From: Planctomycetales bacterium
GTDB lineage: Bacteria > Planctomycetota > Planctomycetia > Isosphaerales > Isosphaeraceae
Reading direction: 5' to 3'
Length of the DNA stretch: 50,118 bases
NCBI GenBank assembly: GCA_027451885.1
Contig: DAIDHX010000064.1
Location: 1-50,118, forward strand
Made by a program: the position numbers and the translations under genes. Below the pieces are notes generated by a model that was not told the origin of the DNA, did not search any database, and saw nothing but the letters and a program-made list of their open reading frames with translations. This document shows, one piece after another, positions 1-50,118 of this stretch. The number at the start of each line of letters is the position of its first letter. Position 1 is the stretch's first letter.

Positions 1-1617
1 CTCACCAGCATCACCTCGTTCACCACAGGCAACATCACAGTCAGCGGGGGCGCAACCCTGAGCCTGCCCGGCGTCACCAGCTACGCCGGCACCAGTAACA
101 CCACCACGCTCGAGGCCACAGATGCTGGCAGCACGCTCAACCTCTCAAATCTCACCAGCGTCACCGAACCCGACAACGGCTACGCGAACCAGGTCCAGCT
201 CTATGCCCTCGCAGGCGCAACGCTCAACCTGCCCGCCATCACGAGTATCGATACAGGAACCGTGATCCTGAAGGCCGACGGTGCGGGCAGCACTCTGGAT
301 ATCCCCAACCTGACGACCTTCGTGGAAACTGGCGGCTGGACGAGCTCAACGCTCCAGGCATCCAACAGTGCCACATTTGTGGACACGGTTCTTTCGCAAA
401 TCAGTGGTGTCAATTTCGTTGGCAGCTCGACCGGCTCGTTCACGATCTCGCCTGATTTTGGACTCACCTTCGCGAGCGGCACGATCAACTTTCAGGTCGG
501 CACGCTGATCGACGAGGGAAATCTGAGCCTGGGTGCCGGGAGCACCTTGAACCTGACAGGCAGCCTCTCGGTGCAAGGGACAGGGTTGCTCTCGACCGCG
601 CCCGGAAGCACGTTCAATCTTTCAGGAAACCTCCTTGGCACCACCACAAACGCCGATGATTTCGCACCTCTGGGCACAGTGGTGCTCACATCGGGGCAGG
701 GAACAAGCAACCCGCCACAGCAGATCGAGGCGATGTCGGCCGACCAGGGGGCCGTTCAAACGGGTTTCGTGAACAACTTCGCGTATGGCAATCTGACTCT
801 CGCCTCGAACACCTCCGCGGAGCTGGTCGACCTTTCAAAGAATACAACGACCGGCAAACCGGAGGCGGTGTATGCCAATGAACTTGTCGTTCCCTCGAAC
901 GCCACGCTCAATCTGAATGGGCTACATCTCTACGTGCGCGGGGAGCAAGTCTCGGGCACGATCGTGGGCGGCTCGGTGACGCTCGTGCCTTCGAGCGGCT
1001 CGATCGCCCTCAATACACCCACGGCAGGATCGATCGCAACCGTGGGCGCGGTGGACGACTGGACGTTCTATGCCACGGCCGGCACGGTTGTCAGCGTGCA
1101 GCTCAACCCCGGGACCGCCGGCGCAACGGCACCGCTCTCACCGCAGCTCGGATGGGGCCAGGTTGCGCTCGAGAACTCCGCGGGGAACGTGCTCCAGTCG
1201 ACCTCGAGTGCAAGCTCGGGGGCCATCGCCACGATCGCCGGATTCGCGATCCCCTCGGACGGCACTTACACCCTTGCCGTCCAGGCTCCCACGGCGGAGA
1301 GCTCGAGCACCGGCAATTACGTGCTCTCCGTCTTCGATGTCACACCACACCAGTTCCCGCTCTCGTACAACCAGGCGGAAACCGGCACGATCACAAGCCC
1401 CTACGGTGTCGATCAGTGGAATTTCACTGCCGCGGCAGGGCAGCAGGTTCAGCTCAGCGTCGCCCCCTCGACCACAAGCGGTATCGCGTTCGATCTTACC
1501 GGCCCCGGCGGATATACCGCGTTCACCAACCAAACCGGGAGCTCGAGCCTCATCACCCTGCCGGCGAGCGGCTCTTACACACTTGCAGCGCACGGCACCG
1601 GCCTGCAGGCCGGGTAG
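1..1617 (+). CDS. 5'-truncated N-terminal part of giant surface protein, ends at in-frame TAG
   Basis: The reading frame is open from the first base, so the true start lies left of the window. The first ~140 codons are short repeats built around the phrases GSTLNLSNLTSV, GATLNLPAITSI and GSTLDIPNLTTF, as in beta-helical adhesin or autotransporter-like proteins. From about 1000 on there are two ~90-residue beta-sandwich repeats resembling pre-peptidase C-terminal (PPC) domains, with the phrases VDDWTFYATAG and VDQWNFTAAAG. The frame stops at TAG (1615-1617) in the middle of the second such repeat and resumes at once in the same frame, so this piece and the downstream one look like a single gene. 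The composition (Gly, Ser, Thr, Ala-rich, almost no Cys) fits a secreted protein. No signal peptide is visible because the 5' end is missing. The ligand or function is unknown. Confidence 0.8.
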   Translation, partial: LTSITSFTTGNITVSGGATLSLPGVTSYAGTSNTTTLEATDAGSTLNLSNLTSVTEPDNGYANQVQLYALAGATLNLPAITSIDTGTVILKADGAGSTLDIPNLTTFVETGGWTSSTLQASNSATFVDTVLSQISGVNFVGSSTGSFTISPDFGLTFASGTINFQVGTLIDEGNLSLGAGSTLNLTGSLSVQGTGLLSTAPGSTFNLSGNLLGTTTNADDFAPLGTVVLTSGQGTSNPPQQIEAMSADQGAVQTGFVNNFAYGNLTLASNTSAELVDLSKNTTTGKPEAVYANELVVPSNATLNLNGLHLYVRGEQVSGTIVGGSVTLVPSSGSIALNTPTAGSIATVGAVDDWTFYATAGTVVSVQLNPGTAGATAPLSPQLGWGQVALENSAGNVLQSTSSASSGAIATIAGFAIPSDGTYTLAVQAPTAESSSTGNYVLSVFDVTPHQFPLSYNQAETGTITSPYGVDQWNFTAAAGQQVQLSVAPSTTSGIAFDLTGPGGYTAFTNQTGSSSLITLPASGSYTLAAHGTGLQAG

Positions 1618-1716
1618 TACGGCTTCACCCTCGCCGAGACGAGCATTACGCCGCTCACGCTCGGAACTCCTGCCACAGGAACTTTCTCCGGCAGCGGTCA
1701 GTCGCAGCTTTACACC

Positions 1717-4700
1717 GTGGCGCTCACATCCACTGAGGTCCTCTCCGTCGCGCTTGCCGATTCCAACTCGAGCGACGTCAATCAGATCTACGCCAGGCTA
1801 GGCGCGCCTCCCACGCCGTCGAACTACAGCTCAGCGTGGTCAAACGGCGTCACATCGAGCCCGTCGCTAATCATTCCCTCCGCGGCGCCCGGCACCTGGT
1901 ATTTCCTGGTGAACACCGTGTCGGCCAGTGCATCGAGCGACTTCTCGATTACCGCGAAGGCCTCCAGTCTCAGCCTGTCGACGGCCTACCCAACCCAGGC
2001 CGGTGCCAACGCAGGAACAGTCCTGACTCTCACAGGCGCAGGGTTCCAGTCCGGCACGGCCGTGAAGATCGTTTCAGGCTCGAGCGCTTCGTACGCTGCC
2101 TCGACCGTGACCATCGATACTCCGACGCAACTGACAGCGGTGTTCGACCTTTCAAGCGTGCCACAGGGCTCCTATACTGTCGTCGCCACCAATCCCGACG
2201 GCTCCACGAGCAGTGTGGGCCCGTTCACGGTCGTTGCGCCTGGTGCGCCTCATCTCGTCACGCACCTCACTCTGCCCAGCCTGATCGGCCGGCATATCTC
2301 GTCCGTCTTCTACGTCACCTACGCCAACACCGGCACCGCGGCGATGACAGCCCCTCTGCTCGAGCTCGGTGCAGCGCCCGAGGTCATCAACGGCCAGACC
2401 ATCATCAACCTGCCGCTCATGACCCTCGATCCCGCGCTGCAAACCGCTGGATACTGGACCTCCTCCAAGCCAGCAGGCTATTCCCACGTGATCGACATCC
2501 TCGCCAGCGGCACCGAGGTCCCGGGCATGCTCGAACCCGGCGAGTCGATTACCGTTCCGGTCTACTACGCTGGAATGCAGCAGCCCTGGAATTTCACCGA
2601 GACCAGCTTCAAATTCACCTTGCTCGACTTCGGGCAAAGCTCTACCAAGAAGATCGACTGGAAATCCCAGGAAGCCAACCTGCGCCCGCCGGGGATCTCC
2701 AACACCGTCTGGCAGGCGATGTTCAGCACGATCCAGTCTCAGATCGGCAACACCTTCGGCGGTTACGTCAAATTGCTCGATCAGGAATCAGCCTATCTTG
2801 GCTCTCTGGGCATCAACGACACCTCCGTTGCCGATCTCTGGAACTTCCTGCTCGTTCAGGCCGAGGGGCTTTCGCCGGTTGAGCAAATGGCCAGCGCGAC
2901 CGACCTCTCAATGGCCACACCAGGACAGCTCACTCTCGACTTCACGCGGCTCTATCAGTCACCGCTCAGCTATCGCGACGCAGTCGGGCCGCTCGGGTAC
3001 GGCTGGACCGACAACTGGCAGTACTCGCTGTCGGTGACGAAGGGGGGCACAGTCAATGTGACGATGCCGGGCGGGCTGGTGCGTGTGTTCCAGCCCGACA
3101 GCCGAGGGAGCGACTACTTCGCCTCGCCAGGCGATTACGGCGTGTTGACGCAAGCCGCGGGGGGCACCTACACGCTTCAAGAAGCCAATGGCACAATCGA
3201 AGCCTTCAATGCCAATGGCACACTGAATTACATCGCGGATCCGAACGGAAACAAGATCACCGCGGGGTACACGGCCGGCAAGCTCACCAGCCTCACGTCG
3301 TCCTCCGGCGCTTCACTCACCATTGCCTACGACGCCGCGGGACTTATCGCCAGCGTGACGACTTCCGACGGACGTGAAGTCACCTACAGCTACGACACCG
3401 GCGAGCATCTGACCACGGTCACCAGTTACGGCGGACAGGTGACGACATATAGCTATAACAACTCCTCGAACGCCGCGATCAACAACTCGCTTTCGACGAT
3501 CACCTATCCCGATTCGACCTCCGAGAGTTTCTCGTACGCTAGCAACGGCTTCCTGTCGCAGATCGCGCAAACCGGCGGCGCGGATGCCGTGAACTACGCC
3601 CAGAACCTTGGCGAGGTGACCATCACCGACGCCGCTGGTAATGTGAGCAAGGATTACTTTGACCAGAACGGAAACCTGATCAAGACCGTCGATGCGCTCG
3701 GCAACGCCTCGTATGACTCGTACAACGCGCAGGGCGAGCTGACCTCCGTCACCGGTCCAACCGGCCTCACCTATTCGATCGGCTACGACGCGAACGGCAA
3801 CCCGATCTCAGTGACCGACCCGCTCGGCCAGACCACGTCGTACACCTACTCGAGCAATCAGAGCCAGGTCACGAGCATCACCAACCCCACCGGCGCGACC
3901 ACGTCATTCGGCTACGACGCGAGCGGCAATTTGACCTCGATCAAGAGCGCGGATAACTCGGTCGAAACAATCGCGTACGATGCGCTCGGCAATCCGACAT
4001 CAATCACCAATGCCAACGGCCAGGTGACCAACTACACGACGAACTCAAACGGCGAAGTCGCGAGCGTGACCTTGAACGGCGGCACGCCGATCGACTACAC
4101 GTACGACTCCCATGGCAACCTGATCACCGCCGTCCAGGGCACATCCACCACATCGCTCACCTACAATTCGTCCGATTTCCTCACGAGCGTGACCTTCCCG
4201 AACGGCACGTCGCTAGCCTACACGTACAACGCAATTGGCCTGCGGACGCAGATGGTTGCGAAGTCCGGCGCGACTGTGATCGAGACGGTCAATTACATCT
4301 ACAACTCGCTCGGCCAGCTCACGAAGCTAACGGACGCGGGCGGCAACACGATTGCCGCCTACTCCTACGACAAGGTCGGAAATCTGATCTCGGAAGTTTT
4401 CGGCGACGGCTCGAGCACCACGTACACTTACGACGCCGACGGCAATACCCTCTCTGTGATCAACAAGGCCGCCAATGGCGCGGTCGCGAGCAGCTTCGTC
4501 TACACCTACAACGCCCTCGGGCTGATCTCCACGATGACGACCCTCCAGGGCACCTGGACCTACGGTTACGACTCGGACGGCCAGCTCACAAGCGCGAACT
4601 TCGCCTCAAGCAACACAGCGCTCGTACCCAACCAGAGCCTGAGCTATGCCTACAACGCGGCGGGCGACCGCGTCTCAACCGTCATCAACGGCGTCACCAC

Positions 4701-7530
4701 CAATTACACAAGCAATAGCGTCAACGAGTATACAACCGTCGGCGGCACGACCTACGGCTACGACGCCAGCGGAAACCTGGTCTCGAAGACCGACTCATCT
4801 GGTACGACTACTTACACCTACAACTCGCTCAATCAGCTTGTGAGCGAGGTTTCGCCCACCGACACCTGGCAGTACCAGTACGATGCCTTTGGCAATCTCT
4901 TTGCGGTCATCCACAACGGCCAGACCACAACTAACATGGCGGATCCGGCTGGATCTGGAACCACAGTCGCCCAGTGGAACGGCACGGGTGCGCTGCTGGC
5001 AAGCTATACCTACGGCCTTGCACTCACCAGCCAGAACACTCCCACGGCAACGAATTACTACCAGCTCGACGGTCTGGGTTCCGTGGTCGGCATGTCGAAC
5101 GGCGCCAGTGGCATGGTCGCGAACTATAGCTACCTGCCCTTCGGCGGCAAGCTCACGCAAAGCGGCAGCGCGGCCGGTACAAATCCGTTCGGCTTCCTGG
5201 GCGGGCTGGGGATGCTCACGCAAGGTGACGGCACGATCGCCATGGGTGCGCGGGCCTATGATCCCGCAACGGGGCAGTTCACCGCGAACGACCCCTTGAG
5301 CCTGGGCGGCAGCGACACCAACTTCCGCCGCTACGTGGGCAATTCGCCACTCCAGTTCACCGACACCTCGGGGCTCGGCGATACCGTGCCAGTTCCCCCG
5401 CCCCGCCAGCTCCCCGCGTGGTACCGGCTCAAGGATCTGCCCAAGTTCTTCTACAACGGCGATACCTATTTCGCGGAAACCTACTACTGGCGAGTCTACG
5501 CCGAGCTTCAGCAGAAGCAGTATTCCACGCTCAAGGGGATCAGGTCCGCGTTCTCGGCGACCAGCCAGATGATCCGGCGGACACGGCTCCAGGCCGCGTT
5601 CAACTCCGTCGAAACCGTCCAGGCCGAGCGGGGTGCGATTGGTGTTGGCGAAGGGATCCTGGGCAAGCTCGGCGTGATCGGCGGCATCGCGGATTTTATC
5701 TATCGCACGAACAGCATTCTAACGGATCCAAACAGCCCGTACCGGGTGATCAAGCTCACTCCCCAGGCTGAGCCGCGACTGTACGAGCTCAACGCCAAGA
5801 AGAAGGACCAACACACGCTCGTCGTGGTCACGACGTCGACAACCGTGGACACAACCCCACCCACCACGACGACCACGACCACCACGACCACCTCGAGCAC
5901 GGGAGGTGGAGGCGGTGGCGGAGGCGGAGGCGGAGGGTCCGGCGGCGCAGGCGCAGCCCACGATCCCAACGCTCTCATCGGACCATCAGGCCATGGCACC
6001 GCGAATTACGTCTCCGGATCCGCGCTCGCGGTCTATCCCTACCAGATCGACTACGAGAATTCGCCCACGGCCACCAGCCCCGCACAGGAGGTGGTCATCA
6101 CCGACCCAATCGATCCCAGCCTGAATCTCTCAACCCTCCAGTTGACGGGGTTCGGATGGGGCAACACGAACATCACCCTGCCGCCGGGGAGCCAGACCGA
6201 TCAGACCGCGATTCCCGTTACGGAAAATGGCACCAATTTTGTGGTCGACGTGAACATCAGCCTCGACTACCAGACGCGCACACTCACCGCGCGATTCCAG
6301 TCGGTCGATCCCACGACCGGACTACCGCCCGCGGCTCAAACCGGCTTCCTGCCGCCCGAGAACGGCACCGGACAGGGATCGGGATATCTGGCCTTCACCA
6401 TCCTGCCGAACTCAGGACTCACAACCGGAACCGCGATTCGCAACGTGGCGAACATTGTCTTCGACGGCCAGCCGCCGATCGCCACCGACCTGGTCAACGA
6501 CTCCAACCCGGGCGCGGGGGTTGATCCCAGCAAGCAGGCGCTGATCACGATCGACCAGGCCGTGCCCACATCGAGCATGGCTGCCCTGCCCCCGACCGAG
6601 ACAAGCGCAACATTCCCAGTCTCATGGTCCGGCAGTGACGGTCAGGGCGCAGGCATCGCTTCGTACAACGTCTACGTTTCGGACACCGGTGGTCCCTACA
6701 AACTTTTCAAGGCGAACACGGCTGCGACCTCCGCCAGCTTCACCGGTGTGGCCGGCCATACTTACAGTTTCTATACCGTGGCCACGTCGTACACAGGGTT
6801 TGTGCAGCCGAAACCGAGCGCTGCACAGGCGACGACCGAAGTCGTACTTGCGCCTCCTCCACCGCCTCCTCCACCGCCGCCGCCGCCGCCCCTGGTCACG
6901 CTTAGCTCCGTACTCGACGTCGAGAACAAGAACCACCTGGTCACCGAGATCATCATCACGTTCACGGGAGCACTCAGCCCAGGGACGGCGGAGCAGCTTG
7001 CTGCCTATCACCTGGCAACGCCCGGTAAAGGGCACTCATTCACGGCCAGGAATGCCGGCATGATCAAGATCGGATCTGTCGCACTCGATGCTCCCAACGT
7101 CGTGGCGCTCTACCCCAGGAAGCCGTTCAATTTCTCCAGGCCGGTACAGCTCACGGTTCACGGCGAGCCGCCGAGCGGTGTGCAGGATGTCTACGGACGA
7201 TACATCGACGGCGACAACAATGGCGTCCCCGGCGGCGACGCGGTCCGCGTTCTCACCAGGAATTCCCCGCACGTGGTTGTGTTACCGCCCAAGAAACCCA
7301 GGCCGCCCAGGCATCCGAAGAAACCGAAGCATCCCAGGATCGTCGATCACGGGCATGGCCCGCACGGCCGAATTGTGCATGGGATCCGCTCCGACACACG
7401 ATTCGGCCACGCGATCCACGACGCTGCGCTTGCCGGCCACGGCGCGCGGGGAGCGCAGCACGAACATCTGCGCGAGCTCGAGATCGAACTCGCCATGGCG
7501 GCTGCCAAACGGCGCCATGGTCGAACCTGA
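1717..7530 (+). CDS. Giant RHS/YD-repeat surface protein (C-terminal part after the TAG)
   Basis: Residue numbers count from the formal GTG at 1717, which sits inside a beta-sandwich repeat and is probably not a real start; the frame is open back to 1618. In order: the rest of the PPC-like repeat; an IPT/TIG-like Ig domain (~85-175); a CARDB-like segment; a DUF6531-like RHS entry motif with DFTRLYQSPLSYRD (~385-440); about 20 YD repeats (~500-1090, e.g. YTYDADGNTLS); and an RHS-associated core (~1115-1218, LDGLGSVVGM through GARAYDPATGQFTANDPL). Unlike polymorphic-toxin Rhs proteins it does not end shortly after the core. It continues for ~720 residues: a Thr-rich then Gly-rich linker (nt ~5850-5945), a DUF11-like domain, a fibronectin-III domain, a 13-proline run (nt ~6850-6890), an Ig-like domain ending in DGDNNGVPGGD (a calcium-loop-like motif), and a very basic Lys/Pro/His/Arg tail. 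Probably a cell-surface or extracellular fibre-like protein. Confidence 0.85.
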   Translation: MALTSTEVLSVALADSNSSDVNQIYARLGAPPTPSNYSSAWSNGVTSSPSLIIPSAAPGTWYFLVNTVSASASSDFSITAKASSLSLSTAYPTQAGANAGTVLTLTGAGFQSGTAVKIVSGSSASYAASTVTIDTPTQLTAVFDLSSVPQGSYTVVATNPDGSTSSVGPFTVVAPGAPHLVTHLTLPSLIGRHISSVFYVTYANTGTAAMTAPLLELGAAPEVINGQTIINLPLMTLDPALQTAGYWTSSKPAGYSHVIDILASGTEVPGMLEPGESITVPVYYAGMQQPWNFTETSFKFTLLDFGQSSTKKIDWKSQEANLRPPGISNTVWQAMFSTIQSQIGNTFGGYVKLLDQESAYLGSLGINDTSVADLWNFLLVQAEGLSPVEQMASATDLSMATPGQLTLDFTRLYQSPLSYRDAVGPLGYGWTDNWQYSLSVTKGGTVNVTMPGGLVRVFQPDSRGSDYFASPGDYGVLTQAAGGTYTLQEANGTIEAFNANGTLNYIADPNGNKITAGYTAGKLTSLTSSSGASLTIAYDAAGLIASVTTSDGREVTYSYDTGEHLTTVTSYGGQVTTYSYNNSSNAAINNSLSTITYPDSTSESFSYASNGFLSQIAQTGGADAVNYAQNLGEVTITDAAGNVSKDYFDQNGNLIKTVDALGNASYDSYNAQGELTSVTGPTGLTYSIGYDANGNPISVTDPLGQTTSYTYSSNQSQVTSITNPTGATTSFGYDASGNLTSIKSADNSVETIAYDALGNPTSITNANGQVTNYTTNSNGEVASVTLNGGTPIDYTYDSHGNLITAVQGTSTTSLTYNSSDFLTSVTFPNGTSLAYTYNAIGLRTQMVAKSGATVIETVNYIYNSLGQLTKLTDAGGNTIAAYSYDKVGNLISEVFGDGSSTTYTYDADGNTLSVINKAANGAVASSFVYTYNALGLISTMTTLQGTWTYGYDSDGQLTSANFASSNTALVPNQSLSYAYNAAGDRVSTVINGVTTNYTSNSVNEYTTVGGTTYGYDASGNLVSKTDSSGTTTYTYNSLNQLVSEVSPTDTWQYQYDAFGNLFAVIHNGQTTTNMADPAGSGTTVAQWNGTGALLASYTYGLALTSQNTPTATNYYQLDGLGSVVGMSNGASGMVANYSYLPFGGKLTQSGSAAGTNPFGFLGGLGMLTQGDGTIAMGARAYDPATGQFTANDPLSLGGSDTNFRRYVGNSPLQFTDTSGLGDTVPVPPPRQLPAWYRLKDLPKFFYNGDTYFAETYYWRVYAELQQKQYSTLKGIRSAFSATSQMIRRTRLQAAFNSVETVQAERGAIGVGEGILGKLGVIGGIADFIYRTNSILTDPNSPYRVIKLTPQAEPRLYELNAKKKDQHTLVVVTTSTTVDTTPPTTTTTTTTTTSSTGGGGGGGGGGGGSGGAGAAHDPNALIGPSGHGTANYVSGSALAVYPYQIDYENSPTATSPAQEVVITDPIDPSLNLSTLQLTGFGWGNTNITLPPGSQTDQTAIPVTENGTNFVVDVNISLDYQTRTLTARFQSVDPTTGLPPAAQTGFLPPENGTGQGSGYLAFTILPNSGLTTGTAIRNVANIVFDGQPPIATDLVNDSNPGAGVDPSKQALITIDQAVPTSSMAALPPTETSATFPVSWSGSDGQGAGIASYNVYVSDTGGPYKLFKANTAATSASFTGVAGHTYSFYTVATSYTGFVQPKPSAAQATTEVVLAPPPPPPPPPPPPPLVTLSSVLDVENKNHLVTEIIITFTGALSPGTAEQLAAYHLATPGKGHSFTARNAGMIKIGSVALDAPNVVALYPRKPFNFSRPVQLTVHGEPPSGVQDVYGRYIDGDNNGVPGGDAVRVLTRNSPHVVVLPPKKPRPPRHPKKPKHPRIVDHGHGPHGRIVHGIRSDTRFGHAIHDAALAGHGARGAQHEHLRELEIELAMAAAKRRHGRT

Positions 7531-7551
7531 GCAAGCAGGGCATGCGCGGGG

Positions 7552-7592
7552 GTGTCGTGCGACACAGGCGGGGGCTTCACGCAAAACGCGTG
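7552..7592. terminator. Hairpins between convergent genes (possible terminator)
   Basis: Two inverted repeats lie between the RHS gene and the convergent purine nucleoside phosphorylase. GTGTCG/CGACAC (7552-7565) has a 2-base centre, and CACGC-AAAAC-GCGTG follows at 7578-7592. Neither has a T-tract, so a bidirectional terminator role is an inference from position. Confidence 0.3.
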
Positions 7593-7623
7593 CGGCCCTC
7601 GGCAAGACAACAGACACATATGC

Positions 7624-8472
7624 TCATTTTAGCACGGCTATGCGATTCGCGAGTCGCTCGATCAAGCTGGCGAGCATGGGCCCAGCCTTGCGCCCGGCTT
7701 CAAGCACTTCTTCATGGGTAATCGGAGCACCCGTCACTCCCGCCGCGGCATTGGAAACGAGCGCGAGACCGAGGACCTCCATCCCCATGTGCCGCGCGGC
7801 GATTGCCTCGGGAACAGTTGACATGCCGACGACATCGGCGCCGAGAACGCCCAGCATGCGGATCTCGGCAGGTGTTTCGTAACTTGGCCCTGGCATGCAG
7901 GCGTAAACACCGGGCGTAAGCTCGACGCCGAGCGCAGCGGCTTCCTCGATGGCCCAGGAGCGCAGGCGTGCGGAGTAGACCTCCGTCATATCTGGAAAGC
8001 GCGGGCCAAAGCGGTCTTCGTTCACGCCGCGTAGCGGATTCGCGCCGAGGAGATTGAGATGATCCGTGAGCACGACCAGCCGGCCCGCGCCCAGATCGGG
8101 GCGAATCCCGCCTGTCGCCGCGGTCAGAATCAGGTGCTTCACTCCCAGCCGGCTCAGCACGCGAATCGGAAAAATCACCGAGTCCAGGTCATGCCCTTCG
8201 TAGTAGTGAAATCGCCCCTGATAAAGCAAAACGCGCACACTGCCGAGCGTCCCCAGCACCGCCTTGCCCTCATGCCCCGCCACAGTTGGCCGAGGAAAGT
8301 GTGGTATCGAACAGTAGGGGATTTCGAGGGGTTCCGCGATCTGGTTGGCCACATCGGCGAGTCCCGATCCCAGCACAATCGCGAGCGTGATTGGCTGGGC
8401 ATCCATGCTCCTGAGGACCGCGGCGGATACCTCCGCGCGATCGAACCAACTTGCACTGGCATCGGGTTTCAT
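7624..8472 (-). CDS. punA: Purine-nucleoside phosphorylase (trimeric type)
   Basis: Cleaves purine (deoxy)nucleosides with phosphate to free base and (deoxy)ribose-1-phosphate in the cytoplasm. The 282-residue length is normal for the trimeric PNP/MTAP family. Visible family motifs are LGSGLADVA (phosphate loop), HFPRPTVAGHEG, GRFHYYEGHD, the segment MPGPSYETPAEIR containing the conserved active-site Glu, and ALVSNAAAG with the Asn that in this family favours 6-oxopurines (inosine, guanosine). The ATG at 8472 is preferred over an upstream in-frame start because it overlaps the stop of the transporter gene in the arrangement ATGA, which suggests translational coupling. It is the last gene of the nucleoside-salvage operon. 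Confidence 0.93.
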   Translation of the reverse strand: MKPDASASWFDRAEVSAAVLRSMDAQPITLAIVLGSGLADVANQIAEPLEIPYCSIPHFPRPTVAGHEGKAVLGTLGSVRVLLYQGRFHYYEGHDLDSVIFPIRVLSRLGVKHLILTAATGGIRPDLGAGRLVVLTDHLNLLGANPLRGVNEDRFGPRFPDMTEVYSARLRSWAIEEAAALGVELTPGVYACMPGPSYETPAEIRMLGVLGADVVGMSTVPEAIAARHMGMEVLGLALVSNAAAGVTGAPITHEEVLEAGRKAGPMLASLIERLANRIAVLK

Positions 8473-9917
8473 AAGAGGATCCCCGCGATGCACGCCGAAA
8501 GATAGTTCGCGAGCGTTCCGGCCAGCAGAGCGCGAACGCCGAGCTTGGCGAGGTCGTGCCTGCGATCCTCAGCCAGTGCTCCGATGCCGCCAAGCTGGAT
8601 TCCGATCGAGCTGATATTCGCAAATCCGCACAGTGCGAAGCTCGCGATCACGAACGATCGGTCCATGAGTAACGGTTTGAGCTTGCCCAGGTCGTTGTAG
8701 GCCACGAGTTCATTGACGACGGTGCGGGTGCCAAGCAACGTGCCGACCGCGCGGCAATCTTCCCAGGGGACTCCGAGCATGTAAGCGATCGGAGCCATGG
8801 CCCAGCCGCAAAGTCCCTGGAGGGAAGTACCCAGCCGCTCGAGCCCCATGTTCACAAGCGCGATCAGTCCCAGGAATGAGATCAAGATCGCGGCGATATT
8901 GAGGGCGAGCTGCAACCCATCGCGGGTGCCGCGGGCGGCGGCGTCGAGCACATTGGCGTCGCGAGGCAAGTCCGCCGCGCGGATGCTTCCAAGTGTCTCT
9001 GGCGTCTCCGTCTCCGGCACGAGCAGCTTCGAGAGCAGGATTGCGCCTGGTGCGGTCATGATCACGGCGGCCAGGATGTGCCGCGCCTGCACGCCGGACG
9101 CGAAGTAAGCCGCCATCACACCCCCGGAAACATGCGCCATTCCAGAGGTCATCACAGTGAGGAGCTCCGATCGCGTGAGCCGCGGCAGGTACGGGCGGAT
9201 CGTCAGTGGGGCCTCGGTCTGACCCAGAAAGAGCGATGCGGCCACGTTGAGCGACTCCGCCCCCGATGTGCCCAGAAACTTGGCCATCACGAATGCGAAT
9301 GTCTTCACCACAAGCTGCATGACCCCGATCTGGTAGAGCACGGCGAAGAGCGCAGCCACGAAGATCACGGTCGGCAACACGCGGAAGGCGAACACGAATG
9401 CGCCGGGGCCGGCGGGATCGACAAGCGGTTTGCCAAACACAAACTGCGCCCCCTGAATCGCGCATTCCAGGATCGATTCCACCGTGGCGCCGGCCGCCTC
9501 GAGCAAGTCCGCGCCCATCTGCACGCGCAGCACGAAGATGGCGAAACTCCATTGCAGGACGAGACCCCAGAACACGACTCGTGGCGAGATCGCACGCGGA
9601 TTGTCCGAGAGAAAGACCGCCACTCCCAGAATCGCGATCATTCCAAGCAGCCCCCGCACGCGATCCGCCACATCGATCGGATCGATCCAGTCTGGCACCG
9701 AGAACTGCCAGCTCCAGCGCCCGATCGTGATCTGGTAAAACCTGTGCGTTTCGATCGCGTCGACGATCCTGATGTCAGCGGGCGGATCATCAGGGCTTTC
9801 GGCCGGCCTGGCCTCTGCCCCTTGCTGGCGTGTCTCGCGCCTGGGCTGAGCAGCGGAAGCTGGATCGGAGAGGCACAATCCAACGAACAGACAGCCGACC
9901 AGACCCACAATTCGCAT
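8469..9917 (-). CDS. nupC: Concentrative nucleoside transporter (CNT/NupC family)
   Basis: Inner-membrane symporter that takes up nucleosides with a cation. Many hydrophobic helices span the protein from about residue 85. CNT signatures are visible: GQTEAPL in the central region, the segment VNELVAYNDLG, and ALCGFANISSIGIQLGG near the C-terminus, which form the nucleoside- and cation-binding half-helices. The 482-residue length exceeds the ~400 of E. coli NupC because of an N-terminal extension: an apparent signal peptide ending ...DPASA-AQ, then a charged Pro-rich stretch. The ATG at 9917 overlaps the upstream phosphorylase stop (TGATG); a TTG one codon earlier is possible. Its place between two nucleoside phosphorylases strongly supports a salvage role. 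Specificity (purine or pyrimidine, H+ or Na+) cannot be told from sequence alone. Confidence 0.92.
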   Translation of the reverse strand: MRIVGLVGCLFVGLCLSDPASAAQPRRETRQQGAEARPAESPDDPPADIRIVDAIETHRFYQITIGRWSWQFSVPDWIDPIDVADRVRGLLGMIAILGVAVFLSDNPRAISPRVVFWGLVLQWSFAIFVLRVQMGADLLEAAGATVESILECAIQGAQFVFGKPLVDPAGPGAFVFAFRVLPTVIFVAALFAVLYQIGVMQLVVKTFAFVMAKFLGTSGAESLNVAASLFLGQTEAPLTIRPYLPRLTRSELLTVMTSGMAHVSGGVMAAYFASGVQARHILAAVIMTAPGAILLSKLLVPETETPETLGSIRAADLPRDANVLDAAARGTRDGLQLALNIAAILISFLGLIALVNMGLERLGTSLQGLCGWAMAPIAYMLGVPWEDCRAVGTLLGTRTVVNELVAYNDLGKLKPLLMDRSFVIASFALCGFANISSIGIQLGGIGALAEDRRHDLAKLGVRALLAGTLANYLSACIAGILL

Positions 9918-11272
9918 CAAGAATCACCCTTCCTCTCGGACGCAGGGACTGGCCGGGTGCTGGGAACTCGCGCGATTCGCTCGACGATAAGTGGGCTCGC
10001 CACTGGGGGTACATCGCTGTAATCGTAGGCCGAGGCAACGAGCGACCTGGCCTCCGCGAGCCGCGTTTCGTCGTTCACGTGCAGCGTGCAGAGCGCCTCA
10101 CCTGGGCTGACGCGATCGCCAGGCTTTTTGTGCAGCACAACGCCGACCGCGTGATCCACGCCGTCCTCAGCACGCGCGCGGCCGGCGCCGAGGAGCATCG
10201 CAGCGTGGCCGACCGGTCGTGCCTTCAGATCCACCACAAAGCCCGATCGATCCGCGACGAGATCAACCGTCGTTCGGGCGCGCGGCAAGCGGTCAAGATC
10301 GTCGATCACCCGTGGATCGCCCCCTTGCGCCTCGATCACTCCCTTGAAGCGTTCAAGCGCTGTGCCGTCTGCGATCGTGCGCCCGCAGAGGGTTCGCCCT
10401 TGCTCCAGAGACGAGGCAAGCCCGGCCATCAGTACCATCTCCGCCGCGAGCTCCATTGAGAGGTCCATGAGATCCGCGGGGCCGTCACCGCGGAGGCACT
10501 CGATCGCCTCCCGAGTCTCGAGCGCATTCCCCACCGCCCGGCCAAGCGGATGATCCATGCGCGTCACAAGGGCCGTCATCTTCTTGCCCATCCCCGCGCC
10601 AATCTTGCACATTGTCTCGGCCAGGAGACGCGACCGCTCCAGTTCTTGTATAAACGCGCCCTCGCCCGTCTTCACGTCAAGCACAAGCCCATCGATCCCC
10701 TCGGCCAGTTTCTTCGACATGATCGACGCCGAGATAAGAGGGATCGATTCCACCGTCGCGGTGGCATCCCGAAGCGCGTAGAGTTTCTTATCCGCCGGGG
10801 CAATCTCCGCCGTCTGGCCGATGAGCACCAGACCGCACTTCGCAAGCACCTGCTCGTAACGCACCAGGTCCAGATCGATGCGAAAACCTGGAATCGCTTC
10901 AAGCTTGTCGAGCGTGCCGCCGGTATGCCCAAGACCGCGTCCGGAAACCATCGGAACCAGCACTCCGGCCGCCGCGGCCACGGGGGCGAGAATGAGCGAG
11001 GTCTTATCACCCACGCCACCGGTCGAGTGTTTGTCGATCTTCGGCCCCAGAACACGGGAAAGGTCCACGATCGTGCCCGAATTGAGCATCGACTCCGTGA
11101 GCACCTGCGTTTCGTCCGCGGTCATGCCACGCCAGACAATCGCCATCAGAAGCGCAGCAAGCTGATAATCCTTCACCGCGCCCGAGGCAATGCCCGAGAT
11201 CATGAATTCAATCTCAGCGCGAGCAAGCGTGCCACCGTCGCGTTTCTTGCGAATGATGTCCGGGGCTCTCAT
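9917..11272 (-). CDS. pdp: Pyrimidine-nucleoside/thymidine phosphorylase
   Basis: Phosphorolyses thymidine, and probably uridine and deoxyuridine, to base and sugar-1-phosphate. The complete family signature SGRGLGHTGGTLDKLE is present, as are the phosphate-binding KHSTGGVGDKTS loop and the N-terminal MRAPDIIRKKRDGG segment typical of the family. At 451 residues it is of normal length (DeoA/Pdp ~430-440). The ATG at 11272 is chosen because GGAGGA lies about 10 bases upstream; the earlier in-frame TTG would put that ribosome-binding site inside the coding region. It is the second gene of the salvage operon, 36 bases after upp, and its stop overlaps the nupC start. Whether it is strictly thymidine-specific (deoA) or broad (pdp) cannot be decided here. 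Confidence 0.92.
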   Translation of the reverse strand: MRAPDIIRKKRDGGTLARAEIEFMISGIASGAVKDYQLAALLMAIVWRGMTADETQVLTESMLNSGTIVDLSRVLGPKIDKHSTGGVGDKTSLILAPVAAAAGVLVPMVSGRGLGHTGGTLDKLEAIPGFRIDLDLVRYEQVLAKCGLVLIGQTAEIAPADKKLYALRDATATVESIPLISASIMSKKLAEGIDGLVLDVKTGEGAFIQELERSRLLAETMCKIGAGMGKKMTALVTRMDHPLGRAVGNALETREAIECLRGDGPADLMDLSMELAAEMVLMAGLASSLEQGRTLCGRTIADGTALERFKGVIEAQGGDPRVIDDLDRLPRARTTVDLVADRSGFVVDLKARPVGHAAMLLGAGRARAEDGVDHAVGVVLHKKPGDRVSPGEALCTLHVNDETRLAEARSLVASAYDYSDVPPVASPLIVERIARVPSTRPVPASERKGDS

Positions 11273-11308
11273 GGCACGCTGTTCCTCCAAGCGGGCCGCG
11301 CTCCAACT

Positions 11309-11944
11309 TCAATCGTGCGATCCGGTCGCGAACTGGCGATCGCCGGCGTCGCCCAGACCGGGGTAGATAAAACCGACGTCGTTCAGGCGTTCGTCGATCG
11401 CTCCCACGAAAATGTCGACCTCGGGATAACGCGTGTGCAAGAAATCGATTCCCTCTGGAGCGGCGATCAGCGTGATCAACCGGAGCGTGGGCACGCCCGC
11501 CGCCTTCACGAGCTCGCACGCGTGAACCGCCGAGCCCCCGGTCGCCAACATCGGATCGACGAGCAGGGCAAGCGTCATTTTGGGTTGCTTCGGCAGTTTG
11601 TTGTAGTATTCCATGGGCTTGAGCGTATGCTCATCGCGATAGAGCCCCACGTGCCACACCTCGGCCTCGGGCAAAAGGTCGAGAACGCCGTCGGCCATAC
11701 CCAGCCCCGCGCGGAGAATCGGCACGATCCCCACCTGTTCGATCAGTTGCGAACCTTCTGCTAACCCCAGCGGCGTCTTGACTGAGATCGTTTCCGTGGG
11801 TCGATCGGCCGTTGCCTCATAGGCCAGCAGCCAGGAGAGTGAGCGGACCAGGCGGCGAAACTCCGCGGAGCCGGTTTCGACGTCGCGGAGCCCGGCGATC
11901 TTTTGCCCTACCAGCGGGTGTTTCGATTCGTAAATTGCGCCCAC
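11309..11944 (-). CDS. upp: Uracil phosphoribosyltransferase
   Basis: Converts uracil and PRPP to UMP, closing the pyrimidine-salvage route that starts with the phosphorylase encoded next. Family motifs: YESKHPLVGQK at the N-terminus, PILRAGLGM, the PRPP loop LLVDPMLATGGSA, and the C-terminal YPGLGDAGDRQFATGS. The GTG at 11944 gives 211 residues, matching the usual ~208, and has GGAG nine bases upstream. A longer frame from ATG 12061 adds 39 residues (Arg/Ser-rich) that do not resemble the family, so it is rejected. First gene of the minus-strand operon and divergent from the MBL operon. Confidence 0.95.
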   Translation of the reverse strand: MGAIYESKHPLVGQKIAGLRDVETGSAEFRRLVRSLSWLLAYEATADRPTETISVKTPLGLAEGSQLIEQVGIVPILRAGLGMADGVLDLLPEAEVWHVGLYRDEHTLKPMEYYNKLPKQPKMTLALLVDPMLATGGSAVHACELVKAAGVPTLRLITLIAAPEGIDFLHTRYPEVDIFVGAIDERLNDVGFIYPGLGDAGDRQFATGSHD

Positions 11945-12132
11945 GGGGTCGTTCTCCAGGATCCTTCGCGCAGGCACGGCTGAGTCGTCGCGCGAGCGTG
12001 AAATAGGTCGCGGCGTGGACCGGAATCGCTTCAAGCTGCGTGAGGTATTCAGGCAACACATCCTACAGAATCCGCGCTCCGCGCGAAGGAGTCGGAACTT
12101 TTTTGTTCAGGCAATCTGGGCAGCGGTTCGAC

Positions 12133-12162
12133 TTGTCGATTCGAGCTCACCCGCGCTACACT
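12133..12162 (+). promoter_or_regulatory. Candidate sigma-70-like promoter for the MBL-lpxH-PHP operon
   Basis: TTGTCG and TACACT are separated by 18 bases and lie about 60 bases before the ATG of the metallo-beta-lactamase-fold gene, in the divergent gap between upp and that gene. Assigned by resemblance to the -35/-10 consensus only. Confidence 0.4.
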
Positions 12163-12221
12163 GGGACGCGATGGAAAATGGGCAGGAGCCGTGCAGGCGA
12201 GCCAGAGGAGCAGGCAAAGAC

Positions 12222-13163
12222 ATGGCTGTCCAGTTTGCGGTGCTTGCGAGCGGCTCGCGTGGGAACGCGGCTTATGTGGGCGGCGGCGGCGCGGGTCTTT
12301 TGATCGACCTGGGACTTTCCGGCCGGGGCATGAGCGAGCGACTGGAGCTGGTGGGATCAAGCTGGTCTCGCGTCGGGGCAGTTCTGTTGACGCATACGCA
12401 CGCCGATCATGTCGATCCGGGCGCGCTGGCCGAGGCGGCGCGACGCGGGATCGCACTTTATTGTCACGCCCGCCACACCCCGGCGCTCGAAGAACACGCG
12501 GGCTTCCAGGAACTCTCCCGGCTCGCGCTTGTGCGGCACTACGACGACGATCCCTTTCTCACAACAACCGGTGCCCACGTGGAGCCGATCGTCCTCTCTC
12601 ACGATGGCGGGGCAACCTACGGCTTCCGAATCGAGATCGACGCCGCGCCACGCAAAGGCAGGGTTGCAATCGGGTACATCGCGGATACGGGCACCTGGAC
12701 CGAAGCGATGGTCGAGCGACTGAGAGACGTTGACGTGCTGGCGGTGGAGTTCAACCACGACGTGCACCTCCAGCGCACCGCGGTGCGGCCGCTCTCTCTC
12801 ATTCAGCGCAACCTGGGAGATCAGGGGCATCTTTCCAACCTTCAGGGGGCTGCTCTGGTATGTGCTGTGCGGGCTCGGTCGAAGAACGGCGGCCCGCGTG
12901 AGCTCGTTCTCCTGCATCTTTCCGACCAGTGCAATACGCCCGCGCTCGCACTCCAGGCGGCAACCACCGCCGTTCCCGGCCTGAGCCTTCACGCCGCCCG
13001 GCAGCATGAGCCCTACCCCATTCTCCAGATCACGCCCAGAACCTCTCGCAGTCGGTACCGAGAACCAATGGACGCGTTCCGCCGTCCCGCCCGCAAGGCT
13101 CGCCCCAAGGAACAGTCAGAACCGCTGTTCGACCTGATTCCACCGGGCGTAGAATCGCCATGA
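12222..13163 (+). CDS. Metallo-beta-lactamase-fold hydrolase (YycJ/WalJ-like)
   Basis: Begins MAVQFAVLASGSRGN, the characteristic start of the YycJ/WalJ branch of the MBL fold, and carries the di-metal motif LTHTHADHVDPG (His58, His60, Asp62, His63). Further metal ligands are likely in LSHDGG, the central IADTGTW and the VEFNHDVHL segment. WalJ-type members are thought to be nucleases; the substrate here is unknown. The ATG at 12222 follows GAGGAG by ~11 bases and gives 313 residues, longer than the ~265 of YycJ because of a C-terminal tail rich in Arg, Pro and Lys. An upstream in-frame ATG (12015) would add 69 residues unlike the family. The stop codon overlaps the start of the LpxH-like gene (ATGA). 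Confidence 0.85.
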   Translation: MAVQFAVLASGSRGNAAYVGGGGAGLLIDLGLSGRGMSERLELVGSSWSRVGAVLLTHTHADHVDPGALAEAARRGIALYCHARHTPALEEHAGFQELSRLALVRHYDDDPFLTTTGAHVEPIVLSHDGGATYGFRIEIDAAPRKGRVAIGYIADTGTWTEAMVERLRDVDVLAVEFNHDVHLQRTAVRPLSLIQRNLGDQGHLSNLQGAALVCAVRARSKNGGPRELVLLHLSDQCNTPALALQAATTAVPGLSLHAARQHEPYPILQITPRTSRSRYREPMDAFRRPARKARPKEQSEPLFDLIPPGVESP

Positions 13164-13888
13164 GCGGCGCGCATTACTTCGCAAGCGATGTCCACCTCCG
13201 CCCTGATGCACCCGAGCGCGATCGCCGCTTTCTGGCGTTTGTGCGCCAGCTCACCGCGGATGATTCGCTCACCCTCGTCGGCGACATCTGCGATTTCTGG
13301 ATGGGGTCGCGCTTGAGCACTCGCGATCTGAATCGGTGTCCCAGCCTCGCCGCGCTCGCCGAGTTCCGCCGCGCGGGAGGCGATCTCGCCGTCATGGCCG
13401 GTAACCACGATCTCTGGCTGCTCGATTACTACGAGCGCGAACTGGGCGCAACCATCCTCCATGAACCTTATGACCTCGAGGTCGAAGGGATCAAGCTCAG
13501 GCTCGTCCACGGCCACCTGCTCGGCGCGAGACGCGCATGGAAGGCCTTCCTGGAAAGCCGCGCCTTCTTTCGACTTTTCGGCTGGACGCCGGGATTCCTC
13601 GCCAGACCACTCGACCGCATTCTCGCCTGGAAAAATCTCCGGGGGCTGCTCGCAGACGAGGAGCGGCATCTCAAAGTTTATCGAGACTATGCACGCAGCC
13701 TGGCCGGGGATCGCGATCTGGTGCTCGTCGGCCATGTGCATCGCCCCGTGGACGAGCCCTTCCCCGTACCGCGGCTCGTCGTCCTGGGCGGCTGGCAACG
13801 CGGCACAAGCTACCTGCGAATCGACGCCGCCGGAGCCACTTTCCACGTCGTTCCGCAACCGACCTCGCCACCCCTTGAGCCTGCCTGA
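13160..13888 (+). CDS. lpxH: LpxH-like UDP-2,3-diacylglucosamine diphosphatase / metallophosphoesterase
   Basis: Calcineurin-like phosphoesterase of 242 residues with all five metal-binding blocks: FASDVHL, GDICDFWMG, MAGNHDLWLLD, LVHGHLLG and VGHVHRP. Length and spacing match LpxH, which hydrolyses UDP-2,3-diacylglucosamine to lipid X in lipid A synthesis at the inner face of the cytoplasmic membrane. The block order supports the LpxH subfamily, but related phosphoesterases with other substrates exist. It overlaps the upstream MBL gene by four bases (ATGA) and the downstream PHP gene by one (TGATG), so the three are surely co-expressed. The symbol is given with moderate certainty because no other lpx gene lies in the window. 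Confidence 0.8.
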   Translation: MSGAHYFASDVHLRPDAPERDRRFLAFVRQLTADDSLTLVGDICDFWMGSRLSTRDLNRCPSLAALAEFRRAGGDLAVMAGNHDLWLLDYYERELGATILHEPYDLEVEGIKLRLVHGHLLGARRAWKAFLESRAFFRLFGWTPGFLARPLDRILAWKNLRGLLADEERHLKVYRDYARSLAGDRDLVLVGHVHRPVDEPFPVPRLVVLGGWQRGTSYLRIDAAGATFHVVPQPTSPPLEPA

Positions 13889-14529
13889 TGAAATTCGACC
13901 TACATCTACATACCACGCGATACTCACCCGATAGCGCCATGGAACCCGAGGAGCTCATTACCCGCGCAAGGGAGATCGGGCTCGACGGCGTCGCCATCAC
14001 CGAGCACGACCAGCAGTGGAAGCCGGACGAGCTTGCCGATCTGGCGCAGAGCGGTTCCCCGCTCAAGGTTTTTTCCGGTGTGGAGATCTCGGCGCGGGAG
14101 GGGCATTTTTTGGTGTACGGACTGCCCGATCTCAATGACGTTGGCGAAGGTATCCCCGTGGGCGAGCTGCTCAAGGTGGCGGCGCGTCACGGGGCCGCCG
14201 TTGTCGCGGCGCACCCGTTCCGCTGGGGCCAGCCGTTCGGCGAGATCATCGCCAAACACGGGCCTGCCTTCGACGCGCTCGAACTCGTCTCCAACAACAT
14301 CACCCGCGACACACGCGAGAAGACATGCGCGCTGCTCGCCGAGCATCCAATGGGCAAAACCGGCTCTAGCGACGCCCATCACGCGTTTGATCTGGGCTGC
14401 TACTACACCGAATTCGACGTCACCATCGAAACCCTGGCGGACCTTGTGGCTGCGCTCAAGGGCCGCCGCGGCCGGCCAAGACATCGCCCAGGCGCCAAGC
14501 TTTCAAGCGGGCCGGTCGAGGGCGACTGA
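13888..14529 (+). CDS. PHP-domain metal-dependent phosphoesterase
   Basis: A compact 213-residue PHP domain. The first metal block is FDLHLHTTRYSPDS (His6, His8), followed by ITEHDQ, GVEISAREGHF, VAAHPFRWG and the C-terminal SSDAHHAFDLG. These are the usual PHP ligands for a tri-metal centre. The closest recognisable group is the YciV/TrpH-like 3',5'-nucleotide or nucleic-acid phosphatases, but it is shorter than those (~280-290) and ends in a Gly/Arg-rich tail, so the substrate is uncertain. It starts with the ATG that shares one base with the upstream stop (TGATG). Confidence 0.85.
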   Translation: MKFDLHLHTTRYSPDSAMEPEELITRAREIGLDGVAITEHDQQWKPDELADLAQSGSPLKVFSGVEISAREGHFLVYGLPDLNDVGEGIPVGELLKVAARHGAAVVAAHPFRWGQPFGEIIAKHGPAFDALELVSNNITRDTREKTCALLAEHPMGKTGSSDAHHAFDLGCYYTEFDVTIETLADLVAALKGRRGRPRHRPGAKLSSGPVEGD

Positions 14530-14665
14530 TTCAGAACTCTCGTGAGGTCCATTGCCCCGCGAGACCGAATCCCCCTGCGCTCGCTCCCACGCAATAGATC
14601 CGCTTCCCCGGCCTGGCTGACGAGGCGGGCCCCCCTCTCAGAACCTTCTACGATTCTACCAATGC

Positions 14666-14681
14666 ACACATACCTATGTGT
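14666..14681. terminator. Inverted repeat in convergent gap
   Basis: ACACATA-CC-TATGTGT is a perfect inverted repeat and an AT-rich island in the 166-base gap between the convergent PHP and rhomboid genes. It could act as a weak bidirectional terminator or a protein site; there is no clear T-tract. Nothing else is evident in the gap. Confidence 0.3.
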
Positions 14682-14695
14682 AACTGGACTTGAAT

Positions 14696-15775
14696 TTAGC
14701 GCCCGGTGCGTTTGCGCTCGTATTGCATGATCTCGTTGCGGAGGCGGAACGATTGCCGTTTCGACGAGCGCAGGATCGGATCGGCAAGCGCTTCGAACCG
14801 TGCTCGCTCATCGGCAGTCAGCCTCCGGCTGGCGGTCAGTCGCAGGAGTGCGCCCAGTTCGTCCAGCTCTTGCCGTGAATCGCGCGCGATCGAGGCGGGC
14901 GCGTGCTCAAGGCCAGCCACGAGCGAGACGGTATCAGCGCCCGAGCGGATCATCGCGCGTGCGAGTGACAGCGTCCGCTCCAGCCGCTCATGCTCCGAGA
15001 GACGCTGCACAAGCCGAAGTTCGTCGCGTAAAGGACGTTCAAGGAAGTCGCTCCGAACCTGAAACCCTGCCGCGGCAACAAGCACAAGCGCGACCAGAAC
15101 TCCCGCCCCCAGTGCCCGCGGCCGATCCCTTCGCCGGAGCCAGAGTTCGTGAAAACGCCCCACCGCCATTCCCGCGATCGTGCCGCCGAGATGCCCCCAG
15201 TTGTCGATCGAGCTTGAGAACACGAAACCCAGGAGCGCAGTCGCGGCCAACAAAAGCAACATCTGGATGTAGAGCATCGAGCCAATCCTCGCTCGCGCGC
15301 GAAAACCAACCACCGCGCACAGGCCCACCAGCCCAAGCACCACCACCGACCCGCCGCCGGAATGCACCCGCGGATTGCTGTGCAGCAGCCAACGAATCGC
15401 CACGCCAACGACGTTACCCAACCCGCCGACGACTCCATAAAACGTGAGCAACTGCGCCCGGCCGTACCAGGACTCGATCAGCGTGCCAAGCTGATACATG
15501 GCCGCCAGGTTCAGGCCCAGGTGAAGTACGCTGTAATGCACAAAATTGCACGTCAGCAAGCGCCAAAGCTGCCCTTGCTCAAGATCCGCCAGCGAAAGGT
15601 CGCCGAAACGCCGACCCACGCTCAGACCTGAAAGCAAAAACCTGCTCCAGGGAATGCTGCCTGTGTTCCAGAACTCACACGCGACCATGGCGACGAAGAT
15701 CACGATCCAGCTTGCACACAGCAAGAACGTTGCGGGAAACTCTTTGGCGTCGCGGATCAGGGTTCGCGGAATCAT
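14696..15775 (-). CDS. Rhomboid-family intramembrane serine protease
   Basis: A polytopic membrane protein of 359 residues: N-terminal helix (~17-33), then the rhomboid core. The core shows the helix-2 motif HYSVLHLGLN (~80-89), a candidate nucleophile in SGGGSVVVLG (Ser143) and the general-base motif NWGHLGG (His195). Together these form the Ser-His dyad that cleaves transmembrane substrates. The residue after the serine is Val instead of the usual Gly or Ala, which is unusual. After the last helix there is a ~120-residue soluble, Arg/Glu/Leu-rich, probably helical C-terminal domain of unknown role. The ATG at 15775 has GGGAG six bases upstream; a longer frame reaching 15865 would run into the upstream gene and adds a sequence unlike the family. 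Confidence 0.85.
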   Translation of the reverse strand: MIPRTLIRDAKEFPATFLLCASWIVIFVAMVACEFWNTGSIPWSRFLLSGLSVGRRFGDLSLADLEQGQLWRLLTCNFVHYSVLHLGLNLAAMYQLGTLIESWYGRAQLLTFYGVVGGLGNVVGVAIRWLLHSNPRVHSGGGSVVVLGLVGLCAVVGFRARARIGSMLYIQMLLLLAATALLGFVFSSSIDNWGHLGGTIAGMAVGRFHELWLRRRDRPRALGAGVLVALVLVAAAGFQVRSDFLERPLRDELRLVQRLSEHERLERTLSLARAMIRSGADTVSLVAGLEHAPASIARDSRQELDELGALLRLTASRRLTADERARFEALADPILRSSKRQSFRLRNEIMQYERKRTGR

Positions 15776-15836
15776 GACCGCTCCCGTCGGCTCGCGCTGG
15801 GATTCCCGCGCCTTGTGACTGATCGCCGCGACGTGA

Positions 15837-16424
15837 TCATGGCCGAGCACCGATCGCCTGGCCAAACTCCGCTACCGTACGCGCCCAGTCGTCGTCGGCA
15901 AGAACCGGGCGAACAGCCGCGGTGGAGAGCGGCTCCTCAAGTTGTATCCACGTCTTGCAGCCCGCATGCTCTGGGCGGACCGGCACGCGAACCCCCTGCT
16001 CTGTGCGGTAAATCCGCGCGAGAATCAACCACAGACCAGGCTGGCGATAGGAAAACCGCTTTCGCATTGTCTCAAGCGTGAATCCATGAAAACGTTCGAG
16101 CGCAGAAAAGGCTGACTCGTCGTCGAGCCAACGCAACTCGATAACACGCGCGAGACCGGAGATTGTGACCCACCCGGGCTCAGGATTCGAGGATTTGGCA
16201 GGATTTGCGCTTTCGCGCAGCCCTTGGTCCGCCTCGTGGAAGTAAGTGGGGTAGAGCCAGAACTCACTGTGTTGAAGTGTAAAGACTCCTGGACCCGCGG
16301 ATTCGGCGACGCCTCCCTTGCGTACCAGGACGACCTGCCTCCCGGTTTCGAGCAGGCTGCAAACCCCGGCCCATTCCCTGGAGGCGACCTGGCAATGATC
16401 CGCAAGTGCGTTCACGGCCGCCAC
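15837..16424 (-). CDS. DUF1802 family protein
   Basis: Recognised from the N-terminal pattern of DUF1802: a short helix with REWAGVCSLLETGRQVVLVRKGG, followed by HSEFWLYPTYFHE. No enzymatic function is established for the family. The 195-residue protein is probably cytoplasmic, with no signal peptide or membrane helix. It is co-transcribed with gpsA: the GTG at 16424 lies inside the end of gpsA. A second GTG at 16415 overlaps the gpsA stop as GTGA, giving 192 residues, and may be the true start; no clear Shine-Dalgarno sequence separates the two. Confidence 0.75.
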   Translation of the reverse strand: MAAVNALADHCQVASREWAGVCSLLETGRQVVLVRKGGVAESAGPGVFTLQHSEFWLYPTYFHEADQGLRESANPAKSSNPEPGWVTISGLARVIELRWLDDESAFSALERFHGFTLETMRKRFSYRQPGLWLILARIYRTEQGVRVPVRPEHAGCKTWIQLEEPLSTAAVRPVLADDDWARTVAEFGQAIGARP

Positions 16425-17410
16425 TCGTACTTGGGCGTTCGATCCATGAGATCCACCACGGCCTGGCGGGGCGGCTTTGCCTGGAAAAGGATCTGGTGAA
16501 GCTCTGAAGTAATGGGCATGGAGACTCCCCTTGCCGCTGCGAGCGGGACGGTGGCGCGAGTTGTGGAAACACCTTCGGCGACATCGACCATCCCCGCAAG
16601 GATGTCTTCGAGCCGTTCGCCGCGGCCGATGCGTTCCCCCACCGCGCGATTGCGCCCGAAGCGACTGTAGCAGGTGGTAACAACATCTCCCAGCCCGGCC
16701 AGGCCCTGAAAGGTTTCGAACCGTGCGCCGAGCGCGACCCCCAGCCGGGTGATCTCCACGAGGCCGCGGGTGAGGAGTGCGGCCTTGGCGTTATCGCCAA
16801 ATTCCAGCCCGTCGCACACGCCGGCGGCAACACCCAGAATGTTCTTAAGAGCTCCGGCGAGCTCGACCCCGAGCATGTCCTCGCTGGAGTAGACCCGAAA
16901 ATGGCCGCGGCAAAGCAGGTCGCGAATGTGTTCCGTGGCAGCCTGGTCGCATCCCGAGACAACCACCGAAGCCGGCAACCCACGCGCGATCTCTTCGGCG
17001 TGGCTCGGTCCGGAAAGCGCCACGATCCGCCGCGGGCCCAGCACCTGCTCGAGGATCTGGCTGGGGCGCAGGAACGTTTGATTCTCAATCCCTTTCACCA
17101 CACTGAGAATCGTGGCGTCGGCCGGAATGTGATCAGCAAGCGCTTGCATGGACATGCGAAGAAATGAGGTTGGGATCGCCGCCACCACGAGCTCGGCGTC
17201 ACGGGTGATTTCGGCGATCGATGCGCTGACGGCGATGGAGCTGGGCAAGGGCACGCCAGGAAGATGCCGCGCGTTTTCGCGACTTGCCGCCATGGCCTCC
17301 GCGCGGACCGGATCACGCGTCCAGATGCCAACCGAGACGCCCGCTTTCTCGAGTAGGATGGCCAGTGCAGTGCCCATCCCGCCCGCTCCCAGTACCGCCG
17401 CCCGTCGCAT
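16412..17410 (-). CDS. gpsA: Glycerol-3-phosphate dehydrogenase [NAD(P)+]
   Basis: Reduces dihydroxyacetone phosphate to sn-glycerol-3-phosphate, the backbone precursor of phospholipids, in the cytoplasm. The Rossmann motif AVLGAGGMGTALA opens the protein. Further signatures are SVVKGIEN, the family pattern LSGPSHAEEIARGLPASVVV, GALKNILGVAAGVCDGLEFGDN with the catalytic lysine, and the helical C-terminal block GLAGLGDVVTTCYSRFGRNR. At 332 residues it is of typical length. The ATG at 17410 has GAGGA a few bases upstream; an in-frame extension to 17623 runs into the SWIM gene and lacks homology. It is followed without a gap by the DUF1802 gene. Confidence 0.96.
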   Translation of the reverse strand: MRRAAVLGAGGMGTALAILLEKAGVSVGIWTRDPVRAEAMAASRENARHLPGVPLPSSIAVSASIAEITRDAELVVAAIPTSFLRMSMQALADHIPADATILSVVKGIENQTFLRPSQILEQVLGPRRIVALSGPSHAEEIARGLPASVVVSGCDQAATEHIRDLLCRGHFRVYSSEDMLGVELAGALKNILGVAAGVCDGLEFGDNAKAALLTRGLVEITRLGVALGARFETFQGLAGLGDVVTTCYSRFGRNRAVGERIGRGERLEDILAGMVDVAEGVSTTRATVPLAAARGVSMPITSELHQILFQAKPPRQAVVDLMDRTPKYEWRP

Positions 17411-17552
17411 GAAGTCCTCGTCTTTCCACTCGAACAGCAACCACGAGAATTCATGGTATCGCGGCAGCGGCCGGCACCCAAGCTCGAATCTCCCAGCCGT
17501 GGATGACGGCGATCCGCAAGGCACGTACGCGCAGTGATGCGACTCACAAGGG

Positions 17553-18494
17553 CTATCGTGCGGGCCTGGATTTGACGCCAGGCCGCGATTTGCGCCCGGG
17601 GCTGGCCTGAGCCGGGTCGACATGAAGCTCTTCGCCTGTCCTCGTCAGGGCTTCGATGGCGTGCTCGGAGGCTCCGGTGTAGATGGGGTCGAGCTGATCT
17701 TGCAGCGGTTCGTCACCGCGCCAAAATGGGAACGGCCCCAGTCTCCGCGGCAATGCCGCCGCGTTCGCAGCCGCCACGATCGGCGATCCAGGCGGTTCGG
17801 CCGCGTCCAGCGCGCCTTCCCAGAATGTGTTCAGATCGGGCGGAATCGGCTCCGAAAGATCGCGCCTCGCTGGCTCATCCGGCTCCCGCGCGGGGGCAGC
17901 GCCCAGTCCTTCCAGGCTGCGAAACATCGCCTCGCGATCGAGACCCCTCAGCCTGAAGAGCAGGAAGGGGTCGCGATCGAACTCCTCCGCCAGCAGATAA
18001 TACACAGCCGCGATGTGCTTGCAGGTTGAGGACGGGTCGGGGCAAGAGCACTTCGAGCCCAGGTCATCGACGTGTTCAGGAAAGAACGAAAGACCGAGGC
18101 CGAGGGCCAGTTCCTCGATCTCCTGGGGCATTTGTCCCGCGAGCAAGCTGGCGACAAAGGCGGCCTGGCGCCCGAGCGTGCGCAAGAGCTTTGACTGATC
18201 CGCCTCTGCCAGGACTGGCAGATTGATCACGACCTGATAAGGCTTGTGCCGCGATCCTTGAACTCGAGCCAGGACTTCCCCGGGCTTGATGTCGATCGAA
18301 ATCACCTGCCCCTGGCGTGCGTAGGACCGGCCGCGTGCAATCCGCGCATCGAGACCGATGTCCTCAAGCACCTGCAGCCAGCGCCTGGCCCACCAGCTCT
18401 CTCCACCGGCTTTCGACTGGGCCCTGATTCCGCCTTCGACGCGCCGGGCGGGTCGAGGCTTGCCCCAATCGCTGCTCCAGTATCCACCACCCAT
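17553..18494 (-). CDS. SWIM zinc-finger protein, partner of SNF2 helicase
   Basis: Carries one SWIM finger, CSCPDPSSTCKH (CxC...CxH; C152, C154, C161, H163 counted from the GTG three codons upstream). It is preceded by the family phrases ARGRSYARQGQVISIDIKPGE (split over ~57-76) and followed by a charged C-terminal region. SWIM fingers bind DNA or protein. This protein class is typically encoded directly next to a SNF2/DUF3670-type helicase, as here, where the helicase stop lies 23 bases upstream. ATG 18494 is chosen because AAAGGGGG sits ~8 bases before it. The biological role of the pair is not established; DNA repair or chromatin-like remodelling is a guess from the domains. The C-terminal tail is Arg/Lys/Pro-rich. 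Confidence 0.85.
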   Translation of the reverse strand: MGGGYWSSDWGKPRPARRVEGGIRAQSKAGGESWWARRWLQVLEDIGLDARIARGRSYARQGQVISIDIKPGEVLARVQGSRHKPYQVVINLPVLAEADQSKLLRTLGRQAAFVASLLAGQMPQEIEELALGLGLSFFPEHVDDLGSKCSCPDPSSTCKHIAAVYYLLAEEFDRDPFLLFRLRGLDREAMFRSLEGLGAAPAREPDEPARRDLSEPIPPDLNTFWEGALDAAEPPGSPIVAAANAAALPRRLGPFPFWRGDEPLQDQLDPIYTGASEHAIEALTRTGEELHVDPAQASPGRKSRPGVKSRPAR

Positions 18495-18517
18495 GACGCC
18501 CACCCCCTTTCGTCACG

Positions 18518-21500
18518 CTAGTCGACGATCGCGTCTGTTCGCAAGGTCAAGAGATCGCGAAGTTGAGCGTTTGAAAGCTCCGTCAACCACGCGTCGCCGC
18601 TCCCCACGACCATCCCCGCGATCGCCTTCTTCTTCTCGATCAACTCCGCGATCTGTTCTTCGAGCGTGCCCAGACAGACAAACTTGTTCACCTGCACACG
18701 TTTGGTTTGGCCGATGCGATACGCGCGGTCGGACGCCTGGTTTTCGACCGCGGGGTTCCACCAGCGATCGAAATGAAAGACGTGGCTCGCGGCCGTGAGA
18801 TTGAGCCCCACGCCCCCCGCCTTGAGCGACAGTACAAAAAGGGCAGGCGCGTTTCGATCGCTGGACTGAAATCGCTCGATCATCCGATCACGCGCGGTCT
18901 TTGTGGTCGCGCCGTGAAGAAACAGCACCTCGCGGCCGAAGGCGACCTGGAGCTGGTCGCGCAGGATCTCACCCATCTCCGCGAACTGGGTGAAAATGAG
19001 TGCCCTGTCTCCCACCGACAGCGCTTCCTCGAGCATCTCGCGCAAACGCGTGAGTTTTCCCGACCGCGCGAGGGAGTTTTGGCGATCGCGCAGATAATGC
19101 GCGGGGTGGTTGCAGACCTGCTTGAGTCGCATGAGCGTGGCGAGGACGAGCCCCTTGCGTTCCATGCCCTCGGAATTCCTGATGCGCTCGAGCGTTTCCT
19201 CAACCACGGCCGTGTAAAGCGAGCCCTGCTCGCGCGTCAGGTTGCAATAAACCGTGATCTCGTGTTTCTGAGGCAGGTCCGCAATGATCGCCTGATCGGT
19301 TTTCAACCTGCGTAGGATGAACGGGCCGGAGAGGGCCTTGAGCCGGTTGGCGGCGGCGGGGTCGTGTCCAGCCTGAATCGGCGCCAGGAATTTGCGTCTG
19401 AACTCGGCGGCCGAGCCCAGCCAGCCGGGATTGAGAAACTCCATGATCGACCACAGGTCGCCGACGTGGTTTTCAACAGGAGTGCCGGTGAGCGCGATCC
19501 TGTGCTCGGCCTTGAGCAGCCGGGCCGCCCTGGCCTGCTTTGTCTCTGCGTTCTTGATGTTTTGCGCCTCGTCGAGCACGACCGTTCCCCACGCGACGCG
19601 GTCGAAGAGCTCCTGGTCGCGCTGAAGGAGCGCGTAGCTCGTGATCACGATCGCGTGTTCCAAAACATGGGAGCGGAACCGGCTGCCGCGGGTGCGGTCG
19701 CCGCCATGGTGCACCAGCACGGGCAGGTCGGGAGTGAACCTGGCTGCTTCCTTTTTCCAGTTGCCCACAACCGATGTGGGGCAGACAAGGAGACTCGGAC
19801 GCCTGGCTTCGGGGTTGGTCTCCCATTCGTGCTGAATCAGGGCGAGCGTCTGAATGGTTTTGCCCAGCCCCATATCATCTGCCAGGCAGGCTCCCAGACC
19901 CCATTTGCGTAGAAACGCCAGCCAGGATAAACCGCGGGCCTGATACGGTCGAAGGATACCGATGAAGCCCGAGGGCGAGGGCAGGAGATCGAAGTCGGCG
20001 GCGGACTGGAGCCGCTTGATCAGGTCGCCGAGCCAGCCTGAGGCGTCAACACCCGCGAACTCGAGATGCTCGATCGCGGGCCGTGCGCCGAGAGCCAGGT
20101 GGAGCGCTTCACGCGCGGAAATCTTGAGCGATTCCTTTGATTTCCAGAATGCCACGGCGGCCGCGATCTCTTCCGGACTGAGCTCGACCCAACGGCCGCG
20201 AAACTTGACCAGCGGCGACTTGAGACGAGCGAGCTCGAGGAGCTCAGCGCGCGTGAGAATCTGATCGCCGATCGCGACATTCCATTCAAAATCAAGAATG
20301 GCGTCCAACGAGAGACTCGCCTGGCTGCGCAGGCGGGGCGAGCGAACCTGGGCGCTTGCCGTGAGCCGAAACGCAGCGCCCGCACGGGTCCACCATGACG
20401 GCAAGAACACGCCGAAGCCAGCCTGCTCGAGCGCTGCGGCCCTGGTGCTCAGGAACTCATGCGCCCCGCGCGAGTCGAGCCCGTAACCGGCTGGCGAGCG
20501 AGACCTCAGACTGGCCGCGATTCGCGGACAGAGAATCGCCGCCTGTCCTAGCGCGGAGAGTAAATACTCACGGGGTTCGAAGCCGCTTTCCGCGAGCAGG
20601 GCCGTGGCCTTTCCGCGATCGGTCCAGACCTTTTTCGCGGGCACGAGCAAGCTAGGCTCGCGGACAGACTGGAGCAGGAACGAGACGCGCCAGGAGTTGG
20701 GTTTTTGTGGTGCGTTCGCGGCAGGCTCAGTCAGGCGGAAGCAAAGCCGGTAAGGCGCGTGCGCGGCACGCTCCACGGGGCGGCGCCACTCGGTGGCAGC
20801 GGCGGCAAGCTCGTTGAGTTCGGAGGCTGAGCCTGCCAGTCGGCCGTCGTTCGATTTCAGGGCGGCGACCCAGGCATCGTGCACGCTGGGAAAAGTGCGG
20901 CGGCGATCGTGCGGTTTGCGTCCGGCTGATTCGCGGACGAGCGTATCCACAAGCGCGCCCAGGAGCGGCATCATGACATCGGCCGCTGGACGCATGGGAG
21001 GCGCCTGCGGATCGCGCCCGAGTGCGCGGCAGGCATGCGGCATGGCGCGGGCGAGTCGTTCCGCTTCCAGTCGATCCGACCCCAGCAAGGCGGGCATCCA
21101 TCGCGCTTCGCAAATTCCGCCCGCGACTCGCTCGACCGCGGGAAGATACTGCTGCCTCGCCACGATTCCACACGCGAACCGGAACACGCTCGCCCAGTAC
21201 GCAAGCGGCTTGCCGACCACCACCCCCGGGCGCCAGACAACCTGGTCGAGTGAGGCCGGCAGCACCCTTGCGCAATCGGCGGTGGAAAGCTCAAGGGCGG
21301 GGATCTCCCAGGGCTCAAGCCGGACCTTCGCGGGTTCGACCGGTTCAGGACGCGGGACGAGAATCGGGCTCGAGGCGATCGCGCCCGCATCGTTCGACGG
21401 CAGCCAGGCGACCAGGCGCTCCGCGCGCCTGGTATCGAGCGCAAGCTCGGGAAAACGCTCCGCGGCCACGCGCGCCAGCCGATCTTCCTCAAGTGCATAT

Positions 21501-21625
21501 CGCGCCCGCGCAAGCGCAGGCTTGCGGCCTCGGGCCGCGCGCGTTCGCCGTGGATCTGGCTCGGGAGCGGCTTCGCCCCATAGCATCAGTCGACCCTCAA
21601 CACTCGAAGCATGGAGGATGATCAT
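18518..21625 (-). CDS. SNF2-family DNA translocase/helicase (DUF3670-SNF2)
   Basis: A 1035-residue Swi2/Snf2 ATPase. The N-terminal ~500 residues include the DUF3670-like block LDAILDFEWNVAIGD...LLELARLKSPLVKFRGRWVEL just before the motor. Motor motifs are LADDMGLGKTIQTLALI (Walker A), VVLDEAQNIKN (DEAQ box), ALTGTPVENHVGDLWSI, IFTQFAEMG, and near the C-terminus HFDRWWNPAVENQA and SDRAYRIGQTKRV. The DEAQ form and RIGQ motif are typical of bacterial SNF2 proteins. ATG 21625 follows AAGGA by about seven bases; the in-frame ATG at 21646 is less likely. It sits immediately upstream of the SWIM gene and likely forms a two-gene unit with it. It probably translocates on double-stranded DNA; the physiological role is unknown. 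Confidence 0.93.
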   Translation of the reverse strand: MIILHASSVEGRLMLWGEAAPEPDPRRTRAARGRKPALARARYALEEDRLARVAAERFPELALDTRRAERLVAWLPSNDAGAIASSPILVPRPEPVEPAKVRLEPWEIPALELSTADCARVLPASLDQVVWRPGVVVGKPLAYWASVFRFACGIVARQQYLPAVERVAGGICEARWMPALLGSDRLEAERLARAMPHACRALGRDPQAPPMRPAADVMMPLLGALVDTLVRESAGRKPHDRRRTFPSVHDAWVAALKSNDGRLAGSASELNELAAAATEWRRPVERAAHAPYRLCFRLTEPAANAPQKPNSWRVSFLLQSVREPSLLVPAKKVWTDRGKATALLAESGFEPREYLLSALGQAAILCPRIAASLRSRSPAGYGLDSRGAHEFLSTRAAALEQAGFGVFLPSWWTRAGAAFRLTASAQVRSPRLRSQASLSLDAILDFEWNVAIGDQILTRAELLELARLKSPLVKFRGRWVELSPEEIAAAVAFWKSKESLKISAREALHLALGARPAIEHLEFAGVDASGWLGDLIKRLQSAADFDLLPSPSGFIGILRPYQARGLSWLAFLRKWGLGACLADDMGLGKTIQTLALIQHEWETNPEARRPSLLVCPTSVVGNWKKEAARFTPDLPVLVHHGGDRTRGSRFRSHVLEHAIVITSYALLQRDQELFDRVAWGTVVLDEAQNIKNAETKQARAARLLKAEHRIALTGTPVENHVGDLWSIMEFLNPGWLGSAAEFRRKFLAPIQAGHDPAAANRLKALSGPFILRRLKTDQAIIADLPQKHEITVYCNLTREQGSLYTAVVEETLERIRNSEGMERKGLVLATLMRLKQVCNHPAHYLRDRQNSLARSGKLTRLREMLEEALSVGDRALIFTQFAEMGEILRDQLQVAFGREVLFLHGATTKTARDRMIERFQSSDRNAPALFVLSLKAGGVGLNLTAASHVFHFDRWWNPAVENQASDRAYRIGQTKRVQVNKFVCLGTLEEQIAELIEKKKAIAGMVVGSGDAWLTELSNAQLRDLLTLRTDAIVD

Positions 21626-21723
21626 GGCGCATCCTTGCCTGTCCACATCGTGAACTGCAGATCGTCTGTCACCAATTCCTCAAGGCCGCCCTGGCCTGAA
21701 GATGAAGATCCCGACCTGAGAGT

Positions 21724-23064
21724 TTACTTCGCCTGGTACGCTCGATCGAGAATGTCAATCGGGTGCGCGACCTCGAGATCCATGCCGCGTGCGCGGGCAT
21801 GGCGCGCGATCTGAAGAATACAGCCGACGTTGCCGGTGAGCACAGTCTTTGCGCCCGTGGCCTCGACGTTGTCGAGCTTACGGTTGCCGAGCCGCTCCGC
21901 CATTTCGGGCTGGGTCAGATTGTACGTTCCCGCCGCGCCGCAGCAGATCTCGCTTTCCTCGAGCGGCACAAGCTCAAGGCCGGGGACCATCGCCAGAAGC
22001 GACCTGGGTTGCGCGCGGACCTGCTGGGCGTGGCAGAGATGACAGGCGTCGTGATACGTGGCGACCAGGTCCACATGCCCCGTGGGCGCTACCGGCCCAA
22101 GCGCGGCCAGGAACTCGCACACGTCCTTGACCTTGGCGGTGAACTGCGCGGCGGGTTCCCCATCTGAGCTTGCGAGAATATGGGCGTAATCCTTGAGCAT
22201 GGCGCCACAGCCCGCAGCATTGACCACGATCGCATCGACGCCGGCTTTCTGGAACACATCGATATTCTTCCGCGCGAGCTCGAGCGCGGGGGCCTCGCTG
22301 CCGGAGTGATAATGAATCGCGCCGCAGCACCCCTGGCCGCGCGGCACCACAACCTCGCAGCCGTTGTGCTGCAGCACACGCGCTGTGGCGTGGGTCGTCG
22401 CGGGAAGCATGGCGTCCCCCACGCAGCCCAGAAAGAGCCCCACGCGCGCCCTCCTGGGGCCGATCGGCGGCAAGATTTCGGGCAGCGCGCCTTCGCCACG
22501 CTTGAGCCTGGGCAGCATTCCCGTCAGGCGCTGGAGCGTTCCCGGCAAGAGCTTCGTTAGCCCCGAGCGCTCGCTCCAGTCGAGAATCCCCATGCGCTGG
22601 AGAATCCGTGCCGGGGCAAGCGCCAGTTTCACCCGATCACGATAGGGAAACACATTCCGCATCAGGAACCGCTCGATCAATCCGGAATCGCTGCCGGGCG
22701 CGGCCGCTTGATGGAGCGCGATCTTGAACGGCTCGATCATGTGCCCATAGCGTACCCCAGACGGGCAGGCGGATTCGCAGGCGCGGCAGTCGAGACAGAG
22801 CTCCAGATGCTCGCGCACCCCTGGCCCCATCGCGAGCCGGCCGTCGACCACCGCGCGCATCAGATAGATTCGCCCGCGCGGGCTGTCGTTCTCGTCACGC
22901 GTTTCGAGATACGTTGGGCAGCTCGCGGTGCAAAGCCCGCAGTGAACACATTCCTGGTAGCGGCGATAGGGAATCTTCTTTTCGATCCAGGCGAGATCCA
23001 CCTGCGATCCAGCGGCCTGCGCGGCGGGAGCGTGGGACTCGGCGGGTTGGGTTGTCGTAGCCAT
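21724..23064 (-). CDS. glcF: Glycolate oxidase iron-sulfur subunit
   Basis: Electron-transfer subunit of glycolate oxidase. It has two 4Fe-4S motifs, CVHCGLCTASCP and CLDCRACESACP, followed by two CCG (heterodisulfide-reductase-like) domains with FLGCVGDAMLP, GCCGAIHYHSG, YHDACHLCHAQ and ICCGAAGTYNL. The 446-residue length is close to E. coli GlcF (~407) plus an Ala/Gln-rich N-terminal extension. The ATG at 23064 has GAGGA just upstream and lies seven bases after the glcE stop. It works with GlcD and GlcE to oxidise glycolate to glyoxylate, passing electrons towards the membrane quinone pool. Confidence 0.93.
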   Translation of the reverse strand: MATTTQPAESHAPAAQAAGSQVDLAWIEKKIPYRRYQECVHCGLCTASCPTYLETRDENDSPRGRIYLMRAVVDGRLAMGPGVREHLELCLDCRACESACPSGVRYGHMIEPFKIALHQAAAPGSDSGLIERFLMRNVFPYRDRVKLALAPARILQRMGILDWSERSGLTKLLPGTLQRLTGMLPRLKRGEGALPEILPPIGPRRARVGLFLGCVGDAMLPATTHATARVLQHNGCEVVVPRGQGCCGAIHYHSGSEAPALELARKNIDVFQKAGVDAIVVNAAGCGAMLKDYAHILASSDGEPAAQFTAKVKDVCEFLAALGPVAPTGHVDLVATYHDACHLCHAQQVRAQPRSLLAMVPGLELVPLEESEICCGAAGTYNLTQPEMAERLGNRKLDNVEATGAKTVLTGNVGCILQIARHARARGMDLEVAHPIDILDRAYQAK

Positions 23065-23071
23065 TCCATCC

Positions 23072-24376
23072 TCACAGAGAGGCAGACTGCGTCTGCATGC
23101 CAGCGGTTGTCTCGATCGAATCAACGAACCGCCCTGGGTTGAGCGCGTGGAGCGGGTCGAGCGTGGCCTTCACCTTTCTGGCAAGCGGCCAGTCCGCGCG
23201 CGGCAGGCCCCAGACGGAGATCCGCGACTTCCAATCGGTGGGGCAGCGCGTGACGATCAGGTAGCCTTCCTCGGCGGCGGCGAGCTGCTGGAGGCGGGAG
23301 ACGGCGGCCGCGGTCTCCTCGAACGACCAGTCGCCAATCGCGTGAGCGTGCACGATGCCGTCACCCGCGTGCGCCCGGGCGCTCATGCGGGCAGGATCGA
23401 GCTGGTCGAGAAAGCCGGGAACCGAGTGCGGGCACAGGTTCGCCTGGATCGAGAAGGGACCGATGCGGCTGGCCTGGAAATCGGCGAGTGCGCGCCAGAG
23501 GGGCTCACAGTCCTGGCCCTGGATCTCCGCGCGGTCGTTCGGGTCGAGCTCGAGCCGAATCTGCTCGAGCTGCCAGGCGATCGAATCGGGATTGTCCTCG
23601 AAGCCGGCCACGAGCACGTAGCGATCGATCGGCAAGTCGATCGATCCGGCGATCTCCCGCGCCGCGGGCTCCGAAAGCAGCTCGAGCGCGACCGGCCGCG
23701 TGAGCGAGACATTGAGCCGCTCGAGCGCGGATGCCACAGCGCCCGCGTCCGCGAGCGGAGTCCACACGAGCGCGGCGGTCTCTGGAATCGGGCGAACCTT
23801 CAGCGTGGCCTGCACGATCACCCCCAGCGTACCCATCGAGCCGGTGAGCAGCTTGGGAAAATCATATCCGGCAACGTTTTTCACAACGCGCCCGCCCCCC
23901 TTGATGAGCTCGCCGCGCGAACTCGCGAAGGTCACGCCGATGATCAGGTCGCGCGGCCGGCCGAGGCCGAACCGCCTGGGTCCACTCGCCTGCGTGGCCA
24001 GAATGCCGCCAATCGTGGCGCGTTCAGGCTCGGGAGGATCGAGCGGGAGCCGTTGCCCCTGGCCAGCGAGCACAGCGCTGAGCGCGGCGAGCGTCATCCC
24101 CGCCTCGACCGTGATGGTCATGTCCGCGTGAGGATAGTCGACAACGCGATCGAGCCCGAGCGTGCTCATGGCCACGCCCGGACGTGATGGCACACCGCCA
24201 TAATCAAGCGCTGTGCAGCCGCCCTGGGGATAGATCGCCAGTCCCTCGGCCGCGCGGGCGCGAACCGCCTCGGCAAGCTCCTCAGGGGTTCGCGGCCGAT
24301 CGGTTGCGACGGCAAATCGGCCGTCGCCAAGTACGCCGCCGGCGTCGCTCGCCGGCCAGCTCCATTCGGTGCTCAA
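23072..24376 (-). CDS. glcE: Glycolate oxidase FAD-binding subunit
   Basis: FAD-linked oxidase subunit of 434 residues. The PCMH-type FAD domain shows LAIYPQGGCTALDYGG, VVDYPHADMTITVEAGMT, LPLDPPEPERATIGG and GGGRVVKNVAGYDFPKLLTG, all characteristic of GlcE and distinct from the longer GlcD. It begins with TTG overlapping the stop of the upstream unknown gene (TTGA), so translation is probably coupled; no ATG or GTG near the N-terminus fits better. GlcF follows after seven bases. Confidence 0.92.
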   Translation of the reverse strand: MSTEWSWPASDAGGVLGDGRFAVATDRPRTPEELAEAVRARAAEGLAIYPQGGCTALDYGGVPSRPGVAMSTLGLDRVVDYPHADMTITVEAGMTLAALSAVLAGQGQRLPLDPPEPERATIGGILATQASGPRRFGLGRPRDLIIGVTFASSRGELIKGGGRVVKNVAGYDFPKLLTGSMGTLGVIVQATLKVRPIPETAALVWTPLADAGAVASALERLNVSLTRPVALELLSEPAAREIAGSIDLPIDRYVLVAGFEDNPDSIAWQLEQIRLELDPNDRAEIQGQDCEPLWRALADFQASRIGPFSIQANLCPHSVPGFLDQLDPARMSARAHAGDGIVHAHAIGDWSFEETAAAVSRLQQLAAAEEGYLIVTRCPTDWKSRISVWGLPRADWPLARKVKATLDPLHALNPGRFVDSIETTAGMQTQSASL

Positions 24377-25263
24377 TCCAGTTGCTCCGCGTCGCCCGGG
24401 CGACGGTTCGAGAAATAACGAATGTCCTCGCCGGAAAGAATGCGCTCAACCCCCTCCTGCACCGCGCGAATCACCGCGATCGTGGACTCATCAAAAACGC
24501 CAGGCCAGGCATCGGTGAGCAGCACCTGCGACTCGAGCGCCAGCCGGTGCAGCACATGGGCCATGTCCCGTTCGATTACGGGTGCGTCCCGAAGCTCCTC
24601 CTCAAGCTGCCTGAGCGCCCACATGAGCTCGGCCGATTTCGCTGGCGGCACCGGCTCGCCCCGTCTGAGACAGGGCAAAAAGCCGTGCTCGTCGACCGTC
24701 CGCCCCACGTGCCGCCAGAGGATCGTCCGCGTTGCCGTGTCGATCATCGGGGTGTTGCCTTTCTCGGGTCGCTCCTCATCCGGCTCGAGCAAATGACCGG
24801 GCGGGACGGGGATCACACGGTCCGCGCCTGCGATCTCAATGACCCGCGGCGGGTCGAGCGACGGTGTCTCCGGCTCGTCTTCGAGCCGCTCAACGGAGCT
24901 CGCCGTGAGTGGCTGCGGCTTCGAATCCACGGGCAATGACCTGCGCGACAATTCCGCGAGATAATCGGGATCACTGGCGATCTCGTCGAGCCCGCCCAGC
25001 CGCCCGCGTTTGGACTCCACCTCGGCTACCTTGCGATCGACCCGTTCGCGATCGATGGCCTGCATGAGCAAGAGCTCGCAGTAGCGCTGAAGCGAGGGCT
25101 CACCGGCTTTTTCGGCCAGCGACTCGGCGAGATCAAGGATGCGCTGGGGAAGGTAGAGAATGAGGCGATCGACGTCGTTGTCGTTTGTGATGGGGCGATT
25201 TTCGCCGCTGCGAAAGACCCCCGGCAACCGCCGCCAGCGCGAGAATCGAGGTCGCTTGGTCAC
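24373..25263 (-). CDS. Conserved-looking protein of unknown function within the glc operon
   Basis: A 296-residue, strongly acidic protein from a GTG start at 25263 that I do not recognise. The N-terminus is basic (MTKRPRFSRWRRLPG). Residues ~30-70 contain LILYLPQRILDLAESLAEK followed by a second amphipathic helix, which loosely recalls a ribbon-helix-helix DNA-binding fold. Residues 70-180 are Glu/Pro-rich and probably disordered. The C-terminal ~120 residues are predicted helical and include DTATRTILWRHVGRTVDEHG and ERILSGEDIRYFSNRRPGD. There is no signal peptide or membrane helix. It lies 112 bases after glcD and overlaps glcE (TTGA), so it is a true operon member; a regulatory or assembly role in glycolate oxidation is an inference from position only. 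Confidence 0.75.
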   Translation of the reverse strand: MTKRPRFSRWRRLPGVFRSGENRPITNDNDVDRLILYLPQRILDLAESLAEKAGEPSLQRYCELLLMQAIDRERVDRKVAEVESKRGRLGGLDEIASDPDYLAELSRRSLPVDSKPQPLTASSVERLEDEPETPSLDPPRVIEIAGADRVIPVPPGHLLEPDEERPEKGNTPMIDTATRTILWRHVGRTVDEHGFLPCLRRGEPVPPAKSAELMWALRQLEEELRDAPVIERDMAHVLHRLALESQVLLTDAWPGVFDESTIAVIRAVQEGVERILSGEDIRYFSNRRPGDAEQLD

Positions 25264-25375
25264 GGCTGGACCGCTCCATCAAACCGGTTCGACACCAGGA
25301 GAGCCGCGGTTGCAGACGCCGGACTCTCCTTCACGATAACGCGGCAAGGCCCCGGCGGGAATCACCGGGCGGAAC

Positions 25376-26851
25376 TCAGGCTGGGGCAGCGCGGCGGGGA
25401 CCGGTTTTCTCCAGGCACCCCGCGCCGCCGGGGATCATCTTGAGCGGGTTGCACCGACCCTGGGGATTGAAGGCGTCTCGAATCGCCAGCATGGCGGCCA
25501 GGTCCGCCGGCGAAAACAGCTTCGGCATGAATTCCATCTTCTCCACGCCGATACCATGCTCGCCGGTCACGCTGCCGCCAAGTGCAATGCATTCGTCCAG
25601 AATCTCGTGACTGGCCTTCATCACCCGCTCGACTTCGTCGGCGTTCCGCTCGTCGAAGAGCAAGATCGGGTGAATGTTGCCGTCCCCCGCGTGGAACACG
25701 TTGGCGATCCGTAGGTTGTGCCGTCGGCCCACATCCACGATGTGCCGCAGAATCTGCGGCAGCTTGGTCCGCGGCACCACGCCGTCCTGGGTGCAGTAGG
25801 TGGGGCTCAGCCGCCCGATCGCGCCAAAGGCCGACTTGCGGCTCTTCCAGATCGCCACATATTCAGGCTCCTTGCGCGTGCGCCAGGCAATCGATCGGCG
25901 AATCTCGCCTCCACGCGCGGAGACGATCTCGGCCACGGCCCTGGCCTCACGCTCTAAACCGGCCTCGAGACCGTCAATCTCGATGATCAGCACCGCTCCC
26001 GCCTCGGTCGGGAAGCCAAAACGAAACGCCTCCTCCACCGCCTGGATCATCAGGTTGTCGAGCATCTCAAGCGCGGCCGGAACGATCCCCGCGGCGATGA
26101 TGCCGCTCACCGTCTCCGTCGCCGCATCAACCGAGTCGAACACCGCCAGGAATGTGCGCCCCGCCTCAGGATCACGAGTCAGGTTGACCACCGCCTCGGT
26201 GACGATGCCGAACGTCCCCTCATTGCCCACCACCAGCCCGGTCAGATCATAACCCGGCGGGTCGAGCACCTTGCCGCCGGTCTTCACCACGTTGCCGTCC
26301 GGCATGACAAGCGTGGTTCCGCGCACGTGGTTGACCGTGACGCCGTATTTGAGCGTGTGCGGACCGCCGGAATTCGTGGCCACGTTGCCGCCGATGGTGC
26401 ACGCCCCCTGGCTGGAAGGATCGGGCGCGTAATGAAATCCCGTGCCCCCCAGCGACCGCGTCAGAAACACGTTCACAAGCCCGGTTTCAACGATGGCATA
26501 ACGGTCGCGCAGGCTGACTTCAAGGATCCGCTTCATCCGTGTGAGGCAGACCATGACCCCGCCGCCGATCGAGAGCGTGCCGCCGGCAAGGCTCGTCCCC
26601 GCGCCCCGAGGCACGAACGGCAGGCCGTGGCGATTGCAAATCCGCACGATCTCGGCCGCCTGCGCGGTGGACGTGGGGAACACAACCAGGTCGGGAATGC
26701 TCCGCTCAACCAGGTAACCGTCGCATTCGTAGACCAGCATCTCCTCCGCGCGCGAGAGCACGTTCTCTTCGCCGACCGCGGCCGTAAGCTCGGCCACAGC
26801 CCGCGCGGGGATCAAAACCCTGTGCTCCGCAACTGATCCGTTCGACCTCAT
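25376..26851 (-). CDS. glcD: Glycolate oxidase catalytic FAD subunit (GlcD / FAD-linked oxidase)
   Basis: Catalytic subunit that oxidises glycolate (or D-lactate in relatives) using FAD. Motifs of the VAO/PCMH FAD fold: YLVERSIPDLVVFPTS, GLPFVPRGAGTSLAGG, the loop HYAPDPSSQGACTIGGNV, VVGNEGTFGIVTEAVV, and the C-terminal metal/substrate block NVFHAGDGNIHPILLFD plus GGSVTGEHGIGVEK. At 491 residues it matches GlcD (~499). ATG 26851 follows GAGG by about five bases; the in-frame ATG at 26911 is rejected because the added 20 residues do not fit the family. First gene of the glcD-unknown-glcE-glcF operon. Confidence 0.94.
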   Translation of the reverse strand: MRSNGSVAEHRVLIPARAVAELTAAVGEENVLSRAEEMLVYECDGYLVERSIPDLVVFPTSTAQAAEIVRICNRHGLPFVPRGAGTSLAGGTLSIGGGVMVCLTRMKRILEVSLRDRYAIVETGLVNVFLTRSLGGTGFHYAPDPSSQGACTIGGNVATNSGGPHTLKYGVTVNHVRGTTLVMPDGNVVKTGGKVLDPPGYDLTGLVVGNEGTFGIVTEAVVNLTRDPEAGRTFLAVFDSVDAATETVSGIIAAGIVPAALEMLDNLMIQAVEEAFRFGFPTEAGAVLIIEIDGLEAGLEREARAVAEIVSARGGEIRRSIAWRTRKEPEYVAIWKSRKSAFGAIGRLSPTYCTQDGVVPRTKLPQILRHIVDVGRRHNLRIANVFHAGDGNIHPILLFDERNADEVERVMKASHEILDECIALGGSVTGEHGIGVEKMEFMPKLFSPADLAAMLAIRDAFNPQGRCNPLKMIPGGAGCLEKTGPRRAAPA

Positions 26852-26959
26852 GAATCCTCGCCGCGCCAATGGGCTTGCGGGTAACAAACGGGTGAAATCG
26901 AGCCGAGGCACGTGCGATTCCAGGGAATCGCCGCTCCGTTATCGTCGGTGAAATCCAGC

Positions 26960-26972
26960 GGCTTGGCAAGCC
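26960..26972. promoter_or_regulatory. Possible operator palindrome in divergent glcD/secreted-protein gap
   Basis: GGCTTG-G-CAAGCC is a perfect 6+1+6 inverted repeat in the 240-base gap between divergent glcD and the secreted-protein gene, 108 bases upstream of the glcD start. It may be a regulator-binding site; only its symmetry and position support this. Confidence 0.25.
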
Positions 26973-27010
26973 TTGGGGCAATGCCAGCGCGTGACCCAAA
27001 GCAATCGTTG

Positions 27011-27039
27011 TTGACGAAAGAGGTCCCTTGCGTTAGGAG
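27011..27039 (+). promoter_or_regulatory. Weak candidate promoter for the secreted-protein gene
   Basis: TTGACG and TAGGAG are 17 bases apart and lie about 52 bases before the ATG at 27092. The -35 is good, the -10 poor (three of six positions). Confidence 0.28.
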
Positions 27040-27091
27040 TTCGGACAACTGCGAAAGTATGGATGGCTCCGCGCGATCAAGGAGGATTGCC

Positions 27092-28336
27092 ATGCTGTTC
27101 TCGAGGCGACAGGCAGGTTCGAGCCAGTTGAGCGTGGGAACCCTCAGCGCGGGTCTTTTCACGCTTTTGCTGGTCGCAAGCACGCGGGCGTATCCAGGCG
27201 CGGACTCGAAACCCACGCCCCCATCTTCCCCCATCAAGGCCAGTTCCACCCCCATGTATCTGGGCAACGCGCACGGCGTTGCGGTCTTTCGTCCCGCCGC
27301 CATCCTGAAACGACCCTGGGGCGAACCGCTGGGAACGTTCCTGGCGGAGGGCCTGGGCAGCAGCTTCCGGGACGTCCAAAAGGAGATCAAGCTCGACTCC
27401 AGCAAGCCGGGGCAGATCTATCTCGAGACCGCCAACATCGCATGGGGCACGGGTGACTTCAGCTTGCAAATGAAGCCCAAAAAGGACCAGCTCTCCTCAT
27501 TCTGGATGGGCTTGAAGAACCCGCTTTTCCGGACCGTCACCCCGTTCGACTGGTTGGAATGGATGCACCAGTTCGGGATCGAGACAATCAAGACCCAGTC
27601 CGGCGAACACACCTACTACCAGCTCAAGGCCAGGCAAGGCACCCCCTTTCTGAACCCGAATAACCCGCTTATCACCTACGAGAAGGGAGTTGTCCCCTGC
27701 CTCTACGTGATCGACGAACGGACAGCGTGGTTTCCCGGCGAGGAGCTTCTCAAAACGCAGCTTTCGCAGGCTGCCCCGCGTGGGCCCGAGTTCGTGAGCG
27801 CGGAGGAATGGGAGAAGGCGTGCCAGGGGGCGATCTCGATCTTCATTGACGAACATGGCGGATCGATGCTCAGAGAGCTCAAGGCGGCCGACCCCTACAG
27901 TCGGTTTGTACTGGAAAACCTCTTCGTCGGCATGAATCGCCTGACCCTCACCCTGCACGACTCCGACCCGCTTGGGTTCTCGATTCTGGCGGATTGCGGC
28001 GATCACGACACCGCGGTCGGGCTCGCTCGCATTTATGAATTCGCGGCAAGGGCCGCGCTCGCGGAGATCGAGTTCGACTTTCTCGAAAAGCCCGAACTGG
28101 ATCGACCGGGCGCACCCGAGCGCATCGTGCAGAACATCCTGAAGAGCCTGAAGGCGTCCTGCGGCGACCGCACGCTCACCGTGGTCGCCAGCGAGCCGGT
28201 GGAGCTTCCCCTGGCGGACCCGGGTGTCACACGCACGGGAGCCGAAAGCGCACGCCCAAACGCCTCTCCCACTGAAGCCGGCCGGAACCCTGAAAAGGCT
28301 CGGAAGAGCGTGGGCGAACCGGCCGGGAAGCCGTGA
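27092..28336 (+). CDS. Secreted protein of unknown function
   Basis: A 414-residue protein starting at an ATG with a strong AAGGAGG seven bases upstream. The N-terminus MLFSRRQAGSSQLSVGTLSAG continues into a hydrophobic core (FTLLLVAS) and an Ala-Tyr boundary, a typical signal peptide. The mature part has phrases such as HGVAVFRPAAILKRPWGEPL, ISIFIDEHGGSML and VLENLFVGMNRLTLTL. These give it the look of the planctomycete proteins that open with a short extracytoplasmic domain, but I recognise no defined fold and no catalytic motif. The last ~55 residues are low-complexity (Glu/Arg/Pro/Ala). It is divergent from glcD. A longer in-frame start (26912) is rejected for lack of a ribosome-binding site. 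Periplasmic or outer-surface location is likely. Confidence 0.75.
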   Translation: MLFSRRQAGSSQLSVGTLSAGLFTLLLVASTRAYPGADSKPTPPSSPIKASSTPMYLGNAHGVAVFRPAAILKRPWGEPLGTFLAEGLGSSFRDVQKEIKLDSSKPGQIYLETANIAWGTGDFSLQMKPKKDQLSSFWMGLKNPLFRTVTPFDWLEWMHQFGIETIKTQSGEHTYYQLKARQGTPFLNPNNPLITYEKGVVPCLYVIDERTAWFPGEELLKTQLSQAAPRGPEFVSAEEWEKACQGAISIFIDEHGGSMLRELKAADPYSRFVLENLFVGMNRLTLTLHDSDPLGFSILADCGDHDTAVGLARIYEFAARAALAEIEFDFLEKPELDRPGAPERIVQNILKSLKASCGDRTLTVVASEPVELPLADPGVTRTGAESARPNASPTEAGRNPEKARKSVGEPAGKP

Positions 28337-28608
28337 TCCTCGATCGAGGGCAGACGGGCCGGAACGCCTCGGTATGACCTGCCGGGACGCACGACGGCTA
28401 CTTGACGATTCCAGGCGTAGATCTGGGAACCCATGCTCGACGCGTGAGGACGCATCCCCCGCGGCACAAACCGCCGAATCGTAAACGGACGCCTTCCCGG
28501 CACGACCCGCCCAGCCGGCAATGGGCCTCGGGATCGAGCGACAGCCGCAGCCGAATCGCATCGTCACCTCCCGCGCTGAGTTCGGCTTGTCGCGGCGCGC
28601 TGGCCTCG

Positions 28609-28965
28609 TATTTTCCGCGCGCTGGGTTCGCTTCGCGCGAACGCGTTGGGTTCGGTTTTTCGGCGCGTTGGGTTCGCTTCGCGAATGTGAGTAACTTCTT
28701 TCCTGACATGTGATTAATTCGATTCTCCGCGCTTCTTTTCCGCGCGCTGGGTTCGGTCCGCGCGAACGCGTTGGGTTCGGTTTTTTGGCGCGTTGGGTTC
28801 GGTCCGCGCGAACGCGTTGGCTTCGGTTTTTCGGTGCGTTGGGTTCGGTCCGCGCGAACGCGCTGGCTTCGGTTTTTCGGCGCGCTGGGTTCGCTTCGCG
28901 CGAACGCGTTGGGTTCGGTCCGCGCGAACGCGTTGGCTTCGGTCCGCGCGGGCGCAATGGGTTCG
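28609..28965. repeat. Alternating 24/22-bp repeat array ending in TTGGGTTCG
   Basis: Two kinds of unit alternate on the plus strand. Unit A is 24 bp: GTCCGCGCGAACGCGTT followed by GGGTTCG, with CTT replacing GTC in some copies. Unit B is 22 bp: GTTTTTCGGCGCGTT followed by GGGTTCG. The first block is B'-A-B (28609-28676). After an AT-richer 57-base interruption comes a second block (28734-28965): B'-A-B-A-B-A-B-A-A-A'. Exact A copies begin at 28756, 28802, 28848, 28894, 28918 and 28942; B copies at 28780, 28826 and 28872. Copies differ by only one or two bases. Each A unit can fold CGAAC/GTTCG over a 7-base loop. Units are contiguous, so this is not a CRISPR array. Confidence 0.9.
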
Positions 28966-29043
28966 GTTCGCACTCGACGCTTCTCCTTGAATACATTCAT
29001 TTTACGGAGAGCCTTCGTTCGATTTTGCGCCGCGGTTGCGGCC

Positions 29044-29134
29044 TCACTTTCTGACAAGCTTTGGCTTCACTTTCTGACAAGCTTTGGCTTCACTTTCTGA
29101 CGCGCCTGGGTTCGATTTCTGGCGCGCCTGGGCT
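29044..29134. repeat. 23-bp tandem repeats
   Basis: Two identical copies of TCACTTTCTGACAAGCTTT+GGCT (29044-29066, 29067-29089) are followed by a diverged 22-bp copy (29090-29111) and a diverged 23-bp copy (29112-29134). The last copies carry GGCGCGCCTGGGCTCG, which resembles the tail of the B unit in the neighbouring array, so both arrays may belong to one repeat family. Confidence 0.85.
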
Positions 29135-29929
29135 CGCTTCGTCGGCGCGGAAACAACGCCTTCGACCGCGCCTCCGATACGAGCACGCAGTGCGCGCTCG
29201 TGCGTGCATTCGTGCCAGGTCTGCCCCTCAACGCAGGCGCCCAGCCGGTCACAAAACGAACACGAACCACGGGCGAAGTGCTCAGACCCGGCCCGCATTC
29301 GCCTTATTGCTTCATCGACTCGAGATTCGCCGAGGTGCTTTACGTGAGTCGTGGAAGGTGGAAGATGGAAGGCTCAGGTGCCTTGCGGGGTCTTCTCACC
29401 CTGAATCTAACGCACGCCGGCGCGACCCGAATCAAGAACCTTCCAATTTCTGCTCGACCTGGTCGGCCTGCGCAAGGACTGCGGGTTCTCGCGAAAATCC
29501 CCATCCTGACGGCCTCGGCCGCGCTCGATACCCGGGCCTTGTCGACACGGAGAACGGCGTCCTCTTCCATCGTCGCAGCGTAAGCGAGTGCGTGGGAGCG
29601 GGGCACCCAATCGAAGCACGGAGCGCAGTCGGGCGTGTTCTTGGGCCGATGCGAGGCGGCCCCGGCGCGGGTGTGGCGGGCATTCCTCCATCCTGGCCGT
29701 GCGCCGGCTCCGCGCCTGGCTGATCGAACCGTATGTAAGCGACTCAGGCATAGGGCGCTTGGAGAGGGCATTCACGGTCACGTATCTGGGAAGCTCGCAT
29801 GCGTCCGCCTGGGCGGGCAAAAGCCCAGCTCCACACGCCACGCGGCGGGACCGTTTCTCGAAGATGGCCGCCTGATCCCCCCCAGTAAACCTGGCGACAT
29901 CCGCTCTGCCGGCGGTCGGTCGCTCGGGG

Positions 29930-29958
29930 TTGCCCGAAATGGGATTCCGCGATACTGT
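29930..29958 (+). promoter_or_regulatory. Candidate promoter for the GT4 glycosyltransferase
   Basis: TTGCCC and TACTGT are 17 bases apart, about 73 bases before the ATG at 30031. The -35 lies in the 13-mer GGGTTGCCCGAAA, which recurs at the -35 of the methyltransferase candidate promoter (39573). Confidence 0.4.
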
Positions 29959-30030
29959 TCGGCCGCGTTCGCCGACGCGTGGCATGAGGCCGCGGATTCC
30001 GTCGCGCCCCGCAGAACCGAGGAGGCCGGC

Positions 30031-31269
30031 ATGGATGCCGCTCGCGACCTCGCCTTCGCATCTCAACGCCTGATTCGGTCCAGCGCGACTCCGCAAACAG
30101 GGCTTCGCGTTGCGCTCGTGCATGACTGGCTGACCGGCATGCGCGGGGGTGAAAAATGCCTGGAAGTGCTCTGCCAGGCGTTTCCGAACGCCACGCTGCA
30201 CACGCTGCTCCACCGCCGGGGCTCGACCTCGCCGCCGATTGAGCGGATGCAAATCCGCACCTCGGCTCTTCAGCGCCTGCCGGGGGTCTCTCGCTACTAC
30301 CGCGGGCTGCTGCCGATCATGCCGCTCGCGGTCCGCACGCTCACCATCCGCGACGTGGATCTGGTCGTCAGCCTGAGCCACTGCGTGGCCAAGGCCGTCG
30401 TACCGCCGCCGGGCGTGCCGCACGTTTGTTACTGCTTCACACCGATGCGCTACGCCTGGGATGGACGAGACGCTTACCTGGGACGCTGGAGCCCTCGATC
30501 GCTCAAGCATCGCATGGCGTCGACCTTGCTCAATCACCTGCGTGAATGGGATCGCGTGACCGCGGCACGGGTGTCGCACTTCATCGCGATCTCGCGAACG
30601 ATCGAGGATCGCATCGCGCGCTGCTACGGCCGCGCGAGCAAGGTCATCCAGCCCCCCGTCGATGTTGGCTTCTACACTCCCGGGCCAAACCGGGAAGCCC
30701 GCACGAATGCCTACCTCATTGTTTCCGCTCTCGTGCCTTACAAACGCGTGGACGACGCGATCATCGCTTGCTCGCGTCTTGGCAAATCGCTCGTTGTGAT
30801 CGGCGAGGGACCGGACAGGCACAGACTTGAATCGATCGCGGGCCCAACGGTGCGGTTCCTGGGCTGGCAGCCGAATGAGGTCATCCGGGACCACTACCGC
30901 GCCTGCCGCGCCCTTCTGTTCCCGGGTGAGGAAGACTTCGGGATTGTGCCCATCGAGGCGCTCGCCTGCGGTGCGCCGGTCATCGCGCTCGGCAAGGGGG
31001 GCGCGGCGGAGACGGTTGACGACCAGGTGGGCCGAATCTACCAACTGGAAGGCGTCGATGCGCTCATGACAGCCATCGAGGGATGGGAGAACGACGGCTG
31101 CCCGCACAACCCAGCGCTCGGCCGGGCGCGCGCCGAAACGCTGTCAACCGACGTATTTCGAGATCGGCTGCTCGACTATCTGAACGAAGTGGCGGCGGAA
31201 TCGCGTGCGACGGGAGCCCCGCCCGCGCCTCACCTGCGGTTCTCACGCACGCGCACGACCCGCACCTGA
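30031..31269 (+). CDS. Glycosyltransferase family 4
   Basis: A 412-residue GT-B glycosyltransferase. The N-terminal domain shows VALVHDWLTGMRGGEKCLEVL and the middle YCFTPMRYAWDGRDAYLG and HFIAISRTIEDRI. The C-terminal donor-binding domain shows LIVSALVPYKRVDDAI, VVIGEGPDRHRLE, VRFLGWQPN and the EX7E motif in EEDFGIVPIEALACGAPVIA. These are typical of GT4 mannosyl/glucosyl transferases acting on lipid-linked sugars in surface polysaccharide synthesis. Sugar and acceptor are unknown. ATG 30031 is supported by GGAGG six bases upstream; a longer open frame from 29635 runs through the non-coding region and is not used. No other polysaccharide genes are adjacent. It is convergent with rplS. Confidence 0.9.
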   Translation: MDAARDLAFASQRLIRSSATPQTGLRVALVHDWLTGMRGGEKCLEVLCQAFPNATLHTLLHRRGSTSPPIERMQIRTSALQRLPGVSRYYRGLLPIMPLAVRTLTIRDVDLVVSLSHCVAKAVVPPPGVPHVCYCFTPMRYAWDGRDAYLGRWSPRSLKHRMASTLLNHLREWDRVTAARVSHFIAISRTIEDRIARCYGRASKVIQPPVDVGFYTPGPNREARTNAYLIVSALVPYKRVDDAIIACSRLGKSLVVIGEGPDRHRLESIAGPTVRFLGWQPNEVIRDHYRACRALLFPGEEDFGIVPIEALACGAPVIALGKGGAAETVDDQVGRIYQLEGVDALMTAIEGWENDGCPHNPALGRARAETLSTDVFRDRLLDYLNEVAAESRATGAPPAPHLRFSRTRTTRT

Positions 31270-31295
31270 GGCGCCTGGCTGGTTCCGGCCGGGCC

Positions 31296-31745
31296 TTAGC
31301 CTTCCGTCGCGGCCTTTTCCTTCGCCGCCTTGCGGCTGGCAGCGCGGGCGGCCTTGCGTTCGGCCTTGGCGGTCTTCGCCTCGGCCGAGGCGGTGGGAGC
31401 ATAGCGCTCCTTGAGGCGCACAGCCTTACCAGAACGCGACCGCAGGTAGTAGAGCTTGGCCCTGCGCACCCGGCCCGATCGCTTCACCACGATGTCCGCG
31501 ATGCGCGGCGAATGCAGCGGGAACTTACGCTCCACACCCTCGCCCTGCACAATCCGCCTGACGACGAACATCTCACGCGGCCCCGCTCCCGAGCGGGCGA
31601 TCACCACGCCGTTGTAAATCTGGATCCGCTCCTTGTCGCCTTCCAGAATCCGGACATGCACGTCGACCGTGTCGCCGATTTCGAATGAAGGGACCGACCC
31701 CTTTAGTGTGGATTTTTCCACGAGATCCATGAGACGGTTTTGCAT
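31296..31745 (-). CDS. rplS: 50S ribosomal protein L19
   Basis: L19 at the 30S-50S interface. The family core is present (FEIGDTVDVHVRILEGDKERIQ, FVVRRIVQGEGVERKFPLHSP, RAKLYYLRSRSGKAVRLKE). At 149 residues it exceeds the usual ~115-120 because of a Lys/Ala-rich C-terminal tail (~118-149), probably disordered and RNA-binding. ATG 31745 follows AAAGGA by ~8 bases. It is the last gene of the ffh-rpsP-trmD-rplS operon; a hairpin with a T5 tract lies in the 107-base gap before it. Confidence 0.95.
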   Translation of the reverse strand: MQNRLMDLVEKSTLKGSVPSFEIGDTVDVHVRILEGDKERIQIYNGVVIARSGAGPREMFVVRRIVQGEGVERKFPLHSPRIADIVVKRSGRVRRAKLYYLRSRSGKAVRLKERYAPTASAEAKTAKAERKAARAASRKAAKEKAATEG

Positions 31746-31803
31746 GACAGGTTCCTTTCGGGCGCGCCTGCGCGTGACTTGTCTTCGAGTCGGTTAAGAT
31801 ACG

Positions 31804-31825
31804 AAAAAGCTCGCCTGGATGCGAG
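31804..31825 (-). terminator. Hairpin plus T-tract between trmD and rplS
   Basis: Read on the minus strand: CTCGC-ATCCAG-GCGAG then C and TTTTT, 28 bases after the trmD stop and 59 bases before rplS. The stem is only five pairs but GC-rich, so it may be a weak terminator or attenuator controlling L19 relative to the genes upstream. Confidence 0.45.
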
Positions 31826-31852
31826 TTGCGATCCGAGGCTGAGCGGTTTTTT

Positions 31853-32524
31853 CTACGAGTGCTGCGACCGCCTGTGCGCGGCTCGCCAACGAGCGATGGC
31901 GGCGTGGTCACCGCCCAGGAGAATCTCAGGCACTTCGCGGTCGCGAAACACGCGAGGCCGAGTGTATTGCGGGTATTCCAGTCCTCCGTCCGGTCCGAAC
32001 GATTCATCGACGGCGCTTGAGGCGTCGCCGAGGACGCCCGGGATCAACCGGGCGACCGCATCGACGACGACCATCGCCGCGACCTCGCCGCCGGAGAGGA
32101 TAAAATCCCCGACGGAGAGCAAATCGGGCTCGAGAATTTCGATGATCCGCTCGTCGAAGCCTTCATACCGCCCGCAAAGCAAGATAACCCGCTTTTCGGC
32201 GGCCAGTTCCTGGGCGTGGATCTGGTCGAAGCGTCTGCCCTGGGGGGAGAGTGCGATCAGACGTCCGCGAGGCTCGGCCGCGGCCCTGACGGCCTCGACC
32301 GCGGCGACGACCGGGGGCGCCATGAGGAGCATGCCCGGTCCGCCGCCGAAGGGACGGTCGTCGACCTGTTTGTGCCGGCCTTCCGCCCACTCGCGAATGT
32401 CGTGGCGGTGGATTTCGACCAGCCCCCGCCGGATCGCCCGTGCCAGGATACTCTGGCTCAGGAACCCATCGAACACACCCGGCAGGATCGTCAGCAGATC
32501 GAATCGAATCGCCGCCCCGGACAT
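31853..32524 (-). CDS. trmD: tRNA (guanine-N1)-methyltransferase
   Basis: Methylates G37 at N1 in tRNAs reading CNN codons, using SAM bound in a trefoil knot. Visible: FDLLTILPGVFDGFLSQSI at the N-terminus, the block DDRPFGGGPGMLLMAPP, and the knot LLCGRYEGFDERI...VGDFILSGGE. The 223 residues are short for TrmD (~240-255): the sequence stops right after ARWRAAHRRSQHS, where most members continue into a segment with RRPDLL. The catalytic Asp and knot lie well before this point, so activity is plausible. It starts at ATG 32524, 19 bases after rpsP. rimM, normally between rpsP and trmD, is absent. Confidence 0.94.
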   Translation of the reverse strand: MSGAAIRFDLLTILPGVFDGFLSQSILARAIRRGLVEIHRHDIREWAEGRHKQVDDRPFGGGPGMLLMAPPVVAAVEAVRAAAEPRGRLIALSPQGRRFDQIHAQELAAEKRVILLCGRYEGFDERIIEILEPDLLSVGDFILSGGEVAAMVVVDAVARLIPGVLGDASSAVDESFGPDGGLEYPQYTRPRVFRDREVPEILLGGDHAAIARWRAAHRRSQHS

Positions 32525-32543
32525 GGGGACACCCGACCTTTAC

Positions 32544-32867
32544 TCACGCCTGGGCCGCGGGCTCAGGCGCGGGGGCAGTGGCGGGCGCGACCGGGAGTTC
32601 CCAGGGCTCGCCCGGACCAGGCTTCTTGATCCCCTTCTTGTTCAGCAAAACCTGTACCTTGTGCGACGGAATCGCGCCGACCGAAAGCCAGTATCGAGCG
32701 CGATTCGCGTCGATCACCGTCTGTGTGTCCGCGTTCTTGCACATGGGGTCGTAGTGCCCCAGCTCCTCGATCGGGCGGCCATCGCGGCCGGTCCGGGAAT
32801 CCATCGCGCAAATTCGGAAAAAGGGACGATGCCTCCGTCCCATGGCCTTCATTCGCAATCGAACCAC
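32544..32867 (-). CDS. rpsP: 30S ribosomal protein S16
   Basis: S16 family: VRLRMKAMGRRHRPFFRI at the N-terminus, then DSRTGRDGRPIEELGHYDP and ARYWLSVGAIPSHKV. 107 residues, with an Ala/Pro-rich tail. It starts at GTG 32867, preceded by GAGGAG about eight bases upstream; the start position matches the family because the second codon is Val. It lies 149 bases downstream of ffh. Confidence 0.96.
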   Translation of the reverse strand: MVRLRMKAMGRRHRPFFRICAMDSRTGRDGRPIEELGHYDPMCKNADTQTVIDANRARYWLSVGAIPSHKVQVLLNKKGIKKPGPGEPWELPVAPATAPAPEPAAQA

Positions 32868-33016
32868 GCTCGTTCTCCTCTAGGGCGATCTCGCTCGGGG
32901 TACGCGTCTCCACGCCGCACCGGGCGAGACGGCGAACCACCGATTTCAACATAAAAGGGATGACTCTTCCAGACGGTTCGTCGAAAAGTCGCGGGAACCC
33001 GGTCTGGTTGCTCGTC

Positions 33017-34528
33017 TCATGCCGAGGGTTGGTCGCCGTCTCGGCCGTTTTCGCGGTCGCGCATTTCCCGCCTGCGTTTGCGTTCTTCCTTCTCGCGCTG
33101 CTTGCGGAGCTTTTCGCGCTCCTTGGGCGAAAGCCGTTTGCCGGTGCCCACCTTGCCGGCGCTGATCATGGCCTGGGGGTTCATGGCGGCGGCCTTGCCC
33201 AGGCCCGTAAGCGCTCGCAGCCGATCCATCATGCTCATCTGGGCCATCTGGCGGGCGATGGTCGCCATGGCATCGAACTGCTTCACCATACCTGAGACGT
33301 CGGATGGATCGACGCCCGCTCCGGCCGCGATCCGCCGTCTGCGTGAAAGATCGATCATCGAGGGATCGGATCGTTCCGCCGGCGTCATGCTGTCGATCAT
33401 GCCCTCGATGAGCTTCATTTCGCGGTCGGCATCGACCCCGCCAAGCGCCTCGGTCGAGATCTGACTGAAGCCGGGGATTTTGCCCATGAGCTCGCGCATC
33501 GAGCCCATTTTCTTCATGTTCACAAGCTGCTTGCGGAAGTCATCGAGGTCAAACTTCCCGCGGGCGAGGCGTTCTTGCTGGCGCTGGGCTTCCTCGGCGT
33601 CCATGGCCGACTGGGCCGCTTCCACAAGGCCGACCACATCGCCCATCCCGAGCATCTGACCGACGAGCCGCTGGGGCTCAAAGGGCTCAAGACGATCGAG
33701 TTTTTCCCCCTTGCCGATGAACTTCACCGGCACGCCCGTCACCTTGCGCACGGAGAGCGCAGCACCGCCACGCGCATCGCCATCGAGCTTGGTCAGGATC
33801 ACACCGTCAAGCTCAAGAACCTTGTTGAACGCGCTTGCCGATGCCACCGCATCCTGGCCCGTCATGGCATCGCAGACAAAGAACACCTGATGCGGCTTCG
33901 CTTTTTTCTCAATCTGGGCGAGCTCATTCATGAGCTCGTCGTCAACGTGCAGCCGGCCCGCGGTGTCGAGAATGATCGTGTCCCGCCCGGTTCGGTTCGC
34001 CTCGGCGACCGATTGCTGGCAGACCGCGACAGGCGTTGCGCCTTCCTGGTTGTAAACCGGTACCTCAAGCTGGCGGCCGATGACCTTGAGCTGCTCCACC
34101 GCCGCCGGTCGCTGCAGGTCGGCGGCCACGAGCATGGGCTTGCGCCCTTGCGACTGGAGCAGCTTGGCCAGCTTGCCGCACGTGGTCGTTTTACCTGAGC
34201 CCTGCAAACCGCAAAGCATGATCACCGTTGGGCCGTTCTTGTCGAACCGGATCGAGGGATCGACCGGGCCCATGAGCTCGACAAGCTCGTCATGCACGAT
34301 CTTGACGATTTGCTGCTCGGGCCGAATGCTCTTGATCAGCGATTCGCCGACCGCTTTCTGCGTGACCCGGGTCATGAACTCGCGGACAACGTCGATGTGG
34401 ACGTCGGCCTCGAGAAGCGCTGTGCGGACCTCGCGCAGGCCCTCGTTGATATTCGCCTCGGTCAGGACTCCGCTCTTGCGGAATCGCTTGATCGCGTCGC
34501 CTAGCCGCTTCTGAAAATCGTCAAACAT
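33017..34528 (-). CDS. ffh: Signal recognition particle protein Ffh (SRP54)
   Basis: GTPase that binds signal sequences of nascent membrane and secreted proteins and delivers them to FtsY. N domain ~1-90; G domain with GLQGSGKTTTCGKLA, DLQRPAAVEQLKV, DTAGRLHVDDELM and TKLDGDARGGAALS; methionine-rich M domain with MGSMRELMGKIPG and the RNA-binding block RRRRIAAGAGVDPSDV. The 503 residues exceed the usual ~450 because of a basic tail (KLRKQREKEERKRRREMRD). ATG at 34528. It opens the ffh-rpsP-trmD-rplS operon and has a good promoter candidate upstream. Confidence 0.97.
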   Translation of the reverse strand: MFDDFQKRLGDAIKRFRKSGVLTEANINEGLREVRTALLEADVHIDVVREFMTRVTQKAVGESLIKSIRPEQQIVKIVHDELVELMGPVDPSIRFDKNGPTVIMLCGLQGSGKTTTCGKLAKLLQSQGRKPMLVAADLQRPAAVEQLKVIGRQLEVPVYNQEGATPVAVCQQSVAEANRTGRDTIILDTAGRLHVDDELMNELAQIEKKAKPHQVFFVCDAMTGQDAVASASAFNKVLELDGVILTKLDGDARGGAALSVRKVTGVPVKFIGKGEKLDRLEPFEPQRLVGQMLGMGDVVGLVEAAQSAMDAEEAQRQQERLARGKFDLDDFRKQLVNMKKMGSMRELMGKIPGFSQISTEALGGVDADREMKLIEGMIDSMTPAERSDPSMIDLSRRRRIAAGAGVDPSDVSGMVKQFDAMATIARQMAQMSMMDRLRALTGLGKAAAMNPQAMISAGKVGTGKRLSPKEREKLRKQREKEERKRRREMRDRENGRDGDQPSA

Positions 34529-34571
34529 GTTCGTTTCTGGCGGTGCGGTGAAGGTCGTTTTGTGTCACCGA

Positions 34572-34600
34572 AGTATAAGTGCACGGCCAGGAAGTGACAA
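34572..34600 (-). promoter_or_regulatory. Sigma-70-like promoter of the ffh operon
   Basis: On the minus strand TTGTCA, a 17-base spacer, then TATACT; the predicted transcription start is ~37 bases before the ffh ATG. This is the best consensus match I found in the window. Confidence 0.6.
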
Positions 34601-34790
34601 CCGCCGGTCTCGCTCAGCATCGCGTGGGGGCTTCGTCCGCGCCCTCTCGCCCGGGCTCGCACCCATATTGAAGCCATCTCCCAGTCGCGTGAATTCACGC
34701 CTGGCGTCCACCTGACTTGCGGATTGAGAGGGGATCGGGGATGAGGCATTGGATTGCGAGAGAGGCACGCCTCCGAAGTTCCACCGGGCC

Positions 34791-36281
34791 TCAGGCAAGG
34801 TAATCCGTGCGAAAGCGTTCCAGCCAGGGAACGATGGGCTTGGGCTGGCCGTCGCCGCGGAGCAGGCCGGCGTGGGGATAGAGATGGGGCGTGGAATCGT
34901 CGGGTTGCATCCAGCCGACCGAGCGTACATAGGGCTTCGCGATCACGAGCGCGAGCCAGTGTGCGGCCAACTGGGACTGGCGTGCTTCATCGAGGGGGCC
35001 TGGCCATTGCGCGGGGTCGACCTTGACGCTCGGATCCGCCAGCGGATCAGGCGCATCCGATGTGGGAATCGCCATCCAGACGTGGAGCGGCAAATCGAGC
35101 AACGAATAAAGGTCGAGCAGGCGCGAGAGCTCAAGCGTGTCCCTCACGTGGCTGCCGGGCGTGGTGAAACCGGGCGCCAGCTCGACGAGAACGGCCGACA
35201 GCCCTACCTCGCAACGTTTGAGGTAATCGCAGACGTGCAGCGGTCCAAGCTGAAATCGGCTCGAGCCCATCCACTCCGCCCAGGGACGATCAACGCCGAT
35301 TGTGAGCTGGATCGAGGGATCCGCTTGCCGAGCCACCTGAAGTGCTCGGAGCGTGACGCGGATCTGATCCTCCTCTGAAAGCCCCAGAATCTCCCCGCAG
35401 CCCACACGGTGGATGATGTGCCACAGGGGAATCTTCCCCCGATAGCGCGTGACGGCGTGACGTACAAAGTCCGCCGCGAGCCCGGCAATCGCGTCCGGAT
35501 CACCCTCCCAGAGCCAGATCCAATCTGGCAAGGCCCCTTTTCGAAGGTCGATCAACGGCCCAATCTCGACCGGCAGTCCCAGCGTTTTTGCCTGCGCAAG
35601 CTGGGCATCGAGCACATCCCAACGATACTGCCCCTCGGAGGGAGCAGCGGCCCGCCAGTTAAAGCTGAGCAATGACTGATTAAACAGTTTGCGGCGAACA
35701 AGCGCCGGGGGCATGGCTTTGGTTTGGCCATCGAGCACGATCCCAACGGCTGTTGGGAGCCGCGGGCTGACCGCGAGCCGATTGTCGAGAATCTGGGCCG
35801 TGTATGCCTCGAGCAGGATGGCGCTGGCGTGCCATGCTTCCGCGAGCGATTCCGCGGCCTTCGCGGCGCGAGCCGCGGGCTCATCAATTGCGCCTGAAGC
35901 CTGAACGAAGGCCCGGCCTGAACGCGCCAGCGCCTGATCCAGCGAAGGTGGCGTGCGAAGTCCAAGCTGAGTCCATTCGGCAACCTGATTTCGCACGTCG
36001 TTCAGCTTGCCGCGCGCGAGCTCGACCTCAAGATTATAGGGCGCTGGCCGCTCGACCAGGGTTGCCGTGCCCACGATCGGCATACCATGGCCGGGCACCG
36101 GCCAGGGGACGAAGAAGCGAATGCTTTCGGGGTTATCCTTGTAGCAGGTGAGATAACCGTTCCTGGGCTCGATCCTGAGGCGGGAAGGCATGCGATCCAG
36201 GCCCATGCCATAGGCATGACGGAGGTCCGGCGTCGCTCGACCCGGATCGAACGAGGGCAGGCGAAAGGTAATTACCCCCAT
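34791..36281 (-). CDS. GH10-like TIM-barrel protein with altered acid/base position
   Basis: 496 residues with no clear signal peptide. The N-terminal ~190 residues are an Arg/Ala-rich region with helical stretches (PAARAAKAAESLAEAWHAS). Then comes a (beta/alpha)8-like domain resembling planctomycete proteins annotated as endo-1,4-beta-xylanase: FNQSLLSFNWRAAAPSEG, WDVLDAQLAQAKTLGLPVEI, the block IPLWHIIHRVGCGEILGLSE and AVLVELAPGF. In active GH10 enzymes the acid/base is Asn-Glu in a W-x-x-x-N-E motif; here that site reads His291-Arg292. The nucleophile region (Glu367 in VLVEL) is kept. So the fold is GH10-like but classical retaining xylanase activity is doubtful. A carbohydrate-related role is only inferred. 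ATG 36281; weak TAGG upstream. Confidence 0.7.
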   Translation of the reverse strand: MGVITFRLPSFDPGRATPDLRHAYGMGLDRMPSRLRIEPRNGYLTCYKDNPESIRFFVPWPVPGHGMPIVGTATLVERPAPYNLEVELARGKLNDVRNQVAEWTQLGLRTPPSLDQALARSGRAFVQASGAIDEPAARAAKAAESLAEAWHASAILLEAYTAQILDNRLAVSPRLPTAVGIVLDGQTKAMPPALVRRKLFNQSLLSFNWRAAAPSEGQYRWDVLDAQLAQAKTLGLPVEIGPLIDLRKGALPDWIWLWEGDPDAIAGLAADFVRHAVTRYRGKIPLWHIIHRVGCGEILGLSEEDQIRVTLRALQVARQADPSIQLTIGVDRPWAEWMGSSRFQLGPLHVCDYLKRCEVGLSAVLVELAPGFTTPGSHVRDTLELSRLLDLYSLLDLPLHVWMAIPTSDAPDPLADPSVKVDPAQWPGPLDEARQSQLAAHWLALVIAKPYVRSVGWMQPDDSTPHLYPHAGLLRGDGQPKPIVPWLERFRTDYLA

Positions 36282-36601
36282 GTCGAACCTACTTCACGCC
36301 TTCCCGGCCCGACCGGGATTGGAGACACGAGCGATCGCGGGCAAGCCGCCGGAATTCTTTGCCAGGCCGCGCTGTTGCGGGCGATCGGCTGCCAACCTCG
36401 ACCGGGGACTGCCTCGTCGACCGCGGTCTGAGACAAGGCCCACTTCCAGAACATCCAGAGAGACGCTCACCCTGGGGTGTGTTGCCTCTGGAAGCCCGTG
36501 AGAATAAGTTTAACCGAATCACCATGCAAGCCGTCCATTCGATTGTGCGAGGGAACGGCCTCTCCCGCGTTTATCGTACCGCCCATAACCAAGAGTCGAA
36601 C
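36282..36601. other. 320-base divergent gap
   Basis: Between the GH10-like gene and the dehydrogenase. I see one candidate promoter (next entry) and no gene; nothing else is clear. Confidence 0.5.
36482..36510 (+). promoter_or_regulatory. Candidate promoter for the hydroxyacid dehydrogenase
   Basis: TTGCCT, a 17-base spacer, then TAAGTT, about 92 bases before the ATG. The -35 is of the TTGCC type seen before the glycosyltransferase and the methyltransferase. Confidence 0.35.
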
Positions 36602-37600
36602 ATGCCAAGTGTGCTGGTTGGACCATATCTTCTCCGCGGACAGGACGGCCCCTTCAGGCGCATTTTGCGCGAGGGGGGCTTCGAGGTGATCGACCCGGTT
36701 GGCGACTTTGCGCTCACGGCCGACCAGCTTCGCCCCTACCTGCCCCAGATTGATGCCCTCCTTGCCGGTGGAGAGCGGATGACGCCCGAGCTCCTTGCCG
36801 CTGCGCCCAGGCTGCGGTCGATCGCCCGCACGGGTGTGGGTTACGATCTCATTGACGTGCCCGCCGCGACCACGCGCAAGATTGCGGTCTCGATCACCCC
36901 CGGCACCAATCACGACAGCGTGGCCGAGCAAGCCTTCGCCCTGATCCTTGCTCTTGCGCGCAGGGTCGTCCATAACGACCGGGTCATCCATGGCGGCGGC
37001 TGGGACCGGGCTCTTGTGAACTCGGTCCGGGGCAAGACGATCGGATTCATCGGCCTGGGTCGAATCGGTAAGGCCACGGCGATCCGCGCCCACGCCTTCG
37101 GCATGAGGATTCTGGCGCATGACGCCGTCGTCGACGCTGCCTTCGACAGGAGCTACGGCGTCGAACGGGCGGATCTCGAGACGCTGCTCGCACAATCGGA
37201 TTACGTGAGCCTCCACCTCCCGCTGACGGCGGGCGTCAAGGGCATGGTCAACCGTGACTTTCTCGCCAGGATGAAGCCGGGCGCGTGCCTTGTGAACACA
37301 GCGCGGGGCGGGCTCGTCGTCGAACAGGACCTTGCCGATGCACTGAAATCAGGCCAGCTCGCGGGCGCGGGGCTCGACGTTCTGTGCGACGAGCCGCCCA
37401 GGCCAGGCTGTCCGCTGCTCGGGCTATCGAATGTGGTGCTCTCGCCGCACATCGCCGGCACCGACATCGACTCCATGGCCGCCATGGCTGAAATGGCCGC
37501 GCAGACGATCGTGGACCTCTATCACAACCGCTGGCCAGGCGATTGCGTGGTGAATCCCCAGGTTGCCGAGGGCTGGAAATGGGGCCCGGCCGCCTCATAA
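36602..37600 (+). CDS. D-2-hydroxyacid dehydrogenase (phosphoglycerate dehydrogenase-like)
   Basis: NAD-dependent D-2-hydroxyacid dehydrogenase of 332 residues. The Rossmann motif is GFIGLGRIGKATAIRAHAFG. The catalytic triad is visible: Arg in VNTARGGLVVEQDLADAL, Glu in LDVLCDEPP, His in LSPHIAGTDI. The N-terminal substrate half is RTGVGYDLIDVPAATTRKI. There is no C-terminal ACT or ASB domain, so this is a short SerA-like or glyoxylate/hydroxypyruvate reductase-like enzyme. The substrate cannot be fixed; glyoxylate or 3-phosphoglycerate are the obvious candidates given family membership. ATG 36602 starts at the family N-terminus; the frame continues upstream to 36359 without homology, and no strong ribosome-binding site is visible. 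Two hairpins follow the stop. Confidence 0.9.
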   Translation: MPSVLVGPYLLRGQDGPFRRILREGGFEVIDPVGDFALTADQLRPYLPQIDALLAGGERMTPELLAAAPRLRSIARTGVGYDLIDVPAATTRKIAVSITPGTNHDSVAEQAFALILALARRVVHNDRVIHGGGWDRALVNSVRGKTIGFIGLGRIGKATAIRAHAFGMRILAHDAVVDAAFDRSYGVERADLETLLAQSDYVSLHLPLTAGVKGMVNRDFLARMKPGACLVNTARGGLVVEQDLADALKSGQLAGAGLDVLCDEPPRPGCPLLGLSNVVLSPHIAGTDIDSMAAMAEMAAQTIVDLYHNRWPGDCVVNPQVAEGWKWGPAAS

Positions 37601-37631
37601 CGGGCGGCAAAAGCCACCTGAGCAGGTCTCG

Positions 37632-37649
37632 GACTTCGCTGGCGAAGTC
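37632..37649. terminator. Strong hairpin after the dehydrogenase
   Basis: GACTTCGC-TG-GCGAAGTC is a perfect inverted repeat 32 bases after the dehydrogenase stop, in the convergent gap before the A-type carrier gene. No T-tract follows. It probably stops or stabilises the plus-strand transcript. Confidence 0.4.
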
Positions 37650-37678
37650 GACTCGCCCGGCATCGAAAAGCCGATCCC

Positions 37679-37709
37679 CCTCTCCTCGCGCGCGGTTGGC
37701 GGGGAGAGG
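37679..37709. terminator. REP-like hairpin in the convergent gap
   Basis: CCTCTCC...GGAGAGG around a GC-rich 17-base loop, extended by flanking C and G runs with one mismatch. Such CCCTCTCC/GGAGAGG hairpins are common as interspersed elements in GC-rich bacteria. It could act as a bidirectional terminator between the convergent genes. Confidence 0.4.
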
Positions 37710-37828
37710 TGGGAGCGAACGAGTCGCGACTGGAATCGGTTCAACTCACCCCGGCCGTTGCGGATGCGATTCCGCCCGCAGCCGGGGAGGTGCATGCCCA
37801 GGGGTGGGGGACCCAGGCAAAGTTCCGC

Positions 37829-38158
37829 TCAGACCTGGAACGAGCTGCCGCAGCCACAGGACTTCACGACGTTCGGATTGTTAAAAACGAATCCGCGCTT
37901 TTCGAGCCCGTCGTAGTAGTCGACCACGGTGCCATCAAGGTAGGGGTCGAACTTCTTGTCGACGGCAAGCTTCACGCCATGGAATTCAACGACGCGGTCG
38001 CGCTCGGATGTCGCGGTGTCAAAGCCCAGGCTGTAGGAGAAGCCGCTGCAACCGCCCCCCTGCACCCCCACTCGGAGCACTGTCTCGCTGGGCAGGCTCT
38101 GCTCGGTGATGATCTTCTTGACCTCGTTCGCGGCCTTCTCGGTCAACGTCACGCTCAT
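37829..38158 (-). CDS. erpA: A-type iron-sulfur carrier (ErpA/IscA family)
   Basis: 109 residues with the three cluster-binding cysteines in the classical arrangement: [13 protein letters not shown] and, at the C-terminus, [11 protein letters not shown]. The phrases [15 protein letters not shown] and [26 protein letters not shown] (split) are family features. Receives Fe-S clusters from a scaffold and inserts them into apo-proteins. ErpA and IscA cannot be told apart with certainty. Its upstream neighbour on the same strand is the cysteine desulfurase (84 bases apart), so the two probably act together. IscU, IscR, HscA/B and ferredoxin are not in the window. Confidence 0.88.
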
Positions 38159-38241
38159 ACTTGTCTCTCCGTGAAACCGACGGTCTTGGCCGCGTTTGGG
38201 CGACGCACGCCGGGCGCTGGCCTCATACCCCTATCTTACAA

Positions 38242-39450
38242 TCAAGTCAAATCGTTCGTCACCCCGGACTTCCACGCGATGCTGTGCTGGCGCAGGCCCT
38301 GCACGGCCGCTGTGACCGCCTCGACGGCAAAATCGATCTCTTCGGCCGTGGTAAATCGACTGATTCCGAACCGCAGGCTGGCCCGGGCGGTTTCCTCGTC
38401 AAGTCCCATCGCGGTCAGGACATGGCTGGGCTCGGGCTCCGCCGATGAGCAAGCAGAGCCTGAGCTCACCGCCACGTCGCGTAGACTCATGAGCAAGGCG
38501 CCGCCATCGACATCGCGGAAGCTCAGATTCAGGTTGCCGGGCAAGCGGCGCAGGGGATGCCCATTCACGCGGACCGCGGGGATGCGCTCGCACAGCCCTG
38601 CGCAGAGCCGCTCGCGCAGTTCGAGCACACGCGCCGATTCCCCGGGTCGCTCACGCACGGCCAGATCGAGCGCAACCCCCATCCCAACCACCAGTGGGAC
38701 GGGCAAGGTACCGCTCCGCAGCCGGCGCTCATGACCACCGCCGTCGACAAGCGGCTGGATCCGAAACGGCTGCCTTGAGCGATTCACGTAGAGCGCGCCA
38801 ACCCCCTTGGGACCATGGAATTTGTGCGCGGTCAGGCTCAGCAGATCAACGTGCTGCGCCAGCTCGGGCAAGGGAATCTTGCCCACGGCCTGAGCGGCAT
38901 CCGTGTGAAAGACCACTCCGCGAGACAGGCAGATCGCGCCAATTGCATCCACGTCGTTGAGCGTGCCGACCTCATTGTTCGCGGCCATGATCGAAACGAG
39001 CAGAGTGTCATCCCGAATCGCCTCGGCAACTCGGGAGGGATCGATGCCGCCGTACTCGTCGCACGGAAGCACCGTGACGGCATGGCCCTCGCGCCCCAGT
39101 TGCCGGATCGGGTCAAGAACGGCCCTGTGCTCGCTCGCGACCGTGACCAGGTGGGTGCGGACCTTGCTCCCCGCGCCCCTGGCAACCCCCTTGAGCGCGA
39201 GATTGTTGGACTCCGTCGCGCCTGAGGTAAAGATCACATCACGCGACTCAACCCCAAGCGAAGCAGCAATTTGCGACCGAGCCTGGGCAACCGCGTCCGC
39301 CGCCGCCCAGCCAAACGCGTGGCCTGCGCTCGCCGCGTTACCATAAAGATCCGAAAAGAAAGGAAGCATCGCCTCCAGCACACGCGGATCAACGCGCGTC
39401 GTGGCGTGATTGTCCAGGTAGATGGGTTTGCCTGGTCGGCGGTCGTTCAC
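38242..39450 (-). CDS. iscS: Cysteine desulfurase (IscS/NifS)
   Basis: PLP-dependent enzyme that takes sulfur from cysteine for Fe-S clusters. Opens IYLDNHATTRVDPRVLEAMLPF; PLP contacts in FTSGATESNNLALKG and ASEHRAVLDP; Schiff-base lysine in LTAHKFHGPKGVG; sulfur-accepting cysteine in the loop AVSSGSACSSAEPEPSHVL. 402 residues, as expected. It starts at GTG 39450 with GGGGGA about seven bases upstream. The group with the Ser-rich extended active-site loop points to the IscS/NifS class rather than SufS. It probably feeds the A-type carrier gene downstream. Confidence 0.94.
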   Translation of the reverse strand: MNDRRPGKPIYLDNHATTRVDPRVLEAMLPFFSDLYGNAASAGHAFGWAAADAVAQARSQIAASLGVESRDVIFTSGATESNNLALKGVARGAGSKVRTHLVTVASEHRAVLDPIRQLGREGHAVTVLPCDEYGGIDPSRVAEAIRDDTLLVSIMAANNEVGTLNDVDAIGAICLSRGVVFHTDAAQAVGKIPLPELAQHVDLLSLTAHKFHGPKGVGALYVNRSRQPFRIQPLVDGGGHERRLRSGTLPVPLVVGMGVALDLAVRERPGESARVLELRERLCAGLCERIPAVRVNGHPLRRLPGNLNLSFRDVDGGALLMSLRDVAVSSGSACSSAEPEPSHVLTAMGLDEETARASLRFGISRFTTAEEIDFAVEAVTAAVQGLRQHSIAWKSGVTNDLT

Positions 39451-39574
39451 GCTCGATCCCCCGCGATCCGGAAAAGCTCGATCGTCCCTCCGTCCTCATC
39501 GTAGAGTCGTTCGGGAGGGCTTTCAACCGCGAGCGCAAGCTGATTGATTAGCAGGGCCTACGAGCAATTCTGGG

Positions 39575-39602
39575 TTGCCCGAAAGGCCAGGTTGGGTATA
39601 AG
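39575..39602 (+). promoter_or_regulatory. Candidate promoter for the methyltransferase (and possibly pfa genes)
   Basis: TTGCCC, a 16-base spacer, then TATAAG. It is preceded by GGG and followed by GAAA, repeating the 13-mer GGGTTGCCCGAAA seen before the glycosyltransferase. The start of transcription would be ~60 bases before the ATG. Confidence 0.5.
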
Positions 39603-39668
39603 TGACCTTCAGATTCCGATCACACCACAGGATTTGAAATGCAGGGCCAGACGGCAGGGAGGCCGGCC

Positions 39669-40391
39669 ATGAAAGACGAGAAGCGCCTGGCGGTCCGCGA
39701 GTTTACTCACTGGAGCAAGGGCTACGACCGTTCGATCCTGCAGTGGCTGCTCTTTTCACCGTCGCATCAGGCGCTCATCAAGCGCATTCGTGAAGTCGCG
39801 GGCGATCGCCCCACACGGTTGCTTGACGTGGGCTGCGGCACGGGAGTGTTCGCCGCTCTGGTACGGTCGACGCTGCCCAACGTGCAGGTCTGGGGGATCG
39901 ACCTGGTGGGAGGCATGCTCGAAAAAGGCCGCGCGCGCTGGCAAGAACATCGCGGCCGCGTGCTCCCCGTTCAGGGAGACAGCGAGAACCTGCCGTTCGA
40001 GACCGGCGTGTTCGACCTCGTCACGTGCGCCAACAGTTTCCATCATTATCCCCGCCAGGATCGGGCCGTGCAGGAGATGGCGCGCGTGCTCAGGCCCGGC
40101 GGCCGGCTCCTGCTCATCGACGGATATCGTGACAATATCTGGGGTTGGTTCATTTACGATGTGTGTGTGTCAACGGTAGAACAATGCGTGCATCATGCTT
40201 CCGCCGGGCGATTCCGGGCGCTTTTCTCGGATGCGGGGCTGGGGTCGGTGGTGCAGCATGTCCATCATGGGCCTGCACCTTTTATACTCAATGAAGGGAT
40301 CGCACCCGCGGGTGTGCCCCGGCCGCACTTTGGCGGTTTGCGGGTGGCAACTTCGCGACCATCGATCGACGAAGTCGGTCGAGGCGACTAA
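39669..40391 (+). CDS. Class I SAM-dependent methyltransferase
   Basis: 240 residues. The SAM-binding glycine motif is LLDVGCGTGVFAALV, followed by VWGIDLVGGMLEKG (acidic residue binding the ribose), GDSENLPFETGVFDLVTC and EMARVLRPGGRLLLIDGYRD. These are the motifs of UbiE/Methyltransf_11-type small-molecule methyltransferases; the substrate is unknown. ATG 39669 has GGGAGG about eight bases upstream; an ATG at 39639 is also in frame. It lies 103 bases before pfaD on the same strand, so it may modify the lipid product of the synthase, but membership of that cluster is inferred only from position. Confidence 0.88.
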   Translation: MKDEKRLAVREFTHWSKGYDRSILQWLLFSPSHQALIKRIREVAGDRPTRLLDVGCGTGVFAALVRSTLPNVQVWGIDLVGGMLEKGRARWQEHRGRVLPVQGDSENLPFETGVFDLVTCANSFHHYPRQDRAVQEMARVLRPGGRLLLIDGYRDNIWGWFIYDVCVSTVEQCVHHASAGRFRALFSDAGLGSVVQHVHHGPAPFILNEGIAPAGVPRPHFGGLRVATSRPSIDEVGRGD

Positions 40392-40439
40392 CCTAGTACG
40401 TCCGAGCGGCTGGGTCCTGGCCGGGAATCGAGATTGGGG

Positions 40440-40457
40440 CTCGTCGTGGGTGACGAG
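40440..40457 (+). terminator. Hairpin in the leader between methyltransferase and pfaD
   Basis: CTCGTC-GTGGGT-GACGAG folds into a six-pair stem with a six-base loop, 37 bases before the pfaD ATG. No T-tract. It may separate the methyltransferase from the synthase genes or act in the pfaD leader. Confidence 0.3.
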
Positions 40458-40494
40458 GTTCTGACTGCCGCAACTGGGAATTGAGCCGCAGGGA

Positions 40495-42099
40495 ATGGAG
40501 CGTCGGGACGTGGTCGAGGCCTCATCGTTTGCACGCAATCTCGACCGGGCACTCGAGAACGTCGAGCAACCATTCCAGGTTCGAGGCCGTGCGCCTCATT
40601 TTGAGGTGATTGACCTCGAGCCGGGCGGATTCGATGCCGAGGCGGGGGACGGTCAGGTCGCGAGCGTTCCAGCTTGCCCGCTCGAAAACCTGGGAGATCC
40701 CGGATTCGCGAACGAGCACGGTGTGCGCTTTGCTTGCATGGCCGGCGCGATGGCAAACGGGATCGCTTCGGTCGAGCTGGTGGAGACGATGGCGCGGTCC
40801 GGGTATCTGGGCAGTTTCGGCGCGGCGGGATTGCCGGTGGCGGAGGTCGAACGCGCGATTGACCGGCTGGAGCACGCGCTCGAGCCCGATCAGCCGCGCG
40901 CGTTCAACCTGATCCACAGCCCTGGCGAGCCCGATCTTGAGAACGCGGTTGTCGACCTTTACCTCAGGCGCGGAGTGCGGCTGGTTGAGGCATCGGCCTA
41001 TCTTCGGCTTACTCCGGCCGTGGTGCGGTATCGGGCGAAGGGAGTTTCGGTCGATCCATCGGGGCGGATTCAGGCGGCGAACCGAATCATCGCCAAGGTC
41101 TCGCGGGTCGAGGCCGCTGCGCGCTTCATGGCGCCTGCGCCGGAATCGATCCTGGCGGACCTGGTTGCGGCCGGCTCGATCACACGCAGGGAAGCCGAGC
41201 TCGCCGCGCGGATCCCGCTCGCGGAAGACATCACGGCCGAGGCCGATTCCGGAGGCCACACCGACAACCAGCCCGCAATCGCGCTTTTGCCAACCTTGCT
41301 CGCGCTCCGCGACAGCATGAGCCAGGAGCACGGCTTCGACCGGTCGATCCGCATCGGCGCGGCAGGGGGAATCTCTACCCCCTGGGCCGCCGCGGCCGCC
41401 TTCGCGATGGGTGCGGCCTATGTGGTCACAGGCTCCGTCAATCAAGGATGCGTCGAGTCCGGCACGAGCGATCCTGTGCGCGCCATGCTCGCCCAGGCCA
41501 GACAGGCGGATGTCGCCATGGCCCCCGCTGCCGACATGTTCGAAATGGGGGTCAAGGTGCAAGTGCTCAAACGAGGCACGCTCTTCCCCATGCGCGCGGC
41601 CAAGCTCTACGAGCTTTATCGCCAGTATGAATCACTGGATGAGATTCCCGCCGCCGAGCGCGCGAATCTCGAGAAAACCATCTTCCGCGCCCCGCTCGAG
41701 TCGATCTGGGAACAAACGAAGGCCTATTTCACGGCCCGTGATCCCAGCCGGATCGAACGCGCAGCCCATGATCCCAAGAAGAAAATGGCGCTCGTGTTTC
41801 GCTGGTACCTGGGCATGTCGTCGCAGTGGGCGAACGCGGGCGTGCCCGACCGAGCGGTCGATTACCAGATCTGGTGCGGTCCCGCGATGGCGGCGTTCAA
41901 CGACTGGGTGCGGGGAACCGTGCTCGAGTCGGTCGCGAATCGGCGGGCCGCAACGGTCTCCCAGGCGATCCTCCATGGCGCGGCGGTACTCGCCCGTGCT
42001 CAGGCCCTGCGCATGCAGGGCGTTGCCGTACCCGCGGGAATTCCCCGGCTCCGCCCGCTTTCGACGAGCCCGATTGTGAAAGTCCCGCTGTTTCCCTAG
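40495..42099 (+). CDS. pfaD: PfaD-like enoyl reductase (nitronate monooxygenase fold)
   Basis: In-trans enoyl reductase of polyunsaturated-fatty-acid/secondary-lipid synthases: an FMN TIM barrel that reduces the enoyl intermediates made on the multi-ACP PKS. PfaD-type motifs: the pair LGDPGFANEHGVRFACMAGAMANGIAS, GSFGAAGLPVAEV, FNLIHSPGEPDLENAVVDL, EASAYLRLTP, TAEADSGGHTDNQ, GAAGGISTPWAAAAAFAMGA and the C-terminal blocks RWYLGMSSQWANAG and FNDWVRGT. 534 residues is normal for PfaD. The ATG has AGGGA directly adjacent rather than spaced, and no better start exists before an upstream in-frame stop. It is 36 bases upstream of pfaA. Confidence 0.95.
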   Translation: MERRDVVEASSFARNLDRALENVEQPFQVRGRAPHFEVIDLEPGGFDAEAGDGQVASVPACPLENLGDPGFANEHGVRFACMAGAMANGIASVELVETMARSGYLGSFGAAGLPVAEVERAIDRLEHALEPDQPRAFNLIHSPGEPDLENAVVDLYLRRGVRLVEASAYLRLTPAVVRYRAKGVSVDPSGRIQAANRIIAKVSRVEAAARFMAPAPESILADLVAAGSITRREAELAARIPLAEDITAEADSGGHTDNQPAIALLPTLLALRDSMSQEHGFDRSIRIGAAGGISTPWAAAAAFAMGAAYVVTGSVNQGCVESGTSDPVRAMLAQARQADVAMAPAADMFEMGVKVQVLKRGTLFPMRAAKLYELYRQYESLDEIPAAERANLEKTIFRAPLESIWEQTKAYFTARDPSRIERAAHDPKKKMALVFRWYLGMSSQWANAGVPDRAVDYQIWCGPAMAAFNDWVRGTVLESVANRRAATVSQAILHGAAVLARAQALRMQGVAVPAGIPRLRPLSTSPIVKVPLFP

Positions 42100-42135
42100 C
42101 ATAACACCATTCGTTGTGAGCGGCCCTCGCCACGA

Positions 42136-45100
42136 ATGCGTGCGTGGGCCGCGACTCCCGCCGATCGAAAGGGCAGCGCGTTGAAGTCGTCCGTTCCCTC
42201 GAGACCCGTTCCGGTGGCCGTGATCGGATTGGGTTGCATGTTTCCTCAGGCGGAGGACGAGAAGCGGTACTGGGCGAACATCCGCGACGGCCGCGACGCC
42301 ATCACCGAGATTCCCGCCACGCACTGGCGCCCCGAAGAGTATTTCGATCCCGATCCCAGGGCGCCTGATCGAACCTACGCCAGGCGGGGCGGCTTTCTCA
42401 CGCCCGTCGACTTCCCGCTCATGGACTTCGGCCTGTCGCCGAACGCGATTGAGGCCACCGACACAACCCAACTTCTGGGCCTGCTGGCCGCGCGGTCCGC
42501 GCTTGAGAACGCCGGTTACGGCGGGGATCGAGGTTTTGATCGCGAACGCGTCAGTGTGATTCTCGGGGTCACAGGCGCGCTTGAGATGGTGGTACCGCTC
42601 GGCGCCCGGCTGGGCCGGCCAATCTGGAAACGCGCGCTCGCGGATTCCGGCGTCCCCACCGACCTGGCCGAACAGGTCTGCGACAGGATCGCGGCGTCGT
42701 ACGTCGGTTGGCAAGAGAATTCGTTCCCAGGGCTGCTGGGCAATGTGGCCGCGGGGCGGATCGCGAATCGGCTCGATCTCAAGGGCTCGAATTGTGTGGT
42801 CGACGCCGCCTGTGCCAGCTCGCTGGCCGCGCTCCACATGGCGATGCTTGAACTTGCCTCCGGGCGGTCGGACATGGCCGTTTGCGGCGGCGTGGATACA
42901 TTCAGCGACATTTTTATGTACATGTGCTTCAGCAAGACGCCCGCGCTTTCGCCGACGGGCGACGCCCGGCCGTTCGACGCCCAGGCTGACGGCACGATTC
43001 TGGGCGAAGGCGTGGGCGTGGTGGTGCTCAAGCGGCTTGACGACGCCAGGCGTGACGGCGACCGCATCCGCGCGGTGATCCGCTCGGTGGGGACTTCGAG
43101 CGATGGTAAGGGGCAGGCGGTTTACGCACCTTCGGCCGCGGGCCAGGCCAGGGCGCTGCGCGAGGCGTACACGCTGGCGGGGGCGTTGCCCGAGACCATC
43201 GAGCTTGTCGAAGCGCATGGTACCGGAACAAAGGTCGGCGACTCGGTTGAGCTTGCCGCGCTCGAGTCGGTTTACTCAGCTCAGGCGCAGGCGAGCGCCT
43301 GGTGCGCGCTTGGGTCTGTGAAATCACAGGTTGGGCACACCAAGGCGGCGGCGGGCGTGGCCGGACTGATCAAGGCGATCCTGGCGCTCGAACACAAGGT
43401 GCTGCCCCCCTCGATCAAGGTCAAGCGGCCGATCGACTCGCTGGCCACGGGCCGGTCGCCGTTTTACCTGAATACCGCCCCCCGGCCGTGGCTTTCGAGC
43501 GGACGGCACCCGCGCAGAGCCGCGGTGAGCGCGTTTGGTTTTGGCGGTAGCAATTATCATTGCGTGCTTGAGGAGGCCGAAGCGGTTGCGCAGACCATCG
43601 ACTGGGATGGCGACACGCAAATTGTCGCCCTCTCGGCCGACCGGCCTGAGACGATCGCACAGGAGCTCGCGCAGTTCGAGAAACCTTGCGAGTGGCAGGC
43701 GTTTCGGGCACAGGCCGCGCGGAGCCGCCGCGCGTTTCGCGCGGGCGACCTGCATCGCATGCTGTTCGTGGCCAGTCGCGGCGTGGACGATCCGGCCGCA
43801 CTGGCCGCGCGGGCGCGGAGCCTGCTTTCCACCGCCCGCGCTGGCGCGAGCACAGAACGCGGATCCGCCCGCATCGTGATTGGCGAGGGACGCCCGGCGG
43901 GCAAGCTCGCCGTGCTCTTCCCCGGCCAGGGATCGCAGTACGTGGGCATGCTGCGCGAGCTCGCGTGCCGATTCCCGGTCATGCATCAGGCCCTCGAGCG
44001 ATTTCACCGCCGCCTGCCTGAGCTCGCCGATCGCATCTATCCCCGGCGGCTGTTCGACGACCGAGACGCCAGGGCGGCCGAGGACGCGCTCCGCGACACA
44101 CGCTACGCCCAGCCCGCCCTGGGCGCAATCGCGCTTGGTCTTTGGCGCGTGCTTGAGCGCTTCGGCGTGCGGGCGGATCTGGCCGGCGGTCACAGCTTCG
44201 GCGAGCTCACCGCGTGGCTCGCCGCTGGACGCATCGATGAGGAGCGCTTCGCGGACCTTGCCATTCGCCGCGGAGCGCTCGCGGGCGCGTGCGCAGCCGC
44301 GGGGACAGGCGCGATGCTGGCGGTGCTGGCGCGGCTCGACATCGTCTCGAACCTCATCCGCGAGCACAACCTCGATCTCGTCATCGCGAACAAAAATGCT
44401 CCCGATCAGTGCGTGCTCTCAGGCTCGAGCGCAGAAATCCTCCGCGCCCGACGCGTCTTCGAATCGGCCGGCGTGGTCGTGCACGCACTCGGCGTCTCGG
44501 CCGCGTTCCATAGCCCAGGCGTTCGAGCGGCACGCGACCCGTTCCGCCAGGCGCTCGCGCAGGTCGACGTCCTGCCTGGTTCGATCCCGGTCTACTCGAA
44601 CTTGACCGCCGGGGCCTATCCTCACGCCGCCGACGCGGCACGCGACCTGCTCGCTGACCAGCTCACCGCCCCCGTCGAATTCACTGCCCAGGTCGAGGCC
44701 ATGCACCATGCCGGGGCACGCGTTTTCCTTGAGGTCGGTCCCGATGCCAAGCTCACCGGCCTGGTGCGGCGGATTCTTGCCGGGCGCGATCATGTTGCCC
44801 TGGCCGTTGATCCAGCCCGCGGCAAGGAGGGAGGACTGCGAGGTTTGGCGACCCTGCTCGCAAACCTGGCTGGACTCGGCTATGATATTGCACTTCGCGG
44901 CTGGGATGATGGTGAGCTCGAGCGCTCAGTCCCAGCGCGGAAGCCGGGGCTGACGGTCAAGGTCTCAGGCGCGAATGCGAAACCCGCGACCAGCGCCCGG
45001 GCCGCGAGCCCGCTTGCGGCCGCGAGTGAGCGCCCGGTGAAGAATCCCGATCGCCTCGAGCCCGCCACGACGACGCTCGTCCAGCAGGATGGAAACGCCC

Positions 45101-48100
45101 GGACCATGAACCCGCCGTCAGAGCCGTATCACCCGTTATCCCAATCAGTTGAGCGAAACGGCGAGCATCTTCCCACGGAGCGGAAGCCGGTCTCGCTCGA
45201 GTCGCTCCCGGTCGTGGCTGGCGATCGCCTGACTGCGGCGCGAGAGAGCCTGGCCGCACTCGAGCGCATGGCTGAGCGCACGGCCGACCTGCACCGGCTG
45301 TTCCTGGAAGGCCAGGAGCGCACCCAGCAAGCGTTCATGAAGCTGCTGGAGGAGCAAGACCGTCTTGGGCTGGGCGGGGCCTGCGTCCCGCCTGAGCCAC
45401 GCGCGCAGTCGCTGCCGGCACCCGCGCAGGCGGAGCTCAAGCGGCCGGCGCATCCGGTCGAGCCGCATCGCAACGGCAATGGCCACGCCGAGCCCGCTCG
45501 GTCAAGGCACACTCACACTCACTTGCCTGAGCCCAGCGCGCCCCGTGTCGTCGGGCCTGCGCCGCGACCCGCCACGCAGCCCGCCCAGGCACCGATTGCA
45601 ACCACCGCACACAAACCCACCCCCGCCTTCGAGTCCCTGTTGCTCGACGTCGTCGCCGAGAAAACCGGCTACCCCATCGAGGCGCTCGATCTCGACCAGA
45701 GCCTCGACGCCGACCTGGGCGTGGACTCGATCAAACGTGTTGAGATTCTCTCCGCGCTTCAGGAGCGTGTACCTGGCCTGCCAGCATTTGCGCCCGATCA
45801 ACTGGGCTCCTTGACGACGCTACGGTCAATCTTGCATCTGCTCTCCGTGCACCCTGCGCAGAGGCATGAGATCCCAGCGCATCCTGATCCGAAGCCTGAG
45901 ATCCCAGCTCAACCTGAGCCGGCCGCCGCGTTCGATCACGCGGGCCGGGCGCGGGCGGAGGCCGCAATCAAGCAAGCCATCGCGGACAAGACAGGCTATC
46001 CCGCGGAGATGCTCGCGCTCGAGATGACGCTCGACGGCGATCTGGGCATTGACTCGATCAAGCGCGTGGAGATTTTCTCAGCGCTCGAGGAGACGCTTCC
46101 AGGGGCACGCCGGCCCGATGCCGAGGCGATCGCCAGCCTGACAACCCTGGCGGCGATCGTGGATTTCCTCGCGGGAGGGGCAAACGCGTCGGCCTCGGCG
46201 TTAGAGGCGCCGCAGGCGCCCGCGGCCGCCGCGGCGATCGCGGCCGCGGATTCGCTCGCGCAGGTCGTCCTCGAAACCGTCGCGGACAAGACCGGCTACC
46301 CGGTGGACATGCTCGAGCTCGATATGGCCCTCGACGCCGATCTGGGCATCGACTCGATCAAGCGCGTGGAGATCCTCTCGGCCGTGCAGGAGCGCAGACC
46401 CGACTGCGTGGTCGTGGACGCCGAGGAGCTGGCCAGCCTTGCCACGCTCCGCGCGATCGTCGAGCGGCTCGGCAATCGACCGCCGACAACCAGTGAGATC
46501 CCCGCGCCTGAGTCGACTCTCGAGCCGGCAGGGACGCATCCGCCAGCTCCCTCGACGATTCCCAACGGCAAGGCCGAAGTCGCGATCACGCCGCTTTCGA
46601 TCCAGGCGCCACGAAGCGCGCTGCTTGAACGGATCGACGACGGGCAACACCCTGGCGCTGGCAGCGTATTCTGGCTCATGGCCGATGAGTCGCCGCTGTC
46701 CCGCGTGCTTGGCCGGCAGCTCGAATCAAAGGGGCTGCGCGTGGACCGGATCGATCCCGGCGCGTGCCCAAGCGAGCCTCCCGCGCTGGATGGGCTTGTG
46801 ATTCTCGCCCCCGAGCATCCCAGTCACGGATTCATCGAGCACGCCTTTGAGGTCCTGCACGCTTCCGCGCGAACGCTCAAGCGTACCGCGGAGACCCGGG
46901 GTGCGTTTCTGGCGTCGATCACGCGGCTCGGCGGATCGTTCGGGCTGAAGGGTGTCGCTGAATCCACCCAGGCGGAGACAGGCGCGCTCGCCGGCATGAT
47001 CAAAACCGCCGCGCTCGAGTGGCCAGGCGTGAATGCGAAGGCCATGGACGTTGATCCCAATCTCGATGCCGAGACCGCGGCCAGACGCATCATCATGGAG
47101 CTTGGCCACGCCGGGCCGATCGAGATCGGGATCCGCGGCGAGTCTCGGATCGGGATCGAGCTTGCGCCCTGGGCGCCCGCGGGCGATCCGCGTCCTCAAC
47201 CTTTGATTCGCCGGGGTGAGGTGATACTCGTGACGGGCGGAGCGCGGGGCGTGACCGCCGCGGCCGCGACCGCACTCGCGGAACGGTACAAGCCAACGCT
47301 TGTCTTGCTCGGCCGAGGGGCGCTGCCGGCTCCGGAATCGCCCGCGACCCGCGATTGCCGCACCGAGGCGGAGCTCCGTAAGGCCCTGCTCGATTCCTCG
47401 GCCGCCCGCTTGAGCCCTCGCGAGCTTGCCGAGTCCGCGCGGGCCATTCTCGCGGGCCGAGCCATGCGAGCGAACCTTGAGCGCATGCAGCGCGCGGGGG
47501 CGACCGTGATTCACGAACCCGTCGACGTCCGCGATCCGCACGCGGTGGGCCGGGTCATCGAGCGTATCCGCCGCGAACAGGGCGAGCCGCGCGGACTGGT
47601 TCATGGCGCGGGGGTGCTTGCCGATCGCAACATCACCGATCAGACGCTCGATCAGTTTCGCGTGGTGCACGGCACCAAGGTCCGCGGGCTCGAAAACGTG
47701 CTCGCGGCGCTCGATCCCCGGCTGCTCAGATTCGTCGCGCTCTTTTCCTCGTCCACCGCCCGCTATGGCCGGGTGGGCCAGGTGGCATACGCCGCGGCGA
47801 ACGAGGCCTTGAACAAGATTGGTCAGGCGCTCGCGACCCAGTTGCCGGAGACGCGCGTCGTCTCTTTTAACTGGGGCCCGTGGGACGGCGGGATGGTCGA
47901 TGCCAGCCTGGCGGCGGTTTTTCAGCGTGAAGGGATCGGGCTGATCCCGCTTGAGGCGGGTGCTCGCGTGCTGGTGGATGCGATTGAATCGGCGCCCGGA
48001 GAGCCAGTGGAGCTCGTGGTGATCGCGGGCGAGCCGCCGCAAACCGCGGCTCCGGCTCCTGGCCGCAGCGCAACGGTCCCCTCGGCGGGCGACGCGGAAT

Positions 48101-48987
48101 GTATCGCGCGCAGAGAGCTCAGCGTTGCCTCAGCGCCCGTGCTGGCCTCGCACGTGATCGACGGCCACGCGGTCCTGCCCATGGCGCTCATTCTGGAGTG
48201 GCTAGCCGAGGCGGCGGTTCAGCGCCATCCTGGGCTTGTGCTCGAGGGGCTCGACCAGCTCACGCTGTACAAGGGCGTGGTGCTCGCCGACGCGCCTGCC
48301 GTCACAGTGGAGACGTATCTTGCAAAGGGCCGGTGGGAATCGGGCAAGCTCCATGCTCCCGTGGAGATGCGCAGTACCGCGGCGAAGGGCCGCGTGTTCA
48401 CCCACGCCCGGGCCACGGTCATCCTGGGCGAGGCGCATGGGCCGGCCCTGCCTCGCCTGCAACCGATCATCGCCGAGCAAGGTCGGTTCGATCCCGATGA
48501 TTACTACCGCGAGGTGCTCTTCCACGGGCCCGAGCTCCGCGGGCTTGAGCGCATCGAGGGGCTCGACGCGCAAGGTGCAACGGCCTGGGCCATGGCCGCC
48601 CCCGCGCCCGCTCGCTGGCTCGAGTCGCCCCTCCGCGGCCTGTGGCTCACCGACCCGCTTGTCGTCGATTGCGCCTTCCAGCTCATGACCATCTGGTGCC
48701 GCGAACGGCTGGGAAACAACTCGCTGCCAACCGCCCTTGGTGCCTACAGGCAATATTGCGCTCGGTTCCCCCGGGAAGGTGTGCGGATCACGGCCCGGGT
48801 GAGCCGCTCAAGCGAGTCCCGCGCGGTCGCTGAACTGGAATTCAGCACCGGAACCGGCGAGCTGGTGGCCGCGATCACGGGTTACGAATGCGTGGTCGAC
48901 GCCTCGCTCAAGCGGGCGTTTCGGCGAAACCAATTGCTGGGTCTCGGCCAGGGATCGGCCGCGTCTTCTCTCTCGCGGGTCGATTGA
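42136..48987 (+). CDS. pfaA: PfaA-type multidomain polyketide/lipid synthase (KS-AT-3xACP-KR-DH)
   Basis: 2283 residues. KS ~25-465, with VDAACASS (Cys226), EAHGTGT and GHTKAAAGV. AT ~590-910: VLFPGQGSQYVG and GGHSFGE (Ser687). A charged linker, then three tandem ACPs with LGVDSIKR or LGIDSIKR at Ser1198, Ser1307 and Ser1407 (spacing 109 and 100). KR from ~1695: VTGGARGVTAAAA, Ser/Tyr in LFSSSTARYGR and YAAANEALNK. C-terminal PKS-type dehydratase: HVIDGHAVLP (HxxxGxxxxP, His2006) and VDCAFQ (Asp2178, Gln2182). This is the order of PfaA in PUFA synthases, so it should act iteratively to build a long acyl chain from malonyl units. The ATG at 42136 lacks a ribosome-binding site; a TTG at 42181 preceded by AAAGGG is an alternative. 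Its stop overlaps the next gene (TGATG). Confidence 0.95.
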   Translation: MRAWAATPADRKGSALKSSVPSRPVPVAVIGLGCMFPQAEDEKRYWANIRDGRDAITEIPATHWRPEEYFDPDPRAPDRTYARRGGFLTPVDFPLMDFGLSPNAIEATDTTQLLGLLAARSALENAGYGGDRGFDRERVSVILGVTGALEMVVPLGARLGRPIWKRALADSGVPTDLAEQVCDRIAASYVGWQENSFPGLLGNVAAGRIANRLDLKGSNCVVDAACASSLAALHMAMLELASGRSDMAVCGGVDTFSDIFMYMCFSKTPALSPTGDARPFDAQADGTILGEGVGVVVLKRLDDARRDGDRIRAVIRSVGTSSDGKGQAVYAPSAAGQARALREAYTLAGALPETIELVEAHGTGTKVGDSVELAALESVYSAQAQASAWCALGSVKSQVGHTKAAAGVAGLIKAILALEHKVLPPSIKVKRPIDSLATGRSPFYLNTAPRPWLSSGRHPRRAAVSAFGFGGSNYHCVLEEAEAVAQTIDWDGDTQIVALSADRPETIAQELAQFEKPCEWQAFRAQAARSRRAFRAGDLHRMLFVASRGVDDPAALAARARSLLSTARAGASTERGSARIVIGEGRPAGKLAVLFPGQGSQYVGMLRELACRFPVMHQALERFHRRLPELADRIYPRRLFDDRDARAAEDALRDTRYAQPALGAIALGLWRVLERFGVRADLAGGHSFGELTAWLAAGRIDEERFADLAIRRGALAGACAAAGTGAMLAVLARLDIVSNLIREHNLDLVIANKNAPDQCVLSGSSAEILRARRVFESAGVVVHALGVSAAFHSPGVRAARDPFRQALAQVDVLPGSIPVYSNLTAGAYPHAADAARDLLADQLTAPVEFTAQVEAMHHAGARVFLEVGPDAKLTGLVRRILAGRDHVALAVDPARGKEGGLRGLATLLANLAGLGYDIALRGWDDGELERSVPARKPGLTVKVSGANAKPATSARAASPLAAASERPVKNPDRLEPATTTLVQQDGNARTMNPPSEPYHPLSQSVERNGEHLPTERKPVSLESLPVVAGDRLTAARESLAALERMAERTADLHRLFLEGQERTQQAFMKLLEEQDRLGLGGACVPPEPRAQSLPAPAQAELKRPAHPVEPHRNGNGHAEPARSRHTHTHLPEPSAPRVVGPAPRPATQPAQAPIATTAHKPTPAFESLLLDVVAEKTGYPIEALDLDQSLDADLGVDSIKRVEILSALQERVPGLPAFAPDQLGSLTTLRSILHLLSVHPAQRHEIPAHPDPKPEIPAQPEPAAAFDHAGRARAEAAIKQAIADKTGYPAEMLALEMTLDGDLGIDSIKRVEIFSALEETLPGARRPDAEAIASLTTLAAIVDFLAGGANASASALEAPQAPAAAAAIAAADSLAQVVLETVADKTGYPVDMLELDMALDADLGIDSIKRVEILSAVQERRPDCVVVDAEELASLATLRAIVERLGNRPPTTSEIPAPESTLEPAGTHPPAPSTIPNGKAEVAITPLSIQAPRSALLERIDDGQHPGAGSVFWLMADESPLSRVLGRQLESKGLRVDRIDPGACPSEPPALDGLVILAPEHPSHGFIEHAFEVLHASARTLKRTAETRGAFLASITRLGGSFGLKGVAESTQAETGALAGMIKTAALEWPGVNAKAMDVDPNLDAETAARRIIMELGHAGPIEIGIRGESRIGIELAPWAPAGDPRPQPLIRRGEVILVTGGARGVTAAAATALAERYKPTLVLLGRGALPAPESPATRDCRTEAELRKALLDSSAARLSPRELAESARAILAGRAMRANLERMQRAGATVIHEPVDVRDPHAVGRVIERIRREQGEPRGLVHGAGVLADRNITDQTLDQFRVVHGTKVRGLENVLAALDPRLLRFVALFSSSTARYGRVGQVAYAAANEALNKIGQALATQLPETRVVSFNWGPWDGGMVDASLAAVFQREGIGLIPLEAGARVLVDAIESAPGEPVELVVIAGEPPQTAAPAPGRSATVPSAGDAECIARRELSVASAPVLASHVIDGHAVLPMALILEWLAEAAVQRHPGLVLEGLDQLTLYKGVVLADAPAVTVETYLAKGRWESGKLHAPVEMRSTAAKGRVFTHARATVILGEAHGPALPRLQPIIAEQGRFDPDDYYREVLFHGPELRGLERIEGLDAQGATAWAMAAPAPARWLESPLRGLWLTDPLVVDCAFQLMTIWCRERLGNNSLPTALGAYRQYCARFPREGVRITARVSRSSESRAVAELEFSTGTGELVAAITGYECVVDASLKRAFRRNQLLGLGQGSAASSLSRVD

Positions 48988-50118
48988 TGCCGGCCGATCA
49001 CGGGCGCGATGGGGCCCGAACGATTGTGATCGTGGGGATGGGAGCAACCTATCCCGGGGCTGACACCGCCGCGGGGTTGTGGGATCTCGTCGCGCAGAAT
49101 CGAGACGCCTGCACCGAGGTTCCGCAGGGGCGCTGGCTCGTCGATCCAGATGAGGCGTTCGACTCTCGCCCAGCCCAGCCCGATCGCGTCTGCTCGAAGC
49201 GCGGGGGGTTCGTTGCAACACCGCGGGTCGAGGCGCTCGCGCTCAAACTGCCGCCTGACCGCGTGCAGAGTCTCGACCCGCTCCACAAACTGGCGATCGC
49301 CGCCGCCCACGCCGCCTGGCAAGACGCCCAGCTTGCTCGCGTCGACCCCGCCCGGGTGGGCGTGGTCCTCGGCAACGTGGTACTACCCACCGAGACCTCC
49401 GCCCGCCTCACGGCCGACCTGCTCGGCCGCGCGTTCGATCATGCGCTCGGGCTCGATGCGGATAACGTCCCTCCCCTCGATCCTTACGCCGCCTTCCCCG
49501 CCGGTTTGCCCGCTGCGCTCGTGGCGCAGGCGCTTGGTCTTTCCGGCCCGGCGTTCACGATCGATGCCGCGTGTGCTTCGTCGCTCTATGCGGTCAAGCT
49601 TGGGATGGACTGGCTCCGCGCGGGACGCGCAGATGCCATGCTCTGCGGCGGCGTCTCGCGCCCGGATTCACTCTACACGCAGATGGGCTTCACGCAGCTC
49701 CGGGCGCTCTCCCCGCGCGGGCGGCCTGCGCCTTTTGATCGCGAGGCCGATGGGCTCGTGGTCGCGGAGGGCGCGGGGGTGGTGGTGCTCAAGCGGCTTG
49801 ACGACGCCCTTGCGCACGGCGACCGCATTCGCGGCGTCGTGGCCGGCGTCGGCCTCTCAAACGACCAGAGTGGCGAGCTCCTTGCGCCGAGCACCGATGG
49901 CCAGCTCGAGGCCATGAAGCGCGCCTACAGCGAGGCTGGTTGGACGCCCGCCGAGGTCGACCTTGTGGAATGCCACGCCACGGGCACTCCGCGCGGGGAC
50001 GCCGTGGAGCTCGAGAGCCTGCAAACACTCTGGCGGCAAGCGGGGGCAGAGCACCGGCCGGTGATCGGCTCGGTGAAATCAAACGTGGGCCATGCGCTCA
50101 CGGCCGCGGGCGCGGCGG
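48987..50118 (+). CDS. Second ketosynthase protein of the Pfa cluster (PfaC/PfaB-like), cut by the window end
   Basis: Starts MPADHGRDGARTIVIVGMG at the ATG overlapping the pfaA stop and stays open to the right edge (377 codons visible). It is a beta-ketoacyl synthase: active-site Cys196 in TIDAACASSLYAVK, then GVSRPDSLYTQMGF, AEGAGVVVLKRLDDA, His in VECHATGTPRGD and SVKSNVGHALTAAGAA. The complete Cys-His-His set means this KS is probably active. In Pfa clusters a protein beginning with KS after PfaA would be PfaC (KS-CLF-DH-DH) or a PfaB relative; the missing 3' end prevents a choice. It is probably translationally coupled to pfaA. Confidence 0.9.
   Translation, partial: MPADHGRDGARTIVIVGMGATYPGADTAAGLWDLVAQNRDACTEVPQGRWLVDPDEAFDSRPAQPDRVCSKRGGFVATPRVEALALKLPPDRVQSLDPLHKLAIAAAHAAWQDAQLARVDPARVGVVLGNVVLPTETSARLTADLLGRAFDHALGLDADNVPPLDPYAAFPAGLPAALVAQALGLSGPAFTIDAACASSLYAVKLGMDWLRAGRADAMLCGGVSRPDSLYTQMGFTQLRALSPRGRPAPFDREADGLVVAEGAGVVVLKRLDDALAHGDRIRGVVAGVGLSNDQSGELLAPSTDGQLEAMKRAYSEAGWTPAEVDLVECHATGTPRGDAVELESLQTLWRQAGAEHRPVIGSVKSNVGHALTAAGAA

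Follow-up and report, generated by a model that had tools for sequence, protein, structure and literature searches.

The window analysed here is the whole of contig C64 (50118 bases), and its end falls inside the KS domain of a pfaC-like gene, the third in a row of genes for a PUFA-synthase-like enzyme. As the window is the entire contig, the cluster was cut by the assembly and not by the choice of window. The locus raises two questions: which genes complete the cluster, and whether its product is a membrane PUFA or another lipid. Our reading, held at a probability of roughly 0.8, is that an Isosphaeraceae planctomycete carries a pfa-ole operon of Type I (pfaD-pfaA-pfaC-oleABCD), with its front half in the window, and that polyunsaturated acyl chains would be joined by OleA into a very long polyunsaturated hydrocarbon.

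Synthase genes and their neighbours in the window

The gene pfaD (40495..42099, + strand) encodes a trans-acting enoyl reductase of 534 aa that scored 653.7 bits against TIGR02814 (cut-off 449), with PfaD 6lkc and 4yx6 as the closest solved structures (E down to 5e-170). It is followed by pfaA (42136..48987, +), encoding a 2283-aa protein that scored 1439 bits against TIGR02813 (cut-off 1010) and whose Pfam domains and active-site motifs give the order KS-MAT-ACP-ACP-ACP-KR-DH. Since both scores lie so far above the curated cut-offs, the family matches are not due to chance. The domains of PfaA, all encoded on the + strand, are (i) an active KS (42211..43575; PF00109/PF02801), with its C/H/H residues in DAACASS, EAHGTGT and SVKSQVGH; (ii) a malonyl/acyl transferase domain (43915..44778; PF00698; GHSFGE); (iii) three tandem ACPs (45637..46473; PF00550 three times; three GxDSIKRVE motifs), the outer limits of the second and third being approximate; (iv) a KR (47224..47886; PF08659); and (v) a PKS-type dehydratase with a double hot-dog fold (48070..48891; PF21089 plus PF14765), with the His and Asp motifs HVIDGHAVLP and DCAFQ. 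Exactly three ACP motifs G[VI]DSIKRVE were found, at residues 1194, 1303 and 1403, each with the Ser of DSIK kept, and active-site residues were present wherever they were checked in PfaA (KS, AT, the three ACP serines and DH). The 5′ part of pfaC, of the pfaBC fusion kind (48987..50118, +), starts at 48987 and overlaps pfaA by one base (TGATG); by Pfam domains and its Cys and His residues it encodes an active KS, which the contig end truncates. A search of the window against Rfam gave no matches.

The arrangement given in the earlier note, with pfaD before pfaA, three ACPs, a PKS-type DH after the KR and an active KS entered through a one-base overlap, was thus recovered in full by profiles and motifs. 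Its view that this order is unusual does not hold, as Type J, Type L, the myxobacterial pfa1-2-3 and Geobacter have already been reported with pfaD in first place (PMC3098273, PMC4882568, PMC8436480); nor are three ACPs special, as two to four recur in the PfaA of relatives and of Geobacter.

A gene for a class I SAM methyltransferase (39639..40391, +; PF13649/PF08241) is located 104 nt upstream of pfaD, and its pairing with a divergent class V aminotransferase (window 38242-39450) next to pfaD is seen in only four close relatives. The methyltransferase is possibly a member of the operon, though more likely a syntenic neighbour. Elsewhere in the window, positions 1717-7530 encode an RHS-repeat protein of 1937 aa, in which nine RHS stretches were found. 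The source genome also harbours a second, different synthase (L002:7471-18350, on contig C17): its first protein, of 2403 aa, fuses enoyl reductase, KS, AT, one ACP and KR, and behind it come an AT protein of 1223 aa and an alpha/beta hydrolase. In the KS tree described below, the KS of this second synthase diverges close to the base of the Pfa group, on a long branch; a fused pfaDA has been reported elsewhere (PMC13291983).

Continuation of the cluster on contig C244

When the same genome was searched for KS domains, contig C244 was found to begin with a 1703-aa open frame. This frame opens with the C-terminal tail of a KS, FEILNAPRPW...GFGFGGINAHLLLEEW, which is exactly the tail missing from the window KS, where the sequence breaks off at ...GSVKSNVGHALTAAGAA. 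After about 33 missing codons, pfaC continues on C244 as CLF-AT-DH'-DH-DH'-DH: the CLF is without the active Cys, the AT is related to PfaB, and two of the four FabA-like hot-dog domains carry the catalytic His motif (HFVDDRVMPG and HFKDDPVWPG). Read across the predicted contig join, the window KS and the C244 frame make up a pfaBC fusion of the form KS-CLF-AT-DH2.

No sequence overlap was found between the end of C64 and the start of C244, and no read or assembly graph joins them; their adjacency is argued from relatives. On unbroken contigs of relatives, the genes are collinear in the order pfaD-pfaA-pfaC-oleA-oleB-oleC-oleD, and the stretch between the points that correspond to the window KS and the C244 start measures 99 nt in seven relatives, 102 nt in Singulisphaera sp. 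GP187 and again 99 nt in several of the more distant ones. In genome G015, a single contig of 790 kb carries the upstream neighbours seen in the window (class V aminotransferase and methyltransferase), the whole operon and nadA, which is also the gene downstream of oleD on C244. We infer, with near certainty, that C64 and C244 adjoin. A second assembly of the same genus (locus L028, on contig C229 of G001) is, like the window, broken inside the pfaC KS; a break at this point hides the ole genes from cluster finders that work on single contigs.

Four ole genes follow pfaC on C244, namely oleA (C244:5139-6191; 26 nt after pfaC; 458 bits against NF006720, cut-off 285), oleB for an OleB-like hydrolase (about 6200-7117), oleC (about 7120-8808; 652 bits against PRK09274, cut-off 478) and the OleD-like oleD (about 8800-9844), with OleC and OleD falling short of the narrow Shewanella/Xanthomonas equivalog cut-offs. 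The catalytic Cys, His and Asn of OleA are invariant in the OleA alignment and were also aligned to Xanthomonas OleA 3fk5. One OleA and one PfaD were found above the family cut-off in the source genome.

Among the genes scanned after oleD, no type III PKS, glycosyltransferase or pfaE (PPTase) was seen. An Sfp-type PPTase on contig C256 and an AcpS on C199, told apart by reading their sequences, are available for ACP activation. Of the genes that the earlier note had proposed to look for past the contig end, the CLF and the FabA-type DHs are on C244 and an Sfp-type PPTase is on C256. At the C terminus of PfaC, about 100 residues extend past the last DH motif, and an acyltransferase domain (AGPAT) was not found there; hence there is none at that position to pass chains to glycerolipids.

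Phylogenetic placement, known systems and spread of the pfa-ole linkage

The KS tree, a quick one of 48 domains with long outgroup branches, was used for its main split alone; it is without G. bemidjiensis and G. obscuriglobus themselves, and more distant PfaD relatives from plasmid records supplied comparison rows. In this tree, the PfaA KS falls in a 28-row clade (SH-aLRT 99) with ole-linked synthases of Geobacter, Trichlorobacter, Pelotalea, a Gemmataceae and Elusimicrobia, apart from the synthases of Psychromonas, Streptomyces and Azospirillum and far from the PKS and FabF-type KSs of the genome itself. On this placement, the clade is assigned to the ‘Type I' of Shulse & Allen 2011, who defined this secondary lipid synthase from Geobacter, Gemmata obscuriglobus and others (PMC3098273). 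Identification of a Pfa or secondary-lipid synthase in the earlier note is borne out both by this position inside the Pfa clade and by the TIGR02813 and TIGR02814 scores above cut-offs; in the tree, the KS is neither outside that clade nor that of a type I PKS fragment.

The cluster resembles Type I in its pfaBC fusion, in the grouping of its PfaA KS with Geobacter and Gemmataceae, in its linked ole genes and in having Planctomycetota among the hosts. No essential difference was found: the planctomycete host family is another one, and ACP number (three here) varies within the clade. In Geobacter bemidjiensis, pfaD, A, B, C, oleA, B, C, D and pfaE lie in tandem, and the organism makes the C31:9 hydrocarbon hentriacontanonaene (2016 review, PMC4882568). 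That cluster shares the gene order, with pfaD first and oleABCD after pfaC, but has pfaE after oleD; here, none was seen after oleD, and the Sfp-type PPTase is encoded elsewhere, on C256. The pfa-ole arrangement thus has a published precedent in Geobacter and occurs in many other bacteria, and the source cluster is a new example of it.

The other known systems share parts of this layout. The pfaABCDE plus oleABCD of Shewanella pealeana and S. oneidensis (PMC6463001) match it in enzyme set and, on the pathway proposed below, in the link of OleA via ACPs; in the marine type, the order is pfaA-B-C-D (seen in Psychromonas), whereas pfaD is first here, and neither of the two Psychromonas loci read has pfaC upstream of oleA. 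The canonical EPA/DHA cluster (Types A/B), with pfaA-B-C-D and a separate pfaB, was rejected as the type of the source cluster, given its leading pfaD and the AT inside its pfaC. The myxobacterial pfa1-pfa2-pfa3 (Type L; Aetherobacter and Minicystis; PMC4882568, PMC8436480) likewise have pfaD first, the AT inside the pfaC homologue and an unlinked PPTase, but the Type L PfaC homologue carries a C-terminal AGPAT; with no acyltransferase domain after the last PfaC DH motif, this type was rejected too. Type J of Planctomyces limnophilus (PMC3098273), with pfaD and then a pfaA with three ACPs, resembles the window taken alone; it has no pfaC, whereas the source cluster runs on past the contig end, and it was rejected since relatives show the continuation into pfaC and ole. 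The heterocyst-glycolipid type was rejected on the presence of DHs.

As several rows were missing from the OleA tree and its bootstrap was unsettled, pairwise identities were used in its place. The source OleA is mostly 50-67% identical to the OleAs of genomes with Type I-like pfa (54-57% to those of Psychromonas and Geobacter), 41-44% identical to those of six pfaD-less genomes from the same class and 36% identical to the solved Xanthomonas OleA. The higher identity to OleAs of pfa-carrying genomes than to those of pfaD-less ones marks it as of the Pfa-associated kind. In the imperfect tree, its branch is 1.05 long, against a median of 0.31 for relatives, and its catalytic residues are kept.

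Linkage was counted over the 80 OleA loci nearest to the source OleA in named genomes. The end of pfaC is located ≤400 nt upstream of oleA in 63 of the 80; pfaC is further off in three, none was found in up to 10 kb upstream in 13, and one locus is truncated. By record title, with MAG names as deposited, the linked loci come from Planctomycetota, Geobacteraceae and other Desulfuromonadales, Verrucomicrobia, Elusimicrobia, Acidobacteria, Hydrogenedentota, KSB3, Betaproteobacteria and Thiotrichaceae, and all 23 tested genomes with linked loci have a PfaD above cut-off. The pfa-ole coupling therefore recurs well beyond the lineages of the 2011 survey. Within Isosphaeraceae, an OleA above cut-off was found in 14 of 15 genomes with PfaD versus two of 10 without (Fisher P value=0.0003); in one of these two exceptions, the incomplete genome G012, a pfaC tail lies directly before oleA.

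The linkage is not universal. Two loci, L016 (G027) and L022 (contig C63 of G003), have pfaD-pfaA-pfaC with no ole genes in the 20 kb read; their PfaAs are about 35% identical to that of the window and group with Azospirillum, and G003 holds both this ole-less type and an ole-linked one. Because some relatives have oleA away from pfa, or pfa without ole, the two parts can work apart. At three further loci (L017, L025 and L169), a full-length PfaD was found with no PfaA detected within the stretch read; such an unpaired PfaD may serve another pathway.

Proposed pathway and product

A Pfa synthase holds its growing chains on tandem ACPs. From the genes, domains, active-site residues, gene order and conservation observed, we infer the following flow of acyl chains. 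The unlinked Sfp-type PPTase would activate the synthase, and PfaA, PfaC and PfaD would then extend a polyunsaturated acyl chain in iterative rounds while it is attached to the three ACPs; its methylene-interrupted double bonds would be set by the KR together with the PKS-type and FabA-type DHs, and its length by KS-CLF. OleA would take two chains directly from the ACPs and join them head-to-head; OleD would reduce the resulting beta-keto acid, OleC would make a beta-lactone and OleB would decarboxylate it, to give a very long polyunsaturated hydrocarbon for the membrane, probably C31:9 hentriacontanonaene or a close homologue. Length and unsaturation are not readable from sequence, and C31:9, taken from Geobacter, is the best guess. 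Precedent for the central step is provided by Shewanella, where OleA takes acyl groups from the Pfa ACPs and so links the two pathways: in the work of Allemann et al., Shewanella OleA was shown to turn Pfa-derived chains into a 31:8 ketone in an E. coli fadD strain, and the authors put forward 16:4 acyl-ACP as its substrate (PMC6463001).

Because oleABCD follow pfaC, a long-chain polyene, which the earlier note had guessed at, is a likelier product than a membrane PUFA. It is unlikely that the main product of the synthase is a membrane PUFA (EPA, DHA or arachidonic acid), with ole diverting a minor share as in Shewanella. True PUFA synthases do have the domain set found here, KS-MAT-ACP-KR-DH / KS-CLF-AT-DH2 / ER, and one Shewanella synthase does yield both EPA and hydrocarbon (PMC6463001); yet ole directly follows pfaC here and in those 63 loci of many lineages, Isosphaeraceae genomes without pfa nearly always lack OleA, and PfaC is without a C-terminal acyltransferase such as the myxobacterial AGPAT (PMC4882568). 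A saturated, hydroxylated or other non-polyene specialised lipid (heterocyst-glycolipid-like or phenolic-lipid-like) is highly improbable. Such lipids are made by the pfa-like Types F and P (PMC3098273), but Type F is without DH/I domains, and neither a type III PKS nor a glycosyltransferase appeared among the genes scanned past oleD; the motifs are intact here in both active FabA-type DHs and in the PKS-type DH, which leaves the hydroxy lipid considered in the earlier note without support. As for a fragment of a modular type I PKS, or a C244 that stems from another cluster while the window cluster is without CLF, DH2 and ole, the window does itself end in a KS and Type J is just pfaD-pfaA (PMC3098273), but this is scarcely credible against the PfaA KS position in the tree, the single PfaD and single OleA above cut-off and a C244 start that fits the missing piece to within the relatives' 99 nt.

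For the polyunsaturated hydrocarbon as product, a wider claim is tentative and rather doubtful: that in Isosphaeraceae the synthase is dedicated to the hydrocarbon with no membrane PUFA made, and that across bacterial phyla such synthases are used most often in the ole-coupled form and not in the omega-3 form. The product is directly testable, as the operon is carried by two relatives listed under strain names and not as MAGs, Singulisphaera sp. GP187 and Aquisphaera insulae. The cluster adds modestly to what is known, through its host family, the completion of the operon and the range of lineages that show the coupling, and it places a planctomycete family among the likely makers of polyunsaturated long-chain hydrocarbons.
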